From positions 149,501 to 213,500 of the forward strand of contig NZ_CP064048.1 of assembly GCF_020923495.1 (NCBI RefSeq): DNA of 64,000 nucleotides, in the 5' to 3' direction. This document shows positions 1 to 64,000 of the stretch, piece by piece. The notes under the pieces were generated by a model. That model did no database searches and had not been told where the DNA came from. It saw only the letters and a program-made list of their open reading frames with translations. The number at the start of each line of letters is the position of its first letter. Position 1 is the stretch's first letter. A program made the translations under genes and the position numbers. Origin of the DNA: Brevibacillus sedimenti (GTDB taxonomy: Bacteria > Bacillota > Bacilli > Brevibacillales > Brevibacillaceae).

Positions 1-517
1 TGCCGTACGATGCTCAGCCCTTCTCTGTACCCTCGGGGCTTCACCCCTACTATTCAGAGGAAGTTCCATTTCGGAATTCTGCTTCGACGCACCGTATCGA
101 AAGGGATTAGAACATGTGTTGACTTGATGTTCGGCCCTTCCTCCTTCGAGCGTCCTCTATCGGAGTACTATGGCCTCTGCTGACTTCTGCATGTTCAGCG
201 CCCCCTCGCGGAGACGGTTGCCAACGGTAGTAGGCGTATCATGCAGACCTCCCCGGGTAAGGACGGTAACTTTCGTCCCATGTACCTGCCCAATTTACTG
301 CTGCACTCCTTGGCTGTATGGGGCTTCACCTTGTTCGGCAGGCTCGCCCGAGTACAACAGCCTCAAATTGGGTTCGTGTACCTCAGGTCAGGACTTTGCC
401 GCCGGCTTCCTTCAGATTCCGCCTCACGGCGGACACCCTTGCCTTAAGCTAACGGTTGGTACAGCCAACCCCCGTTCGGGACTTTCACCCTATAGCTACC
501 GCCCATGCCGGGCGCAC
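1..517 (-). mobile_element. Group IIC intron, 5' part (cut by window edge)
   Basis: Read on the minus strand, the intron starts at 517 with GTGCG, the usual group II 5' end. Its 5' RNA domains run to the window edge. The sequence repeats 49356-49871 base for base by eye, except for one extra C near 437. The reverse transcriptase start codon of the intact copy (49342) would fall about 13 bases beyond position 1, so no intron coding sequence is visible here. The exon next to the 5' end is the terminator of the aminotransferase gene, as expected for the C class, which inserts directly after terminator stems. Apparent small reading frames in this region are intron RNA, not genes. Confidence 0.85.
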
Positions 518-524
518 CGAAAAC

Positions 525-556
525 AAGAAGAGTCCTCATCACAGAGGACTCTTCTT
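525..556 (-). terminator. Terminator of the 604-1806 gene, intron target
   Basis: A 13-bp stem (525-537 with 544-556) closes a 6-base loop. On the minus strand it is followed by TTGTTTTCG and then the intron. The intron has split the end of the T-tract from the hairpin. Confidence 0.8.
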
Positions 557-603
557 TCGTATGAGAATCACGTCTTTTCAGCTGCTGTTGCACGGTCTGC
601 TGC

Positions 604-1806
604 CTACTGCGTCACGACGGCGGTGTAGGCGGCAATGGCGCTGTCCAGCCGGTCGATGGCCAGCTTGGTATCTTCCCTGTTCAACAGGGTGTAGTTGAGC
701 CGCATCGTGTTCACCTGCGGCTCGGCTGCGTAAAACGGGATGCCTGGTACGAACGCGACGCCTTCCCGCACGGCCTGCGCGAGCAGTTTTTCCGAATGGA
801 TGTGTTCCGGCAGCTTCACCCAGAGGAACATGCCTCCCCGCGGCTTGTTCCAGGTAATGCCGCTCCAATTCTTGCTGGCCAGCAGTTGGTGCATCCATTC
901 CATCCGCTCCTGGTAGGCGGCACGGATCTTGCTGATGTGGGCGTCCAGATCGAAGCGGGACAGCAGTTGATGCAGCGCAATCTGGTCAATGGAACTGGAG
1001 TGCAGGTCGACGGCCTGTTTCGCTCTGACCATCGTCTGGATCACCTGAGCGTCTCCGATCGCCCAGCCGATCCGCAGCGCCGGCGCCACCGTTTTCGAAA
1101 AGGTGCTGGTGTAGACGACCGCCGAACCTTCGGGGTGCTGATCCAGCGAGAAGATGGTCGGATACGGCGCCTCCCCGTCAAACTGAATCTCGCCGTACGG
1201 GTCGTCTTCCAGGATCAGGATGTTGTTGTCGCGGCACTGGCGCAAAAGGCCAAGACGCCGTTCCAGACTCCATACCTTGCCGGTCGGGTTGGCAAACGTG
1301 GGAATCACATAGGCCATTTTGGGACGGTACTGGGCGATCTTGCGGGCCAGATCCTCCATGTCCATGCCCTCGTCGTCCCCCTCCACCGGAATAGCGCGAA
1401 TGCCGCGGAACTGAAACAGCTGCAGAGCAGCCAAATAGGTGGGGTTTTCTACCAGCACGACGTCGCCTTCGTCCAGATAGACGCGACAGAGCAAGTCGAC
1501 GGCCTGCTGGGAGCCGGTGGTAAGCAGCATGTTTTCCACGCCCACGTTCATGTTCTTTTGTTTCATCCGGGATGCCACCCACTCGCGCAGCGGCAGGTAC
1601 CCGTCCGTCAGACCGTATTGCAGCGATTTCGGCCCTTGACTGAGCGCGCGGTCAAATGCAGCCTTCATTTCTTCGAGCGGAAAAAACTCCTCTGCCGGCA
1701 GTCCGCCAGCCAGCGACAGCACCGGGGTCCCCTGCGTCAATTTCAGAATTTCCCGCACGGCCGAGGAGCTCAGTGCGCCAACCGATTGTGAAAAAGCGTA
1801 CTCCAT
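604..1806 (-). CDS. PLP-dependent aminotransferase (fold type I, LysN/2-aminoadipate-like)
   Basis: A 400-residue cytoplasmic class I/II aminotransferase. Visible motifs are FANPTG (Asn about 173), DDPYGE (about 201-206) and the PLP lysine in STFSKTVAP (Lys about 238), with RIGW just after it. The family transfers amino groups from aromatic, branched or 2-aminoadipate-type amino acids to 2-oxoglutarate; the substrate cannot be fixed from sequence. The ATG at 1806 was chosen because AAGGGGG lies about 10 bases upstream; an in-frame start at 1851 has no such site. There is no N-terminal DNA-binding domain, so it is not a MocR regulator. It is monocistronic, ending at a strong hairpin into which a group IIC intron has inserted. 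Confidence 0.85.
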   Translation of the reverse strand: MEYAFSQSVGALSSSAVREILKLTQGTPVLSLAGGLPAEEFFPLEEMKAAFDRALSQGPKSLQYGLTDGYLPLREWVASRMKQKNMNVGVENMLLTTGSQQAVDLLCRVYLDEGDVVLVENPTYLAALQLFQFRGIRAIPVEGDDEGMDMEDLARKIAQYRPKMAYVIPTFANPTGKVWSLERRLGLLRQCRDNNILILEDDPYGEIQFDGEAPYPTIFSLDQHPEGSAVVYTSTFSKTVAPALRIGWAIGDAQVIQTMVRAKQAVDLHSSSIDQIALHQLLSRFDLDAHISKIRAAYQERMEWMHQLLASKNWSGITWNKPRGGMFLWVKLPEHIHSEKLLAQAVREGVAFVPGIPFYAAEPQVNTMRLNYTLLNREDTKLAIDRLDSAIAAYTAVVTQ

Positions 1807-2006
1807 GTTCCGTTCCCCCTTGATTGAGTTTATCCTTGTTGTATCACTCACGCCGGGAGAAGTCCAATCTATGCTTGCTATAGACGGAATAGGTTTTGGC
1901 TATTGTTCTCTTGGACAAGCAAAAAAGGAAGCGTAAACCGCTTCCCGTCTCATTCTCTGGATCGTGTTCGTTTGTATCGCGCGCCAGGGTTCAGGGTTCG
2001 GGTTCC

Positions 2007-2477
2007 CTATGCGATGCGAACCACCCGGGCATTTTCCGTCTGCGGCAGGAATGACAGATCGACGTGTTCGCGCGCCACATCGAAGCCAATGTCTTCAGCA
2101 AGCAACAGCGCTTCTTCACGGAACGTCGGCGTGCAGCTTCCTTCGTTCAACTGGCACAGCCGCTTCAAGCGCTTAAGCCGCTCCGCCATCTTCTCCGCGC
2201 GCATCACCTCGTTGCGCAGGTCACACACGTTTACGTGCACCGCGTCGGCGATCATGCTGATGTCATTGATATGGACAATGAGCCGCTTGCCCTCCTCCGT
2301 GACAAAACCGAGCGAGCAAAACTGTGCGCCGGACATCTCCAACCGTGTGAGCACGGCGTTGGCAAACTCCTCGCCGGACCGCAGGCGAATCAGACCCGCT
2401 TCTACGGCGCCGCCTATCTTGCGCTCATTGGAGATGACCGTATACATGTCCGTATATCCGTTGATCTGGTAGCGCAT
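2007..2477 (-). CDS. Hypothetical protein, probably iron (Fur) regulated
   Basis: A 156-residue protein I do not recognise. It has no signal peptide or membrane segment. The middle (about 100-125) is rich in Lys, Arg and Leu and could form an amphipathic helix or coiled coil; a CQLNEGSC stretch carries two cysteines. ATG 2477 was chosen because AGGAGGG lies 6-7 bases upstream. Two Fur-like 7-1-7 sequences lie upstream, so expression in iron limitation is a reasonable inference. No siderophore or heme gene is next to it. The function is unknown. Confidence 0.65.
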   Translation of the reverse strand: MRYQINGYTDMYTVISNERKIGGAVEAGLIRLRSGEEFANAVLTRLEMSGAQFCSLGFVTEEGKRLIVHINDISMIADAVHVNVCDLRNEVMRAEKMAERLKRLKRLCQLNEGSCTPTFREEALLLAEDIGFDVAREHVDLSFLPQTENARVVRIA

Positions 2478-2507
2478 GATACCCTCCTGCCGAACAAACG
2501 TGATCAT

Positions 2508-2557
2508 TGAGATCAATTATCATTACCACACCCATCGTATAATGAAAATCATTATCT
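2508..2557 (-). promoter_or_regulatory. Two Fur-box-like operators
   Basis: 2543-2557 reads TGAAAATCATTATCT, which by eye matches the Bacillus 7-1-7 Fur consensus (TGATAAT-N-ATTATCA) at 12 of 14 arm positions. 2508-2522 has one perfect half site (ATTATCA) and a poor one. Further AATGAT half sites lie at 2570-2592. They sit just upstream of the 2477 start. Confidence 0.6.
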
Positions 2558-2602
2558 GTCAATGCTGAGAATGATTTTTACTGAGAATGGATTTTTTTGC
2601 AT

Positions 2603-2627
2603 GGGCGCGTCATTCGTGATCGCGCCC
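2603..2627. other. GC-rich hairpin in the 2478-2812 gap
   Basis: GGGCGCG (2603-2609) pairs with CGCGCCC (2621-2627), and a run of T follows at 2635-2640. It may be a degenerate terminator on the plus strand, but no plus-strand gene precedes it. I see no gene in the rest of this gap apart from the Fur-like sites and the mtnE terminator. Confidence 0.3.
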
Positions 2628-2740
2628 GCCGCGCTTTTTTATAGTATTCGCCCGCCCGGTTTTGGACTATGCGGCACTCGCCTATTTTGGGCGGGGCCCA
2701 TCCCGGACGCGGCACTGCCCCGGCCTCCGCCTCGCTTCCC

Positions 2741-2783
2741 AAAAAATCAAACCGCCAGGGCGTTTTGCGAACACACTGGCGGT
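2741..2783 (-). terminator. Terminator of mtnE
   Basis: ACCGCCAG (2751-2758) pairs with CTGGCGGT (2776-2783). On the minus strand the stem is followed by TTTGATTTTTT. Confidence 0.75.
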
Positions 2784-2812
2784 CAGTTCTCAATCACATG
2801 AACGATATATTG

Positions 2813-3994
2813 CTAGTTGCACGGGGAGAAAATACCCAAACGCTCAATCCGCGCCACTGCTTCCGCCAGCCGCTCTTCGCTGGCCAAAAGCGCTGCGCGC
2901 ACGTACCCTTCGCCGGTGGGGCCGAAACCTACGCCCGGTGCGACAGCGACATGGGCTTTTTCCAACAGCAAGTCGGCAAATTCGGCAGAGGTAAACCCTT
3001 TCGGCACCGGCAGCCAGGTGAAAAACGAGCCCTGCGACGGTGCCGCCTCCCAGCCGATGCGGTGCAGGTTGGAAAACAGCGCGTTGCGCCGGCTTTCGTA
3101 GACGGCCACCAACTCGCGGACACACTGCTGGGAATCGGTCAGCGCCCGGACCGCCGCCATCTGGATGGCGCCGAACAGGCTGCAGAAGTAGTGGTCCTGG
3201 ATCAGGTTGATCAGCCGGACCAGTTCCCGGTTGCCGACCATCGCGCCGACGCGCCAGCCGGCCATGTTGTACGTTTTGGACAGCGTGTAAAATTCCACGC
3301 CCACTTCTTTGGCTCCCGGCACCTGCAGGAAGCTGACCGGCTTCTTGCCGTCGAAGCTGATCGCTCCGTAGGCGAAGTCGTGACAGACGACGATTTCGTG
3401 CTTGCGGGCGAAGCGGACCGTCTCTTCGAAAAATTCGTACGGCGCATTGACCGCGGTCGGGTTGTTGGGGTAGTTCAGGAACATCAGCTTGGCTTTGTCC
3501 AGATCCTCTCGGGCCAGCTCGCCGTAGTCCGGCAGGAAACCGTTCGCGGCGCGCAGCGGCATCATCACCATCCGCCCGTCGGCGATGGCCACTCCCGACC
3601 AGTAATCGGGATAGCCGGGGTCCGGCACCAGAGCCACATCGCCCGGATTGAGCAATACCTGGCAGATTTCCACCAGTCCGGTCTTGCTGCCGAACAGGAT
3701 GGCCACTTCCTCTTCCGGGTCCAGATCGACGTCAAACTCCTGCTTGTACCAGTGGGCGACAGCCCGTTTCAGTTCCACACGACCGCTGAACGGCGGGTAC
3801 TTGTGGTGAACCGGACGGGCAGCATGTTCCTGCAGTTCCTCGACAATGTGCGGCGGCGTCGGCAGATCGGGGTTGCCCTGCCCCAAGTTGATTACGTCAT
3901 GGCCGGCGGCGATGGCCTTGTTCACTTTCGCCACCAGCGAGGCAAAAAACTGCGTCGGCAGACGGTCAATCATGGCGGACGGTTGGATGCGCAT
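2813..3994 (-). CDS. mtnE: Aminotransferase, probably MtnE of methionine salvage
   Basis: A 393-residue fold-type I aminotransferase. It has INLGQGNPD (about 35-43), DPGYPDYWSG (about 125-134), NYPNNPT (about 174-180) and the PLP lysine in YTLSKTYNMAGWR (Lys 240). These blocks resemble Bacillus MtnE (YkrV) closely. MtnE transaminates 2-keto-4-methylthiobutyrate to methionine, the last step of 5'-methylthioadenosine salvage. The decisive context is the SAM riboswitch directly upstream, the usual control of this family. ATG 3994 has AAGGAA upstream; an upstream in-frame start would lie inside the riboswitch. No other salvage gene is in this window, so LL-diaminopimelate-type or other amino donors remain possible. 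Confidence 0.75.
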   Translation of the reverse strand: MRIQPSAMIDRLPTQFFASLVAKVNKAIAAGHDVINLGQGNPDLPTPPHIVEELQEHAARPVHHKYPPFSGRVELKRAVAHWYKQEFDVDLDPEEEVAILFGSKTGLVEICQVLLNPGDVALVPDPGYPDYWSGVAIADGRMVMMPLRAANGFLPDYGELAREDLDKAKLMFLNYPNNPTAVNAPYEFFEETVRFARKHEIVVCHDFAYGAISFDGKKPVSFLQVPGAKEVGVEFYTLSKTYNMAGWRVGAMVGNRELVRLINLIQDHYFCSLFGAIQMAAVRALTDSQQCVRELVAVYESRRNALFSNLHRIGWEAAPSQGSFFTWLPVPKGFTSAEFADLLLEKAHVAVAPGVGFGPTGEGYVRAALLASEERLAEAVARIERLGIFSPCN

Positions 3995-4045
3995 CAGTCT
4001 CTCGTTCCTTTCCCTCGGGTAAATCGTGCAGACGTCGGCGGCTAA

Positions 4046-4080
4046 GCAAAAAGCCCCTTTTCCTGTACAGAAAAAGGGGC
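4046..4080 (-). terminator. SAM riboswitch expression-platform terminator
   Basis: GCCCCTTTT (4053-4061) pairs with AAAAGGGGC (4072-4080), followed on the minus strand by CTTTTTGC. It lies between the aptamer and mtnE and should end transcription when SAM is bound. Confidence 0.8.
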
Positions 4081-4099
4081 AGATCGACATCTCCACGTT

Positions 4100-4201
4100 C
4101 TTATCTGTCAGGAATGCTCCTGCTGGAATTGGCACAGCATCTGCACAGGCAGATCCGCTGCCGGGCTTCATCGGGCCAGTCCCTCCGCCTCTCTTGATAA
4201 G
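4100..4201 (-). promoter_or_regulatory. SAM-I (S-box) riboswitch aptamer
   Basis: Reading the minus strand from 4201, the sequence begins CTTATCAAGAGAGG and continues with GGAGGGACTGGCCC, then GATGAAGCCCGGCA. These are the conserved P1, kink-turn and P2 core blocks of the S-box. The P1 partner GATAAG is at 4100-4105. With the terminator at 4046-4080 this makes a complete transcriptional OFF switch 106 bases ahead of the mtnE start. Confidence 0.93.
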
Positions 4202-4369
4202 GTGATTGCATGCTATTCAGTTTCGTTTGCAGTCTCGTTCCATCCCAGCAGCATCCGGCGGGTCAGCGACCGTGTCGCCCCCCGCAGCGACGTCCCTGCA
4301 GGGCCGCCGCAGCATTCCGACTGTGCTGGTTGGATATCTCTTTCATACTACTTTAGCAAGCGAACAGTG

Positions 4370-5602
4370 TCAAGATGTCGGCTGGACGTTTACCTTGGCG
4401 CCGTCTTTCAGCAGCGTCTGTCCGCGCACGACGATTTGCTCGCCTTCTTTCAGCCCTGCCTTTACCTCCACCAGATCGCTGGATTCGATCCCGGTCTGCA
4501 CTTCCACTTTTTTCGCCGTGTCTCCCTCCAGCTTGTAGACGAACCGCTTGCCGTTCTCGTCAAAGACGGCCTTGAGCGGCACCACCAGCATGCTGTTGGT
4601 TTGCTGATGCGCAAACTGGATGCTGACGACCATGTCCGCCTTTAGCGAAGCGTCCTGCTTGGCCAGGGCAATTTCCACCGGATACGCGCGCAGCGTCTGA
4701 TCCATCACGGGACTGATCGCGCTCACCGTGCCGTCCAGCTCCTTGGAGATGGCAGAGATTTGAATCTTCACCTTGTCCCCTTTTTTCACTGACGTTACTT
4801 CCTCTTCGGAGAGGTTTGCCTTGACGATTAGCGGATCGGTATCCACGATGGTGACCACTGGCGCTTGCGGCGAAGCCATTTCCCCTACCTGGCCGTTGAC
4901 GGCGGAGACGAAGCCGGAGATCGGGGCGGTCACCGTCGCGTTGGCCAACTGTTCACGCGCGTTTTGCAGCGAGATGCGGGCCTGTTCCACGGATGCCTGA
5001 GTGACTGCCACTCCCGTCTGCTTTTCAGCCATCTCCAGCGCTTCCTTGGCGTTGGCATACGCCGTCTTCGCATTGGTGAGGGCCGCCTGTGCCTGTTCCA
5101 ATTGCTGCGGTGACACCGCTCCCTGTTTGAACAGGTCAGACATGCGCTGGTAGTCGCGTTCCGCGTCCCGCAGCGCCTGCTCGGCCTGCACCAGACCGTT
5201 TTTCGCCTGCTGCAGCCCCTGGTCGGAGGCGGCATTACTCTGCTTCAGGTTGGCTACGGCGAGATCGTACGCCGCCTGCGCCTGCTGCACTGCATTCTCC
5301 AGATCCGTTTTCTCCAGGCTGAAAAGCACCTGTCCCTGTTTGACATACTGCCCCAGTTTTACGTTCAGCTGCACAATCTTGCCGCCCACTTTTGGAGCCA
5401 AGGTGACTTCCTTGTTGGGGGCCAGTTTCCCGGTTACCCCCGCGCGCGTCGACACGCTTCCCTTTTTCACTGTATCGACCTGTACCGGCACCGGCTTGTT
5501 ATCCGTTTGCGTCTGCTGCGTGGCCGCATCCGGAGCCGTACAACCTGCCAGGGCAACTGCCAAGGCCAGCAGCAGCCCAAGACTTCCCTTGTTCATCTTC
5601 AT
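4370..5602 (-). CDS. Membrane fusion protein (HlyD/RND adaptor), lipoprotein
   Basis: A 410-residue lipoprotein. The signal peptide ends in the lipobox LAGC (Cys about 20). A biotinyl-lipoyl-like half (VGGKIVQLNVKLGQYVKQGQ, about 70-90) is followed by a long coiled coil rich in Gln and Ala (about 95-210), the second lipoyl half (about 220-240), a beta-barrel and a membrane-proximal domain. Such adaptors are anchored outside the membrane and couple an RND pump to substrate. ATG 5602 lies 14 bases after the RND stop codon, with AGGAGG upstream. In Gram-negative operons the adaptor usually comes before the pump; here it comes last. Confidence 0.88.
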   Translation of the reverse strand: MKMNKGSLGLLLALAVALAGCTAPDAATQQTQTDNKPVPVQVDTVKKGSVSTRAGVTGKLAPNKEVTLAPKVGGKIVQLNVKLGQYVKQGQVLFSLEKTDLENAVQQAQAAYDLAVANLKQSNAASDQGLQQAKNGLVQAEQALRDAERDYQRMSDLFKQGAVSPQQLEQAQAALTNAKTAYANAKEALEMAEKQTGVAVTQASVEQARISLQNAREQLANATVTAPISGFVSAVNGQVGEMASPQAPVVTIVDTDPLIVKANLSEEEVTSVKKGDKVKIQISAISKELDGTVSAISPVMDQTLRAYPVEIALAKQDASLKADMVVSIQFAHQQTNSMLVVPLKAVFDENGKRFVYKLEGDTAKKVEVQTGIESSDLVEVKAGLKEGEQIVVRGQTLLKDGAKVNVQPTS

Positions 5603-5615
5603 ACCGTGTAGCCTC

Positions 5616-8600
5616 CTATCCCAACGTCGGCATTTCCTGGCCGGCCGCTTTTTTCTGCTTGCGTTTTTCTTTGCGATTGCGCCACTTTTGCCCCAGATCG
5701 TCAAACCAGGTGTAGACGACCGGAATCAGCACAAGCGTAATCAGTGTGGAGAAACTGAGACCGAAGATGACGACGACAGCCATGGGCGCCATCGATTCGT
5801 TCCCGTCCCCGCCGCCAAAGGCAAGCGGCATGATCGCCAGAATCGTCGCAAGTGACGTCATCAGAATCGGACGCAGACGGATCGGCCCCGCCTGAAGGAT
5901 GGCCTCGTTCCGCTCCACGCCCCGCTTGCGCTGTTGGTTGACGTAGTCGATCAAGACGATCGCGTTGTTGACGACAATCCCGATGAGCAGGATGTACCCG
6001 ATCAGCGCCGGAACGCTCAGCGGATAGCCGGTCGTAAGCAGGCCCACGACCACGCCGATGAACGTCGGCGGGATGGAGAACATGATGACAAACGGTGTAA
6101 ACAGGGATTCAAACTGGCTGGCCATCACCATGTAGACCAGCACGATCGACAGAATGATCGCCAGTCCCAGGCTGCCGAACGACTCGGCCATCTCCTTGCT
6201 CTGACCGCCGAATTCCAGCGTGTAACCGTCCGGCAGTGACAGGGCGTTCAGCTTGGCCATCACGTCATTGGAAACCGAGTTCAGGTCGCGTCCGACGATT
6301 TCGCTGCTGATCGTTACTTCCCGCGACTGATTGGAGCGTTTGATCAGCTGCGGCACGTCCTTTTTGACGATCTCGGCGACAGACGAGAGGGCGACCTGCG
6401 CGCCGCTCGCCGTCGGGATGCGGAGCTGTTGCAGGTAGCTGATGTCGTCCTGATACGACTTGGGCAGCATGATCTTCACGTCAATCTGGTCATCCCCCGT
6501 CTGGTAGGTGGTGACCGTCATGCCGTCAAACGCCGTGCGCACGTTGGACAGGACCTGACTGGTGGTCAGCCCGTACAGGCTCGCCTTTTGCGGATCGACC
6601 AGCACCTGCACTTCCTGGCGCGTCTCTTCCAGCGAGGTGGTGACGTTGCGCGTGCCCGGCACCTGTTTGATCTCGCCGGCGATGATCGAGCTGATGTCTT
6701 CCAGCACGTCGAGGTTATCCCCGCGCAAGCTCACTTCCAGCGGTGCCCCCATCGAGGAGCCCGACTGGTCCAATTCCGTTACCTCAATCTCCGCCCCCGA
6801 GATGTCGGCCAGCCGTTCGCGCAGTTGTTCCGTCACCTGCTCGGTGCTGACGGAGCGCTGGTCCTTGGGCACCAGCTTGATTTGCAGCTGCGCCTGGTTG
6901 GACATGGCGCTGGCGATGAGCGCCGGGCCGCCGGAGGAGCCGATCGAGGTGTACAGCTGCTCCATTTCCGGCAGATCTTTTACGCGCTGTTCCACTTCAG
7001 CGACCACTTTTTCCGTCTCCTGCAGCATGGTGCCGTTCGGCAATTTAATGGAGATGGAAATCTGTCCCTGGTCCATCTTCGGAATAAATTCCGCGCCAAC
7101 TCCGCCGGTGAGGGCAATTGCGCCGACAAACAAGGCGATCGTCAGGGCAAACACGGTCTTGCGGTGACCAAGCGCCCACTTCAGCAGACGGCCATAGCCG
7201 CGCGCGATTTTGTTAAATCCTTTGTTGAACCACATCACCGGATTGAGGCCCCGGTAGTTGGCCACCGCCTCTCCCTCGGTGTGCGGCACTCGTTTCAGCC
7301 AGCGGGAACTAAGCATCGGCACCAGCGTCAGCGAAGCCAAAAGCGCGGCGATGTGCGAGTAAACGACCGTCAGCGCCAGCGGGCCAAACAGCTCGGAAGC
7401 CAGCCCTTCGACAAATACGATCGGAGCAAATACGGCGATTTGCGCCAGCGCGGAGGCCATCACCGCCGTGCCCACTTCCCTGGAACCGAGTCGGGCCGCT
7501 TCCATCATGCCCTTGCCCTGCTCCCGATAGCGGAAAATGTTTTCCAGAATCACGACCGCGAAGTCTACCAGGGAACCCAGCCCCAGGGTCAACCCGGCAA
7601 GCGAGATCATGTTGATCGTCTGTCCGGTAAAGTACATCAGGCAGAAGGTCGCCACCACGGAGATCGGAATCACGATGGAGACGATCAGCATGGAACGGAA
7701 GCTGTTCAAAAACAGGAACAGGATGATGATCGAGAACACCCCGCCCAAGAGCGCGTGCTCTCCGACCGTGTAGATGGAATCCTTGATAAACGTGGACGAG
7801 TCGAGAATCGTGGTCAGCTTGACGTTGGGAGGCAGCATCTGTTTCAGCGCCTCCAACTCCCGGTTTACCGCGTCTGCCACTTCAATCGTATTACCGCCCG
7901 AGGCTTTGGTAATGGTCAGGCCGACGCTGGGCATTCCATTCATGTACGCCTTCTGCGTCACGTCTTTGTACGTCTCGTTGACCGTCGCCAGGTTTTTCAG
8001 CGCGATGCTGCCGTTCTGCACATGAATCGGCGTCTCGCCAATGTCGGTAACGGTATCGTATTCGCCATCGACCCGGATGCTCAGCTTGGTGTCGCCTTGG
8101 CGAATCACACCGGACGAACCGGACACGTTGGTAGCCATCAAAGCCTGCTGGATCTGGTCAATGCCGATCCCGTAAGCGGCCAGCCGGTTCGGGTCGAGCA
8201 CGACCTCGACGATCTTCTCCTGGCCGCCGGAGACGCCGACGGAGGCAACACCGTCAATCCGCTCCAAATGCGGTTTGATCGTGTCTTCGGCGATCGCCTT
8301 CAGCTTGACGATGTCTTCTTCCCCGGTCAGGGAAAAGGTCATGATTGGTTGACTGTTGGGGTCCAATTTCAGAATGCGGGGGGACTTGGCGTTGTCCGGC
8401 AGGATTCCGCGGATCAAGTCCACCTTGTCACGCATGTCCAACGTTGCCTGGTCCATGTTTGTTCCCCAGTTGAACTGCAGGATGACCTGGGAGGCCCCTT
8501 CGATGGAGTTGGACATGATTTTGTCTACGTTGGGCACCGTTCCCAATGCTTCCTCGATGGGACGGGTCACCAGCTTTTCCACTTCGGCAGGCGTGCCGCC

Positions 8601-8756
8601 CTCGACGGTGGTGACGACCACCGCCACCGGCAGATTCAGCTCCGGATACAGCTCAACCGCCAGCTTGGGCAGGGAGACGAAGCCGAAGATGAGCAGGGCC
8701 ACCGTCATCATCAGGATGGTAACGGGGCGTTGAATGGAGAAGCGGGAAAGATTCAT
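5616..8756 (-). CDS. RND family efflux pump (SwrC/AcrB-like)
   Basis: A 1046-residue inner-membrane drug or lipopeptide/proton antiporter. The first membrane helix is at about 9-30 (RPVTILMMTVALLIFGFV), followed by the first large extracytoplasmic loop, a helix bundle (about 335-490) containing the acidic proton-relay motif SLVDFAVVILEN, the second large loop (about 560-850) and the final helix bundle. The length is typical of SwrC/YerP. The start overlaps the marR stop by ATGA, so translation is probably coupled. The substrate is unknown; surfactin-like lipopeptides, bile salts and acriflavine are known for SwrC relatives. Confidence 0.93.
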   Translation of the reverse strand: MNLSRFSIQRPVTILMMTVALLIFGFVSLPKLAVELYPELNLPVAVVVTTVEGGTPAEVEKLVTRPIEEALGTVPNVDKIMSNSIEGASQVILQFNWGTNMDQATLDMRDKVDLIRGILPDNAKSPRILKLDPNSQPIMTFSLTGEEDIVKLKAIAEDTIKPHLERIDGVASVGVSGGQEKIVEVVLDPNRLAAYGIGIDQIQQALMATNVSGSSGVIRQGDTKLSIRVDGEYDTVTDIGETPIHVQNGSIALKNLATVNETYKDVTQKAYMNGMPSVGLTITKASGGNTIEVADAVNRELEALKQMLPPNVKLTTILDSSTFIKDSIYTVGEHALLGGVFSIIILFLFLNSFRSMLIVSIVIPISVVATFCLMYFTGQTINMISLAGLTLGLGSLVDFAVVILENIFRYREQGKGMMEAARLGSREVGTAVMASALAQIAVFAPIVFVEGLASELFGPLALTVVYSHIAALLASLTLVPMLSSRWLKRVPHTEGEAVANYRGLNPVMWFNKGFNKIARGYGRLLKWALGHRKTVFALTIALFVGAIALTGGVGAEFIPKMDQGQISISIKLPNGTMLQETEKVVAEVEQRVKDLPEMEQLYTSIGSSGGPALIASAMSNQAQLQIKLVPKDQRSVSTEQVTEQLRERLADISGAEIEVTELDQSGSSMGAPLEVSLRGDNLDVLEDISSIIAGEIKQVPGTRNVTTSLEETRQEVQVLVDPQKASLYGLTTSQVLSNVRTAFDGMTVTTYQTGDDQIDVKIMLPKSYQDDISYLQQLRIPTASGAQVALSSVAEIVKKDVPQLIKRSNQSREVTISSEIVGRDLNSVSNDVMAKLNALSLPDGYTLEFGGQSKEMAESFGSLGLAIILSIVLVYMVMASQFESLFTPFVIMFSIPPTFIGVVVGLLTTGYPLSVPALIGYILLIGIVVNNAIVLIDYVNQQRKRGVERNEAILQAGPIRLRPILMTSLATILAIMPLAFGGGDGNESMAPMAVVVIFGLSFSTLITLVLIPVVYTWFDDLGQKWRNRKEKRKQKKAAGQEMPTLG

Positions 8757-9214
8757 CGTGTACAGCTACCTCCCTTTTTCGGAAACGATTGTTGCCGTTT
8801 TTCCAAATAGTGTGTCAAGATCGTCAGCGATCGGCACACATCTTCCACCTCTTGACTGGACATGCCGTCGAACAGCTTGTCAAAGTAGCCGCCCTGCATA
8901 AAGGGAATCCGTTGCGTGATCGCTTCCGGGGTGTCGGCAAGTTCCACCCAGACGATGCGCCGATCTTTTTCGTCCCGCACCCGTTTGACATAGCCGTCCC
9001 GTTCGAGCCGGTCGACGATGCCGGATACTGTGCTGTAGGAGAGGTCGATCAGCCGGCTGATTTCCCCAATAGTCCTGGGCGCCTCTATTACGGGACCCAG
9101 GACGAACATCTGCGGAATGGTCAATCCGCATTGGGTCAATTCCTGGGCGATGACGTCCAGGTAGACCTTGTTCATCTGGATCAACTGCTTCGACATGCGC
9201 CTCATAGGATTCAT
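8753..9214 (-). CDS. MarR-family transcriptional regulator
   Basis: A 153-residue winged-helix regulator. The recognition helix region is ISRLIDLSYSTVSGIVDRLE (about 53-72), followed by the wing VKRVRDEKDRR. It is first in the operon with the RND pump and its adaptor and probably represses them, with relief by pump substrates. ATG 9214 was chosen (AGAGGT 7 bases upstream); an in-frame GTG at 9223 lies too close to that site. Two near-identical inverted repeats overlap its own promoter, which suggests autoregulation. Confidence 0.88.
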   Translation of the reverse strand: MNPMRRMSKQLIQMNKVYLDVIAQELTQCGLTIPQMFVLGPVIEAPRTIGEISRLIDLSYSTVSGIVDRLERDGYVKRVRDEKDRRIVWVELADTPEAITQRIPFMQGGYFDKLFDGMSSQEVEDVCRSLTILTHYLEKRQQSFPKKGGSCTR

Positions 9215-9231
9215 AGGCCACACCTCTGTTA

Positions 9232-9280
9232 TTTCGCGTCACGAAACATTATGACACAGGACATATTTCGCATCAAGAAA
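9232..9280 (-). promoter_or_regulatory. marR operon promoter with twin operators
   Basis: Two copies of TTTCGC(G/A)TCA(C/A)GAAA, an imperfect palindrome, lie at 9232-9246 and 9266-9280. On the minus strand a promoter TTGATG-17-CATAAT (9271-9276 and 9248-9253) fits between them: one operator covers the -35 box and the other lies just downstream of the -10 box. The spacing between repeat centres is 34 bases. Confidence 0.65.
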
Positions 9281-9299
9281 TTTTCGTGGTAAAATGTAT

Positions 9300-9525
9300 C
9301 ATTTTTTCAACAGACCACCCTCCAACACGGCTCACCCCTTACCATGCCACGCGTTTATGAACTCAATATGAACTGGGGCAATCCATGTCTACCATGAATA
9401 AACGCCCCTCGCACGAGAGGGACGCTGCCGTAAAAGCGTATGTTATTAGACCCTATTACCTATTTCATTTTATCTATTTCATTTGCTTCACATCCGGAGT
9501 CGGAGACAAAGGCCTCTCCCCCGGC
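9300..9525. other. Intergenic region without a recognised gene
   Basis: It lies between the marR promoter and the 3' end of the MFS gene. The only structure seen is a short hairpin (CCCTC 9406-9410 with GAGGG 9417-9421), which could act as a weak terminator for the MFS gene. Confidence 0.4.
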
Positions 9526-10773
9526 TCATTTCTCCGGCACGCTTACCGCCGGCTGCGTCTCCGTCCGCTTGACGAACGAGCTGTACGCGGCAAAACAGCC
9601 TACCGCCACCAGTGCCAACACCGCCATCAGGTAAAGCATCCCTTGCGGAGCGAGCGCCTCGAAGGCCATCGCCCCCACGAGCGGTCCCGCCATCCTTCCA
9701 GCAGAGGCGATACCGCTGACAATGCCCTGGACCATCCCTTCCCGGCCGGCCGGGGCCAGATCGGCAGCGATGGTGGGGACAGCCGGCCACACCAGCATTT
9801 CGCCGATCGTCATCACAAACATGGCCGCAACAAATCCGGCGTAGGCCGTCGATTGCGAGAGGATGAGCATCGACAGTGCAAACACGTACCCGCCGAGCAG
9901 CAGCTGCGCTTTCAACGTCCGGGCGAAGCTGTTGATGATCCAGGAGATCAGCGGTTGGCCAAACAAGATGAGCGCTCCGTTCAGCGTCCAGAGCAGACTG
10001 TACTGCCGAAGCGAAATGCCCAGCGTCTGCATGTAGGCGGAAAGCACCGTCGTCCACTGCACGTAGACGATCCAGCAGACCAACAAGCCGCTGCAGAGCA
10101 CGGCGAGCGCCCCCCAGGCAACCGGCCGATGGTTTGTTCCCGCCGCAGCCTGCTTCGCCTCTGTCTCGGCCGATTCCGCCGCGTGAACCTGTTCATTTGG
10201 TTGATCCGCCAAATGCTGCGGCAGGCACCTAAGAAACATCGCCAGCGTCACAGCCTGCGCAATCGCGTTTCCGAAAAACGTCCAGGCGAACGACACGCTG
10301 GCCAAAACGCCGCACAAGGCCGAACCGACGGCCACCCCGATGTTGAGCGCGACGTAAATCACGTTCAGCCCTCTGCGCCCGCCTTCCGGCCAGAGGCGGA
10401 CAGCCAGTGCATTCAGTACAGGAAAGATCGTGCCAAAGAAAAATCCGTTCAATAACAGCAGCACGGTGTAGGCGGTGAAGTCGGTCGTCAAGCCAAGCGC
10501 GACAGAAACAGCGATCGCGCCGACAGAACCGACCGCAAACGTCCGCCTGTGTCCCCAGCGGTCAAAAAGAATGCCGCCTGCCACACTCCCCACGAGGTTG
10601 GCTCCCTGGTTCAACAGCAGCAATAGTCCGGCTACGGTGAGCGGTTGGCCCAGGTAATCGTGGATGTAAATGGTGACCAGCGGCCATATGCACGCCATGC
10701 CCGTGGAAGTCATGGCGGCAACGACGGCGAGAACCCGTATGCTGCGCGGATACATGTTCCATATTCCGCTCAT
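9526..10773 (-). CDS. MFS transporter
   Basis: A 415-residue major facilitator with about 12 hydrophobic helices. The loop motif between helices 2 and 3 is GGILFDRWGHRR (about 67-78), the classical MFS motif A. A hydrophilic linker of about 35 residues (about 185-220, rich in Glu, Ala and Gln) separates the halves. It begins 6 bases after the moaC stop and is probably cotranscribed with it. The substrate is not predictable; drug or metabolite efflux is usual for this type. Transport of a molybdenum-cofactor compound would be speculation. Confidence 0.88.
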   Translation of the reverse strand: MSGIWNMYPRSIRVLAVVAAMTSTGMACIWPLVTIYIHDYLGQPLTVAGLLLLLNQGANLVGSVAGGILFDRWGHRRTFAVGSVGAIAVSVALGLTTDFTAYTVLLLLNGFFFGTIFPVLNALAVRLWPEGGRRGLNVIYVALNIGVAVGSALCGVLASVSFAWTFFGNAIAQAVTLAMFLRCLPQHLADQPNEQVHAAESAETEAKQAAAGTNHRPVAWGALAVLCSGLLVCWIVYVQWTTVLSAYMQTLGISLRQYSLLWTLNGALILFGQPLISWIINSFARTLKAQLLLGGYVFALSMLILSQSTAYAGFVAAMFVMTIGEMLVWPAVPTIAADLAPAGREGMVQGIVSGIASAGRMAGPLVGAMAFEALAPQGMLYLMAVLALVAVGCFAAYSSFVKRTETQPAVSVPEK

Positions 10774-10779
10774 GTCTGG

Positions 10780-11262
10780 TTACTCCTCAATCCGATGATA
10801 ATCTCCGCTTTTTCCGCCCGTTTTGCTCATCAGGCAGGTGGGGCCGATAACCATCCCCTTGTCCATCGCCTTGCACATGTCGTAGACAGTGAGAGCGGCT
10901 GCACTGACGGCGGTCAGCGCTTCCATCTCCACACCCGTCTTGCTGGTGGTTTTGACTGTCGCCTCTACCTCCAGCGTGTCGGGGGCGACAAAGGCAAAGC
11001 TGATGTCTACGCCGGTCAGCGGCAGCGGATGGCACATCGGAATCAGCTCCCACGTCTTTTTCGCGGCCATCACGCCGGCCACCTGGGCCACCGCGAGCAC
11101 GTCTCCCTTGGACACGCGCCCTTGCCGGATGCGGTCGAGCGTCTCCGGTTTCATCGTAATTCTGCTCTTCGCCACCGCTTCCCGCCGGGTCTCCTTTTTG
11201 TCGGAGATGTCCACCATGCGGGCGCGCTGCTGGTCGTTAAAATGGGTTAATGTATCGCTCAT
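10780..11262 (-). CDS. moaC: Cyclic pyranopterin monophosphate synthase MoaC
   Basis: A 160-residue cytoplasmic enzyme that, with MoaA, turns GTP into cyclic pyranopterin monophosphate in molybdenum-cofactor synthesis. Visible family blocks are [16 protein letters not shown] (about 16-31), [14 protein letters not shown] (about 73-86), [20 protein letters not shown] (about 111-130) and KSGDYHR near the end. ATG 11262 has GGAG 6 bases upstream; the frame stays open further upstream but has no good site. It diverges from the moaDE fusion and moeB-like genes, making a small cofactor locus without moaA. Confidence 0.95.
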
Positions 11263-11569
11263 GCTGCGCTCCTCCTCGATTGATCCCCCCTTGGAGGGAA
11301 ATGGGCGTATTGCCGTCCACCCTGCCGGTCCAAGCCGCCTGGGCCAGGTGGACGAATGTCGCCCGTCGTATCTCTCATCACCTCTAACCTTACCGCTGGC
11401 GCTCTGTAAAATCAATGCAGAAACTGCGCAAAGCGTTACACTCATTAGACAGTATCCGCTTTGGTGTGTTATCGTTTCCGGTAGAAAGCCATTCAACCTG
11501 CCGCCGCTTCCCCTGTACAAAGATACCCGGCGTCAGGTTGTTCAAAACCGGGAAATGAGGAGTGCATCG
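11263..11569. promoter_or_regulatory. Divergent promoter region moaC / moaDE
   Basis: About 307 bases separate the two starts. Both transcription units must be driven from here. I could not identify a convincing molybdenum-cofactor riboswitch or a clear -35/-10 pair by eye. Confidence 0.4.
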
Positions 11570-12277
11570 ATGCAAATACGCGTGCTGTTGTTTGCCGGCC
11601 TCGCCGAGAGGGCCGGTAAGCGGGAGATTCAAGTGAGCGTAGCGGAAGGAGCTCTCGTCCGCGACCTGCTGCAGGCAGTCGGAGAGCAGTATCATGCGCT
11701 GGCGCCGCTGTTGGGGAGCTGCTTTGTCTCCGTCAACCAGGAATATGCCGAACCGGACAAAGCGCTGGCACCAGGCGACGAAGTGGCGATTCTTCCCCCG
11801 GTGAGCGGCGGCGAAGAGCCGCGCTTTGCCGTAACGACGGAGCCGCTCAGCGCGGACAAACTGGTCCGGCTCGTCTCCAATCCCCAAGCCGGGGCTGTGC
11901 TTACCTTTGTCGGAACCGTTCGCGAATTTACCAACGGACAGCGGACCGTCTCCCTCACCTACGAGGCGTACGAACCGATGGCCGTAGAAAAGATGAAGCA
12001 AATCGCCAGAGAAGTGGCCGAGCGCTGGCCGGGAGCGGAACTGGCCATGCATCACCGCATCGGCGACCTGCAAATCGAGGAGATTGCCGTCGTCGCCGCC
12101 GTCGCCACGCCGCACCGCAGCGAAGCGTTTGAAGCGGGACGGTACGCGATCGAACGGCTGAAACAGATTGTTCCCATCTGGAAAAAGGAAGTCTGGGAAG
12201 ACGGCAGCGAGTGGAAAGGGCACCAGCAGGGACCGTGGAACCCGCTGGCGCTTCCTGACGAGTCAGAAAGGAGATAG
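11570..12277 (+). CDS. MoaD-MoaE fusion (molybdopterin synthase)
   Basis: A 235-residue fusion. Residues 1-81 are the ubiquitin-like MoaD sulfur carrier, ending in PPVSGG (Gly80-Gly81); about 85-235 are MoaE, with TFVGTVRE, a His-Arg block and the lysine-rich WKKEVWEDGSEWKG. Molybdopterin synthase uses the thiocarboxylated C-terminal glycine of MoaD to add two sulfurs to cyclic pyranopterin. Here that glycine is internal, as in mycobacterial MoaX, which is cleaved after Gly-Gly. The start ATG 11570 has GAGGAG upstream. The MoeB-like adenylase gene follows 4 bases later. Confidence 0.9.
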   Translation: MQIRVLLFAGLAERAGKREIQVSVAEGALVRDLLQAVGEQYHALAPLLGSCFVSVNQEYAEPDKALAPGDEVAILPPVSGGEEPRFAVTTEPLSADKLVRLVSNPQAGAVLTFVGTVREFTNGQRTVSLTYEAYEPMAVEKMKQIAREVAERWPGAELAMHHRIGDLQIEEIAVVAAVATPHRSEAFEAGRYAIERLKQIVPIWKKEVWEDGSEWKGHQQGPWNPLALPDESERR

Positions 12278-12281
12278 AGTT

Positions 12282-13307
12282 GTGAACACGCGATACTCCC
12301 GGCAAATCCTGTTTCCTCCGATTGGCCGGACCGGTCAGGAACGGCTTCTCCGCAGCCGCGTGGCGATCGTCGGCATGGGCGCGCTTGGAACGGTGCTGGC
12401 CAACCATATGGTCCGGGCCGGGGTCGGTTTTGTCCGCCTGATTGACCGCGACTTTGTGGAGCCAAGCAACCTGCAGCGGCAGATGTTGTACGACGAAGAC
12501 GACGCCCGCCAGCACCTGCCCAAGGCGATAGCCGCCCACGCCAAGCTGACGAAGATTAATTCGGAAGTGACAGTCGAGCCGGTGGTGGCCGACCTGACGG
12601 CTCACAATGCGGAAAAGCTGTTGGCCGACGTCCAGCTCGTGCTGGACGCCACAGACAACTTTCAGGTTCGCTATCTGATCAATGACGTCTGCGTCAAGCA
12701 CGGCATTCCCTGGGTGTACGGCGGAGCGGTCAGCGCCACCGGCACGTTTACGGCCATTCGGCCGGGGATTACCCCCTGCCTGCGCTGCCTCTTTCCGGAA
12801 GCGCCCAATCCGGGGGAAATGCCAACCTGCGACACGGCCGGCGTAATCGGTCCTATCATTCACATCGTCGCCTCTTACCAGGCGACGGAGGCGTTGAAAC
12901 TGCTGGTGGACAATCAGGAAGCGCTCAATCCCCATCTGGAGCACTTCGACATCTGGGCCAACCGTCACCAGCAGATCCGCGTACAAAACGGGCGGCGAGC
13001 CGACTGCCCGACCTGCGGACAGCGTCAGTTTACCTGTCTGATGCCGGACACTCAGGAGGGACAGGCTGTCTCCTTGTGCGGTCGCAACACGGTGCAGATT
13101 TCGCCTGCGGCCGACGCGCAGCTCGATCTGGACCAACTGGCGGAACGGCTGGCGCCGTTGGGGCACATCGAGCGAAACAGATTTCTCCTCCGCTTTCACG
13201 TCGACCCGCACACGCTGGTCGTCTTCCCCGACGGACGTGTGCTGGTGCAGGGTACAGACGACATCAGTCTGGCCCGGACGCTGCATGCGCGGTACATCGG
13301 TGCGTAA
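12282..13307 (+). CDS. MoeB/ThiF-family adenylyltransferase
   Basis: A 341-residue E1-like enzyme that adenylates the C-terminal glycine of a ubiquitin-like sulfur carrier, here most likely MoaD. The nucleotide-binding motif is VAIVGMGALG (about 27-36). The zinc cysteines are CLRC (about 167-170) and CPTC (about 246-249), and a candidate catalytic cysteine is in EMPTCDTAG (about 184). The C-terminal extension of about 90 residues after the zinc site is not a clear rhodanese domain. The start is GTG 12282 with AAAGGAG upstream. A thiamine (ThiF) role is possible but the neighbours favour MoeB. Confidence 0.88.
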   Translation: MNTRYSRQILFPPIGRTGQERLLRSRVAIVGMGALGTVLANHMVRAGVGFVRLIDRDFVEPSNLQRQMLYDEDDARQHLPKAIAAHAKLTKINSEVTVEPVVADLTAHNAEKLLADVQLVLDATDNFQVRYLINDVCVKHGIPWVYGGAVSATGTFTAIRPGITPCLRCLFPEAPNPGEMPTCDTAGVIGPIIHIVASYQATEALKLLVDNQEALNPHLEHFDIWANRHQQIRVQNGRRADCPTCGQRQFTCLMPDTQEGQAVSLCGRNTVQISPAADAQLDLDQLAERLAPLGHIERNRFLLRFHVDPHTLVVFPDGRVLVQGTDDISLARTLHARYIGA

Positions 13308-13746
13308 AAGGCGGCGAAAACCAGCCATCCTTTCGCTGCCACCTGCCACCGCTGGCTTATGCCTGCGCGGCAGGGATCGCCGGCTTTCGTGGTCGGCAGC
13401 CCGCAGCCATATAACGGAGCCATAAAATAATAAGGAAGCGATTGCATAACTTCCCCCGCCGCTGTCATACGGATGGCGGCCATTTTTTCAGGCTGACCGA
13501 GGAGAATAATCCCAGCCAAGGGAGTTCATGGCGCATTACATTTACCTGATGGGGTTATAGTAAGTCTGGAACTTTCTTCGAACGTATGCATAACGCTGCA
13601 CCATGTTTTTTCACTGATTTTGTGCAGCCATCATGAATTTTGGGGTAGAAGCCGAGCAGCAAATCGAGTATAATAGGGGCGTATCGAAGAAACGAAACTG
13701 CGTTTCATCAGATGAAACTCCAAGTAAAAAAGGGAGGTTGTGCACT
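13308..13746. other. acnA upstream region
   Basis: This 439-base stretch has no gene I can support. It holds the acnA control region; the AAGGGAGG ribosome site is at about 13730-13737. The inverted sequences around 13365-13490 could form a weak terminator for the moeB-like gene (a T-run is at 13484-13489). Confidence 0.4.
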
Positions 13747-16476
13747 TTGGCTAAACACGATGCTTACAACGTGAAGTCTTCCCTGCAAGTGGGCGGCAAG
13801 ACGTACGCATACTACCGCCTGCAAGGCTTGGAAGAGCAAGGAATCGGCGAAGTTTCCAAGCTGCCGTTCTCCATTAAAGTGCTGCTGGAAGCGGCTGTGC
13901 GTCAGTTTGACGGCCGCGCCATCACCAAGGAACACGTGCAACAACTGGCCAACTGGACAAAAGGCCGCGACGAAAACAAGGAAGTTCCGCTCATGCCGGC
14001 CCGTATCGTTCTGCAAGACTTTACGGGTGTACCGGCCGTCGTCGACCTGGCAGCGATGCGCATTGCGATGAAGCGTGCCGGCGGCGATCCCAAACGGATC
14101 AATCCGCTCGTTCCGGTTGACCTGGTTATTGACCACTCCGTCATGGTTGACGACTTCGGCAACGACAAGGCGCTGGAAAACAACATGAAGCTGGAATTCG
14201 AACGCAACCAGGAGCGCTACCGCTTCCTGCGCTGGGCGCAAACTGCGTTTGACAACTTCCGCGCTGTTCCGCCGGCAACCGGTATCGTGCACCAGGTAAA
14301 CCTGGAGTACCTGGCAACAGTGGTGGCAACCCGCGAAGTAAACGGCGAACTGGTGGCCTTCCCGGACTCCCTCGTCGGCACCGACTCCCACACCACCATG
14401 ATCAACGGTCTGGGCGTGCTGGGCTGGGGTGTTGGCGGTATCGAGGCGGAAGCCGGCATGCTTGGCCAACCGCTCTACTTCGTCACTCCGGAAGTTGTCG
14501 GCTTCAAGCTGACCGGCACCCTGAAAGAAGGGGCAACCGCAACCGACCTGGCGCTGACTGTTACACAAATGCTGCGTAAAAAAGGCGTGGTCGGCAAATT
14601 CGTTGAGTTCTACGGCCCTGGCCTGTCCAACATTTCGCTGGCAGACCGCGCGACCGTTGCCAACATGGCACCTGAGTACGGTGCAACGATGGGCTTCTTC
14701 CCTGTCGACGCCGAAACGCTCAACTACCTGCGTCAAACCGGCCGCAGTGAAGAGCAAATCGCCCTGGTGGAAGCCTACACCAAAGCGCAAGGCCTGTTCC
14801 GCACCGACGACACGCCGGATCCGGTCTTCACCGAGACTCTGGAACTGGATCTGTCCACCGTCGTGCCCAGCCTGGCTGGTCCGAAGCGTCCGCAAGACCG
14901 CGTCGAACTGACCAACATGAAGGAATCCTTCAACAACAGCCTGCGCACGCCGATCGAGAAAGGCGGTTTCGGCCTCTCCGAAGAAAAGATCAAGGCAGAA
15001 GCAACTGTCACCTACCCGAACGGCGAGACGGCAACTCTGAAAACCGGTTCCGTCGTCATCGCAGCCATCACGTCCTGTACCAATACATCCAACCCGAGCG
15101 TAATGCTGGGCGCCGGTATCCTGGCGAAAAAAGCTGTGGAAAAAGGACTGAAAAAACCGCCGTTCGTAAAGAGCTCGCTGGCTCCGGGTTCCCGCGTCGT
15201 AACCCAGTACCTGATCGACGCCGGCCTGATGGATTCGCTCAACGCGATCGGTTTCAACGTGGTCGGTTACGGCTGCACCACCTGCATCGGTAACTCCGGT
15301 CCGCTGCCGGAAGAAACCAGCAAGGCAATCGCCGACAACGACCTGACCGTGGCAGCTGTTCTGTCCGGTAACCGCAACTTCGAAGGCCGCATCCACGCGC
15401 AGGTAAAAGCGAACTACCTCGCTTCCCCGCCGCTGGTTATCGCGTACGCCCTGGCCGGCACCGTGGACATCGACCTGACAAAAGATCCGATCGGCACTGG
15501 CAAAGACGGCCAGCCGGTTTACCTGAAAGACATTTGGCCGACGCCGCAAGAGCTGGCGGAAGCGATGAACAAGGCGATGAATCCGGAACTGTTCCGCGCC
15601 CAATACGCGAACGTGTTTACGCAAAACCAAGCGTGGAACGAAATCGACGCACCGAAGGGCGACCTGTACGAGTGGGATATAAACTCCACCTACATCCAGG
15701 AGCCGCCGTTCTTCAAAGACCTTACCGGCGATGTCGGTCACATCGAAGAGATCACCGGCGCACGCGCACTGGCTCTCTTGGGTGATTCCGTCACCACCGA
15801 CCACATCTCGCCGGCGGGCAACATCTCGCCGACCAGCCCGGCAGGTCTGTTCCTGCAGTCCAAAGGCGTGGAACGCAAAGATTTCAACTCCTACGGTGCT
15901 CGCCGCGGCAGCCACGACGTGATGATGCGCGGTACGTTTGCCAACATCCGCATCCGCAACCAAATCGCTCCGGGCACCGAAGGCGGCGTAACCAAGTACC
16001 TGCCGACCGGCGAAATCATGTCCATCTATGATGCATCCATGAAGTACCAGGCAGACGGCACGCCGCTGGTGGTACTGGCCGGCAAGGAGTACGGTACCGG
16101 TTCTTCCCGTGACTGGGCCGCAAAAGGTACGTTCCTGCTCGGCATCAAGGCGGTCATCGCAGAAAGCTTCGAGCGCATCCACCGCTCCAACCTGGTGGGC
16201 ATGGGCGTGCTCCCGCTGCAATTCGCCGACGGCCAAAGCTGGAAGTCGCTCAACATCGACGGTACGGAAACGTTTGACATCGTCGGTCTGAACGACAACG
16301 TACAGCCTGGCCAACGCCTGAAAGTGAAAGCAACCCGTCAGGATGGCAGCCAGTTCGAGTTCGACGTCATCGTCCGTCTCGACTCGATGGTGGATGTCGA
16401 CTACTACCGCAACGGCGGCATCCTGCAAACCGTCCTGCGTCAACTGCTGGACGAAGGCAAACCGGTAACGGCGTAA
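13747..16476 (+). CDS. acnA: Aconitate hydratase (CitB/AcnA)
   Basis: A 909-residue cytoplasmic aconitase, the same length as B. subtilis CitB. It isomerises citrate to isocitrate in the TCA cycle, and the apo form of the family can bind mRNA. The [4Fe-4S] ligands are visible as [10 protein letters not shown] (Cys about 443) and [10 protein letters not shown] (Cys about 509 and 512). [31 protein letters not shown] and [10 protein letters not shown] are the active-site blocks. The TTG start at 13747 was chosen for its spacing from AGGGAGG; the open frame extends upstream to 13633 without a ribosome site. It stands alone and ends at the hairpin that carries repeat copy A. Confidence 0.97.
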
Positions 16477-16501
16477 CCAATAACATTCCTTACAGCACCC
16501 G

Positions 16502-16540
16502 CATGAAACAGGCAAGCGAATGCTTGCCTGTTTTCATTTT
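16502..16540 (+). terminator. acnA terminator hairpin, gene-proximal copy (T1)
   Basis: ACAGGCAAGC and GCTTGCCTGT (16508-16531) form a 10-bp stem with loop GAAT. Flanking ATGAAA and TTTTCAT extend it. A second copy (one loop-side difference) lies at 20760-20782 on the far side of the island. Confidence 0.85.
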
Positions 16541-16725
16541 CAGCGTGTAGACAAAGTCCGTGGCGAATGGGTGATCGGGCTCTCTCGCTCTATTGAGGCC
16601 CATCATTCCATGCCATATACTTTTTCTCCACCTTCGGTTTATCAATGTGCAGGCCTTCCTGCCTGGAAACGATGGTAGATCGGTTGCTTTGGAACCTTCT
16701 TGATAAAAAGGCACATTGTCTTCAG
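16541..16725 (+). repeat. Terminator-nested element, copy A (internally deleted)
   Basis: It starts CAGCGTGTAGACAAAG and ends ATTGTCTTCAG, matching both ends of the 328-bp copies C and D in reverse. About 140 bases of the central cruciform are missing, between CTCTCGCTC and the CCATCATTCCATG block. It is in the same orientation as copy B. It is bounded by the acnA hairpin T1 on the left and a different hairpin T2 on the right. Confidence 0.8.
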
Positions 16726-16729
16726 CCCC

Positions 16730-16761
16730 AGGCACTTCTTCATGATGGAGTGCCTTTTTTT
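16730..16761 (+). terminator. Hairpin T2 with T-tract, right of copy A
   Basis: AGGCACT (16730-16736) pairs with AGTGCCT (16749-16755), followed by TTTTTT. Nearly the same hairpin is left of copy B at 20424-20446. Confidence 0.75.
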
Positions 16762-17046
16762 GTGCACAGCTGGACGGGGCAAAACAAAAAACGACCAAAT
16801 CAGCGGATTCGTACGTCAGCTGAGGGACGGCATTAGAAAGCCGGCACAACCCTCCGTTATTCTTATTCTCGGTAAATTTTTTCACATCCGGAGAGTTCAG
16901 CTCTTTCGCCAGCTTTTGAAAAATCCGTCATCACATAGGTTCTAGTGTTCTTAATCACATTCATTTAACAAAATACCTCTGTTTACAATTATTGGTTTTT
17001 AGGTGTGTATTTGAATTGATGTAAATTTTTAGAAGGAGGAAACTCT
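16762..17046 (+). promoter_or_regulatory. Upstream region of the metalloprotease gene
   Basis: Noticeably AT-richer than acnA from about 16950 on. A possible promoter is TTTACA (16982-16987), an 18-base spacer and TGTATT (17006-17011). A strong ribosome site AGAAGGAGG ends just before the 17047 start. No other gene is seen. Confidence 0.45.
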
Positions 17047-17365
17047 ATGTCGCGCAAAAGGGTTAAAGTTGCAGCTGGTCTATTTACGATTGTTGCTTCA
17101 CTCTCTTTCTTTACTACTAGTGCATTTGCAAACTTCCTAGGGGGGAAGTGGGAGATCTCAAACATTATTTATGAAAACATTAATTTAGAGAAAAAGTACT
17201 CTCGCGTTCTTTGGACTGCTGTTGATAAATGGAATGGAATTAGTAGTAGTTTTGATCTTTCACCTGCTGATTCGGATGAAACTGGTTATGTTGCTGTCAA
17301 CGCCGACTTTATTTTGACCCACCATCGCCGGTTTAGAATCGACCCACCCGGCGATTTTTTGTTGG

Positions 17366-18133
17366 TTAGGTGGTAGAGGGAGAGCCGTAGGCTCCAGTCC
17401 TCATCTTCTCACGAAGCCGGTAACTATTCCCCCTAATGTTGACGATGTGGGAATGGTGTAAGAGCCGATCCAGGATAGCCGTAGCAAGTATCGGATCACC
17501 CATCAGTTCCCCCCATTCACCGAAACTCTTGTTGCTGGTTAACAGAATACTCCCTCTCTCGTATCTTGCACTTATTACCTGGAAAAAGAGGTTGGCTGCC
17601 AAACTGTCAAACGGTAAGTAACCAATTTCGTCAATAATCAGGAGCTTTGGTCGAATATAGATGCGTAGGCGTTTATCCAGCCTGTTTTCCGTGTAAGCTT
17701 TTCGCAGATCTTCGATGAGTTGCGAGAGACTGACAAAGTAAACGGATATCCCTTGCGAGATGGCTTCTACAGCCAACGCCACCGCCAGATGACTTTTTCC
17801 TACTCCGGGAGGCCCTAAGAACAAGACATTCTCGTGTCGGGTTACAAAAGTCATCGTGGCCAGCTCTCGAATCAACCGTTCGTCAATGCTGGGTTGGAAA
17901 GCAAAATCGAACTCCTCTAGTGTTTTTCGGTAAGGCAAGTGTGCAAGTTTGGTGCGTACCTCCATATTCCGTTTTTGACGTTCCGCTATCTCGGCATCAA
18001 GGAGCGTGTTAAGAAAGGACAGATAGGTGGGCTGTCCATGACTTGCCGCTTCCAAGTGAGCATCCAAGAGGAGAGCTGCTTGCTGAAGCCCAAGTTCCTC
18101 GAGGCGTAGCCGTGCTTGTTCCAGTTCAATCAT
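17366..18133 (-). CDS. istB: IS21-family helper ATPase IstB
   Basis: A 255-residue AAA+ ATPase related to DnaC. It has Walker A GPPGVGKSHLA (about 106-116) and Walker B LLIIDEIGYLPF (about 167-178). IstB assembles on target DNA and stimulates the IstA transposase. Its start overlaps the istA stop by ATGA. Full length, no visible defect. Confidence 0.95.
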   Translation of the reverse strand: MIELEQARLRLEELGLQQAALLLDAHLEAASHGQPTYLSFLNTLLDAEIAERQKRNMEVRTKLAHLPYRKTLEEFDFAFQPSIDERLIRELATMTFVTRHENVLFLGPPGVGKSHLAVALAVEAISQGISVYFVSLSQLIEDLRKAYTENRLDKRLRIYIRPKLLIIDEIGYLPFDSLAANLFFQVISARYERGSILLTSNKSFGEWGELMGDPILATAILDRLLHHSHIVNIRGNSYRLREKMRTGAYGSPSTT

Positions 18134-19353
18134 GCTCCCACCCCTGTTAGCTGCTCATAGACATCCAGCGAACGTACTTCCACTTGCTGCGATGAAATCT
18201 GTCGGGCTTGCGGACGTGGATAGGCATATCCTTGAGCGGTCGAAAGACCTGCATACTGGTTTTCGCAAAAAACAGTTGTGCGGGATCGATAGACCTTTTG
18301 GTGTCGAGCAATACATGTGCCGTCGGCCCAGATTTCCACCCACCCATTCACTTCTCGAACGGTTACCTCACGTCCACTGTACCTCCATGGAACTCCATAT
18401 CGTACACCATCGTAGCTAACAAATCCGTCTCGGCTGACCTGTCTTGGTTCATGCAAGTATTTTTCCCACCGTTCAGCTGAAGGGATGGGCGACAGTTTTT
18501 CCTCACGGAGTCGGTCAAAGGGACGTTCGCCGGTTGTTCCATGAATACGGCGGTTAATCCGCTCGCACCAGTGTAGGGCTTGTTGATTGAGATCCTGTAA
18601 ATCAACGAAGCGTTTGCCAGGAAGAAAGTTGTTTTTTACGTATTGAACGCCTCGTTCCACTTTTCCCTTTGTTTCGGGGCGTCGAACTTTGCATACTTTT
18701 GGAACAAGCCCAATCGCTGCAGCAAAGTCGGCAAAAAGCGGATGCCAGCGAGGTTTTCGATCATCTTCCATGCCCAGTACGACGGTTTTCATCTGGTCGG
18801 TCAGCATTACCTTTGGGATGCCCCCAAAATATTCAAAAGCATGAATCAAGCAACGAAGAAAGCTGTGAATGTCACAACGCTTAGTGAACTCTATATAGGT
18901 GGAACGAGAGTACCCCAATACCATGACAAATACCGGCACTTTTCGGACTGTACCGTCCAAATCTACGTAATCACACAGTCCCCAGTCGACCTGTGCGTAT
19001 TCACCAGGTTTCGTCTCGTAACGAAGAACAGCGGGAACTTGTTTGGGAGGACGGAAGTCCTTCACATAGTCTTTCAAGATGGTACGTCCCCCGGTATACC
19101 CCTTTTCTCGTAGAAGATCGAATAAAACCTCGCAGTTATAGATACCTTCTTGAAGACGTTCCTGCAGGAACGGTTTATACGGATCAAGCTTGGAACCACG
19201 AGATTTACGGGTTCCCTTTTCGGGGGAGAATTCACCCCGGAGATATCGGCGAACTGTATTTCGAGAATGCCCCGTTAGACGGGCAATTTCACGAATACTC
19301 TTGCCTTCTGCCCTCATGGTATGTAACGATATCACTATCCCACTCCTTAGCAT
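18130..19353 (-). CDS. istA: IS21-family transposase IstA
   Basis: A 407-residue DDE transposase. An N-terminal helix-turn-helix (SIREIARLTGHSRNTVRRYL, about 18-37) precedes the RNase H-like integrase core (first Asp in QVDWGLCDY, second in LTDQMK, Glu in TKGKVERG). ATG 19353 has GGAGGGA upstream; the open frame reaches the IS end but has no better start. The element looks intact and could be active. Confidence 0.95.
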   Translation of the reverse strand: MLRSGIVISLHTMRAEGKSIREIARLTGHSRNTVRRYLRGEFSPEKGTRKSRGSKLDPYKPFLQERLQEGIYNCEVLFDLLREKGYTGGRTILKDYVKDFRPPKQVPAVLRYETKPGEYAQVDWGLCDYVDLDGTVRKVPVFVMVLGYSRSTYIEFTKRCDIHSFLRCLIHAFEYFGGIPKVMLTDQMKTVVLGMEDDRKPRWHPLFADFAAAIGLVPKVCKVRRPETKGKVERGVQYVKNNFLPGKRFVDLQDLNQQALHWCERINRRIHGTTGERPFDRLREEKLSPIPSAERWEKYLHEPRQVSRDGFVSYDGVRYGVPWRYSGREVTVREVNGWVEIWADGTCIARHQKVYRSRTTVFCENQYAGLSTAQGYAYPRPQARQISSQQVEVRSLDVYEQLTGVGA

Positions 19354-19818
19354 GTGTCTCCCTCCGAAGATTAACTTGGCCGTTAATACCGAAGGGGATA
19401 TATTCGCTAAGGGTGGGTCATTTTCTTTCCGGCGAACCTGGGTCAATTATATCCCGGCGGTGACAGTTGCAGTAAAACATCTACCTAGAGCAGAAGATAA
19501 TTATCTTGGCTGGAGTGGCACTTATGGTTACGCAATCCCCTATGATGACAGAGGAAGAGAGAACCGTTCTCCATATGCATCAGCCGATGTTGTTATTGTA
19601 CGATATTTATGTGACAAACTGGACGAGGATGACACTATTAACATGATTACCCATGAATTTGGTCATGTTCTTGGGCTTGCACATATAGATAGTAGAAAAA
19701 TTGATTCTATTATGGACTATGCAGACGTATTTGACTGGGATATAGACGGACCAACAAGTTACGACAAGAAAAATATTCGCGAACTCTACGGTCGATAATT
19801 TGAAAGGATGTGTTATCA

Positions 19819-20415
19819 GTGAAAAAAATGATAACGACTGTGACTGTAGCCGCAATGGTTGCAGGTGTTGGAGCGGGATTAGCCTATAAAGAACTGAACA
19901 GTGCAAGCAATCATAGTGTTGCATTGGCTAAAACATTCTCATCGATAGACGATATTGTGAAAGATGCTAAAGTAATCATAAAGGGTAAAGTACCCAAAGA
20001 ATATCGAAAAGAAGTTGTAGGTGAAATCGTTTTTCATGTTTATGATGTTCAGGTTATCAAGTTGTATAACAACCTCACCGATCAAGAGATTAAAGAAGGG
20101 GAAACTGTCGAGATGTACCGCCTCGTCGGTGTAGAAAGCAAGGATGGTAAAGATATGGCGAATATTGTTGCACCTAAATATCAATCCCTCCACGAAGGAG
20201 AATACCTCTTATTTCTTAACGGACAATTCGACGATAATCTAAATAAATTAATTCTTATACCCAACACGCCAAATCAGCTATTTAAAGCGGAAAAATCCAG
20301 TAGGTTGGCCTCCTGGAAATCAAATAACACTGAATTTGAAAATATCACAGAGGACGATGCTCTTCCTTCAATAAACGAGGCAGATCTATTGGATGCAATT
20401 GATTCACTAAAGTAA
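19819..20415 (+). CDS. Small exported protein of unknown function (EYLLFL domain)
   Basis: A 198-residue protein with an N-terminal signal or anchor segment (TTVTVAAMVAGVGAGLAY, about 5-22). The body has SSIDDIVKDAKVIIKGKV, a beta-rich stretch and HEGEYLLFLNGQ. The same arrangement occurs twice in the lipoprotein at 27201-28037, so the two share an unnamed domain. The GTG start at 19819 has GAAAGGA about 10 bases upstream; an in-frame GTG at 19810 is too close to it. It is AT-rich like the broken metalloprotease 20 bases upstream, with which it forms the island cargo. I do not know its function. Confidence 0.7.
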   Translation: MKKMITTVTVAAMVAGVGAGLAYKELNSASNHSVALAKTFSSIDDIVKDAKVIIKGKVPKEYRKEVVGEIVFHVYDVQVIKLYNNLTDQEIKEGETVEMYRLVGVESKDGKDMANIVAPKYQSLHEGEYLLFLNGQFDDNLNKLILIPNTPNQLFKAEKSSRLASWKSNNTEFENITEDDALPSINEADLLDAIDSLK

Positions 20416-20423
20416 TTCTTTCT

Positions 20424-20446
20424 AGGCACTTCTTCATGAAGTGCCT
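20424..20446 (+). terminator. Hairpin T2, gene-proximal copy without T-tract
   Basis: AGGCACTTC pairs with GAAGTGCCT (20424-20446). The next bases are TCAGCTTG, the start of repeat copy B, instead of a T-run, so termination here should be weak. Confidence 0.75.
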
Positions 20447-20447
20447 T

Positions 20448-20759
20448 CAGCTTGTAGTCAAAGTCCGTACATGGGTGATCTGACCCGCTCGCTCTCGTGA
20501 CGACCAGCAAAGAAGCTGGCAGGGTCCGCTTCAAAACGCGACGCGGGCAAGGGGAAACATCTGGGTAGTTCGACGAAGTGAGACTTGTGCCCCCTGTTTT
20601 TCCCCGCGTCTTTCGTTTTTCTGCTGAGCAGGTAGTCAAAGGAGCTCGCTTGGCCCATCACTCCATGTACGTTTTCTCCACCTTCGGTTTATCAATGTGC
20701 AGGTCTTTCCGACCGGAAACGGTTTCCAGGCAGAACTCAATGATTAAAAGTACAGTTTG
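20448..20759 (+). repeat. Terminator-nested element, copy B
   Basis: About 312 bp, a diverged full-length relative of copies C and D read in reverse. It starts CAGCTTGTAGTCAAAGTCCG, keeps both arms of the central stem-loops, and ends at CAGTTTG, about 11 bases short of the C/D terminus. It lies between hairpin T2 on the left and a second copy of the acnA hairpin T1 on the right. Confidence 0.8.
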
Positions 20760-20789
20760 ACAGGCAAGCGAATACTTGCCTGTTTTTTT
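20760..20789 (+). terminator. acnA-type hairpin T1, distal copy with T-tract
   Basis: Stem ACAGGCAAGC / CTTGCCTGT (20760-20782) followed by TTTTTTT. It differs from 16508-16531 near the loop (GAATA instead of GAATG). Confidence 0.85.
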
Positions 20790-20807
20790 AGAAAAAACCA
20801 TCCCATA

Positions 20808-20848
20808 TAAAAAACAGGCGTCTGTTTGCCTACAGACGCCTGTTTTTT
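20808..20848. terminator. Bidirectional terminator
   Basis: ACAGGCGTCTGT (20814-20825) pairs with ACAGACGCCTGT (20832-20843), with A-rich and T-rich flanks. It separates the island from the IclR gene. Confidence 0.8.
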
Positions 20849-20859
20849 CGGCAACAAAA

Positions 20860-20892
20860 AAGCTGCCGGACGTACCCGACAGCGCGCAGCTT
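20860..20892 (-). terminator. Terminator of the IclR gene
   Basis: AAGCTGC and GCAGCTT close a larger imperfect stem. On the minus strand it is followed by TTTTTTG. Confidence 0.65.
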
Positions 20893-20922
20893 CGTTTTGA
20901 ACATAATCGCTTTCGTCGTGTG

Positions 20923-21666
20923 CTATTTCATCATTTTGCCCATCCGGTACGCAGCCTCCATGATCGGACGGGCAAATTCGCGCATTTTTTCCGGCGTCAA
21001 CCGGTTGGATGGCCCGGACGCGGCAATGGCTGCCACCAATTTGCCGTTGCGGTTAAATATCGGGGCAGCTACGGCGGCGGCCCCCAATTCCCGTTCCTCC
21101 ACGCTGGTGGCAAACCCCTGCGCCCGAATCTGCTCCAACTGCTCCAGGTACGCCTCCCGATCGATCGAGTCCGGCCAGTTGGGATCGTTCAGCACAGCCT
21201 GGAGCACCTCCGGCTCGGCGTACGCCACCAGCACCTTGCTGGACGCGCCCACGAAAAGCGGCATGCGTGCTCCAATGGGCGCCACCCGGCGGATCGGCTG
21301 GTTGCTCTGCACCGCCTGGATGCGAATCCGCTCGTTGCCGTCCCGCACGTACAGACTGATGGTCTCGCCCACCAGGTCGCGCAAACGCTCCATCTCCGGC
21401 AGCAGAACGGTGGCAGGGTCATCCGAATGGGTCAAATTGGCCGAAAGCTCCCAGATCCGAAAGCCGAGCCGGTATTTCTCCGTCTGTGCGTCGCGGATCA
21501 GGAAGCCTTTGTTTTCCAGGGTCGCCAGCAGCCGATGCACCGTACTTTTATGCAGGGAAAGGCGGCTTGCGATCTCGCTGAGGCCCAGATCAGTCGAATC
21601 CGTGAAACAGAGCAGGATGTCCAGCGCACGCTCCACCGCCCGCACGTTCGTTTTTGCCTCTTCCAT
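20923..21666 (-). CDS. IclR-family transcriptional regulator
   Basis: A 247-residue regulator. The N-terminal winged helix has LSEIASRLSLHKSTVHRLLA (about 24-43), and the C-terminal effector domain follows from about 80. IclR proteins respond to small carboxylates or aromatic compounds and control catabolic operons. No catabolic operon is adjacent, so its targets are elsewhere or include the aldo/keto reductase gene, which is not shown. A palindrome TTTCACTAGATGAAA (21706-21720) about 40 bases upstream of the start is a candidate operator for autoregulation. The ribosome site is weak (GGGTGAG). Confidence 0.9.
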   Translation of the reverse strand: MEEAKTNVRAVERALDILLCFTDSTDLGLSEIASRLSLHKSTVHRLLATLENKGFLIRDAQTEKYRLGFRIWELSANLTHSDDPATVLLPEMERLRDLVGETISLYVRDGNERIRIQAVQSNQPIRRVAPIGARMPLFVGASSKVLVAYAEPEVLQAVLNDPNWPDSIDREAYLEQLEQIRAQGFATSVEERELGAAAVAAPIFNRNGKLVAAIAASGPSNRLTPEKMREFARPIMEAAYRMGKMMK

Positions 21667-21705
21667 CTGTTCTCACCCGCTTTCATGTTGGAATGTCACC
21701 GATCG

Positions 21706-21720
21706 TTTCACTAGATGAAA
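21706..21720 (-). promoter_or_regulatory. Candidate IclR operator
   Basis: Perfect inverted repeat TTTCA-CTAGA-TGAAA upstream of the iclR-type gene. Assigned by position and symmetry only. Confidence 0.45.
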
Positions 21721-21849
21721 TATGGTTCTACTCTTCAGTATAGAAAAAAGGCGGACACACGTAAAGCGAAAAAAAGCGCCGTTCCAGGTAGTAAAACGAT
21801 GGACGGCCGCATCGTTCCTGCAGGGGACCCGCCATACTGCCCCCAACAG

Positions 21850-21880
21850 CAAAAGGCAGCCGCCTTGAAAGCGGCTGCCT
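21850..21880 (-). terminator. Aldo/keto reductase terminator, distal copy with T-tract
   Basis: GGCAGCCGC pairs with GCGGCTGCC (21854-21880), followed on the minus strand by TTTTGCTG. The same 27 bases recur at 22209-22235. Confidence 0.85.
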
Positions 21881-22208
21881 CAGACTGAAGACAAACGGTT
21901 CATTGAATAAGTGTCCATAAGAAAATGATTTCCAGGCCGGAAGGCCTGCCCATTCATCAACCGAAGCGGAAGACAATGTGCATCGCATGGAGGGATGGGC
22001 CAAGCGAGCTCCTTTGACGACCGACTCAGCGGAAAAACGAAGACGCGGGGACCAACAGGGGACACAAGTCTCACTTCATCGAAACACCCAGATGTTTGTC
22101 CCCTGCCCGCGTCTCGTTTTGGAGCGGACTTCATCCGCTTCTGTGCTGGACGTCAAGCGAGCGAGCGGGCCCGATCTCCCATGCGCCGCGAACTTTGTCT
22201 ACACGCTG
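21881..22208 (-). repeat. Terminator-nested element, copy C (328 bp)
   Basis: Complete copy, given minus-strand orientation to match the upstream gene. The ends CAGACTGAAGACAAA and (reverse complement) CAGCGTGTAGACAAA match at 12 of 15 positions. It is flanked by a perfect 27-bp repeat consisting of the local terminator hairpin. By eye about 15 of 328 bases differ from copy D. It can fold into a long two-armed structure. The plus-strand reading frames across it are not credible genes. Confidence 0.9.
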
Positions 22209-22235
22209 AGGCAGCCGCCTTGAAAGCGGCTGCCT
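22209..22235 (-). terminator. Aldo/keto reductase terminator, gene-proximal copy without T-tract
   Basis: Identical 27-base hairpin to 21854-21880. On the minus strand it runs straight into CAGCGTGTAGAC of the element, so it has lost its T-run. Confidence 0.85.
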
Positions 22236-22271
22236 GTGTATGTCCATCGGTACGGGAATGTCTGGCGCTTG

Positions 22272-23099
22272 TTAGAAATCGAAATTGTCGGGGTCGGGAC
22301 CGAACCGCTTGTTTTGGTTCAGCGCGCTGATCCGCTCCATGTCTTCGCTGCTCAGCGTAAAATCGAATACGTCCGCGTTTTGACGGATGCGCTCCGGCGT
22401 GACCGATTTCGGGATGATAACCACGCCGTTTTGCAAATGCCAGCGCAGGACGACCTGTGCGGGCGTCTTGCTGTACTTCTCACTCAGTTCTGTCAGCAGC
22501 GGCAGGTCCAGATTGCCTTTCATCAACGGGCTCCACGCTTCCAGCTGGATGCCGTTTTCCTTGCAGTATGCGCGCAGTTCCCGCTGGGTCAGAAGCGGAT
22601 GGCACTCCACCTGGTTTACGGCCGGCACGATCTCGCTCACCTTGCGCAGCTCCTCCAGATGGTGCACCTGGAAGTTGCTTACGCCGATCGCCCGCACGTA
22701 TCCTTCACGATAGAGCTTCTCCAACGCCTTCCACGTCTCCAAATACTTTTCCTTGACCGGCCAGTGCACCAGATAAAGATCGAGGTATTCCAGGCGGAGC
22801 TTTTTCATGCTCTCGTTAAACGCCTTCAATGTCGTCTCGTACCCCTGATCAGCATTCCACACCTTGGTCGTGATGAACAGCTGATCGCGGGCGATGCCAC
22901 TGTCCTTGATCGCTGTGCCGACGCCGGTCTCGTTTTCGTAGATGGCCGCCGTGTCAATGCTGCGGTAGCCCACTTCGATGGCGGTGCGAACCGCCCGCTG
23001 CACTTCTTCCCCTTCTTTTGCCTTGTAGACGCCCAGACCCAGCCACGGCATGCTGACTCCGTTGTTCAATACAGTGCTGTCTCCGATATGCGTTGCCAT
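22272..23099 (-). CDS. Aldo/keto reductase (AKR5-like, YvgN type)
   Basis: A 275-residue NADPH-dependent carbonyl reductase with a TIM-barrel fold. The catalytic tetrad is visible as Asp49, Tyr54, Lys79 (ITTKVW) and His112 (LVHWP). The cofactor loop IPKSVTPERIRQN (about 231-243) is typical. YvgN-like members reduce methylglyoxal and other aldehydes. ATG 23099 has GGAGG 7-8 bases upstream; the frame extends upstream without a better site. It ends at a hairpin duplicated around repeat copy C. Confidence 0.93.
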   Translation of the reverse strand: MATHIGDSTVLNNGVSMPWLGLGVYKAKEGEEVQRAVRTAIEVGYRSIDTAAIYENETGVGTAIKDSGIARDQLFITTKVWNADQGYETTLKAFNESMKKLRLEYLDLYLVHWPVKEKYLETWKALEKLYREGYVRAIGVSNFQVHHLEELRKVSEIVPAVNQVECHPLLTQRELRAYCKENGIQLEAWSPLMKGNLDLPLLTELSEKYSKTPAQVVLRWHLQNGVVIIPKSVTPERIRQNADVFDFTLSSEDMERISALNQNKRFGPDPDNFDF

Positions 23100-23236
23100 T
23101 TGGATCTCCTCCCGTCTTTTCCAATATGTATAAGCGTATATAGTGTAACACAACCATACTTCCAAAAAAAGGCGGTAACTGTTTGGAATCCGCTTTATCC
23201 GGAGATGGGCGACCTCACCGGATGCCTTCTCTTTCA

Positions 23237-23884
23237 TCAGTACAACCGCTTTGTATAGCTCTCCTGCAGCGCTTCCTCCACTTGCTTGCCGGTAGTAATC
23301 CCTGGGGCGTTCATGTTAATGTGGTCGGCCAGCACCTGGGCCATGGCCGGCAGCTGCTCCCTGTCCAGCCACGCTTCCGGCTGCCAGAGGCCAGAGCGCT
23401 TGAACGCCTTGGCACAGTGGACGAAGCACTCCTCCACCCGCACCCCGATGCCAACGGCCGGCACTTTGCCATTTACCGCCATCCGGCTCAGAATGTCGGC
23501 GTCCCGGATGACGCAGGCCCGGCCGTTGACGCGCAGCGTCTCTTCCAGACCGGGGATGAGAAAGATCACCCCTACCCGGGGATTGGACAGGATGTTGCGC
23601 ATCGAGTCCATCCGCCGGTTGCCGGGTCGTTCGGGAATGACCAGGTGAAAGTCATCCAGCACGTGCACAAAGCCCGGCCCGTCCCCGCGCGGCGAGGCGT
23701 CGCAGTTTCCGGCGGCGTCTGCCGTGGCCAGCACGAGAAACGGCGATTTGGCAATAAACGCACGGCAGTGCCCGTCCAGGCGGTCAATCGCCTTGCGCCG
23801 GACCAGTTCCCTCGGTTCGCCCAACAGTTCACGCAGCTCCGCCTCGGCGGTCACCACGTCCTTAAAGATCGTCTTGTTATCCAT
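23237..23884 (-). CDS. Pyridoxamine 5'-phosphate oxidase-like flavoprotein
   Basis: A 215-residue split-barrel FMN protein of the MSMEG_1061 type. Visible blocks are SPFLVLATADAAGNCDASPRG (start about 47), VIPERPGNRRMDSMRNIL (about 83-100) and GVIFLIPG. Members bind FMN or F420; true PNP oxidase activity is not implied. ATG 23884 has GAGGT upstream. The gene ends about 137 bases before the aldo/keto reductase start and is on the same strand, but they need not be cotranscribed. Confidence 0.85.
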   Translation of the reverse strand: MDNKTIFKDVVTAEAELRELLGEPRELVRRKAIDRLDGHCRAFIAKSPFLVLATADAAGNCDASPRGDGPGFVHVLDDFHLVIPERPGNRRMDSMRNILSNPRVGVIFLIPGLEETLRVNGRACVIRDADILSRMAVNGKVPAVGIGVRVEECFVHCAKAFKRSGLWQPEAWLDREQLPAMAQVLADHINMNAPGITTGKQVEEALQESYTKRLY

Positions 23885-24056
23885 CCTGTACACCTCCAGC
23901 TCAACTTTTCCATGCTGCTTTCGACTACCACACAAAATCGTCCAACGTTTGCGTCAATGACACGTGGGACATGGGACGCGAAATCCCCCGCACATCACGC
24001 TGCTCATCACGCGAAGCGGGTATCGGAGTCTGCCGGTCTGGGACAGGCTGTCATGG

Positions 24057-25037
24057 CTATCCCCTGACTTCCAGCAATACTTTCCCTGTGCTTTGTCTGC
24101 TCTCCACCCACTCGTGGGCTTTGGCCGCTTCTTCCAGCGGAAACCGCCTCCCGATCCTGATGCGCAGACGCCCGTCGGCCAGAAGGCGAAACACCTGCTC
24201 CGCCGTATCATGCAAGAGATGGGGACGCATTTTCCGGGTCGTGCCGAAGCTGAATCCGAGCACGGAGCGGCAGCTTGCGTGCAAGTCTTTTGTCGCAAAC
24301 GTCCCGACGGCCCCGCCTGCATTTCCGAAGTGAACCAGCCTGCCGTACGGAGCGAGGCAGGTCATGCTTTTTTCCGAGACCCATCCGGAAATCGAATCCA
24401 GGATGACATTGGCCCCTTCCCCGTTTGTGAGCTGGTTTACCTTTTCCGCAAAGTCTTCCCGCTCGTAGCAGATGACGTGATCCGCACCGGCTTCCAGAGC
24501 GGCCGCCGCTTTTGCCTCGCTGCCGACCGTCCCGATGACGAGGCCAGCGCCCAGAATTTTGGCCAACTGGATCGCCGTCGTGCCAATGCCGCCTGCCGCG
24601 GCATGGATCAGGACCGTTTCGCCCGGTTCCAGTCTGGCCACATCGGCGAGCAGTTTGTAGGATGTGAAGGAAACGACCGGACAGGCCGCTGCCGTATCCA
24701 CATCCACCTCGTCGGGGAGTGCAAAGGTGAGCTGTTCGTCCGCGACCGCATACTCCGCGTACGATCCGTGCTGCGGAAACGCAATCACGCGCTGGCCCAC
24801 CTTGACACGCTTTACGTCGGCCCCCACCCGCTCGACAATTCCGACCGCATCCAGGCCGGGAATGAACGGGAGCGTGCCTGTCCCCTTTTTCCCGTACCTC
24901 GATTTAATATCAGCAAAATTTACGCTGGTTTTTTCGACACGAATTAATACTTGTCCAGAATGGATCTCCGGCAATTCCACGTCCGTGTAGATCATCGTTT
25001 CCGGTCCGCCAAACTGCGTGACCACGATCGCTTTCAT
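24057..25037 (-). CDS. Zinc-free NADPH:quinone oxidoreductase (QOR)
   Basis: A 326-residue medium-chain dehydrogenase/reductase without the catalytic zinc cysteines. The GroES-like N-terminal half is followed by a Rossmann domain with HAAAGGIGTTAIQLAK (about 144-159). The family reduces quinones or enones with NADPH. It is transcribed toward the PPOX gene; the divergent promoter region of LysR and EamA lies further upstream. Confidence 0.92.
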   Translation of the reverse strand: MKAIVVTQFGGPETMIYTDVELPEIHSGQVLIRVEKTSVNFADIKSRYGKKGTGTLPFIPGLDAVGIVERVGADVKRVKVGQRVIAFPQHGSYAEYAVADEQLTFALPDEVDVDTAAACPVVSFTSYKLLADVARLEPGETVLIHAAAGGIGTTAIQLAKILGAGLVIGTVGSEAKAAAALEAGADHVICYEREDFAEKVNQLTNGEGANVILDSISGWVSEKSMTCLAPYGRLVHFGNAGGAVGTFATKDLHASCRSVLGFSFGTTRKMRPHLLHDTAEQVFRLLADGRLRIRIGRRFPLEEAAKAHEWVESRQSTGKVLLEVRG

Positions 25038-25105
25038 CCCTTCATTCCCCCCACCGGCCGTTTTTCTATTTATTTCTTCAGGGCTTCCATGTTCGTTTCG
25101 TCCAG

Positions 25106-26011
25106 TCAGCTGCGGGCAGCTGCTTCCGGCTGGGACGTACCCGTGCCCCCTTCGTCACGAAACTGGCGAATGGTCTCAAGCAGTTTCCGCATCGAACTGG
25201 ACAAAATCGCGTCGCGTCGGCGAATGAACACCGTGGAGACGCGGCCAAACTCGTGCGGAATGGAATGACAGCGGATGCGTCCCGCCTCCTCCAGGTGAGC
25301 AACAGCTGCCCTAGGCACGAGCGAGACCCCCAATCCGGAGGCGGCCATGGCCAAAATCGTCTCCAGCGTGCCAAACTCCATGATCCGCGACGGTGTAATC
25401 CCTTCCGCCGCGAGCCACTGCACCAGCCGGGCCCGATAGCCGCAGCCGGAGCGAAACACGAGCAGCGGTCTGGATTTGCATTCGTCAAGTGTATGGGAAG
25501 CACCGTCGCCGCTCGCGATCAGGACCAGCTCTTCTTCCGTCAACAGCTCCTGGGCAATCTCCGGATGCTCGATCGGTCCGCTGACAAACGCGCCGTCCAA
25601 CTCATAGGCCAGCACATCGTTCACCAGGTGTTCCGTCACCCCGGTTACCAGCGACAGATCGACGCGCGGATACCGACCGCAGTAGACAGACAGGATCGCC
25701 GGCAAGCCGGAGACCGTCTCGACAGAGCCGATCAACAGCGGGCCGGACGGATTCTCCTCGTCCTGAAACGCCTTTTCCATCTCGTCCATCATCGCCAAAA
25801 TCTTCTGCGCGTAAGAAAGCAGCTTTCTGCCCTCGGGATTCAGCGTCACCCCTCGCGAATGCCGGTAAAACAAGGGCGTTCCCAGCTTTCGCTCCATATG
25901 CTGAATGCGCGCCGTCACGTTGGACTGCACGTAATTAAGCGCCCGGGCCGCCCGGCTGACGCTGCCGTGTTGAGCGACGGTTTGAAAAATGCGCAGATCA
26001 CTCAGTTCCAC
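25106..26011 (-). CDS. LysR-family regulator
   Basis: A 301-residue regulator. The N-terminal winged helix (about 1-60) includes SVSRAARALNYVQSNVTARI, and the effector-binding domain starts near 90. GTG 26011 was chosen because GGGGAGG lies 6-7 bases upstream; an ATG at 26041 lacks a site. It is divergent from the EamA transporter gene with about 112 bases between starts, the same arrangement as B. subtilis yvbU/yvbV, so it probably controls that transporter. Confidence 0.92.
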   Translation of the reverse strand: MELSDLRIFQTVAQHGSVSRAARALNYVQSNVTARIQHMERKLGTPLFYRHSRGVTLNPEGRKLLSYAQKILAMMDEMEKAFQDEENPSGPLLIGSVETVSGLPAILSVYCGRYPRVDLSLVTGVTEHLVNDVLAYELDGAFVSGPIEHPEIAQELLTEEELVLIASGDGASHTLDECKSRPLLVFRSGCGYRARLVQWLAAEGITPSRIMEFGTLETILAMAASGLGVSLVPRAAVAHLEEAGRIRCHSIPHEFGRVSTVFIRRRDAILSSSMRKLLETIRQFRDEGGTGTSQPEAAARS

Positions 26012-26123
26012 GCCGCTCCTCCCCCTTCCTCTCTCTTCCATCTGATATCAATCATAATGATGAGTACAATCATTTTCAATCGTTTTACATGATAAAAATT
26101 CCGGAATATGATGGAGATCGTGA

Positions 26124-27116
26124 ATGAGTCAAAGCAATGGAAAGGCAGGCAATCACAGCAACATGAATACCAACCACATTCTCAAAGGGGCATTTTTGTG
26201 CCTGATCGCGAGCGTCGCATGGGGGGCAATGTTTCCCGTGGCCGAAAGCGCGTTTGCTCATCTCGATCCGTTTTTCTTTTCCGTCATCCGCTACTCCGCC
26301 GTCTCCGTCATCCTGTTGGTCCTCTTGTGGCTGAAGGAAGGCGGGCGGGCGCTTTGCTTTGACGGCCGCGGCGCATCGCTCTGGTTTTTCGGCACGATGG
26401 CGTTTACCGTCTACAACCTGTTAATCTTTTGGGGCCAAAACCGATTGGGCACGTCGGGCGTGATTCTCGCTTCGGTGATGGAAGCGCTGATGCCGATGAT
26501 TTCGGTGCTGGTGCTGTGGATCTGGAGCCGGAAGCGGCCGGCGCCGTTTACTGTCGGCTGCATCGCGGTGGCCTTGGTCGGCTGCTTTCTGGTGATTACC
26601 AAAGGGGATTTGCACGCATTTCTCCTGGGAACCGACCGGCTGTTTCCGGTTCTCGTGATTTTTGTCGGCGTCCTGGGCTGGGTCATCTACACGATTGGCG
26701 GCAATGTTTTCGCCGAGTGGTCCGTACTCCGCTACTCCACACTGAGCTGCGTGCTGGGCACCGCCACTTCGCTTGCAATCGTTCTCGTGCTGTCTGCTTT
26801 CGGCATGTTGTCCGTCCCTGCGCTGCCGTCGATCTGGTCGGCCGGCCCCGAGCTTGGCTTCATGATCCTGGTCGCCGGCGTGCTGGCACTGGTCAGTTGG
26901 AATGCGGGCGTGAAGCTGTTGACGCCAATCAACGGCATCCTGTTTATCAACTTCGTGCCCGTCACCACCTTTGTCATCTCCGTGATGCAGGGGTACCGCC
27001 TCACCCTGTTTGATGTGGGGGGAACGCTCCTGATCATCGCGGCGCTGATCGCCAACAACCTTTATCAGCGCAGACAGCTCAAGCTGTCCGCCGCGGCCGC
27101 CCGCGCAACCTCATAA
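26124..27116 (+). CDS. EamA/DMT-family transporter
   Basis: A 330-residue membrane protein with ten predicted helices arranged as two EamA repeats (about 20-150 and 170-315). The drug/metabolite transporter family usually exports amino acids or other small metabolites. The start ATG 26124 has TGGAG about 9 bases upstream; ATG at residue 14 is an alternative. The divergent LysR gene is the likely regulator. Confidence 0.9.
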   Translation: MSQSNGKAGNHSNMNTNHILKGAFLCLIASVAWGAMFPVAESAFAHLDPFFFSVIRYSAVSVILLVLLWLKEGGRALCFDGRGASLWFFGTMAFTVYNLLIFWGQNRLGTSGVILASVMEALMPMISVLVLWIWSRKRPAPFTVGCIAVALVGCFLVITKGDLHAFLLGTDRLFPVLVIFVGVLGWVIYTIGGNVFAEWSVLRYSTLSCVLGTATSLAIVLVLSAFGMLSVPALPSIWSAGPELGFMILVAGVLALVSWNAGVKLLTPINGILFINFVPVTTFVISVMQGYRLTLFDVGGTLLIIAALIANNLYQRRQLKLSAAAARATS

Positions 27117-27165
27117 AAAATCGTTCGCTGCATTGGGCAGCACCATCCTCGTCCGTGCAGCAAAA

Positions 27166-27194
27166 AAGACCACCTGACGTCAAGGTGGTCTTTT
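27166..27194. terminator. Bidirectional terminator
   Basis: AAGACCACC pairs with GGTGGTCTT with A-runs on the left and T-runs on the right. It serves the convergent EamA and lipoprotein genes. Confidence 0.85.
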
Positions 27195-27200
27195 CAATAC

Positions 27201-28037
27201 CTATTTGTTGATGCTGTTCAATACATCGTTCCATTGTGATTCATGGTCTTTGGAGATGACACTTCCCTGTCTAGTCGTCAGCCGGAAATCCTTTTCTCCC
27301 TTCAAGAACACCAGGTATTCCTTGCCTACCTCCACATCAGCCGGCAAATTGATGATGGCACTGTCCTGATCGAGCTCTCCTTTGTACGCTTGCAAAATGT
27401 CTGCCGTAACGGTCTTTACATACTCGTTTTCATGCACGACTTCCACAGGCATGACATGAAGCACAAAATCGGACTGATCTATCAATTCTTCCGTACTGCT
27501 CGCCTTCTCTACGATGTGAACGTTCTTTTTCGTCAGCCGCTTTGCCTCCGGAGAATTTTGAATGTAGGTCACCATGTCGTCTTTCTTTCTGTTCATCACA
27601 ATGTTTTCATTGCCACGTAATTGATTCTTGTCGATTTCAATGATCGTCTCCTCTCCGATCGGCGTATAGACAGGCCGGGGATACAGCTCATGTTCCCAGT
27701 ATTCCAGAAACAACAAATACTCTTTCCCTTTTTTCAACGCATCTTTCGCTTCATACACATCAATTGACTTCGCGTTTACATTCCCTTTCAATTCCGTTTT
27801 CACAGCGACAGTGTATCGGTAGGTGTTGGTGCTGCTGAATTTCGCTTCATCCACTACTTCGCCAATCACGACATGGTCAGAAGCCTTTACGGCATCGTCT
27901 ACGTTTGTTATTGCTGTCACGGTTTCTCCTTCCCTGCTGGTAATGTGCAAAGAAGCATCACGATGATCCGGCGTGCAACCCGTGATTACAAGCAGGGACA
28001 GGGTGGCCATTGTGAAAACTTTCTTCAGCTGTTTCAC
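27201..28037 (-). CDS. Lipoprotein with two EYLLFL-type repeats
   Basis: A 278-residue lipoprotein: signal peptide with lipobox VITGC (Cys about 20). Two related segments follow. The first includes VDDAVKASDHVVIGEV and GKEYLLFLEY; the second includes STEELIDQSDFVLHV and GKEYLVFLKG. The same pattern occurs once in the island protein at 19819. GTG 28037 has GGAGG 8 bases upstream; the open frame to 28145 has no site. The function is unknown; surface attachment is inferred from the lipobox. Confidence 0.75.
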   Translation of the reverse strand: MKQLKKVFTMATLSLLVITGCTPDHRDASLHITSREGETVTAITNVDDAVKASDHVVIGEVVDEAKFSSTNTYRYTVAVKTELKGNVNAKSIDVYEAKDALKKGKEYLLFLEYWEHELYPRPVYTPIGEETIIEIDKNQLRGNENIVMNRKKDDMVTYIQNSPEAKRLTKKNVHIVEKASSTEELIDQSDFVLHVMPVEVVHENEYVKTVTADILQAYKGELDQDSAIINLPADVEVGKEYLVFLKGEKDFRLTTRQGSVISKDHESQWNDVLNSINK

Positions 28038-28135
28038 AATAAAATCCTCCAATCTTGATAGGATTATGTGATCGCGCCCGCCACTCGTGCTCATGCGGCG
28101 GCGTTTACCGCACACGTGCGGCTGAAAAACACGAA

Positions 28136-28173
28136 ACGGAAGCAAGTCCCCTATCTGGGGCCGCTTCCGTTTT
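28136..28173 (-). terminator. Terminator of the signal peptidase gene
   Basis: ACGGAAGC (28136-28143) pairs with GCTTCCGT (28163-28170) around an inner CCCC/GGGG stem. T-runs exist on both strands, so it may act in both directions. Confidence 0.65.
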
Positions 28174-28244
28174 CGTCGTTCGCTTCTCCATGACCATCGA
28201 ATGCAGCAGTGCGGCCGCTTGTCAATCCGCCTTCAAATCCGCCT

Positions 28245-28802
28245 TCAGAACGGCCATTCCAATTTGGTGCCAATCACGTGGTCGAGCGGAATAAAGCCGA
28301 TGTCCCGACTGTCCCGGCTGTTGTTGCGGTTGTCCCCCATCACGAAGATGTGGTTGTCGGGCACGACGACTTTTTCCAAGCCGTCGTACTGGGCTGTCTC
28401 CTTGATGTACGGTTCGTCCAGCGGCTTGCCGTTGCGGTACACCTGGTGATTCTTAAATTCCAGGACGTCGCCCGGTTTGCCGATTACGCGCTTGACGTAC
28501 ATGAAATCTTCCTTTTGATTGCCCAGCATCAGGTGAATCAACGGATGGTTCATCAGGTCATCCCGGATTGTGCGCTCTCGGTTTACACGGCTGTCGATCA
28601 CGACGATGTCGCCGTAATCTGGCAGGTACGAAAAGGTGTGGGAGAGTTTGGACACGTAGATCCTCTGCTGATCATGCAGCGTCGGGTCCATGGAGTGGCC
28701 TTCCACCTTGAACGGTTGGAAAACGAAGACGCCCAGAACCAGCGCCAGCAATGCCGCGAAGACGATGGAACTAATCCAATCCCAAATCTCTTTGAGCTTC
28801 AC
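28245..28802 (-). CDS. sipS: Signal peptidase I
   Basis: A 185-residue membrane serine protease that removes Sec and Tat signal peptides. It has one N-terminal transmembrane helix (about 10-29), the catalytic serine in GHSMDPTL (Ser37), the general-base lysine in YVKRVIGKPGD (Lys104) and the box GDNRNNSRDSR (Ser near 160). The size and single helix are typical of Bacillus-type (P-type) enzymes. GTG 28802 was chosen: the transmembrane helix follows directly and AGGCGGG is upstream. Which paralogue it is (sipS, T, U, V) cannot be said. Confidence 0.95.
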   Translation of the reverse strand: MKLKEIWDWISSIVFAALLALVLGVFVFQPFKVEGHSMDPTLHDQQRIYVSKLSHTFSYLPDYGDIVVIDSRVNRERTIRDDLMNHPLIHLMLGNQKEDFMYVKRVIGKPGDVLEFKNHQVYRNGKPLDEPYIKETAQYDGLEKVVVPDNHIFVMGDNRNNSRDSRDIGFIPLDHVIGTKLEWPF

Positions 28803-28940
28803 AAGCAGCCCGCCTTTCGTACAAGTTTGTCTACCACGTATGATAGCACAAACTCGGCTGCAAATTAACCGGGCCAGCTCGCTCCCCCTCTCTCCTTCAC
28901 GGCAGCCCGCGAAATCCCCGTGAATTTCCCCGGACAACCG

Positions 28941-29336
28941 TCAAGCGATTACCTCCACATCGGGGTTGTAGCGCCGCACATACCAAAGCAGATCGTCTCC
29001 GCCCACCCCGCTGGACGCCGGACGATGCGGCTGCTGCATCAGATAGCTGGCAAGCTGTTTTGCCCCTCTCTCCAGCCGTTTACGCGCCGCATCCGGCAGC
29101 GTCAACACGTGCGGAACGAGCAGCTGCAGGTACCAGACCCCCCGCTGCTCCTCGGAAATGTCAATCTCCAGTTCGATATCACTGCTGTCAAATGCAAACA
29201 GATGGTTGAACAGCGACTCTCTCGCGTTCGCGTCCAATTCCGACACGTCAAGCCTTTGCACACTCAGGTAATACTCGTCATTGAACAGGACAATCTGTTC
29301 GTCAATCGGTTGGTACTTCTTTTTCAGCGGGTCCAT
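28941..29336 (-). CDS. Hypothetical protein
   Basis: A 131-residue soluble protein I do not recognise. It is acidic in the middle (DSSDIELEIDISEEQ) and ends with a basic helix (AARKRLERGAKQLASYLMQQ). No signal peptide or membrane segment. It starts at ATG 29336 with GGAGGT upstream. A sipS-type gene follows downstream on the same strand. Confidence 0.65.
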   Translation of the reverse strand: MDPLKKKYQPIDEQIVLFNDEYYLSVQRLDVSELDANARESLFNHLFAFDSSDIELEIDISEEQRGVWYLQLLVPHVLTLPDAARKRLERGAKQLASYLMQQPHRPASSGVGGDDLLWYVRRYNPDVEVIA

Positions 29337-29452
29337 GTGCGTACCTCCGTTTCTTTTCGTGATATTTTTCAGAATAAAACGACAATGGGTGTTTCAGCAA
29401 GATCTGTCTGTCTGTTTGTGCACACTCACGACCTGGCTGTCCCCGCAAGCGT

Positions 29453-29482
29453 AAAAAAGGCCTTGCTCAATCGGCAAGACCT
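29453..29482 (-). terminator. sftA terminator, distal copy with T-tract
   Basis: On the minus strand GGTCTTGC pairs with GCAAGGCC, followed by TTTTTTACGC. The 25 bases 29458-29482 recur at 29811-29835 with one difference. Confidence 0.85.
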
Positions 29483-29810
29483 CAGACTGAAGACAAACGG
29501 TTCATTGTATAAGCGTCCATAAGAAAATGATTTCCAGGCCGAAAGGCCTGACCATTCATCAACCGAAACTGTAGACAACGTACATCGCATGGAGAGATGG
29601 GCCAAGCGAGCTCCTTTGACGACCGGCTCAGCGGAAAAACGATGACGCGGGGACCAACAGGGGACACAAGTCTCACTTCATCGAAACACCCAGATGTTTG
29701 TCCCCTGCCCGCGTCGCGTTTTGGAGCGGACTTCATCCGCTTCTGTGCTGGGCGTCAAGCGAGCGAGCGGGCCCGATCTCCCATGCGCCGCGAACATTGT
29801 CTACACGCTG
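29483..29810 (-). repeat. Terminator-nested element, copy D (328 bp)
   Basis: Complete copy, same length as copy C. An outer palindrome pairs about 29571-29618 (starting GTAGACAA) with about 29754-29804 (ending TTGTCTAC). Inside it GACGCGGG pairs with CCCGCGTC and AGGGGACA with TGTCCCCT (about 29644-29716); a separate small hairpin with CAGGCC/GGCCTG is at 29535-29550. The flanks are the duplicated sftA terminator hairpin. Confidence 0.9.
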
Positions 29811-29835
29811 AGGCCTTGCCCAATCGGCAAGACCT
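29811..29835 (-). terminator. sftA terminator, gene-proximal copy without T-tract
   Basis: Same hairpin as 29458-29482 with C for T in the loop-proximal part. On the minus strand it runs directly into the element end CAGCGTG. Confidence 0.85.
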
Positions 29836-29854
29836 TTGCAGCATTCCTGATATG

Positions 29855-32680
29855 CTAGAACAGTGACGATCCTTCTGCCAGCGCCTCCGCGTCCTCGCGG
29901 GTGATCAGCACGGCGCGGGGCTTGCCGCCGTTCTGACCGGCGACGTAGCCGTCCGCCTCCATCATCTCGATCAGGCGGGCCGCCCGGTTGTACCCGATGC
30001 GGAAGCGGCGCTGCAGGGCAGAGGCGGAAGCCTGTCCCTGTTCCGCGACAAAGAGCAGCGCCTCGTGGTACAGCGGATCGTCGCCCATGTCGTACGACTG
30101 GACCTGCTGCTCCAGTTCCTCTTTGCTAAACAGGTAAGACGGCTTTCGCTGCTGTTTGATCGCGCGCGTGATCCGCTCGATTTCGTCGTCCGAGACGTAG
30201 TTCCCCTGCAGGCGAACAGGAGTGACCCCGCTCTCCAAAAAGAGCATGTCGCCCCGTCCCAGCAGCCGCTCCGCGCCCGACTGGTCGAGGATGGTGCGGG
30301 AATCCACCTGTGAAAAAACGGCAAAGGCGAGACGGGTGGGCACGTTGGCTTTGATGTTGCCCGTGATCACGTCCACGGACGGCCGCTGCGTGGCCAGCAG
30401 CAGGTGAATGCCGCAAGCCCGCGCCTTTTGCGCAATGCGAATAATGCATTCCTCCACATCCTGCGGCGAGACCATCATCAGGTCGGCCAATTCATCGATC
30501 ACGATTACGATGTACGGCAGCGGCTGGTCGACGGTCTGATTATAACGTTCGATGTCACGCGCACCCGCGTCGACGAAGAGCGCATAGCGTTTTTCCATCT
30601 CCTCCACCGCCCACTTCAGGGCGGCTGTCGCCTGCTTGGCGTCTGTCACCACTGGCGTCACCAGATGGGGCAGATGGTTGTACGGAGCCAGTTCCACCAT
30701 TTTCGGGTCGATCAACAGCAGCCGCACTTGTTCCGGCGTCGCCTTGTACAAGAGGCTGACGATGATCGAGTTGATGCAGACGCTTTTCCCCGAGCCGGTG
30801 GCACCCGCGATCAGTCCGTGCGGCATCTTCTTGATGTCGGCGACGATCGGCTCCCCGCCAATGTCCATGCCGAGCGCCACGGCCAGCGGTGACGGATGCT
30901 CGCGGAATTTCGCCGAGCCGATGATCCGGCTGATCAGGACCGGCTGACTGGTCAGGTTGGGGACCTCAATCCCGACGGCGTTGCGGCCGGGGATCGGCGC
31001 CTCGATGCGGATGTCCTTGGCCGCCAGGTTCAGCTTGATGTCGTCAATGAGGCTGGTGATTTTGTTCACCTTGACCCCAGGCGCCGGCTGCAGTTCAAAA
31101 CGCGTGACGGACGGCCCCTTGACGATGCCCACCACCTGGGCGTTGACGTTGAAATTGGCCAGCGTCTCCTCCAAAAGCATTTTTTGAATCTGCGTGTGTT
31201 CGTCGTCGTCTTCGCTCATCGGCGGGCAGGGGTCGAGCAGATCGAGCGACGGCAGCTCGTAAGACGGTTCCGCAGTTCCTGCAGCCGACGATGCCCTTTC
31301 CTGCACGGCGGCAGAGGCGGCAATTTCTTTTGCGCTCATCTCCTGTTCCCGGACTGTCCATCCTGCAGCAGCTTCCAACTCGGCGGCTTGAGGCTGTTCC
31401 GCAAGGTCGCAAGCAGTCGATTCGGGAGCGGACGCCTCCCATGCAGGGGAGAGCGGCTTGGCCGCCGATTCGTCCGACAGCGCTGGCGCCTGCGTTTCTC
31501 CCGGTTCTGTCGGCACCTCGTCTGCATCTTCGTCCGCTGTTTGGGCGGGCACTGCCGGCGATTCGCACGCGACATCCATCGGCGCCTCTGATTTTTCCGA
31601 CGGCGTCGTCTCTGTTTCCAGCACCGTCTCTGTTTCAGGCAATGTTTCTGTCTCTGCCACCAACTCTGTCTCAAGTACCGCGTCTGTCTCCGGCACCATC
31701 TTTGTCTCCGGCCCCGGTTCCATCTCATGCGCCGTCTCGGACACCGTCTCCGTATTCATCACAGCCTCGGCTGCTGCCGTGTTATTGAACACCACATCAC
31801 GTGTTGTCAGCTCATCGGAGGCCGCCGATTCTGCTTGTACCTCCGAAACGTCCCGTGCTTCAGCAGCTTCCCCCGCATCCGTACCGTTCTTTGCTGCGGG
31901 CACTTCCTGTTTGGTCCACGGGAGCGTTGCAGCCGTCTCTGCCGCCGGTTCATTCGGCTGCAGTTCCGCCGAAACAGCGTCTGTCTCCGCTTTAGCCGTC
32001 AACTCGGGACGGTCCGCAGCCTCCTCCGTGTTTACAAATTCCCGCTTGTTGTCCGCTCCGGCGTAGAAGATCCCGGACGTCGTGTGAATCCGGTGCTCCG
32101 TCTCCCGCGTGGACGGCGTCATTTTTCCGTATACCGGGGAGATGAACTCCGACGGCTTATATGTACGTTTTTCCGCAGCAGCCCCCGCCGGGCGCAACGG
32201 CTCGGCTTTTCTCTCCTCACGTCGGACCGTTTCTGTTTTAACGCGATCTATTTTGCGCGGGGTATGCTCAGCCCCCCGCTTCTCTTGAATCACTTCCGGC
32301 TTCACTTGTTCGCCGGCCTTCATACCGTCGGCGATGCTGCGGGCGGATGAGCCGCTGCGAAAGACCAGATCAGGCCCTGAGTACACACTGTCACCCCGCC
32401 CGGGCTTGTCCATCTCCACCGGCTCTCTCTTCTTCGGCCGGTGAAGCTCCTCGTCCGAGATCACGGGAAAGCGAAAATGGCGTTGCCTCTCCCTTCTCGG
32501 AAACTCCGGTTCCTGCTCGTCGCCCCGCTGTTTCGGGTAAATGTTCTTTGTCTTTGCCCGGAGTTGACCGGCGGCTGGTCCGGCAGGCGGGCGATAACGG
32601 ACGGTTTCACGCTCCAGCTCTCGCTCCTGCTCTTCTTCTCCCAGCACATATCGGATCATCTTTTGCAGCCACGACCACAT
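29855..32680 (-). CDS. sftA: FtsK/SpoIIIE-type DNA translocase, SftA-like
   Basis: A 941-residue septum-associated DNA pump that helps clear chromosomes from the division site. There is no N-terminal transmembrane bundle, unlike SpoIIIE; this and the length fit SftA. Residues 1-480 are hydrophilic and low in complexity, with a run of (V/L)xET(E/D) repeats at about 313-357. The motor has Walker A GATGSGKSVC (about 622-631) and Walker B VIVIDELADLMM (about 726-737). The C-terminal winged-helix gamma domain (about 860-935, ending RAVLITREDAEAL) would read KOPS/SRS-type DNA. ATG 32680 has AAAGGA upstream. Its terminator is duplicated around repeat copy D. Confidence 0.92.
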   Translation of the reverse strand: MWSWLQKMIRYVLGEEEQERELERETVRYRPPAGPAAGQLRAKTKNIYPKQRGDEQEPEFPRRERQRHFRFPVISDEELHRPKKREPVEMDKPGRGDSVYSGPDLVFRSGSSARSIADGMKAGEQVKPEVIQEKRGAEHTPRKIDRVKTETVRREERKAEPLRPAGAAAEKRTYKPSEFISPVYGKMTPSTRETEHRIHTTSGIFYAGADNKREFVNTEEAADRPELTAKAETDAVSAELQPNEPAAETAATLPWTKQEVPAAKNGTDAGEAAEARDVSEVQAESAASDELTTRDVVFNNTAAAEAVMNTETVSETAHEMEPGPETKMVPETDAVLETELVAETETLPETETVLETETTPSEKSEAPMDVACESPAVPAQTADEDADEVPTEPGETQAPALSDESAAKPLSPAWEASAPESTACDLAEQPQAAELEAAAGWTVREQEMSAKEIAASAAVQERASSAAGTAEPSYELPSLDLLDPCPPMSEDDDEHTQIQKMLLEETLANFNVNAQVVGIVKGPSVTRFELQPAPGVKVNKITSLIDDIKLNLAAKDIRIEAPIPGRNAVGIEVPNLTSQPVLISRIIGSAKFREHPSPLAVALGMDIGGEPIVADIKKMPHGLIAGATGSGKSVCINSIIVSLLYKATPEQVRLLLIDPKMVELAPYNHLPHLVTPVVTDAKQATAALKWAVEEMEKRYALFVDAGARDIERYNQTVDQPLPYIVIVIDELADLMMVSPQDVEECIIRIAQKARACGIHLLLATQRPSVDVITGNIKANVPTRLAFAVFSQVDSRTILDQSGAERLLGRGDMLFLESGVTPVRLQGNYVSDDEIERITRAIKQQRKPSYLFSKEELEQQVQSYDMGDDPLYHEALLFVAEQGQASASALQRRFRIGYNRAARLIEMMEADGYVAGQNGGKPRAVLITREDAEALAEGSSLF

Positions 32681-32863
32681 GTTGCAACGTTCCTTTCTTT
32701 CATTACCTACCTTTTGTATCGAGTGATTTTCTCTTTCATATTAGCATGAATCATCCGCTGGTTTTTACGCCCAATGTTTTTTTCTAAAATTCCGCAACCT
32801 TTTTTTTCATAAAACGTAGTAGATATTGGGAATGAAAAGACAATCTAAGGGAGGATGAGAAAC

Positions 32864-34117
32864 ATGTGGAAAAAGGGCAGTGCCCTGCTTCTCGCCCTGA
32901 TGCTGCTGCTGACCGGCTGCGCCGGTGAAGCATCGCTCGTGCGTGACGCCATGGTGGCATCGCTGGAGAAACATAACTACGACTTTGAAGGAACAATCAA
33001 ATTGACCGGCGACATTGACAAGCTGCCGGCCGCCCTTGGAAAACAGCAGCAGGACAAGGAATCTGCTGCAATCCTGGCCGCTGTACAAGCAGGCGTAACC
33101 GTGAAAGGCACAGTGCTTGACACGAAAAACATGAAGTTCAATGTGGAAGTGAACGACGACAAACTGCTTCGCGAAAAACAGTTCTGGACCGGCGACAAAA
33201 AAGCCGCGCTGGAAGTGGTGATCAACGACGGCAAGTTGTTTGCAAAAACGCCGCTGGATCAAAAGTACCTGCTGTTTGACACCAACGTGATCAACGCGGC
33301 TGCTCTTGGCGAAAACGTCAAAGTGGATGCCGCCAAAATCAAAGAGTATCAGGACAAGATGAACAAACTGGCGATTGACTTCATGAAGAAGTACTTCGCT
33401 ACATACGGCTACAAGCTGTCCAATGCGAAAAACCTGGGCACCGAAACCGTGCAGCTGCCCAACGGCGAAAAGGTAAAGGCAACCCACGTAGCCGTGAATC
33501 TTGACGCCAAAGAACTGATCAACATGTTCTTCTACACCGCCAACGACGCGGTAACCAACCAGGAGGTCAAAAAGTTCGCCATCGAAATGATGGTGCTCTC
33601 CAACAGCCTGAATGAAGAACTGCTCAACCCGGAAAAGAAAACCAGCGAAGCGGAAAAACGCGCAGTCGCCGAAGCGATGGTAACCGCCGGTCTGGCAAAA
33701 GCCAAGCAATGGCTGGATACCGAGGGCAAAAAGCAGACACCGGAACAACTTCTGGAAAAGGCTAAACAAAATGGCTTCCATGGCGTGACGTTGAACATGG
33801 ACTTCTACATCACCGAAGAAAAACTGCCGGTTCGTCAAAAGAGCACGCTGAACGTTACCTTCCAGGTTCCGGAAATGAAACAGCCGCTGACCATCGGGCT
33901 GGAATCGGATCAGTACAGCTACAACTTCAACAAAGCGACCAAGTATGACGTTCCGTCCAAAGACGCCGCTGTAACGCTCGACCAGCTGAAACAAGACAAA
34001 AAAGCGCTCGACGCATTCCGTGAAAAAGGCTTCCTGCGCGTGTTCGCAGAAAAAGCGCTGGAAGAGCACCAGGCCCTGGAGCAGTTCAAGGCAATGGAAC
34101 AGGAGACGAAAAAGTAA
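32864..34117 (+). CDS. Hypothetical lipoprotein
   Basis: A 417-residue lipoprotein: signal peptide MWKKGSALLLALMLLLTGCA, lipobox LTGC (Cys about 19). The mature part is Lys/Glu-rich with alternating beta segments (about 25-120) and a helical middle (about 160-280). It resembles the architecture of LolA/LppX-like or substrate-carrier lipoproteins only loosely, so I give no function. ATG 32864 has GGGAGG 9 bases upstream; ATG 32855 is too close to that site. It is divergent from sftA and monocistronic, with a strong terminator. Confidence 0.75.
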   Translation: MWKKGSALLLALMLLLTGCAGEASLVRDAMVASLEKHNYDFEGTIKLTGDIDKLPAALGKQQQDKESAAILAAVQAGVTVKGTVLDTKNMKFNVEVNDDKLLREKQFWTGDKKAALEVVINDGKLFAKTPLDQKYLLFDTNVINAAALGENVKVDAAKIKEYQDKMNKLAIDFMKKYFATYGYKLSNAKNLGTETVQLPNGEKVKATHVAVNLDAKELINMFFYTANDAVTNQEVKKFAIEMMVLSNSLNEELLNPEKKTSEAEKRAVAEAMVTAGLAKAKQWLDTEGKKQTPEQLLEKAKQNGFHGVTLNMDFYITEEKLPVRQKSTLNVTFQVPEMKQPLTIGLESDQYSYNFNKATKYDVPSKDAAVTLDQLKQDKKALDAFREKGFLRVFAEKALEEHQALEQFKAMEQETKK

Positions 34118-34131
34118 GCGGATAACGTATG

Positions 34132-34167
34132 ACAGGCATGGCGCCGAAAACGCCATGCCTGTTTTTT
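34132..34167 (+). terminator. Terminator of the lipoprotein gene
   Basis: ACAGGCATGGCG (34132-34143) pairs with CGCCATGCCTGT (34151-34162), followed by TTTTT. It may also act on the converging cys operon. Confidence 0.85.
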
Positions 34168-34187
34168 CATTATATTTTATAATCAGC

Positions 34188-34802
34188 CTACCGGCTTGCC
34201 GGAATGATCCCCCGCTCTTCCAGATAGCGCAGGACGATCTGGACCGACTCCTCTACCGACTGCGTGCCGCTTTCCACGATCAGCTCCGGGGAGAGCGGCT
34301 CTTCGTAGGGAGACGTGATGCCGGTAAACTCGGCAATTTCTCCGCTTCTCGCCTTCCGGTACAAGCCTTTTGGATCGCGCCGTTCGCACTCCTCCAGCGG
34401 ACATTTGACGTAAATCTCCACAAATTCGTCCGGCTCCACCAGTCCCCTCGCCAACTCGCGGTCCTCGCGAAACGGGGAGATAAAGGCCGTCAGCACGATC
34501 ACGCCGGCGTCGACGAACAGCTTGGCCACTTCGGCGATCCGCCGGATGTTTTCCTTGCGGTCAGCCGGGCTGAACCCCAGCCCGTGATTCAGGCCGTGCC
34601 GAATGTTGTCGCCGTCCAGCACGTAACTCTTCAGACCGCGCTCGTGGAGCTGCTGATCCACGGCGTTGGCCAGCGTCGATTTGCCCGCGCCGGACAGTCC
34701 CGTAAACCAGAGGATACAGCTTTTGTGGCCGTTTTGCCGTTGGCGGTCCGCCTTCGTCACTGTCGTCGGATGCCAAACCACATGGGTGCCCGCTTTGCTC
34801 AT
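34188..34802 (-). CDS. cysC: Adenylylsulfate kinase
   Basis: A 204-residue APS kinase that phosphorylates adenylylsulfate to PAPS. Walker A is GLSGAGKST (about 35-43, Lys41), followed by LDGDNIRHGLN (about 62-72), FISPFREDRELAR and the lid segment YRKARSGEIAEFTG. It is the last gene of the operon, starting 18 bases after sat. Its presence beside an APS-reductase-type CysH means both APS and PAPS may be used. Confidence 0.95.
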   Translation of the reverse strand: MSKAGTHVVWHPTTVTKADRQRQNGHKSCILWFTGLSGAGKSTLANAVDQQLHERGLKSYVLDGDNIRHGLNHGLGFSPADRKENIRRIAEVAKLFVDAGVIVLTAFISPFREDRELARGLVEPDEFVEIYVKCPLEECERRDPKGLYRKARSGEIAEFTGITSPYEEPLSPELIVESGTQSVEESVQIVLRYLEERGIIPASR

Positions 34803-34820
34803 CGCATTTCCTCCCCTCTG

Positions 34821-35963
34821 TCAGACGGACAGCGCCTGCAGTCCTTCGATCAGGACCTTGGCGACTTCCGGACGGCTGAACTCCGGCGGCGGCGCTTCTC
34901 CGCGGGAGAGCATCTCCCGCACCTTGGTGCCGGACAACGCCACATGATGTTCTGCTCCGTGCGGGCAGGTCTTGCTGGAGGCCATGCTGCCGCAGGCACG
35001 GCAGTAGAAGCTGTTTTCAAAGAACAGCGGCGTAATGCCCAGTTCTTCCGGCGTGAAGTTCAGAAAGATGCGCTGCGCGTCGTACGTGCCGTAGTAATTC
35101 CCTACACCGGCATGATCCCGGCCGACGATAAAGTGGGTGCAGCCGTAGTTTTTTCGCACCATCGCGTGAAAGATCGCCTCGCGCGGTCCAGCGTACCGCA
35201 TTGCGGCGGGAAACACGGCGAGCTGCACGCGTTCAGGCGGATAGTAGTGGCGCAGCAGCACCTGGTAACTCTCCATGCGGACGACGGCAGGGATGTCATC
35301 CGCCTTTGTCTCGCCGACCAGCGGATGGAGGAGCAGGCCGTCGACGATTTCCAATGCCGACTTTTGGATGTACTCGTGCGCACGGTGAACGGGATTGCGC
35401 GTCTGGAAGCCGACCACGGTCTTCCAGCCCCGCTCGGCAAACCGCTTTCTGGTCTCGGCCGGGTCAAGGGTATGAGCGGCGAACACGCCTTTGTCAGGCC
35501 GTTTCACCAGTGTAATCGGACCGCCGAGATACACATTCGGACGCTCCAGCAGCTTTTTTACCCCCGGGTGTTTGATTTCGTCGGTGCCGTACACCTGACG
35601 GGCTTCCACCTGTTTGTCCGGACGGTAGATATCGCGCACTTCCAAGAGGCCGTATACGGTTCCTTGGTGCGACAGCCGCACGGAATCGCCGACCTTCAGT
35701 CCGGCCGCATCCTCTTCCGCAACGGGCAGCGTGACGGGAATGCTCCACACCAGCCCGTTGGCAAGCCGCATCCGCTCTACGACCGATTCATAATCCCCCC
35801 GCTCCATAAAGCCGGTGAGCGGGCTGTACGCCCCGATGGCTATCAACTCCAGGTCGGCCAGCGCAAACGCATCCAGTTCCACCTCGCGCACTGCCAGCGT
35901 GAGGTCTGCTTCCGGATTGAACCGGTTGATCAGTGTGCCGCCGTGTGGTTGGCTTGTTGTCAT
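34821..35963 (-). CDS. sat: Sulfate adenylyltransferase
   Basis: A 380-residue ATP sulfurylase of the single-chain Sat type, making APS from sulfate and ATP. Active-site blocks are [14 protein letters not shown] (about 190-203) and [13 protein letters not shown] (about 288-300). A cluster [15 protein letters not shown] plus nearby His is a zinc site seen in Bacillus Sat. No C-terminal kinase domain is fused; the separate cysC follows. It starts 6 bases after the cysH stop. Confidence 0.95.
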
Positions 35964-35969
35964 GGTTCT

Positions 35970-36713
35970 TCACTCCTTTGGATTCGATCGAGTTGCCGAA
36001 GCGGGCGCGACGTGCAGGCCGCATTCCGTCTTGCCCGTATTGGCCCAGCGGCCTGCACGCGCATCCTCGCCTTCCCGAACCGCGCGCGTACAGGGAGCGC
36101 ATCCGATGCTCGGGTATCCCTGGTCGTGCAGCGGATTGTACGGCAGGTCAAACGTGCGGATATACAGCCATACCTCCTCCCACGTCCAGTGAATCAGCGG
36201 ACACACCTTGAGCGAACGGAAGCGATCGTCACGGTTGATGTATTGGACGTGGGCCCGCGTCGGCGACTGTTCCCGCCGCAGACCGGACAACCAGGCGACC
36301 GCCCCCTCCAGCACTGACGCCAACGGCTCCACCTTGCGCAGGTGACAGCACTGGTCGGGCTGCCGCTCCCACAGCGCCTCCCCGTAAGCGGCCGCCTGTT
36401 CGGCCAAGGAAAGCGCCGGTTCCTTGATCGTGATCTTCAACGTTGGGAAGCGCTCCCGGACCCGTTTGATCAGGTCGTACGTTTCGGCAAAATGAAGATG
36501 GGTGTCGAGGAAAAAAACGGAAGCATCCGGCTTCACCTTGCTGATCAGGTCAAGCAGCACGATGCCTTCCGCGCCAAAGCTGCAGGCGTACACGAGGTCA
36601 TCGCCGAACGTGCCGTACGCCCACTTGATCACGTCCAGCGCGTCTTTGCCCTCCATCTCCCGGTTGACCTTGACGAGCTCGGCATCCGTCACCGATTCAT
36701 AATTCCAGTTCAT
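35970..36713 (-). CDS. cysH: APS/PAPS reductase (iron-sulfur type)
   Basis: A 247-residue phosphoadenylylsulfate/adenylylsulfate reductase producing sulfite. The [4Fe-4S] ligands are Cys122-Cys123 (DQCCHLRK) and Cys205/Cys208 (IGCAPC), marking the assimilatory APS reductase form. The catalytic cysteine is in TGKTECGLH (Cys231). The PP-loop region has ACSFGAEG (about 43-50). The start overlaps the end of the CobA-HemD gene by 17 bases, which implies coupled translation. Confidence 0.95.
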
Positions 36714-38199
36714 ATGCCTCCTCCTTGTTCGTTGACCGAACTGCTCTCACGACGCACGCTGCTCCCCGCTCACATGACACTGCCTGCCTCCAGCCCATGG
36801 AACGGGCACGGGCAGCCGTCTCTTCACCGACACAGAGCAGCGGCTGATTCTGCCACTCTTCCCCGGCAAACTGCGCCAGCGCCTCCAGATGGTACGGATC
36901 ATCCGCAGCCAGCCAGTCAAATCGCCGGGCCCGCAGCAGCGGGGCAGCAGGATGGGTGTCGACCCATGACAGCCGGCCTGCGGAAGCCGTGCGCCAAACC
37001 ACCCCGTCGGCAGACGCAGCGATCCCGCTCGGTCCGCCGCTCAGGCACAGCCCCCGGTCTCCCTGGTCGAGCGGCAGGTTTTGGGAGACGGCGGCAAGCG
37101 GTTCGTCTGCGGCAAACAGCCGCTCTGCCGGCAACCCCCGGCTTTCGAGCGCCTGGGCAGTCCGCTCGCCGCGTGCAGCAATCCGAGCCTTGATCCGGCG
37201 AAGATCGATCCGCCGTTCGCGAAGCGTGCGAAAAAAGAAGTCCACCTGCCGCTCGTCGGCAAATACCAGCCACCGGCATGCCAGAAGCTCATCGGTCAGG
37301 CGTTCCGCGTCTGCATCAGCCTCCGCTGCCCGCGCTTCGACTGCCACCGGCAGGACGTCGGCCCCCAGCGATTCCAACTCCGCCAACAAACGGTCTTCCT
37401 GCTCCGGATCGCCGGCGGCCGCGGCCACCGTCAAGCCGAACAGCGGCTTTGTTTCGTACCACTCGAGTGTATCGCGCAGTCTGACCACCTCGCCGATGAC
37501 GATGATCGCCGGCGCGTGAAACTTCGCCTCCGCCGCCTGCCGATCGATGGTGGAGAGCGGACCGACCAGCGTCTGCTGCACGCTGAGCGTGCCCCAACGC
37601 ACCATTGCAACCGGCGTATCGGCCGGTTTGCCGTGCGCCAGCAGGCGCTCCCGGATGTGCGGCAAGTTTTTAACGCCCATGTAAATCACCAGCGTTTCCA
37701 TCGCGGCCAGCGCCGCCCAGTCCAACTCCCTGCCCGCGTTTTGCTCGCACTGATGGCCGGTGAGAAACGCTACTGCCGAGTTGTACTCCCGGTGCGTCAG
37801 CGGAATCCCCGCGTACAGCGGAGCTGCCACGCCCGAAGTGATGCCAGGCACGATCTCAAACGGAATCCCTGCCTGCCGGCACACTTCCGCCTCCTCGCCA
37901 ACCCGACCGAAAATGCTCGGATCGCCGCCTTTCAGCCTGACGACCAGGCTGCCCTGCTGCGCTTCCCGTACGAGCAGCCGGTTTATTTCCTCCTGGGGAA
38001 GCGAGTGACGATCCGCTTCCTTGCCGACGTAGATCAGCCGGACGTCTGGTTTGGCGTGGGCGAGCAGCAGCGGATTGGCCAGCCGGTCGTACACGACCAC
38101 ATCCGCCCGTTTGATCGCCTCCTTGCCTTTAATCGTGAGCAGCTTGGGATCACCCGGGCCAGCCCCCACAAACATGACGCTGCCTGTCTTTTTCATCAA
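36697..38199 (-). CDS. cobA-hemD: Uroporphyrinogen-III C-methyltransferase / uroporphyrinogen-III synthase fusion
   Basis: A 500-residue bifunctional protein. Residues 1-245 are the SAM uroporphyrinogen methyltransferase ([39 protein letters not shown]). About 255-490 form a diverged HemD-like synthase domain; its sequence is weakly conserved, so activity is less sure. It makes precorrin-2 for siroheme, the prosthetic group of the sulfite reductase in this operon. The dehydrogenase for sirohydrochlorin (CysG-B/Met8) is not in this window; the chelatase is the first gene of the operon. Confidence 0.9.
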
Positions 38200-38303
38200 C
38201 CGCCCTCCTAGCTGTACCCGTTCCTTGTCTGACGCGGCAAGGCGCGCCGCTGATCACTGCTCCCTCAAAACGCGGCGGGCCGCAACCGCCGCGCCTTTGC
38301 CTG

Positions 38304-38537
38304 TCAAAACTGCGCCGTTTCAATCACATAGCCCACGCCCTGCCGCCCCAACGGCTTTTTTTCCACCAGGCTGAGCTGTTTGATCTGCGGCGGCGCCACC
38401 GTGTGCCGGAGAATGTTGTTCTCCGCTGCGCTAAACGCCCGTTCGTCCGACTGTGCGACAACCACGATCGTCAACAGCCGGTCCGCCAGCTCCGCTTCCA
38501 ATTTGTACAAAAACGTTTCCGCTTGCTCTTCCGCCAT
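38304..38537 (-). CDS. Small conserved-looking protein (DUF3906-like)
   Basis: A 77-residue protein with beta-alpha-beta-like alternation: LADRLLTIVVVAQSDERAFS, then a helix, then KKPLGRQGVGYVIETAQF at the end. It resembles from memory the small DUF3906 proteins found beside siroheme and sulfite-reductase genes in Bacillales, but I cannot confirm this. It lies between the sulfite reductase and cobA-hemD on the same strand, so a role in siroheme or sulfite reduction is an inference from position. Confidence 0.6.
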   Translation of the reverse strand: MAEEQAETFLYKLEAELADRLLTIVVVAQSDERAFSAAENNILRHTVAPPQIKQLSLVEKKPLGRQGVGYVIETAQF

Positions 38538-38559
38538 CTCGTCTCCTCCTCGGCACCGC

Positions 38560-40176
38560 TTACGCTGTCTGCAAAATCTCGTCCACCTGCCGCTGAATCG
38601 CCTCGATGCCGACGCGTTCCACGTAACGCCAGTACGGCTCCCCTTCCAGCCGCTCGTTCTTGTAGGCGGTGATGAGCTGTGCCAGGAACGGTCCCAGTTT
38701 GTCGGCGGTAATGCGCGCCTTCAGCTTTTGGTTAAAACGGGGGTCCTCCAGCGTGCCGCCGACGTGGACGTCAAAGGCGTCAACCATGCCCTCCGGCGTT
38801 TTCACCAATGCCCCTTGCAGACCGATGTCGGCGATCTGCCGCTGGCCGCACGAGTTGGGACACCCCACCATGTGGATGCGCAGCGGTGTATCCAGCGGCA
38901 CGGTCGCATCCAGGTACTCCGCCAGCGCCCGCATCCGTTCCTTGGTCTCCACGATCGCCAGGTTGCAGTATTCGATCCCCGTGCAGGAGACGGCATACCC
39001 GACAAACGTGTTGGGCTCCAGCTTGAACCGGTTGACCACGATCGGCTCAGCCCGGAACGCCTCCACTTTTTCCGCCGGAATGTTGCGGATCAGCACGTTT
39101 TGCGTGTTGCAGGTGCCAATCGTTCCGTCGCCGTACTCGTCCGCCAGCCGGGCCAGTTCCAGCAGTTCATCCGCGTTCATGCGGCCGATGGGCACCGACA
39201 GCCCAGCGTAGTAAAAGCCTTTCTGCCGCTGCTCGTGAATGCCGTAAAAGTAACCGGCGTTCCAGCCCTTCAGCAGGTCTTCTCCTCTCGTCTCCAGTTC
39301 GCCGGTCAGCTTCAGCAGCTCTTCCTTGAACCGCTCCGCTCCCCAGTCGGCGACCAGGAACTTGAGCCGGGCATGGGTCCGTTTGTACCGGTAACCGTAG
39401 TCGCGGAACAGCGTGGTGACGCCGGCCGCCACCTTGACCACCTCTTCCGGGCGGACGAAGACATCCAACTGCTGCGCCAGGTACGGTTTGGCCGACAGGC
39501 CGCCGCCGACCCAGACGTGGAAGCCGATCACCTCTTCTCCACCGATCGTCTTTTTCGCCGGGGTAAACGCCAGGTCGTTGATTTGCGCGTGAGCCGCATT
39601 GTACACGTTGGCCGAGATCGACATCTTGTACTTGCGCGGCAGGTTGGAAAAATCCCGATTGAGCAAAAAGAATTGCTCCAATTCTTTGACGATCGGACGC
39701 GTGTCAATCACTTCATGCGGATCGATGCCGGCGAGCGGGTTGCCCATGATCGTCCGCGGACAGTCGCCGCACGCTTCAAACGAGGAAAGACCAACGGCGC
39801 CCAGCCGTTCGAAGATGTCGGCGAGCGACTCCACCGTCAGCCAGTGAAATTGAATGGCCTGCCGCGTCGTCACATCTACGAGATCGCGGCCGTAATCGCG
39901 GGCGATGCCGGCCAGCACACGGGCCTGTTCACTGGTCAAAATCCCGCCGGGAATGCGCACCCGCATCATGAAATAGCCTTCTTTGGGCCGTTGTTGGTAG
40001 ACGCCCGCCCACTTGAACCGGTCGAAATCGGATGCTTCGATGGAGTCGTACCCCTGCTTGGAATAGGTGTTGATAATTGTCTCGATCACGTCCAACCCGT
40101 CTTTTTCCAGCTTGGTCAGCTCCACTTTGTTCAGATTGGGATCATCCGCCCATTTCCATTTACGTTGCTTGGCCAT
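38560..40176 (-). CDS. Ferredoxin-type sulfite (or nitrite) reductase
   Basis: A 538-residue siroheme/[4Fe-4S] reductase of the NirA/Sir family, making sulfide from sulfite in this setting. The ferredoxin-like halves and two siroheme domains are visible: CGDCPRTIMGNPLAG (about 135-149), and cluster ligands in SCTGIEYCNLA (about 391-401) and VGCPNSCGQRQ (about 435-445). Nitrite reductase shares the motifs; the sat-cysC-cysH neighbours decide for sulfite. The ATG at 40176 has AAAGGAG upstream; an in-frame TTG at 40182 is also possible. It overlaps the end of the upstream chelatase gene by 17 bases. Confidence 0.92.
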   Translation of the reverse strand: MAKQRKWKWADDPNLNKVELTKLEKDGLDVIETIINTYSKQGYDSIEASDFDRFKWAGVYQQRPKEGYFMMRVRIPGGILTSEQARVLAGIARDYGRDLVDVTTRQAIQFHWLTVESLADIFERLGAVGLSSFEACGDCPRTIMGNPLAGIDPHEVIDTRPIVKELEQFFLLNRDFSNLPRKYKMSISANVYNAAHAQINDLAFTPAKKTIGGEEVIGFHVWVGGGLSAKPYLAQQLDVFVRPEEVVKVAAGVTTLFRDYGYRYKRTHARLKFLVADWGAERFKEELLKLTGELETRGEDLLKGWNAGYFYGIHEQRQKGFYYAGLSVPIGRMNADELLELARLADEYGDGTIGTCNTQNVLIRNIPAEKVEAFRAEPIVVNRFKLEPNTFVGYAVSCTGIEYCNLAIVETKERMRALAEYLDATVPLDTPLRIHMVGCPNSCGQRQIADIGLQGALVKTPEGMVDAFDVHVGGTLEDPRFNQKLKARITADKLGPFLAQLITAYKNERLEGEPYWRYVERVGIEAIQRQVDEILQTA

Positions 40177-40951
40177 CGCCAATCACGCTCCTTTGCGTTT
40201 GATAGTCCAACAAAAACGCCGTCTTTGCCGACTGTACGATCCATTCGCCAATCAGCGGGTGAGGCAGATACGCGCTGCCGTCGTACCGGTAGGACACCCC
40301 TGCCAGCCGCTCCGGCAGAGCACGGCCGGTAAAATACCCCTGGCTGACAAACAGCGGCAGCACGACCAGCTCCCCGCAGGATGCAAGCTGCCGGGCGCGG
40401 GTCGCGACCGTATCCGGCCGCAGCGTGGCATAGCCCGCGGCAGAGAAGTAAAAGCGGTTTTGCAGGCGGAACGTCAAGCGGTGCAAAAGGCGCTCCCAGC
40501 GTTCCCGATACCCTGGCAGGTCGCTACCGTGTCCGACGAGCAGGAGCGCTTCGCGGTGAGGATCGACGGACAGAGCCCGCAGCCGCTCGCAGACGATCTG
40601 CTCCACCAGCGGATGGTCCTCCAGCGGCTGACACCAGAGAAACCGAGCCCGCGTGGCGACAGGCTTGACGTTTGGCGTTATGGCATCCGGCTCCAGCCCG
40701 AGCATCCCCCTGATTTCGCTGACGTGGGTGCTCCCGGCGGTGACAAACAGCGGCACGGCGGCGATCGTTTCCACCCCTGCCCGCTCCAGACGCTCTACCT
40801 CATCGGCAATGCCACGCCCCTCCACCCCGTCCAAGTAGGCGACTCGAATCAACATCTGGCGGCAGTAGGGACGGACCGCTTCTTCCACCCGTTCCATCCA
40901 ATGAGGGTCGGGCGAGCCGTGGGCGATGACCAGCACGGCCGCATCGGTCAT
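40160..40951 (-). CDS. sirB: Sirohydrochlorin ferrochelatase (SirB/CbiX)
   Basis: A 263-residue chelatase inserting Fe into sirohydrochlorin. Both CbiX halves are present: VLVIAHGSPDPHW (His about 10) with FVTAGSTHVSEI, and LLVGHGSDLPGY with LFVSQGYFTGRAL. It is the first gene of the sulfate assimilation operon. ATG 40951 is preceded by AAAGGGGG. The last 17 bases overlap the sulfite reductase start. Confidence 0.92.
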   Translation of the reverse strand: MTDAAVLVIAHGSPDPHWMERVEEAVRPYCRQMLIRVAYLDGVEGRGIADEVERLERAGVETIAAVPLFVTAGSTHVSEIRGMLGLEPDAITPNVKPVATRARFLWCQPLEDHPLVEQIVCERLRALSVDPHREALLLVGHGSDLPGYRERWERLLHRLTFRLQNRFYFSAAGYATLRPDTVATRARQLASCGELVVLPLFVSQGYFTGRALPERLAGVSYRYDGSAYLPHPLIGEWIVQSAKTAFLLDYQTQRSVIGDGQAT

Positions 40952-40976
40952 GCAAATCCCCCTTTCTCAATGATGT

Positions 40977-41013
40977 ATAATTCCTATATAGTTACTTGGA
41001 ATTATAGTGTCAT
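40977..41013 (-). promoter_or_regulatory. cys operon promoter with overlapping inverted repeat
   Basis: On the minus strand ATGACA (41008-41013), a 17-base spacer and TATATA (40985-40990) form a near-consensus sigma-A promoter. A perfect inverted repeat ATAATTCC (40977-40984) / GGAATTAT (40998-41005), 13 bases apart, overlaps the -10 box and the spacer. It is a good repressor site; a CymR (Rrf2-type) cysteine repressor is the natural candidate but this is inferred. Confidence 0.7.
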
Positions 41014-41030
41014 TCGTTCCGGCCGTCAAC

Positions 41031-41055
41031 AAAAAAAGACCGGGCATGCATGGCC
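41031..41055 (-). terminator. Possible terminator downstream of the CysQ/SuhB-like gene
   Basis: GGGC-CATGCAT-GCCC, followed on the minus strand by GGTCTTTTTTT. The stem is short. The rest of 41056-41224 shows no gene. Confidence 0.4.
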
Positions 41056-41224
41056 CAACGCGAACGGCACCGCATGCTTTGTTCGCAGAAGCCTATACAC
41101 ACACGGCGTTTTGTCACAACCATTCAACACTTTACCGGCCGGCAGCCGATTCCCGATCGTCTCCATGAATCCGCCGCCCTGTTCAGCTTTTTCTTTTGCG
41201 CACCTAGTAGCTGATCAGCGCCGC

Positions 41225-42001
41225 CTATCCGCCAATCAAACCGCATATCCGCTCGTGAATCCGGCCGTTGCTGGCCACCAGCGATGGGAAATGATCAGCG
41301 CTGAACGACGCGTGCCGGTACGGGTTCCCTTCCCAATCGGTTATGATCGCCCCCGCCTCTTGGGCAATCAGGATGCCGGCGGCCACATCCATGATGCCGG
41401 AGCGCTGCATGACGATGTAGTCCAGCCATCCGTTTGCCAGGAGACACCAGTCCAGGGCGGGAGCGATGTTGCGCATCAGCCGCTTGGTGTTCAGCGCGAA
41501 CGGACGGGTAAACGCCCACTCTTCCTCCTTGGTCACCGTGTTGCGGCCGCGAATGTACGTGCCGACCGCTCTCGTCAAATCGTCCCGCTCGTTGACGGCG
41601 AGTCGTCTGCCGTTTAAAAACGCCCCGTTGCCCTTTTCCGCCCAAAACATCTGGCCGGCCACCGGGTTGTACACCACTCCCAGCACGACTTCGCCCCTGT
41701 GCTGCAGGGCGATCGAGACGGAGAAGTAGGGAAAGCCGATAAAGTAATTGTTGGTGCCGTCCAGCGGGTCGACGATCCAGAGGTATTCCTCGTCGCCCTC
41801 CACCATGCCGATCTCTTCGGAATAGATCGCATGTCCGGGAAGATGACGGCGCAGCACCTCGATGATGCGCCGTTCGCTCTCCTTGTCTTCCGGCAGCTTG
41901 ACGTCGTTGTGCAGTTCCTCATCGGGCACGAGACGCTCCAAAAACCGCTCCTGCAAATACGCGCCCGCCTGGCTTGCGGCTTCCTTGGCAATGTCCAGCA
42001 T
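41225..42001 (-). CDS. Inositol monophosphatase family protein (SuhB/CysQ-like)
   Basis: A 258-residue Mg-dependent, lithium-sensitive type phosphatase. Metal-ligand motifs are YSEEIGMVEG (about 59-68), WIVDPLDGTNNY (about 74-85) and the C-terminal SGIMDVAAG (about 196-204). The family cleaves inositol phosphates, fructose-1,6-bisphosphate or 3'-phosphoadenosine 5'-phosphate. Lying just upstream of a sulfate operon with CysC, a PAP phosphatase role is plausible, though transcription is separate. ATG 42001 has GATGGAG upstream. Confidence 0.88.
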   Translation of the reverse strand: MLDIAKEAASQAGAYLQERFLERLVPDEELHNDVKLPEDKESERRIIEVLRRHLPGHAIYSEEIGMVEGDEEYLWIVDPLDGTNNYFIGFPYFSVSIALQHRGEVVLGVVYNPVAGQMFWAEKGNGAFLNGRRLAVNERDDLTRAVGTYIRGRNTVTKEEEWAFTRPFALNTKRLMRNIAPALDWCLLANGWLDYIVMQRSGIMDVAAGILIAQEAGAIITDWEGNPYRHASFSADHFPSLVASNGRIHERICGLIGG

Positions 42002-42205
42002 GATGCTCCATCTCCTTTTCTCTGTCCTCATCCATGGTTTTCCCTTGCGCTTCTCCCGGTTTTTTTCCTATGATTAAGAGACACCCGTTTTCGAGGCCCC
42101 AACAGCCGCTTGGCGGTCGCCTTTGCGCCCGCGCAAGCCAATATCGGGCGGAATCCCGTTCCCTGCTTACAAGACGGGTCCTTCTGCCGCAGGAGGGGAA
42201 ACCAC

Positions 42206-42583
42206 ATGAACAACGATTTTATTCGTCTGAAAAATCTGGAAGGCGAACTGAAGCTGACCCAGATGAACAAAAACCTGGGCTGCTCCGTCACCAGCAAAGA
42301 ACTGGTATTTCAAAAGCCGCACATGACCTACCACCTGTTTTTGCATGACATCGTCAGCATGGTGCCGGTAAAGCTGGACAGCTCACCGATCTCCTTTCGT
42401 CGCCAAAACGAAGTCATTCAATCCGCGTTTGGCTCCGATTACTACAAGCTGTCCGTAAAGTGGGCCCGCATCGTCACCCGCTCGGGCGTCGTCGAACGGG
42501 AAAACATGGAGTTCATCGTCCCGCTCTCTGCCAAAATGCTGTCGTACATCGCCCAATACAGCGGGCTCGTGGCGATCACGTAA
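42206..42583 (+). CDS. Hypothetical protein
   Basis: A 125-residue soluble protein I do not recognise. It contains KNLEGELKLTQMNKNLG, a basic middle and a hydrophobic C-terminus (SYIAQYSGLVAIT), with no signal peptide. ATG 42206 has an excellent AGGAGGGG site 7-8 bases upstream. It stands alone between the phosphatase and thioesterase genes. Confidence 0.7.
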   Translation: MNNDFIRLKNLEGELKLTQMNKNLGCSVTSKELVFQKPHMTYHLFLHDIVSMVPVKLDSSPISFRRQNEVIQSAFGSDYYKLSVKWARIVTRSGVVERENMEFIVPLSAKMLSYIAQYSGLVAIT

Positions 42584-42659
42584 CGTAAAACACCTCTATG
42601 CCGCCCCGGCGTGCCCAGGGATGCTTCGTTTTTCGCGGCCCGCTTTCGCCTGCATGTCC

Positions 42660-43130
42660 CTACCGTTTCAGGACGATGAACGTGCCGGTGCCGTGAGCGA
42701 TCAGCCGGTCCTGTTCGTCGTACACGCTGCCCTGCATCACGACCAGCGTCTGCCCGCGATGCAGAAAACTGGCTTCCGCACGCAGCCGCTGCCCTTTGCC
42801 CGGACGCAGGTAGTTGGTCTTCAGTTCGGTCGTCACCGCGTACCGGTCGGGGGGCAGGCTGCGGTTGATCAGGGAACCCATCGCCGAGTCAATCAGCGTC
42901 GCCAGGATGCCGCCGTGAACGACGCCCAGCGAGTTGTGCATGAACGGCGTCAGCGGCACATCAAAACGGTACGTGTTTGCATCGACAAATTCGCCCTTCA
43001 AGCCGAGAAATCCGGACAGAAAGGCGCTGTTCCGCTCCCGCCGCTGCCGGATGGCCTGCAGGGCCAGTTCCAGTATCTGCCGCTCCTCGTCACTCCCTTC
43101 TTCCCAGATCGCTTTCCACTCTTCGTTCAT
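42660..43130 (-). CDS. PaaI-type hotdog thioesterase
   Basis: A 156-residue single-hotdog acyl-CoA thioesterase. The family block is NSLGVVHGGILATLIDSAMG (about 66-85), with the catalytic acidic residue in ATLID, followed by TELKTNYLRPGKG. The N-terminal extension of about 35 residues is Glu-rich and helical. The substrate is unknown. It converges with the hypothetical gene 42206 and diverges from ilvD. Confidence 0.9.
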   Translation of the reverse strand: MNEEWKAIWEEGSDEERQILELALQAIRQRRERNSAFLSGFLGLKGEFVDANTYRFDVPLTPFMHNSLGVVHGGILATLIDSAMGSLINRSLPPDRYAVTTELKTNYLRPGKGQRLRAEASFLHRGQTLVVMQGSVYDEQDRLIAHGTGTFIVLKR

Positions 43131-43334
43131 CTCTGTTCACTCCACGCAAAAATAGCATTCACTTCCTTATTCTAAAACAACGCCGACGCGATTTCACGTT
43201 CCGCTTTTTCACCCGCGCTGAGCAGCCGTCTTTCTGAGCGAATGTTCAGACTCTTACGGTTGTTTGTACTTGTGAAAAAGTGATAAGATAGTTCAAAACA
43301 CGGCAGGTTTTTGACTGGAAAGGAGTTTTTCTTA

Positions 43335-45011
43335 GTGGTCAAACGTAGAAGCGACATGATCAAGAAAGGCTTTGACCGCGCCCCCCACCGCAGTCTGCTG
43401 CGCGCGGCCGGAGTAAAAGAAGAGGATTTTGACAAACCGTTTATCGCCATCTGCAACTCGTACATCGACATCATTCCCGGCCATGTGCACCTGCAGGAGT
43501 TTGGCCAGCTCGTCAAGGAAGCCGTGCGGGAGGCGGGCGGCGTACCGTTTGAATTCAACACGATCGGCGTGGACGACGGCATCGCCATGGGACACATTGG
43601 CATGCGGTACTCCCTGCCCAGCCGGGAAATTATCGCCGACAGCCTGGAGACGGTCGTCTCCGCTCACTGGTTTGACGGCATGATCTGCATTCCCAACTGC
43701 GACAAGATCACACCCGGCATGATGATGGGCGCGCTGCGGGTCAACATTCCCACCATTTTTGTCACCGGCGGCCCGATGAGAGCAGGTAAAACCAGCGATG
43801 GCCGCTCCATCTCGCTCTCGTCCGTCTTTGAAGGCGTCGGCGCCTACCAGGCCGGCCTGATCGACGACAAGCAGCTGGAAGAACTGGAGCAGTACGGCTG
43901 TCCGTCCTGCGGCTCCTGTTCCGGGATGTTTACGGCCAACTCGATGAACTGTCTGGCGGAAGTCCTGGGCCTCGCGCTCCCCGGAAACGGCACGATTCTC
44001 GCCGTCTCGCCGGAGCGCCGGGAACTGGTCAAAGCGTCAGCGAAAAAGCTGATGGAGCTGATCGAACGCGACATCAAACCGCGCGACATCGTCACGCTGG
44101 AAGCGATCGACGACGCGTTCGCGCTGGACATGGCGATGGGCGGCTCCACCAACACGGTGCTGCACACGCTCGCCATCGCGCAGGAAGCGGGCATCGAGTA
44201 CCCGATCGAGCGCATCAACGAAGTGGCCAAACGCGTCCCGCACCTGTGCAAGCTGGCCCCCGCTTCCGACTACCACATCGAGGACTGCCACAACGCGGGC
44301 GGCGTATCGGCCATCCTGAAGGAAATCGCCAAAAAGCCCGGGACGCTGCACCTGGAGCGCATCACCGTCACCGGCAAGACACTGGGGGAAAACATCGCCG
44401 AGGCGGAGATCAAGGACGACAAGGTCATCCGCCGTTTGGACAACCCGTACAGCGAGTCGGGCGGCCTCTCCGTCCTGTTCGGCAATTTGGCGCCGCAGGG
44501 CGCAATCATCAAGACGGGCGGCGTGGACCCGTCGATCAAGCGGCACGAGGGACCGGCCATTTGTTTCGACTCGCAGGATGAAGCGTTGGCCGGCATCGCG
44601 GGCGGCAAGATCAAGCCGGGCCACGTGGTCGTCATCCGCTACGAAGGCCCCAAGGGCGGCCCCGGCATGCCTGAAATGCTGGCGCCGACCTCCCAGATCG
44701 TCGGCATGGGGCTGGGCAAAGAAGTGGCCCTCATCACCGACGGCCGATTCTCCGGCGCCTCCCGCGGCATCAGCATCGGCCACGTCTCGCCGGAAGCGGC
44801 GGAAGGCGGACCGCTCGCCTTCGTCCAGGACGGGGACATCATCAGCATCGACCTGGAGGAGCGCTCCATCCACCTGCATGTCTCTCCCGAGGAACTGGAG
44901 CGCCGCCGAGCCAACTGGAACGGCTTCGAGCCAAAGGTAAAAACCGGCTACCTGGCCCGCTACTCCAAGCTGGTGACCAACGCCAGCCAGGGCGGCGTGC
45001 TGAAAATCTGA
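43335..45011 (+). CDS. ilvD: Dihydroxy-acid dehydratase
   Basis: A 558-residue Fe-S enzyme of branched-chain amino acid and pantothenate synthesis, dehydrating 2,3-dihydroxy-isovalerate to 2-oxoisovalerate. The cluster cysteines are in [22 protein letters not shown] and [40 protein letters not shown] lies near the C-terminus. GTG 43335 has AAAGGAG 9 bases upstream; the frame to 43311 has none. It is monocistronic, with no T-box leader seen in the short upstream region. Confidence 0.96.
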
Positions 45012-45029
45012 TTTCGGTCCAAAACAACA

Positions 45030-45060
45030 CGGGCACCTCACAAAGAGGTGCCCGTACGTT
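45030..45060. terminator. ilvD terminator
   Basis: CGGGCACCTC (45030-45039) pairs with GAGGTGCCCG (45045-45054), followed by TACGTTT. It may also serve the converging menC-like gene. Confidence 0.8.
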
Positions 45061-45063
45061 TGA

Positions 45064-46179
45064 TCAAGATCTCGTCAGCACACGGACCGCCGTCGTGTAC
45101 TTGTCCAACAGCTCCGGCACCGGCGCAAATCCGATCCCCGGCGCCTCGGGAACGGCGATCGTGCCGTCGGCGGCCACTTCCACCCAGGGGTCGATGATGT
45201 CTTCCTGCCAGTAGCGCGACGAGCCCGCCGTGTCGCCAGGCAGCGTAAAATTGGGCAGGGTGGTTACGGCGATGTTGTGCGCCCGGCCGATGCCCGATTC
45301 CAGCATACCCCCGCACCAGAGCGGAATCCCCTTTTCCACGCAGAGGTCGTGAATCCGTTTCGCCTCCGACAGTCCGCCGACGCGGCCCACCTTCATGTTG
45401 ATGATCCGCGTGCTGCCCAGTTCAATCGCTTTGCGCGCATCCTCGTACGAGTGGATGCTTTCGTCCAGACAGATCGGCGTCTTCAGCTCCCGCTGCAGCT
45501 TGGCGTGGTCGATGATGTCGTCGTGGGCCAGCGGCTGTTCGATCATCATCAGATCAAACTCGTCCAACTGCTTCAGCACGTCCACGTCGTTCAGGGTGTA
45601 GGCGGAGTTGGCGTCGGCCATCATCGGAATGTCGCCGAATCGCTGGCGCAGCGCGCGGATCACCTCCACGTCCCTGCCCGGCGCAATCTTGATTTTCATC
45701 CGGCGGTAGCCCAGCTCCAGGTATTTCTCCACGTTGCGGAACAAATCGTTGATGTCCGCCTCGATCCCCAGGCTGACGCCCACCTCGATCCTGTCCTTGG
45801 TGCCGCCCAGCGCTCGGGCCAGCGGAATCCCCTGCTGTTTGGCGTACAAGTCCCAGTACGCGCCTTCGAGAGCGGATTTGGCCATGTTGTTGCGGCGAAT
45901 CGGGGCAAACAGGCGCCCCACCTCGTCGGGATGGGCGATCTCCCCGTATTCAAACAGCATCGGCACGAGGAAATCCTCCATCATGTGCCATGCCGTTCCC
46001 ACCGTCTCCTCGCTGTAGAGCGGTTTGCCGGAAACGACGCACTCCCCGTAGCCGACAAAATCCTTGGTGTGAACCTCCACCAGGATAAAATCGCGGATGA
46101 TCTCGGTGCCAAAGCTGGTTTGAAACGGCGCTTTTAACTGCATGCTCATCTTGCGGAGCACGATCTTTTCGGCGTTCAT
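45064..46179 (-). CDS. menC: o-Succinylbenzoate synthase / N-acylamino acid racemase (enolase superfamily)
   Basis: A 371-residue MenC/NAAAR-type enzyme. Active-site residues are the KxK pair in [11 protein letters not shown] (about 161-171), metal ligands in [15 protein letters not shown] and CLDESI, and the opposite lysine in [11 protein letters not shown] (about 262-272). Bacillus-group members often do both the menaquinone step and N-acylamino acid racemisation. No other men gene or an N-acylase gene is here, so which activity matters is open. ATG 46179 has AAAGGAA upstream. Confidence 0.85.
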
Positions 46180-46339
46180 GCTACCAGACTTCCTTTCCCC
46201 CAGTGGTATTTGACAGCCTGCTGGTGATTGCACTCTCTTTATACCACAGGGAGGTCTGGCGGGGAATCATTCAATTTCAAATTTTCCAAAATCAGACGAC
46301 TTGTTGTTATGACCGCATCATTATTTCCCGATTCGGTTG

Positions 46340-46843
46340 TTACAGGACGCGGCGAGCCGTAACGAAGCGTTTCTCCCACGACGTGCCGCGGAATTTAGTA
46401 TACGTCACGCCCGGTTTGCCGTAGGTATGCAGCAGTTTGTTGTCGCCGGCGTAGATCGCCACATGCGTGATATAGGTGGATGTCGGTTTGCTGCCGGACG
46501 AGCGGAAGAAGACCAGATCGCCCTTTTTCAAGCTGCTCTTGGATACTTTGACCCCGACTTTCGCCTGCGAACGGGACGTGCGCGGCAGGCTGATTCCCAG
46601 CGCTTCACGGTAGACGCGCTGAACAAACGACGAGCAGTCAAACGTGCGCGTCGTGCTGCTTTTCGAGCCGAATTTATACGGCGTGCCGAGATATTTGGTA
46701 CCCACTTGAATGACTTTATCCGCCCGGGATTGGGTCCATTTTGCCTCAGCCACACCGTGGTTGCCGGGAAGTGGAGCCACCACCCCGGTGACGCCGAGGG
46801 CTGTACCCAACAAAATGGCGACAAGCGTTTTGCGAAGTTTCAT
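46340..46843 (-). CDS. NlpC/P60 endopeptidase, secreted
   Basis: A 167-residue secreted peptidase: signal peptide about 1-34 (cleavage AEA-K), then a single NlpC/P60 domain. The catalytic residues are Cys70 (FDCSSFVQ), His127 (THVAIYAG) and His139 (LLHTYGK). Such enzymes cut gamma-D-Glu-diaminopimelate links in peptidoglycan. No LysM or SH3 cell-wall-binding domain is present. ATG 46843 has GGGAGGGG upstream. Confidence 0.93.
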   Translation of the reverse strand: MKLRKTLVAILLGTALGVTGVVAPLPGNHGVAEAKWTQSRADKVIQVGTKYLGTPYKFGSKSSTTRTFDCSSFVQRVYREALGISLPRTSRSQAKVGVKVSKSSLKKGDLVFFRSSGSKPTSTYITHVAIYAGDNKLLHTYGKPGVTYTKFRGTSWEKRFVTARRVL

Positions 46844-47306
46844 GCTGTTTCCCCTCCCTTGTTGCAAAATCCTTGTTGAAAAATCGATCGCCGATTTCAC
46901 GCTTGTCCTCTACTCTACCATCGCGTCACCGGTTGATAATTGTCAAATTCCTGGCAATTCCGCCGATCGTGGCTGTCAGCTATTTCTACTTGACACTGTC
47001 GTTCCCATAGCGGCGGGGAATCCTGCTTCCTTTTTTCATTCCCGTTTTCCAAAAACTGCTACCCCTGTATGCCAATTTTGTCCAGCGTAATCTTCATTTG
47101 TTCAACCGCCATACGGCTTTTGTCCCGGATGATTCCCAACACATTCCATATTGATCGCAGAATTACTGGAACTATTTGTAAGACGCCTGTCTGCCTGGAT
47201 GAATGCTTGCAACCTGGACCGACTCGTCGTACAGTATATAGGAGCTTGTCATGGGCAGCGTGCTGAGAAAGCGCGCGTGTCGGGTAAAGAGGAGGTTCAT
47301 GTTTTC
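46844..47306. promoter_or_regulatory. Divergent region NlpC / trmB
   Basis: 463 bases without a supported gene. A plus-strand promoter TTGCAA-17-TACAGT (47207-47212, 47230-47235) fits trmB. The NlpC promoter must lie near 46880-46990, where AT-rich blocks occur, but I could not settle it. Confidence 0.45.
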
Positions 47307-47951
47307 ATGCGACTGCGCAACATCCCTGGGGCCGAAGAGGCCCTGCGCGAATATCCCACGTTTGTGGACTTCCCGGACTCCTATCGCGGCAAATGGAGCG
47401 AGCGGTTTGGCAACGACCGTCCCATTCATGTGGAAATTGGCTGTGGCAAAGGGCGGTTTATCAACACGCTGGCCGAAAAACATCCGGACATCAACTTCAT
47501 CGCCGTGGAATTGAAGGCGGAGGTAATCCTGCGCGCCGCCCAGCGGACGGAGAAGCGGGCAATCCCCAATCTGGCCTTTGTCCAGTACAATGCGGCAAAC
47601 CTGTCTGACCTGTTCGCACCGGGCGAAGTGTCACGCATCTACCTCAACTTCAGCGATCCCTGGCCGAAGAAGCGGCACGCCAAACGGCGCCTCACCCACG
47701 CCAACTTTCTGATGGGGTACAAACAGGTGCTGAAGCCGTACGGAGAGATTCACCTGAAAACGGACAACGAACAGTTGTTTGAGTTCTCGCTCAACCAATT
47801 TTCGGACCAGCGTTTTCAGCTGCGCCACATCACATTTGACCTGCACCATTCGCCATTTGCCGAGGACAATGTGATGACCGAGTACGAGGAGCGCTTCTCC
47901 TCGCGCGGACAGCGCATCTACCGGATGGAAGCCATTTACCTGCCGGAGTAG
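47307..47951 (+). CDS. trmB: tRNA (guanine-46-N7)-methyltransferase
   Basis: A 214-residue SAM methyltransferase modifying G46 of tRNA. The SAM loop is HVEIGCGKGRF (about 42-52), with FIAVELK, then the family motif NFSDPWPKKRHAKRR (about 115-129) and a TDNE near 155. ATG 47307 follows GAGGAGG by about 12 bases. It converges with the FAD oxidoreductase, whose transcript carries the group II intron. Confidence 0.93.
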   Translation: MRLRNIPGAEEALREYPTFVDFPDSYRGKWSERFGNDRPIHVEIGCGKGRFINTLAEKHPDINFIAVELKAEVILRAAQRTEKRAIPNLAFVQYNAANLSDLFAPGEVSRIYLNFSDPWPKKRHAKRRLTHANFLMGYKQVLKPYGEIHLKTDNEQLFEFSLNQFSDQRFQLRHITFDLHHSPFAEDNVMTEYEERFSSRGQRIYRMEAIYLPE

Positions 47952-47982
47952 CACGCGCCGGCAGCCGACAATCAGAAACAGA

Positions 47983-49871
<1,889 letters not shown>

Positions 49872-49876
49872 CGAAA

Positions 49877-49910
49877 CAAGCGCGGGTCAGCGTTGGCTTT
49901 CCCGCGCTTG
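49877..49910 (-). terminator. FAD oxidoreductase terminator, intron target
   Basis: CAAGCGCGGG (49877-49886) pairs with CCCGCGCTTG (49901-49910). On the minus strand it is followed by TTTCG and then the intron. Confidence 0.85.
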
Positions 49911-49927
49911 TTGTTTTTGATTGGTGC

Positions 49928-51502
49928 TCAGACCGGGCCGATCGACGGCCAGGCCAGCTCGACGCCTTCCCGCACCAGGAGCCGCTGAAAATCGGCCAAA
50001 TCCTGCGGCATGTTGCGGACAGCGCGGGGGGAAATCCCCCGCTCGAGGCAGTAGCCGGCCAGAAAGCCGGCCGCTTCGCCGATATTCCACTCCACGGGGT
50101 GGAGCCGGAAGCAGCCGTTGGTAATGTGCGTGACCCCCGCATTCTTGCAGGCCGGCAGCAGATTCTCCATCCGGAGGGGAATCAGGCAGCCGAGCGGAAT
50201 CTGGAACGGCAGGGAGGGAATGTACAGGTAGTTCCGGCCGCCCGTGCTGGGATGCAGGTCGATCCGGTAGCAGCCCACGCCGACGGAATCTTCGAACGTC
50301 TCCGCCTTGCCGTCTGGGCGGCACGCCGGACTGACGTGCTGTTCGAGCACGGTAAACTCCGCCCGGATCCGTCGGGATTCGCGGATGTAGGGGGACATGG
50401 CAAATCCGTCGTCCGTTCCAAGGACGTCCCGGCGCAGGCGCAGTCCGGGATATCCCTGTTTGCCGTCGGGCCTGGGCGCTTCCGTCTGCATCCAGTACAA
50501 GAGCGACAGGCTGAGCTGTTTCGCCTGATGCAGATGGCGCGTCCGCTCGTCCTCGCTGACGTCGATGATCGGGCCGAGCCAGTAGTCGTTTTGCGGCCAG
50601 TTGACCAGCGTGACGCTGCTCGGGTACAAACCTGCAGTGAAGTTGTCCTTGTCCGCAATCTGCCGGTAGCGAAACAGCGAGAAGCGGTCCGTCCCCGGAA
50701 ACAGCTCGTAGCGAACGGGTTCATGGGTATCCGGCTTGACGCCTGTCCAGCTCAGCAGCTTGTCCGGCCAGAAATCGGGCTGGTAGTTCCGCCAGAACTC
50801 ATAGCTGGCCGGTTTGTCGATCGTATGGTCTTCCCCTTCCAGATAGTCCATCGCAAACACATACGTGAACGACTGCATGTCCATCGGCTGCGGGTTCCCT
50901 TCCAGCGCATGGGGTTCGCCCGTTTCGCTGACGGATTCCGCTCCGGTCACGTATTCGACACCGGCCAGCGGCAGCAGGTCGCCGCACTCCGTCGCGTCGA
51001 GAAAATAAGGAGCCGCCAGTTCCACGCGATCCCCCGTCTCCAGATGGGTGACGGTCGCGGAGACGATCCGGTCTCCCACGGTGCGGGCCGCCGCAAGCCT
51101 GTGCCGGACGAGTATGGTCACCCTGCCGCTGTTGACGTACGGAGCCAGCATCTGGTGCAGAACGGCCAGCGCCACTTTCGGTTCATGACAGAGGCGGCTG
51201 ACCGATCCGTTTCCCGGGTTGAGGTACGGGACGGCTCTCGCCGCTTCCGTAAGCGGATAAACATCGCGGTAATAGCGGCGCACGCCGTCGCGAAACGCCC
51301 GGTAACTGCGGGTACAGCCGAACTGTTCGATCCAGGGGTGTTCATCCGGCGGAACGGCCTGGCTGGTGAGCTGCCCGCCGATCCAGGATGTTTCTTCCGT
51401 CATGACGACGGTTCTGCCCAGTTTGGCAGCGGCCAAGGCAGCCGCACAGCCGCCCACGCCCCCGCCGATGATGACCAGGTCGGCATGAAGTTCCCGTATC
51501 AT
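49928..51502 (-). CDS. FAD-dependent oxidoreductase (FAD_oxidored family)
   Basis: A 524-residue flavoprotein. The dinucleotide motif is DLVIIGGGVGGCAAALAAAK (about 8-27), followed by EETSWIGGQLTSQAVP (about 36-51), typical of the FAD-dependent family PF12831. A second FAD block is DATECGDLLPLAG (about 170-182), and the C-terminus has AAGFLAGYCLERG. The natural substrate is unknown. No signal peptide is seen, so it is cytoplasmic. It stands alone, and its terminator holds the group IIC intron. Confidence 0.88.
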   Translation of the reverse strand: MIRELHADLVIIGGGVGGCAAALAAAKLGRTVVMTEETSWIGGQLTSQAVPPDEHPWIEQFGCTRSYRAFRDGVRRYYRDVYPLTEAARAVPYLNPGNGSVSRLCHEPKVALAVLHQMLAPYVNSGRVTILVRHRLAAARTVGDRIVSATVTHLETGDRVELAAPYFLDATECGDLLPLAGVEYVTGAESVSETGEPHALEGNPQPMDMQSFTYVFAMDYLEGEDHTIDKPASYEFWRNYQPDFWPDKLLSWTGVKPDTHEPVRYELFPGTDRFSLFRYRQIADKDNFTAGLYPSSVTLVNWPQNDYWLGPIIDVSEDERTRHLHQAKQLSLSLLYWMQTEAPRPDGKQGYPGLRLRRDVLGTDDGFAMSPYIRESRRIRAEFTVLEQHVSPACRPDGKAETFEDSVGVGCYRIDLHPSTGGRNYLYIPSLPFQIPLGCLIPLRMENLLPACKNAGVTHITNGCFRLHPVEWNIGEAAGFLAGYCLERGISPRAVRNMPQDLADFQRLLVREGVELAWPSIGPV

Positions 51503-51773
51503 GTGCCTGCACTCCTTCCGCTTCGTTCACAAAATTGCTTTTAACTCCACTTTTGAAATAATTTGTTATTTTTCCATTGTATGAGATGGGCTTCCGGGTG
51601 GCAAGGCAACCATACAGGAACATGCCGCCAAACGAGCGTCTGTTCACGAATGCTTCACAAACGGACACAGACAGGAAGTGTCGCGCCTGCTTTCGTTTGC
51701 CGACTGTGCGAAGTAATGATAAAATAGTTCGTGGTTTTTGCCGTTTTTTTCAAAAAAAGGAGGGAATATCTTG

Positions 51774-52010
51774 ATGGATTTTGGAGCAGTAGCGTTAGAG
51801 TACCATTCTTTTTTCATGATCGTCCCCCTGCTGCTGACGCTCGCCTTTTACGGGTTCATCGTGTACGTTCTCGTCAGCCTGCTCCGCTTCATGAAGCAAA
51901 AAACGGAAAGCGACCGGGAACGCAACGCCAAGCTGGGCGAGCTGATCAGCTTGCTGCGTGAGACGAATGTCGGGCGCCTCAAAAACGAACAGGTTGATGA
52001 GAACCGATGA
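51774..52010 (+). CDS. Small membrane protein
   Basis: A 78-residue protein with one transmembrane helix (FFMIVPLLLTLAFYGFIVYV, about 14-33) and a charged cytoplasmic tail (QKTESDRERNAKLGELISLL). AAGGAGG precedes it; ATG 51774 was chosen over an in-frame TTG 3 bases earlier. The stop overlaps the start of the YwqG-like gene (ATGA), so they form an operon. The function is unknown. Confidence 0.8.
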   Translation: MDFGAVALEYHSFFMIVPLLLTLAFYGFIVYVLVSLLRFMKQKTESDRERNAKLGELISLLRETNVGRLKNEQVDENR

Positions 52011-52882
52011 AAAAACAAATCTTGTCACTGCTTCATGAGGCGGGACTGTCCCGCTACGCGGAGCGCTTTGAACCGCTCATCCGCCCTTCATTCCGAATAT
52101 TCACGCATCCTGTGGACGAGGAATCTCTGTCTCTTGGCACATCCAAAATCGGCGGCTGCCCCGATCTGCCGGCGGGAACACCCTGGCCGTATTGGAAGTC
52201 GTATCCGCTGTCGTTTCTGGGGCAGATCAACCTGGCCGAGCTGCCCCCTTTTCCGGAGAAGATACTGCCGGAGCGGGGATTGCTCCTCTTCTTTTTCGCC
52301 GCGGCGGCAATGTTCGACGACGATGAGTTCTACCACAGCGTGGAGAAAGCAAAAGTCTTGTTTGTAGCGGAAACGGACAGCGCTGACCTGAAGCGGACCG
52401 CGCCGCCAAACGAGCTGGACGATTACGATCCGCCCGTCCGTTTCTCTCCCTGCTCCCTCGACTATCGTGTGGAGTGGACCGTACCGCCCGCCGAATCGAG
52501 CGACATCGAACAGCTAGGCATGAGCTGGAACAAAAACCGGGACTATTTCGACCGATACTGGGAGCAGTTCAGAAAGCGTGTCTGGGAACAATTGCTTCAT
52601 CCGGACGACATGAAAAATCGCCTGCTCGGCTGCCCCGACCAGATACAGGGGGACATGCAGCACGAATGTCAGCTTATGGCCTATCCCTCCACGGACAGAA
52701 ACGATAAGGCGGCCCTGCTGCGGCAGGCTGTGCGCTGGCGGCTGCTGTTCCAGGTGGATTCGGAAGAGGAAAAGACGGGGATGATGTGGGGGGACATCGG
52801 CCGCCTCTACTTCTGGATCGAGCAAGAGGCGCTGGAGCGGGCCGACTTTTCCCTCGTCGTTTGCATCGATCAGTACCACTAA
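52007..52882 (+). CDS. YwqG-family protein (DUF1963)
   Basis: A 291-residue soluble protein of the YwqG/DUF1963 family. Family blocks are SKIGGCPDLPAGTPWP (about 46-61), LSFLGQINLAELP (about 68-80), RGLLLFFFAA, and a C-terminal DSEEEKTGMMWGDIGRLYFWI. The family is linked with polymorphic toxin immunity in some genomes, but no toxin gene is next to it. It is translationally coupled to the small membrane protein. Confidence 0.85.
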   Translation: MKKQILSLLHEAGLSRYAERFEPLIRPSFRIFTHPVDEESLSLGTSKIGGCPDLPAGTPWPYWKSYPLSFLGQINLAELPPFPEKILPERGLLLFFFAAAAMFDDDEFYHSVEKAKVLFVAETDSADLKRTAPPNELDDYDPPVRFSPCSLDYRVEWTVPPAESSDIEQLGMSWNKNRDYFDRYWEQFRKRVWEQLLHPDDMKNRLLGCPDQIQGDMQHECQLMAYPSTDRNDKAALLRQAVRWRLLFQVDSEEEKTGMMWGDIGRLYFWIEQEALERADFSLVVCIDQYH

Positions 52883-52969
52883 GCTGGACGATCGTAACAG
52901 GCTGCCCCGCCAGTGGGGACCGGCCGTCGAACGGCCCCCGCGAAAACAGACACTGTCGGGGCAATCGCG

Positions 52970-53683
52970 TCAGATGTCCCAAAAGGCCCGGGGGTTCTCC
53001 AGAAAGCGGCGGGTCAGTTGGTAGTGCTCCGTCTCTTCATAGCGGACCTCTGTCAGCGGTGATGTGTCGAAGCTGAGGATGCGGGCGCCCGGGAAGCCCA
53101 TCAGGATTGGCGAGTGGGTGGCGATGAGAAACTGGGCTCCTTCCTCCACCAACTCCTGCATCAGGTACAAAAACGCGATCTGCCGCATCGGCGAGAGGGC
53201 TGCCTCCGGCTCGTCCAAAAGGTAGATGCCTTTGCCGCGAAAGCGGTGGGCAAACAGCGAGAAAAACGACTCCCCGTGCGACTGCTCATGCAGCGACCGC
53301 CCCCCGTAGCTGCGATACCCGGTGGGATAGTCTTTCTCCACCTCGTCGATGTGGCTGGCAAACTGGTAAAAGCTCTCCGCGCGCAGAAAAAAGCCGTTGG
53401 TCACCTTTGGACGCCAGGAAAGGCGGACATAATCGCCCAGAGCCGCCTCTGCCCGGTCTACGTGGTAAAGGTTGTTACGGCTGCCGCCGGCGGTGTGAAA
53501 ACCGCACTGGTAAGCCACCGCCTCCAAAAGCGTCGACTTGCCGGAGCCGTTTTCGCCGATAAAAAAGGTGACGCTGCTGGTCAAAGGGATTTCCTCCACA
53601 CCCTGGTACGCAGGCAGGCTAAACGGGTACCCCCCTTTTGCGGGAAACAGCTCCCTGCGCAGGATAATGGCATGCAAATACAT
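52970..53683 (-). CDS. AAA family ATPase (SMC/ABC-like, stand-alone)
   Basis: A 237-residue ATPase with Walker A FIGENGSGKSTLLEA (Lys49), a signature-like SHGESFFSLF (about 143-152), Walker B GIYLLDEPEAALSP (about 163-176) and the His switch ATHSPILMG (about 201-209). It is a short stand-alone ABC-type ATPase of the kind often annotated as an AAA ATPase; no partner gene is obvious. ATG 53683 has GGAGGAG upstream. Confidence 0.88.
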   Translation of the reverse strand: MYLHAIILRRELFPAKGGYPFSLPAYQGVEEIPLTSSVTFFIGENGSGKSTLLEAVAYQCGFHTAGGSRNNLYHVDRAEAALGDYVRLSWRPKVTNGFFLRAESFYQFASHIDEVEKDYPTGYRSYGGRSLHEQSHGESFFSLFAHRFRGKGIYLLDEPEAALSPMRQIAFLYLMQELVEEGAQFLIATHSPILMGFPGARILSFDTSPLTEVRYEETEHYQLTRRFLENPRAFWDI

Positions 53684-53749
53684 ATATCTCTCCTCCACTC
53701 TCACGTTTCCCCGCTTCCTGGCCGATACTTCCAGTAAGGAGGGAGTGCG

Positions 53750-55177
53750 GTGAACAAGGCACAATTTCTCCAGGAAAAAAGCGCGTTTCACATGACCTAT
53801 CCGGACAAGAGTGACCTCGCCTTTTACCGATGGTTCGTCGAACGGCATCCCGACCTTGCCATTGGCTGGTACCATCTCGGCCGCGAACGGGAGATGCGAA
53901 ACGAAATAGACGAGGCGCTGGCCGCGTACCGCCAGGCGCTGCACGCCAAACACGGCCCTTACTCGGAAGAAGCGGCCGCGGCCTATCAGGACCTGCTGCG
54001 CAAACGCCGGCGGGGGTTGTGGGCCGGCAGAATCCGCCTGCTGCTCGCCTCCCTTTTGTTTTTCCACGCTCAATTTGCCTTTTCACCGGGGCTTTTGTCT
54101 GAGCCGGATAAGGCTGCTTCGACAGGCGCCGCATTTACTAATGGAAAGAACGCATCCGGCCAGGAGCGGCCGCACGTGGAAGTGATCGCCGTACCGGCCG
54201 GCACGGACGGCAAGCAGCTGCGCCATCACGTGTACGACTATGTGAGCGGGCGGCGTACAGCGCTCAAACAGCCGTACACGGTGCTGGTTGTCCCTGAAGT
54301 GACGGGAGCGCCGCTGTTTACGCCGCTGTTGTTTTACCGGCCGGGAGAACTGCACGGTCTGTTGCGGTATGACCCCGTCAGCCGCACCGTCTTGAGCCAG
54401 CAGTGGTTTGACCGTCCCTGCGCCTGCGATCAGCATCCGGCGGTGCGGACGGCCAAGCTCCAACTCGCAGAAGAACAGCGCACGCTGGAACACCTGCTGA
54501 TCCTGCGCAGCGCCCTGTACCGCCACTACCAACGAAAAGGGAGCCTGCCCCAGAAGCTGAGCGATCTGGCTGGCGCCTATCCCGGCAACGCCCTGCCGGA
54601 CATTCCTCCGACGCCCGCCTGGTACGGAGCCACGGACTGGGCATACCAGCCGGCTGCATTTCGCCGGGAAGCGGCCTGGGAAAGCATGCGCCACGTCGTC
54701 CCGCTGCGCGGCTATCCGGAGCCGTCGGTGCCGCTCGCGCCGCTGCAGATCCACGTCCACCTGGACTCGCACGCGATGACGCTGACCAGCGGACCGCACC
54801 TCGTCCGGCGCTATCCGATCGCCATCGGCAAAAACGGCTCGACGCCGGCAGGTTACTTTTCCGTACTGCAAAAAATCAGCAATCCCCGCGGTCCCGATGA
54901 TATCTACGGAACGCGCGGCCTGATTTTTCAGCAGAACGGCTACGCCATCCACGGCACCAACCATCCCGCCAGCATCGGCCAGTCGGTCTCGCTTGGCTGC
55001 ATCCGTCTGCACAACCGGGACGTCGAGGAACTGTATACGTTTGTCGCGCCAGGAACGGAAGTGATCATCTCCGCCCATGCCGCTCCCGTGCCCCGGTGGG
55101 CCAACCCGGCAGCGTTTGTCCTGCCGGCCGGCCGCGACGAGGAAACGCCCCGCGTCGTCTATCATTGGCTTCATTAA
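53750..55177 (+). CDS. L,D-transpeptidase with N-terminal TPR-like and membrane segment
   Basis: A 475-residue membrane-anchored enzyme. Residues 15-85 form a TPR-like helical pair (GWYHLGREREMRNEIDEALA); a transmembrane helix is at about 93-112. The catalytic YkuD domain (about 325-450) has IHGTNHPASIGQ (His about 402) and SLGCIRLHNRDVEELY (Cys about 417). It would make 3-3 crosslinks in peptidoglycan, or anchor proteins. The middle region (about 130-320) is unassigned. GTG 53750 has AAGGAGG upstream. Cytoplasmic TPR with an outer YkuD domain is a less common layout. Confidence 0.88.
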   Translation: MNKAQFLQEKSAFHMTYPDKSDLAFYRWFVERHPDLAIGWYHLGREREMRNEIDEALAAYRQALHAKHGPYSEEAAAAYQDLLRKRRRGLWAGRIRLLLASLLFFHAQFAFSPGLLSEPDKAASTGAAFTNGKNASGQERPHVEVIAVPAGTDGKQLRHHVYDYVSGRRTALKQPYTVLVVPEVTGAPLFTPLLFYRPGELHGLLRYDPVSRTVLSQQWFDRPCACDQHPAVRTAKLQLAEEQRTLEHLLILRSALYRHYQRKGSLPQKLSDLAGAYPGNALPDIPPTPAWYGATDWAYQPAAFRREAAWESMRHVVPLRGYPEPSVPLAPLQIHVHLDSHAMTLTSGPHLVRRYPIAIGKNGSTPAGYFSVLQKISNPRGPDDIYGTRGLIFQQNGYAIHGTNHPASIGQSVSLGCIRLHNRDVEELYTFVAPGTEVIISAHAAPVPRWANPAAFVLPAGRDEETPRVVYHWLH

Positions 55178-55269
55178 CAGGATGGACGAACATGCTGCTG
55201 TCCCAATCCGGAATGGGGGCAGAGGCTCTCCTGCATCCGGTGGACAGAAAACAGGCGAACCGTCGGCAA

Positions 55270-55302
55270 AAAAGCGCGCTCCCGCTGCGGGAACGCGCTT
55301 TG
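55270..55302 (-). terminator. Terminator of the 55304 gene
   Basis: AAAGCGCGTTCCCGC on the minus strand pairs with its near complement across a 3-base loop, followed by TTTTTTGCCG. Confidence 0.8.
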
Positions 55303-55303
55303 C

Positions 55304-55651
55304 TTATTCTTCCATATGGCTCAGGGATTCTTCTTCCTGTTCTTCTTCCGGATTCCACTGATCCAGCACTTTGCCCTGCAGGACTTTGCCTTTGATAAAC
55401 TCCACCTGCTGGCTGCTGAATTCGTTCGTCCACGCGATCCCCAACTCTTCGGCCAGACGGACGACAGTCAGCAGTTCGGACCACGCCACGTAGCGTTTAT
55501 ACCAGAAGAACTGGGGCTGTTCGTTCATATACGGATACAAATCGTCAAAATCGGTGTGTTTACAGTCGAGAGCACGTTCAAAATTTACCTTGGCCCGCCG
55601 CAACTGCTCTACAAAAAACGCCTGCAAATCCACTTGTGCGAAGTCTGTCAT
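55304..55651 (-). CDS. Hypothetical protein
   Basis: A 115-residue soluble acidic protein that I do not recognise. It is helical (QAFFVEQLRRAKVNFERALD), has an aromatic stretch (QPQFFWYKRYVAW) and an acidic tail. No signal peptide. It is followed by a strong terminator; PBP1A lies upstream on the same strand about 100 bases away. Confidence 0.7.
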   Translation of the reverse strand: MTDFAQVDLQAFFVEQLRRAKVNFERALDCKHTDFDDLYPYMNEQPQFFWYKRYVAWSELLTVVRLAEELGIAWTNEFSSQQVEFIKGKVLQGKVLDQWNPEEEQEEESLSHMEE

Positions 55652-55751
55652 AGACCGTCCCTCCTGTCTCCCGATTTATGTGTATTGTACCACGCGGGAG
55701 AGGAAGTGCAAATAGTCGAAAATATGCTAACTGTTCAGCAGATTTCCACTG

Positions 55752-58259
55752 TCAGCGGTTGCGGCCGTTTCCTGGCGAGTGCCTGCCGCCTCCCGCATCT
55801 TCGGGCGGCGGCGGCAGCTCAATGCCGTTCGGGGGCAATTGCTGGCCGTTTGGTTGGACGATATCCGGCGGAATCACCGGCGTTTCGCCGCCAGAAGGCT
55901 GATCGTCTGCAGGCTGACCGGTTCCGTCCTGTCCCTCTGTTCCGGTGGACGGGTACTGGCCGTTTCCTCCCTCGACCGTGCCGTCGTCCTCATGCGTGCC
56001 GCTGTCGTCGTGGTGCTCCCCTTCCTGCAGCAGCTGCTCCAATTGCTTCGTGTTGATTTCGGCGATGTTGGACGGCTCCAGTTCCCTGCCATCCGCATCA
56101 CGGGGAACGACGACATACTTGTACATGACCGGCGAGTCCAGCGTATCCACGTGCCTGTTATCCTTCACTCCGGCGGCGATCAACTGGCGATTGTCCGGAT
56201 TGTCCGGAGATACGCGGTACACGTCGTACGTATAGTCGTCATCCCCGCCAGTCCAGGTCAATATCACTTTCAGCGAGTTGCCTTCCAGGGTCAGGTCGGC
56301 GGAGAGGTGCACGGAAGCAGCCTCTTTTTTCTCCTCTTCGTACCGCTTCATGCCTGCCGGCGGTTCAAAATCCCGTACCGGTTCTCCTTTCAGGCCTTTT
56401 TTCAGGACAGTGGCGAACATTTTGGCCGTCAGGCTGCTGCCCTCGCGCATCAGGTGCTGGGCATCTTCCTTGTCATAGCCCATCCAGACCGCGCCTACGT
56501 ACTCCGGCGTGTACCCGACGAACCAGGCGTCCTTGTTGACGCTGCTGTTGCCGATGAGGGACTGCGTCGTCCCGGTTTTTCCGGCAACGTGGCGGCCGGA
56601 AATCTGCGCGTTGCGTCCCGTCCCTTCCTTGACCGCACGCTCCAACATGGTGTGTACCTTCCATGCCGTTTCCGGTTTGATCACCTGCTCCTGTTTCGGC
56701 TGGTAAACTTTCTGGATGCCGCCCCGTTCGTTCTCCATTCGCTCGATCACGTGCGCTTCGGACACCACCCCGCTGTTGGGGAAAGCCGTGTACGCCTGCG
56801 CCATTTTCAACGGCGACGTCCCTTTGTCCAGACCGCCCAGCGCGATCGCCAGGTTGCGGTCTTTTTCCGACAGGTTAATGCCGAATTTTTCCAGATACTT
56901 CAACGAGGTCCCGATGCCGATTTCGTTCAGCAGCCAGACCGCCGGCACGTTCAACGAATCAATCACAGCGCGGGTCATGCTGACGGAATCGCTGTACTTG
57001 TTGTTGTAGTTTCGCGGCTCGTAGCCGTTGAAATCCTGCCGCTTGTTGGAGAGCGACGAATTAGGGCCCCATTTGGAATCCGAATCGATTGCCGGCGCGT
57101 AAACGGCCAGCGGCTTGAACGACGACCCAGGCTGGCGCTGCATGTCGGTCGCCAGGTTGAAGCCTTTTGGCTTGTAATCGCGGCCGCCCATCATTGCGGC
57201 GATGCCGCCGGTTTTGGCGTCGATGACGATCATCGCTGACTCCACGGCCCGCTGCGGCCCCGGTTTCGGGAAGTTGGCCGGGTTGTCATACGCCTCCACC
57301 ATGGCGTCCTGCATTTTCGGGTTGAACGTGGTGTAAATCTTCCAGCCGCCGCGGTACAGATCCTCTTCCGTAACGTCGTACTTCGCCTCAGCCTCACGGA
57401 TCACGTAGTCGTAAAACGCCCGGTAGCCTTTTTTCAACCCGCCGCCTGCCTTCGTCTCATCGGTCTCTTCCGGCACCGGTTTGGCTTGGGCCGTCACCTT
57501 TTGCTCCTGGGTGATGAAGCCTTGCTCGCTCATCAGGCGCAGCACGGTGTCGCGGCGCAATTTCGCCTTGTCCGGATTGTTAAACGGCGAGTAGGTGGTC
57601 GGCGCTTTCGGAATGGCCGCCAGCATGGCCGACTCGTGCAGATCGAGCTGGGTTACATCTTTGTCAAAATAGCGCTGGGCGGCGTCACCCACGCCGTAGG
57701 CGCCTTCCCCGAAGTAAATCTGGTTCAGGTACATCTCCAGAATCTGATCCTTGGAATATCGGCGTTCCAAGGCCATAGCGATGCAGACTTCCTTCGTCTT
57801 GCGCCAAAACGTCTGTTCCAGGGAGAGGAATACTCGTCGTGCGAGCTGCTGCGTGATCGTACTGCCCCCTTCGGCGAGCGACCCCTTGCGGATGTCGTTG
57901 ATGATCGCGCCGCCGATCCGGAACATGTCCACGCCTTTGTGCTCAAAGAAGCGACGGTCTTCTGTTGCGATAAAGGCGTTGATCAAATGATCCGGCATCT
58001 GGGTGAGCGGTACGTATTTGGTGTTCTTTTCACGCAGCAGTTTCGTGATTTCATTACCGTCTTTGTCATAAATCACCGTAGGCTCCGATTTCAGTGCCTC
58101 CAGTTTCTGTATCTGCGTTTCAATCATTTTTTCACCGGCGTACAGCAAGACAAAGTATCCGCCGATGACGCTGAAGATTAGAAAGACCGTAAAGGATACG
58201 GCAAACATCAGCAATTTCTTCTTTTTCTTCTTCCCTCGTTGCTTGGCCTTTGTTGCCAT
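55752..58259 (-). CDS. pbpF: Class A penicillin-binding protein (PBP1A)
   Basis: An 835-residue bifunctional peptidoglycan synthase. A basic N-terminus and transmembrane helix (about 15-42) precede the GT51 glycosyltransferase (IATEDRRFFEHKG, Glu about 98; GGSTITQQLARRVF). The transpeptidase has the active-site SxxK in PGSSFKPL (Ser about 381), SMTRAV, and KTGTTQS (about 558-565). A fibronectin type III-like domain is at about 640-730; the last about 90 residues are a Gly/Pro/Asp/Thr-rich tail. The symbol is approximate; it could equally be called ponA-like. Confidence 0.94.
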   Translation of the reverse strand: MATKAKQRGKKKKKKLLMFAVSFTVFLIFSVIGGYFVLLYAGEKMIETQIQKLEALKSEPTVIYDKDGNEITKLLREKNTKYVPLTQMPDHLINAFIATEDRRFFEHKGVDMFRIGGAIINDIRKGSLAEGGSTITQQLARRVFLSLEQTFWRKTKEVCIAMALERRYSKDQILEMYLNQIYFGEGAYGVGDAAQRYFDKDVTQLDLHESAMLAAIPKAPTTYSPFNNPDKAKLRRDTVLRLMSEQGFITQEQKVTAQAKPVPEETDETKAGGGLKKGYRAFYDYVIREAEAKYDVTEEDLYRGGWKIYTTFNPKMQDAMVEAYDNPANFPKPGPQRAVESAMIVIDAKTGGIAAMMGGRDYKPKGFNLATDMQRQPGSSFKPLAVYAPAIDSDSKWGPNSSLSNKRQDFNGYEPRNYNNKYSDSVSMTRAVIDSLNVPAVWLLNEIGIGTSLKYLEKFGINLSEKDRNLAIALGGLDKGTSPLKMAQAYTAFPNSGVVSEAHVIERMENERGGIQKVYQPKQEQVIKPETAWKVHTMLERAVKEGTGRNAQISGRHVAGKTGTTQSLIGNSSVNKDAWFVGYTPEYVGAVWMGYDKEDAQHLMREGSSLTAKMFATVLKKGLKGEPVRDFEPPAGMKRYEEEKKEAASVHLSADLTLEGNSLKVILTWTGGDDDYTYDVYRVSPDNPDNRQLIAAGVKDNRHVDTLDSPVMYKYVVVPRDADGRELEPSNIAEINTKQLEQLLQEGEHHDDSGTHEDDGTVEGGNGQYPSTGTEGQDGTGQPADDQPSGGETPVIPPDIVQPNGQQLPPNGIELPPPPEDAGGGRHSPGNGRNR

Positions 58260-58372
58260 GAATGACCTCCTGGTTACTTTCTCTCTCCCACATCATATAG
58301 ACGGAACCTTTTCAAAAAAGTTTCTGTCCGCCCCCCGTCTATGATTCCATATCTGCGCCCGTTTGTCACTGG

Positions 58373-58406
58373 AAAAAGCCTGTCTCCCAAGGAGAACAGG
58401 CTTTTT
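58373..58406 (-). terminator. tkt terminator
   Basis: AAAAAGCCTGT pairs with ACAGGCTTTTT (58373-58406) around a short loop. T-runs occur on both strands. Confidence 0.8.
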
Positions 58407-58438
58407 CACGCAATAAGAGTATTTACAAAAAGGGATCG

Positions 58439-60448
58439 TTACTTGAGCAGCTTTTCCGCTTCTGCCACCACGTTGTCCACGGTAAAACCGTACTCTGTCA
58501 TGATCCGTTCGCCCGGAGCGGATGCGCCAAACTGGTTGATGCCCAGCACTTTGCCGCCGTCGCCGACATAGCGCTCCCAGCCCAGCGGAGAGGCCATTTC
58601 CACAGCCAGACGGGCTTTTACCGTCGGCGGGATCACGGCGTCGCGGTACTCCTGCGGCTGCCGTTCAAACAGCTCCCAGCTCGGCATGGAGACAACGCGC
58701 GCCTGAATGCCTTTGGCGGCCAGCACTTCGCGAGCCTGCATGCAGAGGGAGACTTCGGAACCGGTGGCGATCAGGACGAGCTGCGGGTTGCCGTCCGGCG
58801 CGTCGGCCAGTACGTAGGCCCCTTTGCCTACCCCTTCAGCAGCCTTCTCGATCGTTTCGTTGAGCACCGGCAGGTTTTGACGCGTCAGCACCAGGATGAC
58901 TGGCTCATCCGTGCGGGAGATGGCGTACTTCCACGCTTCATTGGTCTCCACGGCGTCGGCCGGACGCAGCACTGTGAGACCCGGCATCGCCCGCAGCGAA
59001 GCGAGCTGTTCGATCGGCTCGTGCGTCGGTCCGTCTTCCCCGACGGCGATCGAGTCGTGCGTGAAGACGTAGACCACCGGCTGCTTCATCAGCGCGGACA
59101 GGCGGATGGCCGGACGCAGGTAATCGGAGAAGACGAAGAACGTGCCGCCGTATACCTTCAGTCCGCCGTGCAGCGCCATCCCGTTGAGGGCAGCTCCCAT
59201 CGCAAACTCGCGCACACCAAACCAGATGTTGCGGCCGTCGTAGCTGCCCGGCAGGAAGTTCCCCGCCTCTTTGATCATGGTGTTGTTGGAGTGAGCCAGG
59301 TCAGCGGAACCGCCGAACAGGTACGGAACCGTTTTGGCCAACGCGTTGATCGCATTGCCGGATGCAGCGCGGGTGGCCAGCTTGGTTCCCGCTTCGTAGG
59401 TCGGCAGTTGGCTGTCCCAACCAGCCGGCAGTTGACCGTCCGCAGCCGTCTGGAACTGACGGGCCAGCTCCGGATACGCCTTGGCGTATTCGGCAAAGCG
59501 TTCGCGCCATGCCGCTTCCGCTTGTTCACCTGCTGCCGCCAGTTTGGCGTAGTAGTCGGCTACTTCCGCAGGAACGTGGAATTCTGCGTCATGCGGCCAC
59601 TGGTAGTTTGCCTTGGTCAGCTTCACTTCTTCCTTGCCCAGCGGTGCGCCGTGGGACGCGTTGGAGCCGCCTTTGTTCGGGCTGCCGTAACCGATCACCG
59701 TCTTTACCTCGATCAGGGTCGGGCGATCCAGATCCTGCTTCGCTTCGGCGATGGCCGCCTCGATCGCCGCCAGATCGTTGCCGTCCTCGACGCGCAGGTA
59801 CTGCCAGCCGTACGCCTGGTAGCGCTGCGCCACATTTTCCGAGAAGGAACGGGACAGCTCGCCGTCAAGCGAAATGTCGTTGGAATCGTAGAGCACGATC
59901 AGCTTGCCCAGCTTCAGGTGGCCGGCCAGCGAAGAGGCCTCGCTGGAGACGCCCTCCATCAAATCGCCGTCGCCGCAGATGACGTAGGTGTAGTGGTCGA
60001 CGATGTCAAACCCGTCGCGGTTGTAGACAGCCGCCAAGTGCTTCTCCGCCATCGCCATCCCGACAGCCATGGCAATCCCCTGACCCAGCGGACCGGTCGT
60101 CGCGTCCACGCCGGGCGTGTGACCGTACTCCGGATGGCCTGGAGTCTTGCTGCCCCATTGGCGGAAGTTATGTATGTCTTCCAACGAAACATCGTATTTC
60201 ATCAGGTGCAGCATGGCGTATAATAGCATTGAACCATGTCCCGCAGACAGCACGAAGCGGTCCCGGTTGATCCATTGCGGATTGCGCGGGTTTACCTTCA
60301 TAAAACGGCTCCACAAGACATGCGCCATCGGTGCCGCTCCCATCGGCATCCCCGGGTGGCCGGAGTTGGCTTTTTCGATAGCGTCAATGGCCAGCGTGCG
60401 GATCGTGTTGATCGCCAGTTGATCGACAGACGTGTGCTGAGTCATCAA
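58439..60448 (-). CDS. tkt: Transketolase
   Basis: A 669-residue thiamine-diphosphate enzyme of the pentose phosphate pathway. ThDP binding: [20 protein letters not shown] (about 158-177) with [10 protein letters not shown]. The pyrimidine domain has [23 protein letters not shown] (first 20 residues about 457-476), including the catalytic Glu-linked HDS. It starts at ATG 60448; upstream ATG/ribosome spacing is good (GGAGG). It is monocistronic. Confidence 0.97.
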
Positions 60449-60551
60449 GCAAATCCTCCCTGCGTTTTTTTACGGGTAAACGACGAACCAATTATAGCAC
60501 AGTTCGGCGGCACAATCATGTCCGACGTGGAAAAAGGAGGTGGTCGAGTTC

Positions 60552-60716
60552 ATGTCGACCCTGTATCTGATCATCGGCATCGTATTGGGACTGGCCGGTT
60601 TCGGCATGCTGTTTTACGCCATGTCAAACTCCCCGCTGAAGCAAAAACGGGATCAGGCGCTGCGGAAAAAAAGCGCGGAGCAGCACCGGGGGGCAAAAGA
60701 AGTGCAGGGGGAGTGA
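60552..60716 (+). CDS. Small single-pass membrane protein
   Basis: A 54-residue protein, MSTLYLIIGIVLGLAGFGML at the N-terminus as a transmembrane helix, then a strongly basic/polar tail ending AKEVQGE. An excellent AAAGGAGG site precedes ATG 60552. It reads divergently from tkt with about 100 bases between starts. I do not recognise it; the strong ribosome site makes it a likely real gene. Confidence 0.7.
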   Translation: MSTLYLIIGIVLGLAGFGMLFYAMSNSPLKQKRDQALRKKSAEQHRGAKEVQGE

Positions 60717-60859
60717 CTGCGCTCTTCCCAACAGCTCGGCCGGCACGCTGACTCAAAATAAATGAAAGCGGCTTCTTCAGCCGCTTCGTTGACAGATGGG
60801 AAAACTTGGCGGAATAATTAAAATGTTTGCAATCATGTCGTAAAACGTTGGAGGTTTGC

Positions 60860-61306
60860 ATGAGCAGAAAATGGTTCACCATGCCCGTCGCCGTCCATCT
60901 GTTTCTCCGGCGGGGAAACGAGCTGCTTTTGCTGCGCCGCTTCAATACGGGCTACGAGGACGGCAACTACAGCGTCCCTGCCGGACATCTGGACGGCGGA
61001 GAGGAAGTAAAGGCAGCGGCCATTCGGGAAGCAAAAGAGGAATGCGGCATCGACATCGACCCGGCCGATCTGGACGTGGTCGGCGTGATGCACCGCAAAT
61101 CGACGGACGAGCGGATCGACTTCTTTCTCACCGCCAGCACGTGGTCAGGCGAGATCGTCAACGCCGAGCCGGATAAATGCGACGAGCTGCGCTGGTGCGA
61201 CATGGACGACCTGCCCGCCAACGTGATCCCGTACGTCCGTCAGGCGATTCACAACTACCGCGCGGGCAAGTGGTTTGACAGCTTCGGATGGGACGAGCAA
61301 GGCTAG
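60860..61306 (+). CDS. Nudix hydrolase
   Basis: A 148-residue Nudix hydrolase. The Nudix box GHLDGGEEVKAAAIREAKEE (about 41-60) followed by CGI matches the GX5EX7REUXEEXGU pattern. MutT-like members clean modified nucleoside triphosphates; the exact substrate is unclear. ATG 60860 follows GGAGG by 6-7 bases. It converges with the histidine kinase gene. Confidence 0.92.
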   Translation: MSRKWFTMPVAVHLFLRRGNELLLLRRFNTGYEDGNYSVPAGHLDGGEEVKAAAIREAKEECGIDIDPADLDVVGVMHRKSTDERIDFFLTASTWSGEIVNAEPDKCDELRWCDMDDLPANVIPYVRQAIHNYRAGKWFDSFGWDEQG

Positions 61307-61333
61307 ACGCCGCTCCTCACCGGGCCTTGACCG

Positions 61334-62833
61334 TTATGAGCCAGGGACCGGCAGCCAGATGTGAAACGACAGAACGCCGTCGCGGTAGTCTGCCTGGATG
61401 CTGCCGCCGTGCAGTTCGACGATGCTCTTGACGATGGCCAGCCCCAGCCCGGAACCGCCTGTTTTGCGCGAGCGGGACTGCTCCACCCGGTAAAAGCGTT
61501 CAAACAGTCGGTTCAGCGCCTCCGGGGCCATCTCATCTGCCCTGTTGGCCACCGACAAGCGGATGCCGTCTGCCTCTCGGGCGAGCGTTACGCCGATGCT
61601 GCCCGGTTTTTTGCCGTACTTGATCGCGTTGCTGAACAGGTTTTCCAGCACGCGCACGAACTTTTCCGGGTCCACGCTGACGTACAGCCGTTCGTCGGGC
61701 AGCGCTTTGCAAAAGCTGAGCTGCTGTTCCTCCGCCAGCGGCACGTACTCCTCCACCAACTGCTCCACCAGTTCGTTCATGCAGATGGTCTGCCGATAGA
61801 GCTGGACCCCTTGGCCGCTGAGCGTGGTGTATTCGAACAAATCCTCCACCAGCCGCTTCAGATGTTCCGCCTTCTCATAGGCGATCCGCGTGTACTCCTG
61901 CTGCTCCAGCCCTCCTGCAGGGTGGTCTTTCAGCAGGCGCAGGTAACCGAGCACCGAGGTGAGCGGCGTGCGCAAATCATGCGAGACGTTGGTGATCAGT
62001 TCGTTTTTGGTCTTCTCCGCCTGCCGTTCCCGTTCGATGTTTTCCTGCAGATCCTGCGCCATCCGGTTGATGTTGCGGGCAAGCGAGCCCAGTTCGTCTT
62101 CGCCCCGCACCTCGACGCGGTGATCCAGCTTCCCCTGCGAGATGACGAGCAGGCTGTCGGCCAATTCCTCGATATAGCCTGTTTTCCGCCTGGTAAACCG
62201 ATAAAACAGATAAATGAGGACAACTAAAAACACAGGCACAGAAATCATGTTGACCCCTGTGCTCTCATAGCGGATGTTCGCCTCCGGCATCCCGCGGGCG
62301 ATCAGGTAGCCTTTTTGTCCGGCCAACTCCACCGGGTAAAAGGCGACAAACTCTTGGGGGTGGAACACGTTGAGATCAAGGCGCAGCTCCATCGCCCTGC
62401 TGATGACGCTGTACAAATCGACCTGGCTCTCTGTGGCCTTGGCGGACTTGAGCAGCACCTTGCCATCCAGGTTGACCAACAGCATCCGCAGCCCGACATC
62501 CTGCTCGAAGTTGTCCAGCATCGGCTGCAGGGCCGATATGTCCGTTTCGCTCTGATCCCGGATGATCGTGGCCAGATGCCTTGTCTCCCAGTCCATCCGC
62601 TGCATGCTTAGGGTGTAGTCGACGTACGGCCGCTTATACAGCGTCTCGGTCATCCCGTGGGCGAGAGTCGCCGCCAGGAGGGCAGCCAGCAGGCAAAAAA
62701 CAAAGGTGGTGATCAACTGCAGGCGCAGGCTCCGCCGAAAGTGTTCCACGGCGCGCCGAACGGCTTTCATCGTCCAGCGGTACAGGCGGCGAGTCACGTT
62801 AAACGGCGACAGCCCTCTAAACAACGCTCTCAA
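61334..62833 (-). CDS. Sensor histidine kinase
   Basis: A 499-residue membrane kinase. Two transmembrane helices (about 31-50 and 205-225) bracket an extracytoplasmic sensing domain of about 150 residues. HAMP follows, then HisKA with the phospho-acceptor in NVSHDLRTPLTSVLGYL (His about 269), and the ATPase boxes NLFSNAIKYG, and GGSGLGLAIVKSIVELHGG (19 residues). The TTG at 62833 (GGAGTGGGG upstream) overlaps the regulator stop at 62817; an ATG at 62770 is an alternative without a clear site. VanS-like in layout; the signal is unknown. Confidence 0.9.
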   Translation of the reverse strand: MRALFRGLSPFNVTRRLYRWTMKAVRRAVEHFRRSLRLQLITTFVFCLLAALLAATLAHGMTETLYKRPYVDYTLSMQRMDWETRHLATIIRDQSETDISALQPMLDNFEQDVGLRMLLVNLDGKVLLKSAKATESQVDLYSVISRAMELRLDLNVFHPQEFVAFYPVELAGQKGYLIARGMPEANIRYESTGVNMISVPVFLVVLIYLFYRFTRRKTGYIEELADSLLVISQGKLDHRVEVRGEDELGSLARNINRMAQDLQENIERERQAEKTKNELITNVSHDLRTPLTSVLGYLRLLKDHPAGGLEQQEYTRIAYEKAEHLKRLVEDLFEYTTLSGQGVQLYRQTICMNELVEQLVEEYVPLAEEQQLSFCKALPDERLYVSVDPEKFVRVLENLFSNAIKYGKKPGSIGVTLAREADGIRLSVANRADEMAPEALNRLFERFYRVEQSRSRKTGGSGLGLAIVKSIVELHGGSIQADYRDGVLSFHIWLPVPGS

Positions 62834-63524
62834 TTTTATACCCCACTCCCCACACGGTTTTGATGTATCGCGGCTTACGTGTATCTTCCTCAATCTTTTC
62901 GCGAATTTTCCGGATGTGAACCATCACCGTGTTGTCCGACTGGCAAAACGGCTCCTTCCACACCCGCTCGTAGATCTGTTCCGTGCTGAATACGACGCCC
63001 CGATTGCGGGCCAAGAGCTCCAGAATGGCAAATTCGGTCGGCGTCAGCTTCACGTCCCGGCCGTTCACTTTCACCTCGCGCGTCGCCGTGTTGATCGTCA
63101 AATCGCCGATCTCGATTTCGTCTTCCCGGGCCGTGTATCCCTGATTGAGCCGCAGGTATCGCCGCAGCTGCGACTTGACGCGGGCCACCAGTTCCAACGG
63201 GTTGAACGGCTTGGTCATGTAGTCGTCCGCTCCGGTGCTAAGGCCGTAGATCTTGTCCATGTCCTGCGATTTGGCGGACAGCATGATGATCGGCATGTGC
63301 TGTTCTTCGCGGATTTTCAGACAGGCTTGAATGCCGTCCAGCCGCGGCATCATGATGTCCAGGACGAGCAGGTGCACCTCGTTTTGCTTGAGGACCTCCA
63401 GCGCTTCCATACCGTCAGCCGCCTTCAGCACGCGATACCCCTCGTTTTGCAGGTAAATGGCGATCAGGTTGCGGATCTCCTCGTCGTCATCCACGACCAG
63501 CACAGTGATTTCCTCCACTCTCAT
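62817..63524 (-). CDS. OmpR-family response regulator
   Basis: A 235-residue two-component regulator. The receiver has the acidic pocket VVDDDEE and the phosphorylated Asp56 (LVLDIMMP), then SAKSQDMDK and Lys in DYMTKPFNP. The C-terminal winged helix has KLTPTEFAILELLARNRGVV and the wing ending VWGVGYKIE. VanR-like. It overlaps the DedA gene end by 38 bases and the kinase start, so all three are a coupled operon. Confidence 0.94.
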   Translation of the reverse strand: MRVEEITVLVVDDDEEIRNLIAIYLQNEGYRVLKAADGMEALEVLKQNEVHLLVLDIMMPRLDGIQACLKIREEQHMPIIMLSAKSQDMDKIYGLSTGADDYMTKPFNPLELVARVKSQLRRYLRLNQGYTAREDEIEIGDLTINTATREVKVNGRDVKLTPTEFAILELLARNRGVVFSTEQIYERVWKEPFCQSDNTVMVHIRKIREKIEEDTRKPRYIKTVWGVGYKIESVV

Positions 63525-64000
63525 TTCCCCCCGTGGTTGATTCTGTTTCGACGGACACGGTCCAGCGCTTCTGCCTGATCAGCCAGTACGCCGCCCCGAT
63601 GCACAACAGCGCGGCCAAGGTAATCCGGCCGTACATTTGCACGCCTTGGGCGATCACGTCCAGATGGCGGCCAAACAGGCGGCCGGCCCAAAAATAGTTG
63701 ATGGTCCAGACGAATCCGGTGGGCAGGGCGTAGATCGCGTAGCGGCGCAGCGGCATGCGCTGGATGCCCACCAGATACGGCACCAGATGGCGCACGACCG
63801 GAAAGAAGTAGCTGAGGCAGAGCGCCCAACTGCCGTACTGCTCTATCAGCTGCTCCGCTTTGGTCAGATAGCGCTTGCCTTTGCCCTTGCGAACGACCCA
63901 CTGCAGAATCGGTGCACCTACGTTATACCCCAGCACGTACCCGAGTGACAATCCGGAAACAACACCCAGATAGACGGCTGCAAACGCCGGCAGCGGGTCC
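63487..64000 (-). CDS. DedA/SNARE-associated membrane protein, partial
   Basis: The C-terminal part (about 170 residues) of a DedA-family protein. The open frame continues past the window edge (DPLPAFAAVYLGVVSGLSLG at the visible start). Hydrophobic helices and the family arginine/proline region (SYFFPVVRHLVPYLVGIQRM) are visible. Some DedA proteins flip undecaprenyl phosphate or phosphatidylethanolamine. The stop lies inside the response-regulator gene (38-base overlap). The N-terminus is outside the window. Confidence 0.85.
   Translation of the reverse strand, partial: DPLPAFAAVYLGVVSGLSLGYVLGYNVGAPILQWVVRKGKGKRYLTKAEQLIEQYGSWALCLSYFFPVVRHLVPYLVGIQRMPLRRYAIYALPTGFVWTINYFWAGRLFGRHLDVIAQGVQMYGRITLAALLCIGAAYWLIRQKRWTVSVETESTTGGNESGGNHCAGRG

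Follow-up and report, generated by a model that had tools for sequence, protein, structure and literature searches.

A probable IS1182-family MITE between two copies of a terminator hairpin in Brevibacillus sedimenti, and its structured interior

Introduction

Among the closest described systems to the element reported here are IS1272 and TnSha1, staphylococcal members of the IS1182 family whose targets are stem-loops, often those of terminators, without a consensus sequence (PMC5678879, PMC4923244). In the available parts of these two papers, hairpin and terminator targeting by TnSha1/IS1272 is accompanied by deletion (PMC4923244), and three possible insertion pathways are drawn in which duplication of a whole hairpin is hypothetical, IS1272 itself removing the hairpin (PMC5678879). 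Siguier et al. are cited for palindromic targets in the IS1182 family (PMC4923244, available part), and palindrome targeting by this family is already known. Another comparable group is formed by bacterial MITEs and stem-loop repeat families, which, from the available parts of the articles, are short, multi-copy and equipped with terminal inverted repeats or stem-loops (PMC10969869, PMC2267715).

The element described here, element C, shares hairpin targeting with IS1272 / TnSha1, but it keeps and doubles the hairpin, whereas IS1272 removes the stem-loop and leaves no duplication. It resembles the bacterial MITEs and stem-loop repeats in general build, and differs from them by its structured duplication of 18-42 bp and by a rod-shaped interior common to elements with other ends. 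In the literature searched (available parts of the articles, with the reviews of Siguier et al. known via PMC5678879 and PMC4923244), no description was found of whole-hairpin duplication, IS1182 MITEs, element C or the rod. Element C very probably adds a new MITE to a known family, with a target habit recorded here for dozens of insertions; its covarying interior was less expected.

Element C and its duplicated hairpin

The window, i.e., the whole 64-kb stretch of DNA analyzed here, contains two identical 27-bp stem-loops (21854-21880 and 22209-22235, AGGCAGCCGCCTTGAAAGCGGCTGCCT), and the segment between them, 21881-22208, is exactly 328 bp long. They are the sole identical 27-mers of the window spaced by 100-1000 bp. 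The ends of this segment, CAGACTGAAGACAAA and TTTGTCTACACGCTG, form inverted repeats matching at 12 out of 15 positions. In both respects, the perfect 27-bp duplication around 328 bp and the imperfect 15-bp ends, an earlier note made from the letters of this DNA is confirmed. The target hairpin sits just beyond the stop codon of an aldo/keto reductase gene. Short (328 bp), multi-copy, and bounded by terminal inverted repeats and a target-site duplication, element C has the features of a MITE. The coordinates are collected in Table 1.

Group IIC introns are retroelements that also insert at terminator hairpins, beside the stem, and to our knowledge without duplicating the hairpin. Element C has terminator-hairpin insertion in common with them, but differs by duplicating the hairpin. 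Identity with such an intron was rejected, no Rfam intron matching the element in the searches of window positions 16000-30500 and of 18 related loci.

Table 1. Features of element C, its target and the other copies in the window (positions in the window; a point stands for no strand)
Feature	Position	Strand	Basis
Left target-site duplication, whole 27-bp stem-loop	21854..21880	.	same as 22209-22235; single in the G022 empty site
Element C, probable non-autonomous IS1182-type MITE, 328 bp	21881..22208	.	nhmmer borders; 43 copies analyzed in the own genome
Terminal inverted repeat CAGACTGAAGACAAA, corresponding to the IS1182 right end	21881..21895	+	13/15 matches with the right end of the G061 IS (1532 bp); 14/15 with the own remnant
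Small hairpin CAGGCC-TTCC-GGCCTG, following the rod on the presumed sense strand	21933..21948	-	terminator-like by position only
Rod-shaped imperfect hairpin, candidate structured RNA	21986..22183	- (probable sense strand)	fold, consensus structure
Apical motif of the rod, a conserved loop on a covarying closing helix	22053..22108	-	model R1, covariation counts
Terminal inverted repeat CAGCGTGTAGACAAA, corresponding to the IS1182 left end	22194..22208	-	15/15 to the left end of the G061 IS
Right target-site duplication, aldo/keto reductase side	22209..22235	.	same as left copy
Aldo/keto reductase gene, its terminator hairpin being the target	22272..23099	-	Pfam PF00248, E 1.3e-63
Copy D	29483..29810	.	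sequence comparison, nhmmer
Copy D, left hairpin duplication	29458..29482	.	single in G022
Copy D, right hairpin duplication	29811..29835	.	sequence
Copy B, degenerate	20448..20763	-	nhmmer
Copy A, internally deleted (16541-16602 and about 16597-16726)	16541..16729	-	nhmmer

Copies in the window and in the genome

The own genome consists of one contig of 3.93 Mb. A DNA search, in which 40 of 114 first-look candidates were scored, gave 45 rows, 43 of them copies of the element; the other two, where the hairpin matches itself, were excluded. The 43 copies include tandem or near-identical sets (L009-L011, L028-L029 and L143-L144). Higher numbers come from the ends: CAGNNTGNAGACAA, with one mismatch allowed, occurs 285 times in the genome versus 54 for the reversed pattern, which would fit a copy number on the order of 115. 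The model of the apical motif, described below, matches 59 times, and from sequence counts of this kind the copy number may be taken as roughly 60-115.

A strict, flush direct repeat of 18-38 bp borders 27 of the 43 copies, and none of 1796 mismatched pairs of left and right flanks used as a control, which is beyond chance. All 27 repeats can be read as stem-loops, some with mismatches, and they vary between sites except within tandem arrays. The window offers an example: as the earlier note had it, the hairpin of copy D differs from that of element C. Its own two copies (29458-29482 and 29811-29835) have one mismatch in 25. That note took the hairpin to be local and not part of the element. 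The second half stands, the hairpin being different at each site; the first needs amending because hairpins are the class of target rather than a local peculiarity. Its central proposal, that the stem-loop is the target-site duplication of a small non-autonomous mobile element, is borne out by these 27 copies, by the control and by the empty sites presented below.

The duplication is not universal. Among the 37 intact-ended copies (at most three mismatches at each end), 10 have no strict duplication. By eye, a degraded duplicate is kept in four of these (L002, L008, L029 and L150), L149 displays two mutually inverted hairpins, and no duplication is recognizable in L021, L026, L143, L144 and L148. 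Copies without duplicated flanks had been named in advance as a case against the target-site reading; they exist, and these five of 37 speak against it in part. These five copies, the dead transposase and the structured interior are absent from the earlier reading.

Two tandem element-hairpin-element arrays are found, at 656315-657347 and 891135-891832; in locus coordinates, the array of three units is L158 2014-3047 and that of two units L157 3134-3831. The copies of the triplet are 99.4-99.7% identical, which suggests that it arose by local amplification and not by three separate insertions. In the pair array, one member is slightly nearer to a copy elsewhere in the genome.

Empty sites in a related genome

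Such arrays show that hairpin-element units can multiply, and this bears on a rival account of the doubled hairpin: the element would have inserted beside a single hairpin, the second one having pre-existed in tandem or been carried in. The hairpins vary by site and the element is constant, which speaks against this account, and orthologous sites lacking the element allow a direct comparison. G022 belongs to the same genus, with 92.9% identity over the longest block aligned here. There, the C site has no element and only one hairpin, and the alignments of the two flanks overlap by exactly 27 bp. The same single-hairpin state is observed at 15 further sites, and two hairpins without an element are seen at none of the 16 clean orthologous sites of G022. 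Insertion beside a hairpin is refuted for these 16, and in general we consider it highly improbable. The earlier note had foreseen one hairpin at an empty site and had singled out empty sites with two as the opposing case; the former was found throughout and the latter nowhere among the 16.

The comparison covered 30 sites: 28 of the 43 copies plus the window sites L001 and L005. For eight (L003, L010, L012, L014, L015, L022, L028 and L030) none of the G022 loci compared has both flanks; of the remaining 22, 16 are clean. The overlap equals the length of the duplication within 1 bp at 13 of the 16, and the other three (L008, L149 and L150), whose own duplication is not strict, were judged by eye; the overlaps involve an extrapolation of at most 2 bp, except for 15 bp in L149. 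The sites that are not clean comprise L002 and L007 (one hairpin, diverged flank), L006, L013 and L153 (flanks not contiguous), and L155, where an element end is present in G022 too.

To note, the loop of the C hairpin (21864-21870) is inverted between the two genomes, CTTGAAA in the own genome and TTTCAAG in G022. In L149 the two hairpins are mutually inverted. As a signature of insertion, loop inversion was discarded and has no place in the explanation, since the rest of the 16 clean sites do not show it.

G031 belongs to a different genus. There, a hairpin unlike that of element C follows the apparent reductase orthologue and carries a separate copy of the element with the hairpin on both sides (L141 2345-2650). 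The terminator of the same gene has thus seemingly been hit twice.

The retention of the hairpin also separates element C from stem-loop replacement without duplication, as practised by IS1272, which likewise targets hairpins and terminators (PMC5678879 and PMC4923244, available parts). In the own copies the hairpin is retained and doubled, whereas IS1272 deletes it. An IS1272-type replacement was rejected, the hairpin being neither removed nor left unduplicated, and such an element has next to no probability here.

Relation to the IS1182 family

Of IS1182-type transposases, the own genome yielded a single trace, a frameshifted C-terminal fragment (C1:1369199-1369554); no intact IS1182 transposase and no DUF772 match were found in this genome. 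About 110 bp downstream of this dead fragment lies TTTGTCTTCAATCTG, followed directly by a hairpin, and one end of element C matches this remnant at 14 of 15 positions. With 60 residues of the remnant as a query, matches were obtained in 9 of the 39 genomes of the bacterial family. Intact relatives of 1532-1546 bp are present in G061 and G032. Their left ends read either CAGCGTGTAGACAAA, which the element shares at one of its ends, or CAGCCTGTAGACAAA; their right ends are close to the other end of the element; for the G061 IS, the agreement with element C is 15/15 on the left and 13/15 on the right. The CAGCGTGTAGACAAA end with its next two bases matches an IS of G032 at 17 of 17 positions (L193), and the CAGACTG end is found at 15/15 in L220, L225, L228, L283, L285 and L286. 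The latter matches are short (BLAST E 0.03-0.3), and it is their position at the ends that carries the argument. Elsewhere the element and the IS loci searched share little: similarity is limited to the terminal 15-19 bases, the one exception being a weak 35-base match in L224 (77%, E 0.32).

The transposases of the relatives with these ends score 467.3 and 478.5 bits against the NCBIfam IS1182 model NF033551 (cut-off 270) and carry DUF772 and DDE_Tnp_1_6. Element C differs from such autonomous members by having no transposase gene, and shares both terminal repeats with the family. The IS copies also share the habit of doubling hairpins: hairpin repeats surround three of four IS copies in G061 and six of the nine shown in G032, the exceptions being L064, with a repeat of only about 8 bp and no hairpin, and L079 and L083, with none. 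By eye, a second IS1182-type group of G032 (ends GAGGGTGTCCC) has no flanking hairpins; not every IS1182 element, therefore, shares this habit.

A wider sample was drawn from named genomes, the best 80 of 535 IS1182 loci; one Bacillus and one Neobacillus genome contribute 12 loci each. With the wider end window, 64 of these 80 loci proved to have a duplication (37 with a narrower one), its length being 19-42 bp with a median of 26, and 0 of 1332 mismatched flank pairs among the 37 narrow-scan loci gave a repeat. In 61 of the 64 duplications, at least six outer positions pair from the first and last base inward, one mismatch being allowed; among 20,000 random segments of similar length, only 0.3% do so. 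Both ends without a repeat are observed at 10 of the 80 loci, and an end is missing at six. Contig ends or Ns truncate part of these 16, but L258 and L267 are complete at both ends and have two different flanks.

Duplication of the whole hairpin is the rule among these related IS1182 loci (64 of the best 80 of 535) and is shared by the MITE (27 of 43 copies). The earlier note had called hairpin-sized duplications unusual: this may hold for transposons at large, but not for the IS1182 loci sampled. Its suggestion of IS1182 as a possible parent has gained intact transposons in relatives, with matching ends and whole-hairpin duplications. We regard it as very probable, from sequence comparison, that element C is an IS1182-family MITE, whose 15-bp ends are recognized by a trans-acting IS1182-type DDE transposase and which is inserted into a terminator stem-loop. 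A separate observation made by eye concerns L065 (251-300), where the left end of an autonomous IS1182 and the adjoining inner sequence can form a terminator-like hairpin followed by a T-run.

Target choice and insertion

The duplication covers the whole hairpin at any length, 18-38 bp for the MITE and 19-42 bp for the IS (best 80 of 535 loci). The borders of the repeat are the feet of the stem to within a few A.T pairs; typically they lie one to three A.T pairs outside the first G/C pair, beside an A-/T-tract. Among the 64 IS duplications of the best 80 of 535 loci, the first base is A in 60, the last is T in 57, and an A-/T-tract lies outside in 60; for the 27 MITE duplications the corresponding counts are 23, 17 and 22. 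The tracts around the IS duplications resemble those of intrinsic terminators. Pairing could continue beyond the duplication in 52 of the 64 IS cases, so the position of the cut does not just mark where pairing stops.

These base preferences raise the question of how the target is read. It might be recognized as duplex sequence (A-tract, G+C-rich core, T-tract) and opened by a variable, wide staggered cut, with no extruded hairpin involved, as the nearly constant first A and last T of the IS duplications and their flanking A/T tracts would fit. Yet the repeats range from 18 to 42 bp, and 61 of the 64 IS cases (best 80 of 535 loci) start and end at mutually pairing positions, a coincidence at varying length that a cut guided by sequence only leaves unexplained. 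Recognition as duplex is, in our view, unlikely.

Recognition of the folded hairpin could proceed as follows. An IS1182-type DDE transposase, acting in trans, would recognize the 15-bp ends of the element, an intrinsic-terminator stem-loop being the site of insertion. The attack would occur at the two 5' feet of a hairpin pair, extruded or single-stranded, together with gap repair, a route that would correspond to "pathway b" of the model in the available part of PMC5678879. One full hairpin and the original U-tract would then remain beyond the element, so that the host gene would keep its terminator and the insertion would be mild, which in turn could allow roughly 60-115 copies. Since the transposase is dead in the own genome, mobility today would need a transposase from outside.

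In the literature consulted, including the available part of PMC5678879, hairpin duplication by a transposase appears only as a hypothetical pathway. The dozens of insertions and the empty sites constitute a natural data set for a structure-guided, hairpin-duplicating DDE transposase, and the intact IS1182 elements make cruciform cutting by the transposase testable in vivo.

The structured interior

The whole element folds better than its shuffles on both strands (z -6.8 and -5.2). Conservation is uneven along it: positions 121-140 are identical in all 37 aligned own copies, and at 21-40 the commonest letter averages 77%. The consensus rod, built from 36 of 50 reference copies (own genome and G031), comprises 55 pairs, only four of which have changes on both sides; most are invariant or nearly so, and the covariation term is small. 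The CAGGCC-TTCC-GGCCTG hairpin that follows the rod is present in most of the 37 copies inspected, some with a mismatch, as judged by eye.

The apical motif has a stem with strong covariation. Its loop, ACATCTGGGT...GTGAGACT on the minus strand, is found again in G031, G033 and G115, where the helices that close it differ. For covariation counts, 20 of 74 windows were used, the own copies (one-base shift), the G033 copies with an extra hairpin and some others (thinning) being excluded. In these 20 chosen sequences, 88.8% of the cells pair and 36 two-sided changes are counted, each value being reached by 0 of 500 shuffles; seven pairs have a two-sided change (reached by 29 of 500) and 10 further pair types occur (93 of 500). 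The 67 matches fitted to the model give 94.6% pairing and 129 cells changed on both sides (0 of 500), with the number of pairs having a two-sided change and that of further pair types reached by 24 and 11 of 500 shuffles, respectively, in an alignment biased towards the structure.

A 57-nt covariance model detects the motif (E <= 1e-4), usually in multiple copies, in at least 16 genomes out of 398 from the class; 14 candidates per genome were scored in the rows of this survey, making the counts lower bounds. At E <= 0.001, matches number 59 in the own genome (G000), 53 in G031, 30 in G033, 20 in G115, 44 in G217, 41 in G207 and one in G022. The own apical loop is one base longer: the exact pattern gave no match in the own genome, and the covariance model did. 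The exact motif occurs in none of the viral contigs searched. In G115, the motif lies within elements bearing other inverted ends (GAGATGCTAAGAATCAAATC...), followed in five of the six copies inspected by a GACC-GGTC hairpin. The G033 copies have, by eye, arms with a sequence of their own. In some G033 rods (L298, L302, L304, L306 and L308), the apical motif is immediately preceded by an additional small hairpin, for instance CCCCCGATGAGAGGGG.

The Rfam search of window positions 16000-30500 at E <= 1 yielded no match in element C or D; AaHKsRNA41 (20756-20848, beside copy B) and drz-agam-2-2 (19649-19777) are far below their gathering scores and were rejected. Nothing convincing falls on the motif in 18 related loci, where cspA covers a neighboring gene and five weaker matches were set aside too; MIR8562 (L308 1209-1467) overlaps one rod end, again far below the gathering score. 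The same holds for another search, of 20 loci: the riboswitches detected (c-di-AMP, two SAM and TPP) lie elsewhere and belong to neighbors, and two weak matches, one of them BSnc120 in L334 overlapping a rod arm, were ascribed to neighbors or chance. In window positions 16000-30500 and the related loci searched, the interior is thus assigned to no known Rfam family.

The rod may be an RNA, a DNA structure serving transposition, or both. In the own copies, a neighboring ORF lies only on the rod-sense side in 14 of 37, only on the other side in four, and on both in 19 (binomial p 0.03, with a crude ORF rule). This 14 versus 4 tendency, the conservation of the apical motif across genera with a covarying helix, and its presence inside other-ended elements in G115 argue for the structured interior, as a functional RNA, being the unit of selection, with the IS1182-type ends as one of several vehicles. 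Against this reading, most rod pairs never vary among own and G031 copies; the orientation count depends on that crude rule, 19 of the 37 copies being uninformative, and common ancestry among MITE interiors could account for some of the spread of the motif. Selection on the interior is a possibility to be taken seriously, although we do not favor it. A fuller scenario is put forward tentatively and with some doubt: the interior would represent a family of mobile noncoding RNAs of Bacilli, rod-shaped and absent from Rfam, spreading on transposase ends that differ between lineages; here, an IS1182-type end would bring it, more often in sense, into terminators, doubling the hairpin, so that the RNA joins host 3' ends without loss of the terminator. 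With its many copies per genome, the covarying rod qualifies as a candidate for a new structured RNA.

Copies A and B and other repeats in the window

Copies A and B (16510-20785) have the same orientation and exchanged hairpins, H1-A-H2 ... H2-B-H1, where H1 is AGGCAAGCGAATRCTTGCCT and H2 is AGGCACTTCTTCATGA...GTGCCTT. G022 has a single H1 and is devoid of the roughly 3.7-kb segment between the two copies, which therefore looks captured by cointegrate formation or recombination at the elements. Inside this segment, a repeat of roughly 2.17 kb (17295-19466), which overlaps the end of the ORF 17047-17376 and has seven near-complete matches in G022, is probably an insertion sequence. Finally, the stretches 1-522 and 49356-49876 of the window are identical repeats.
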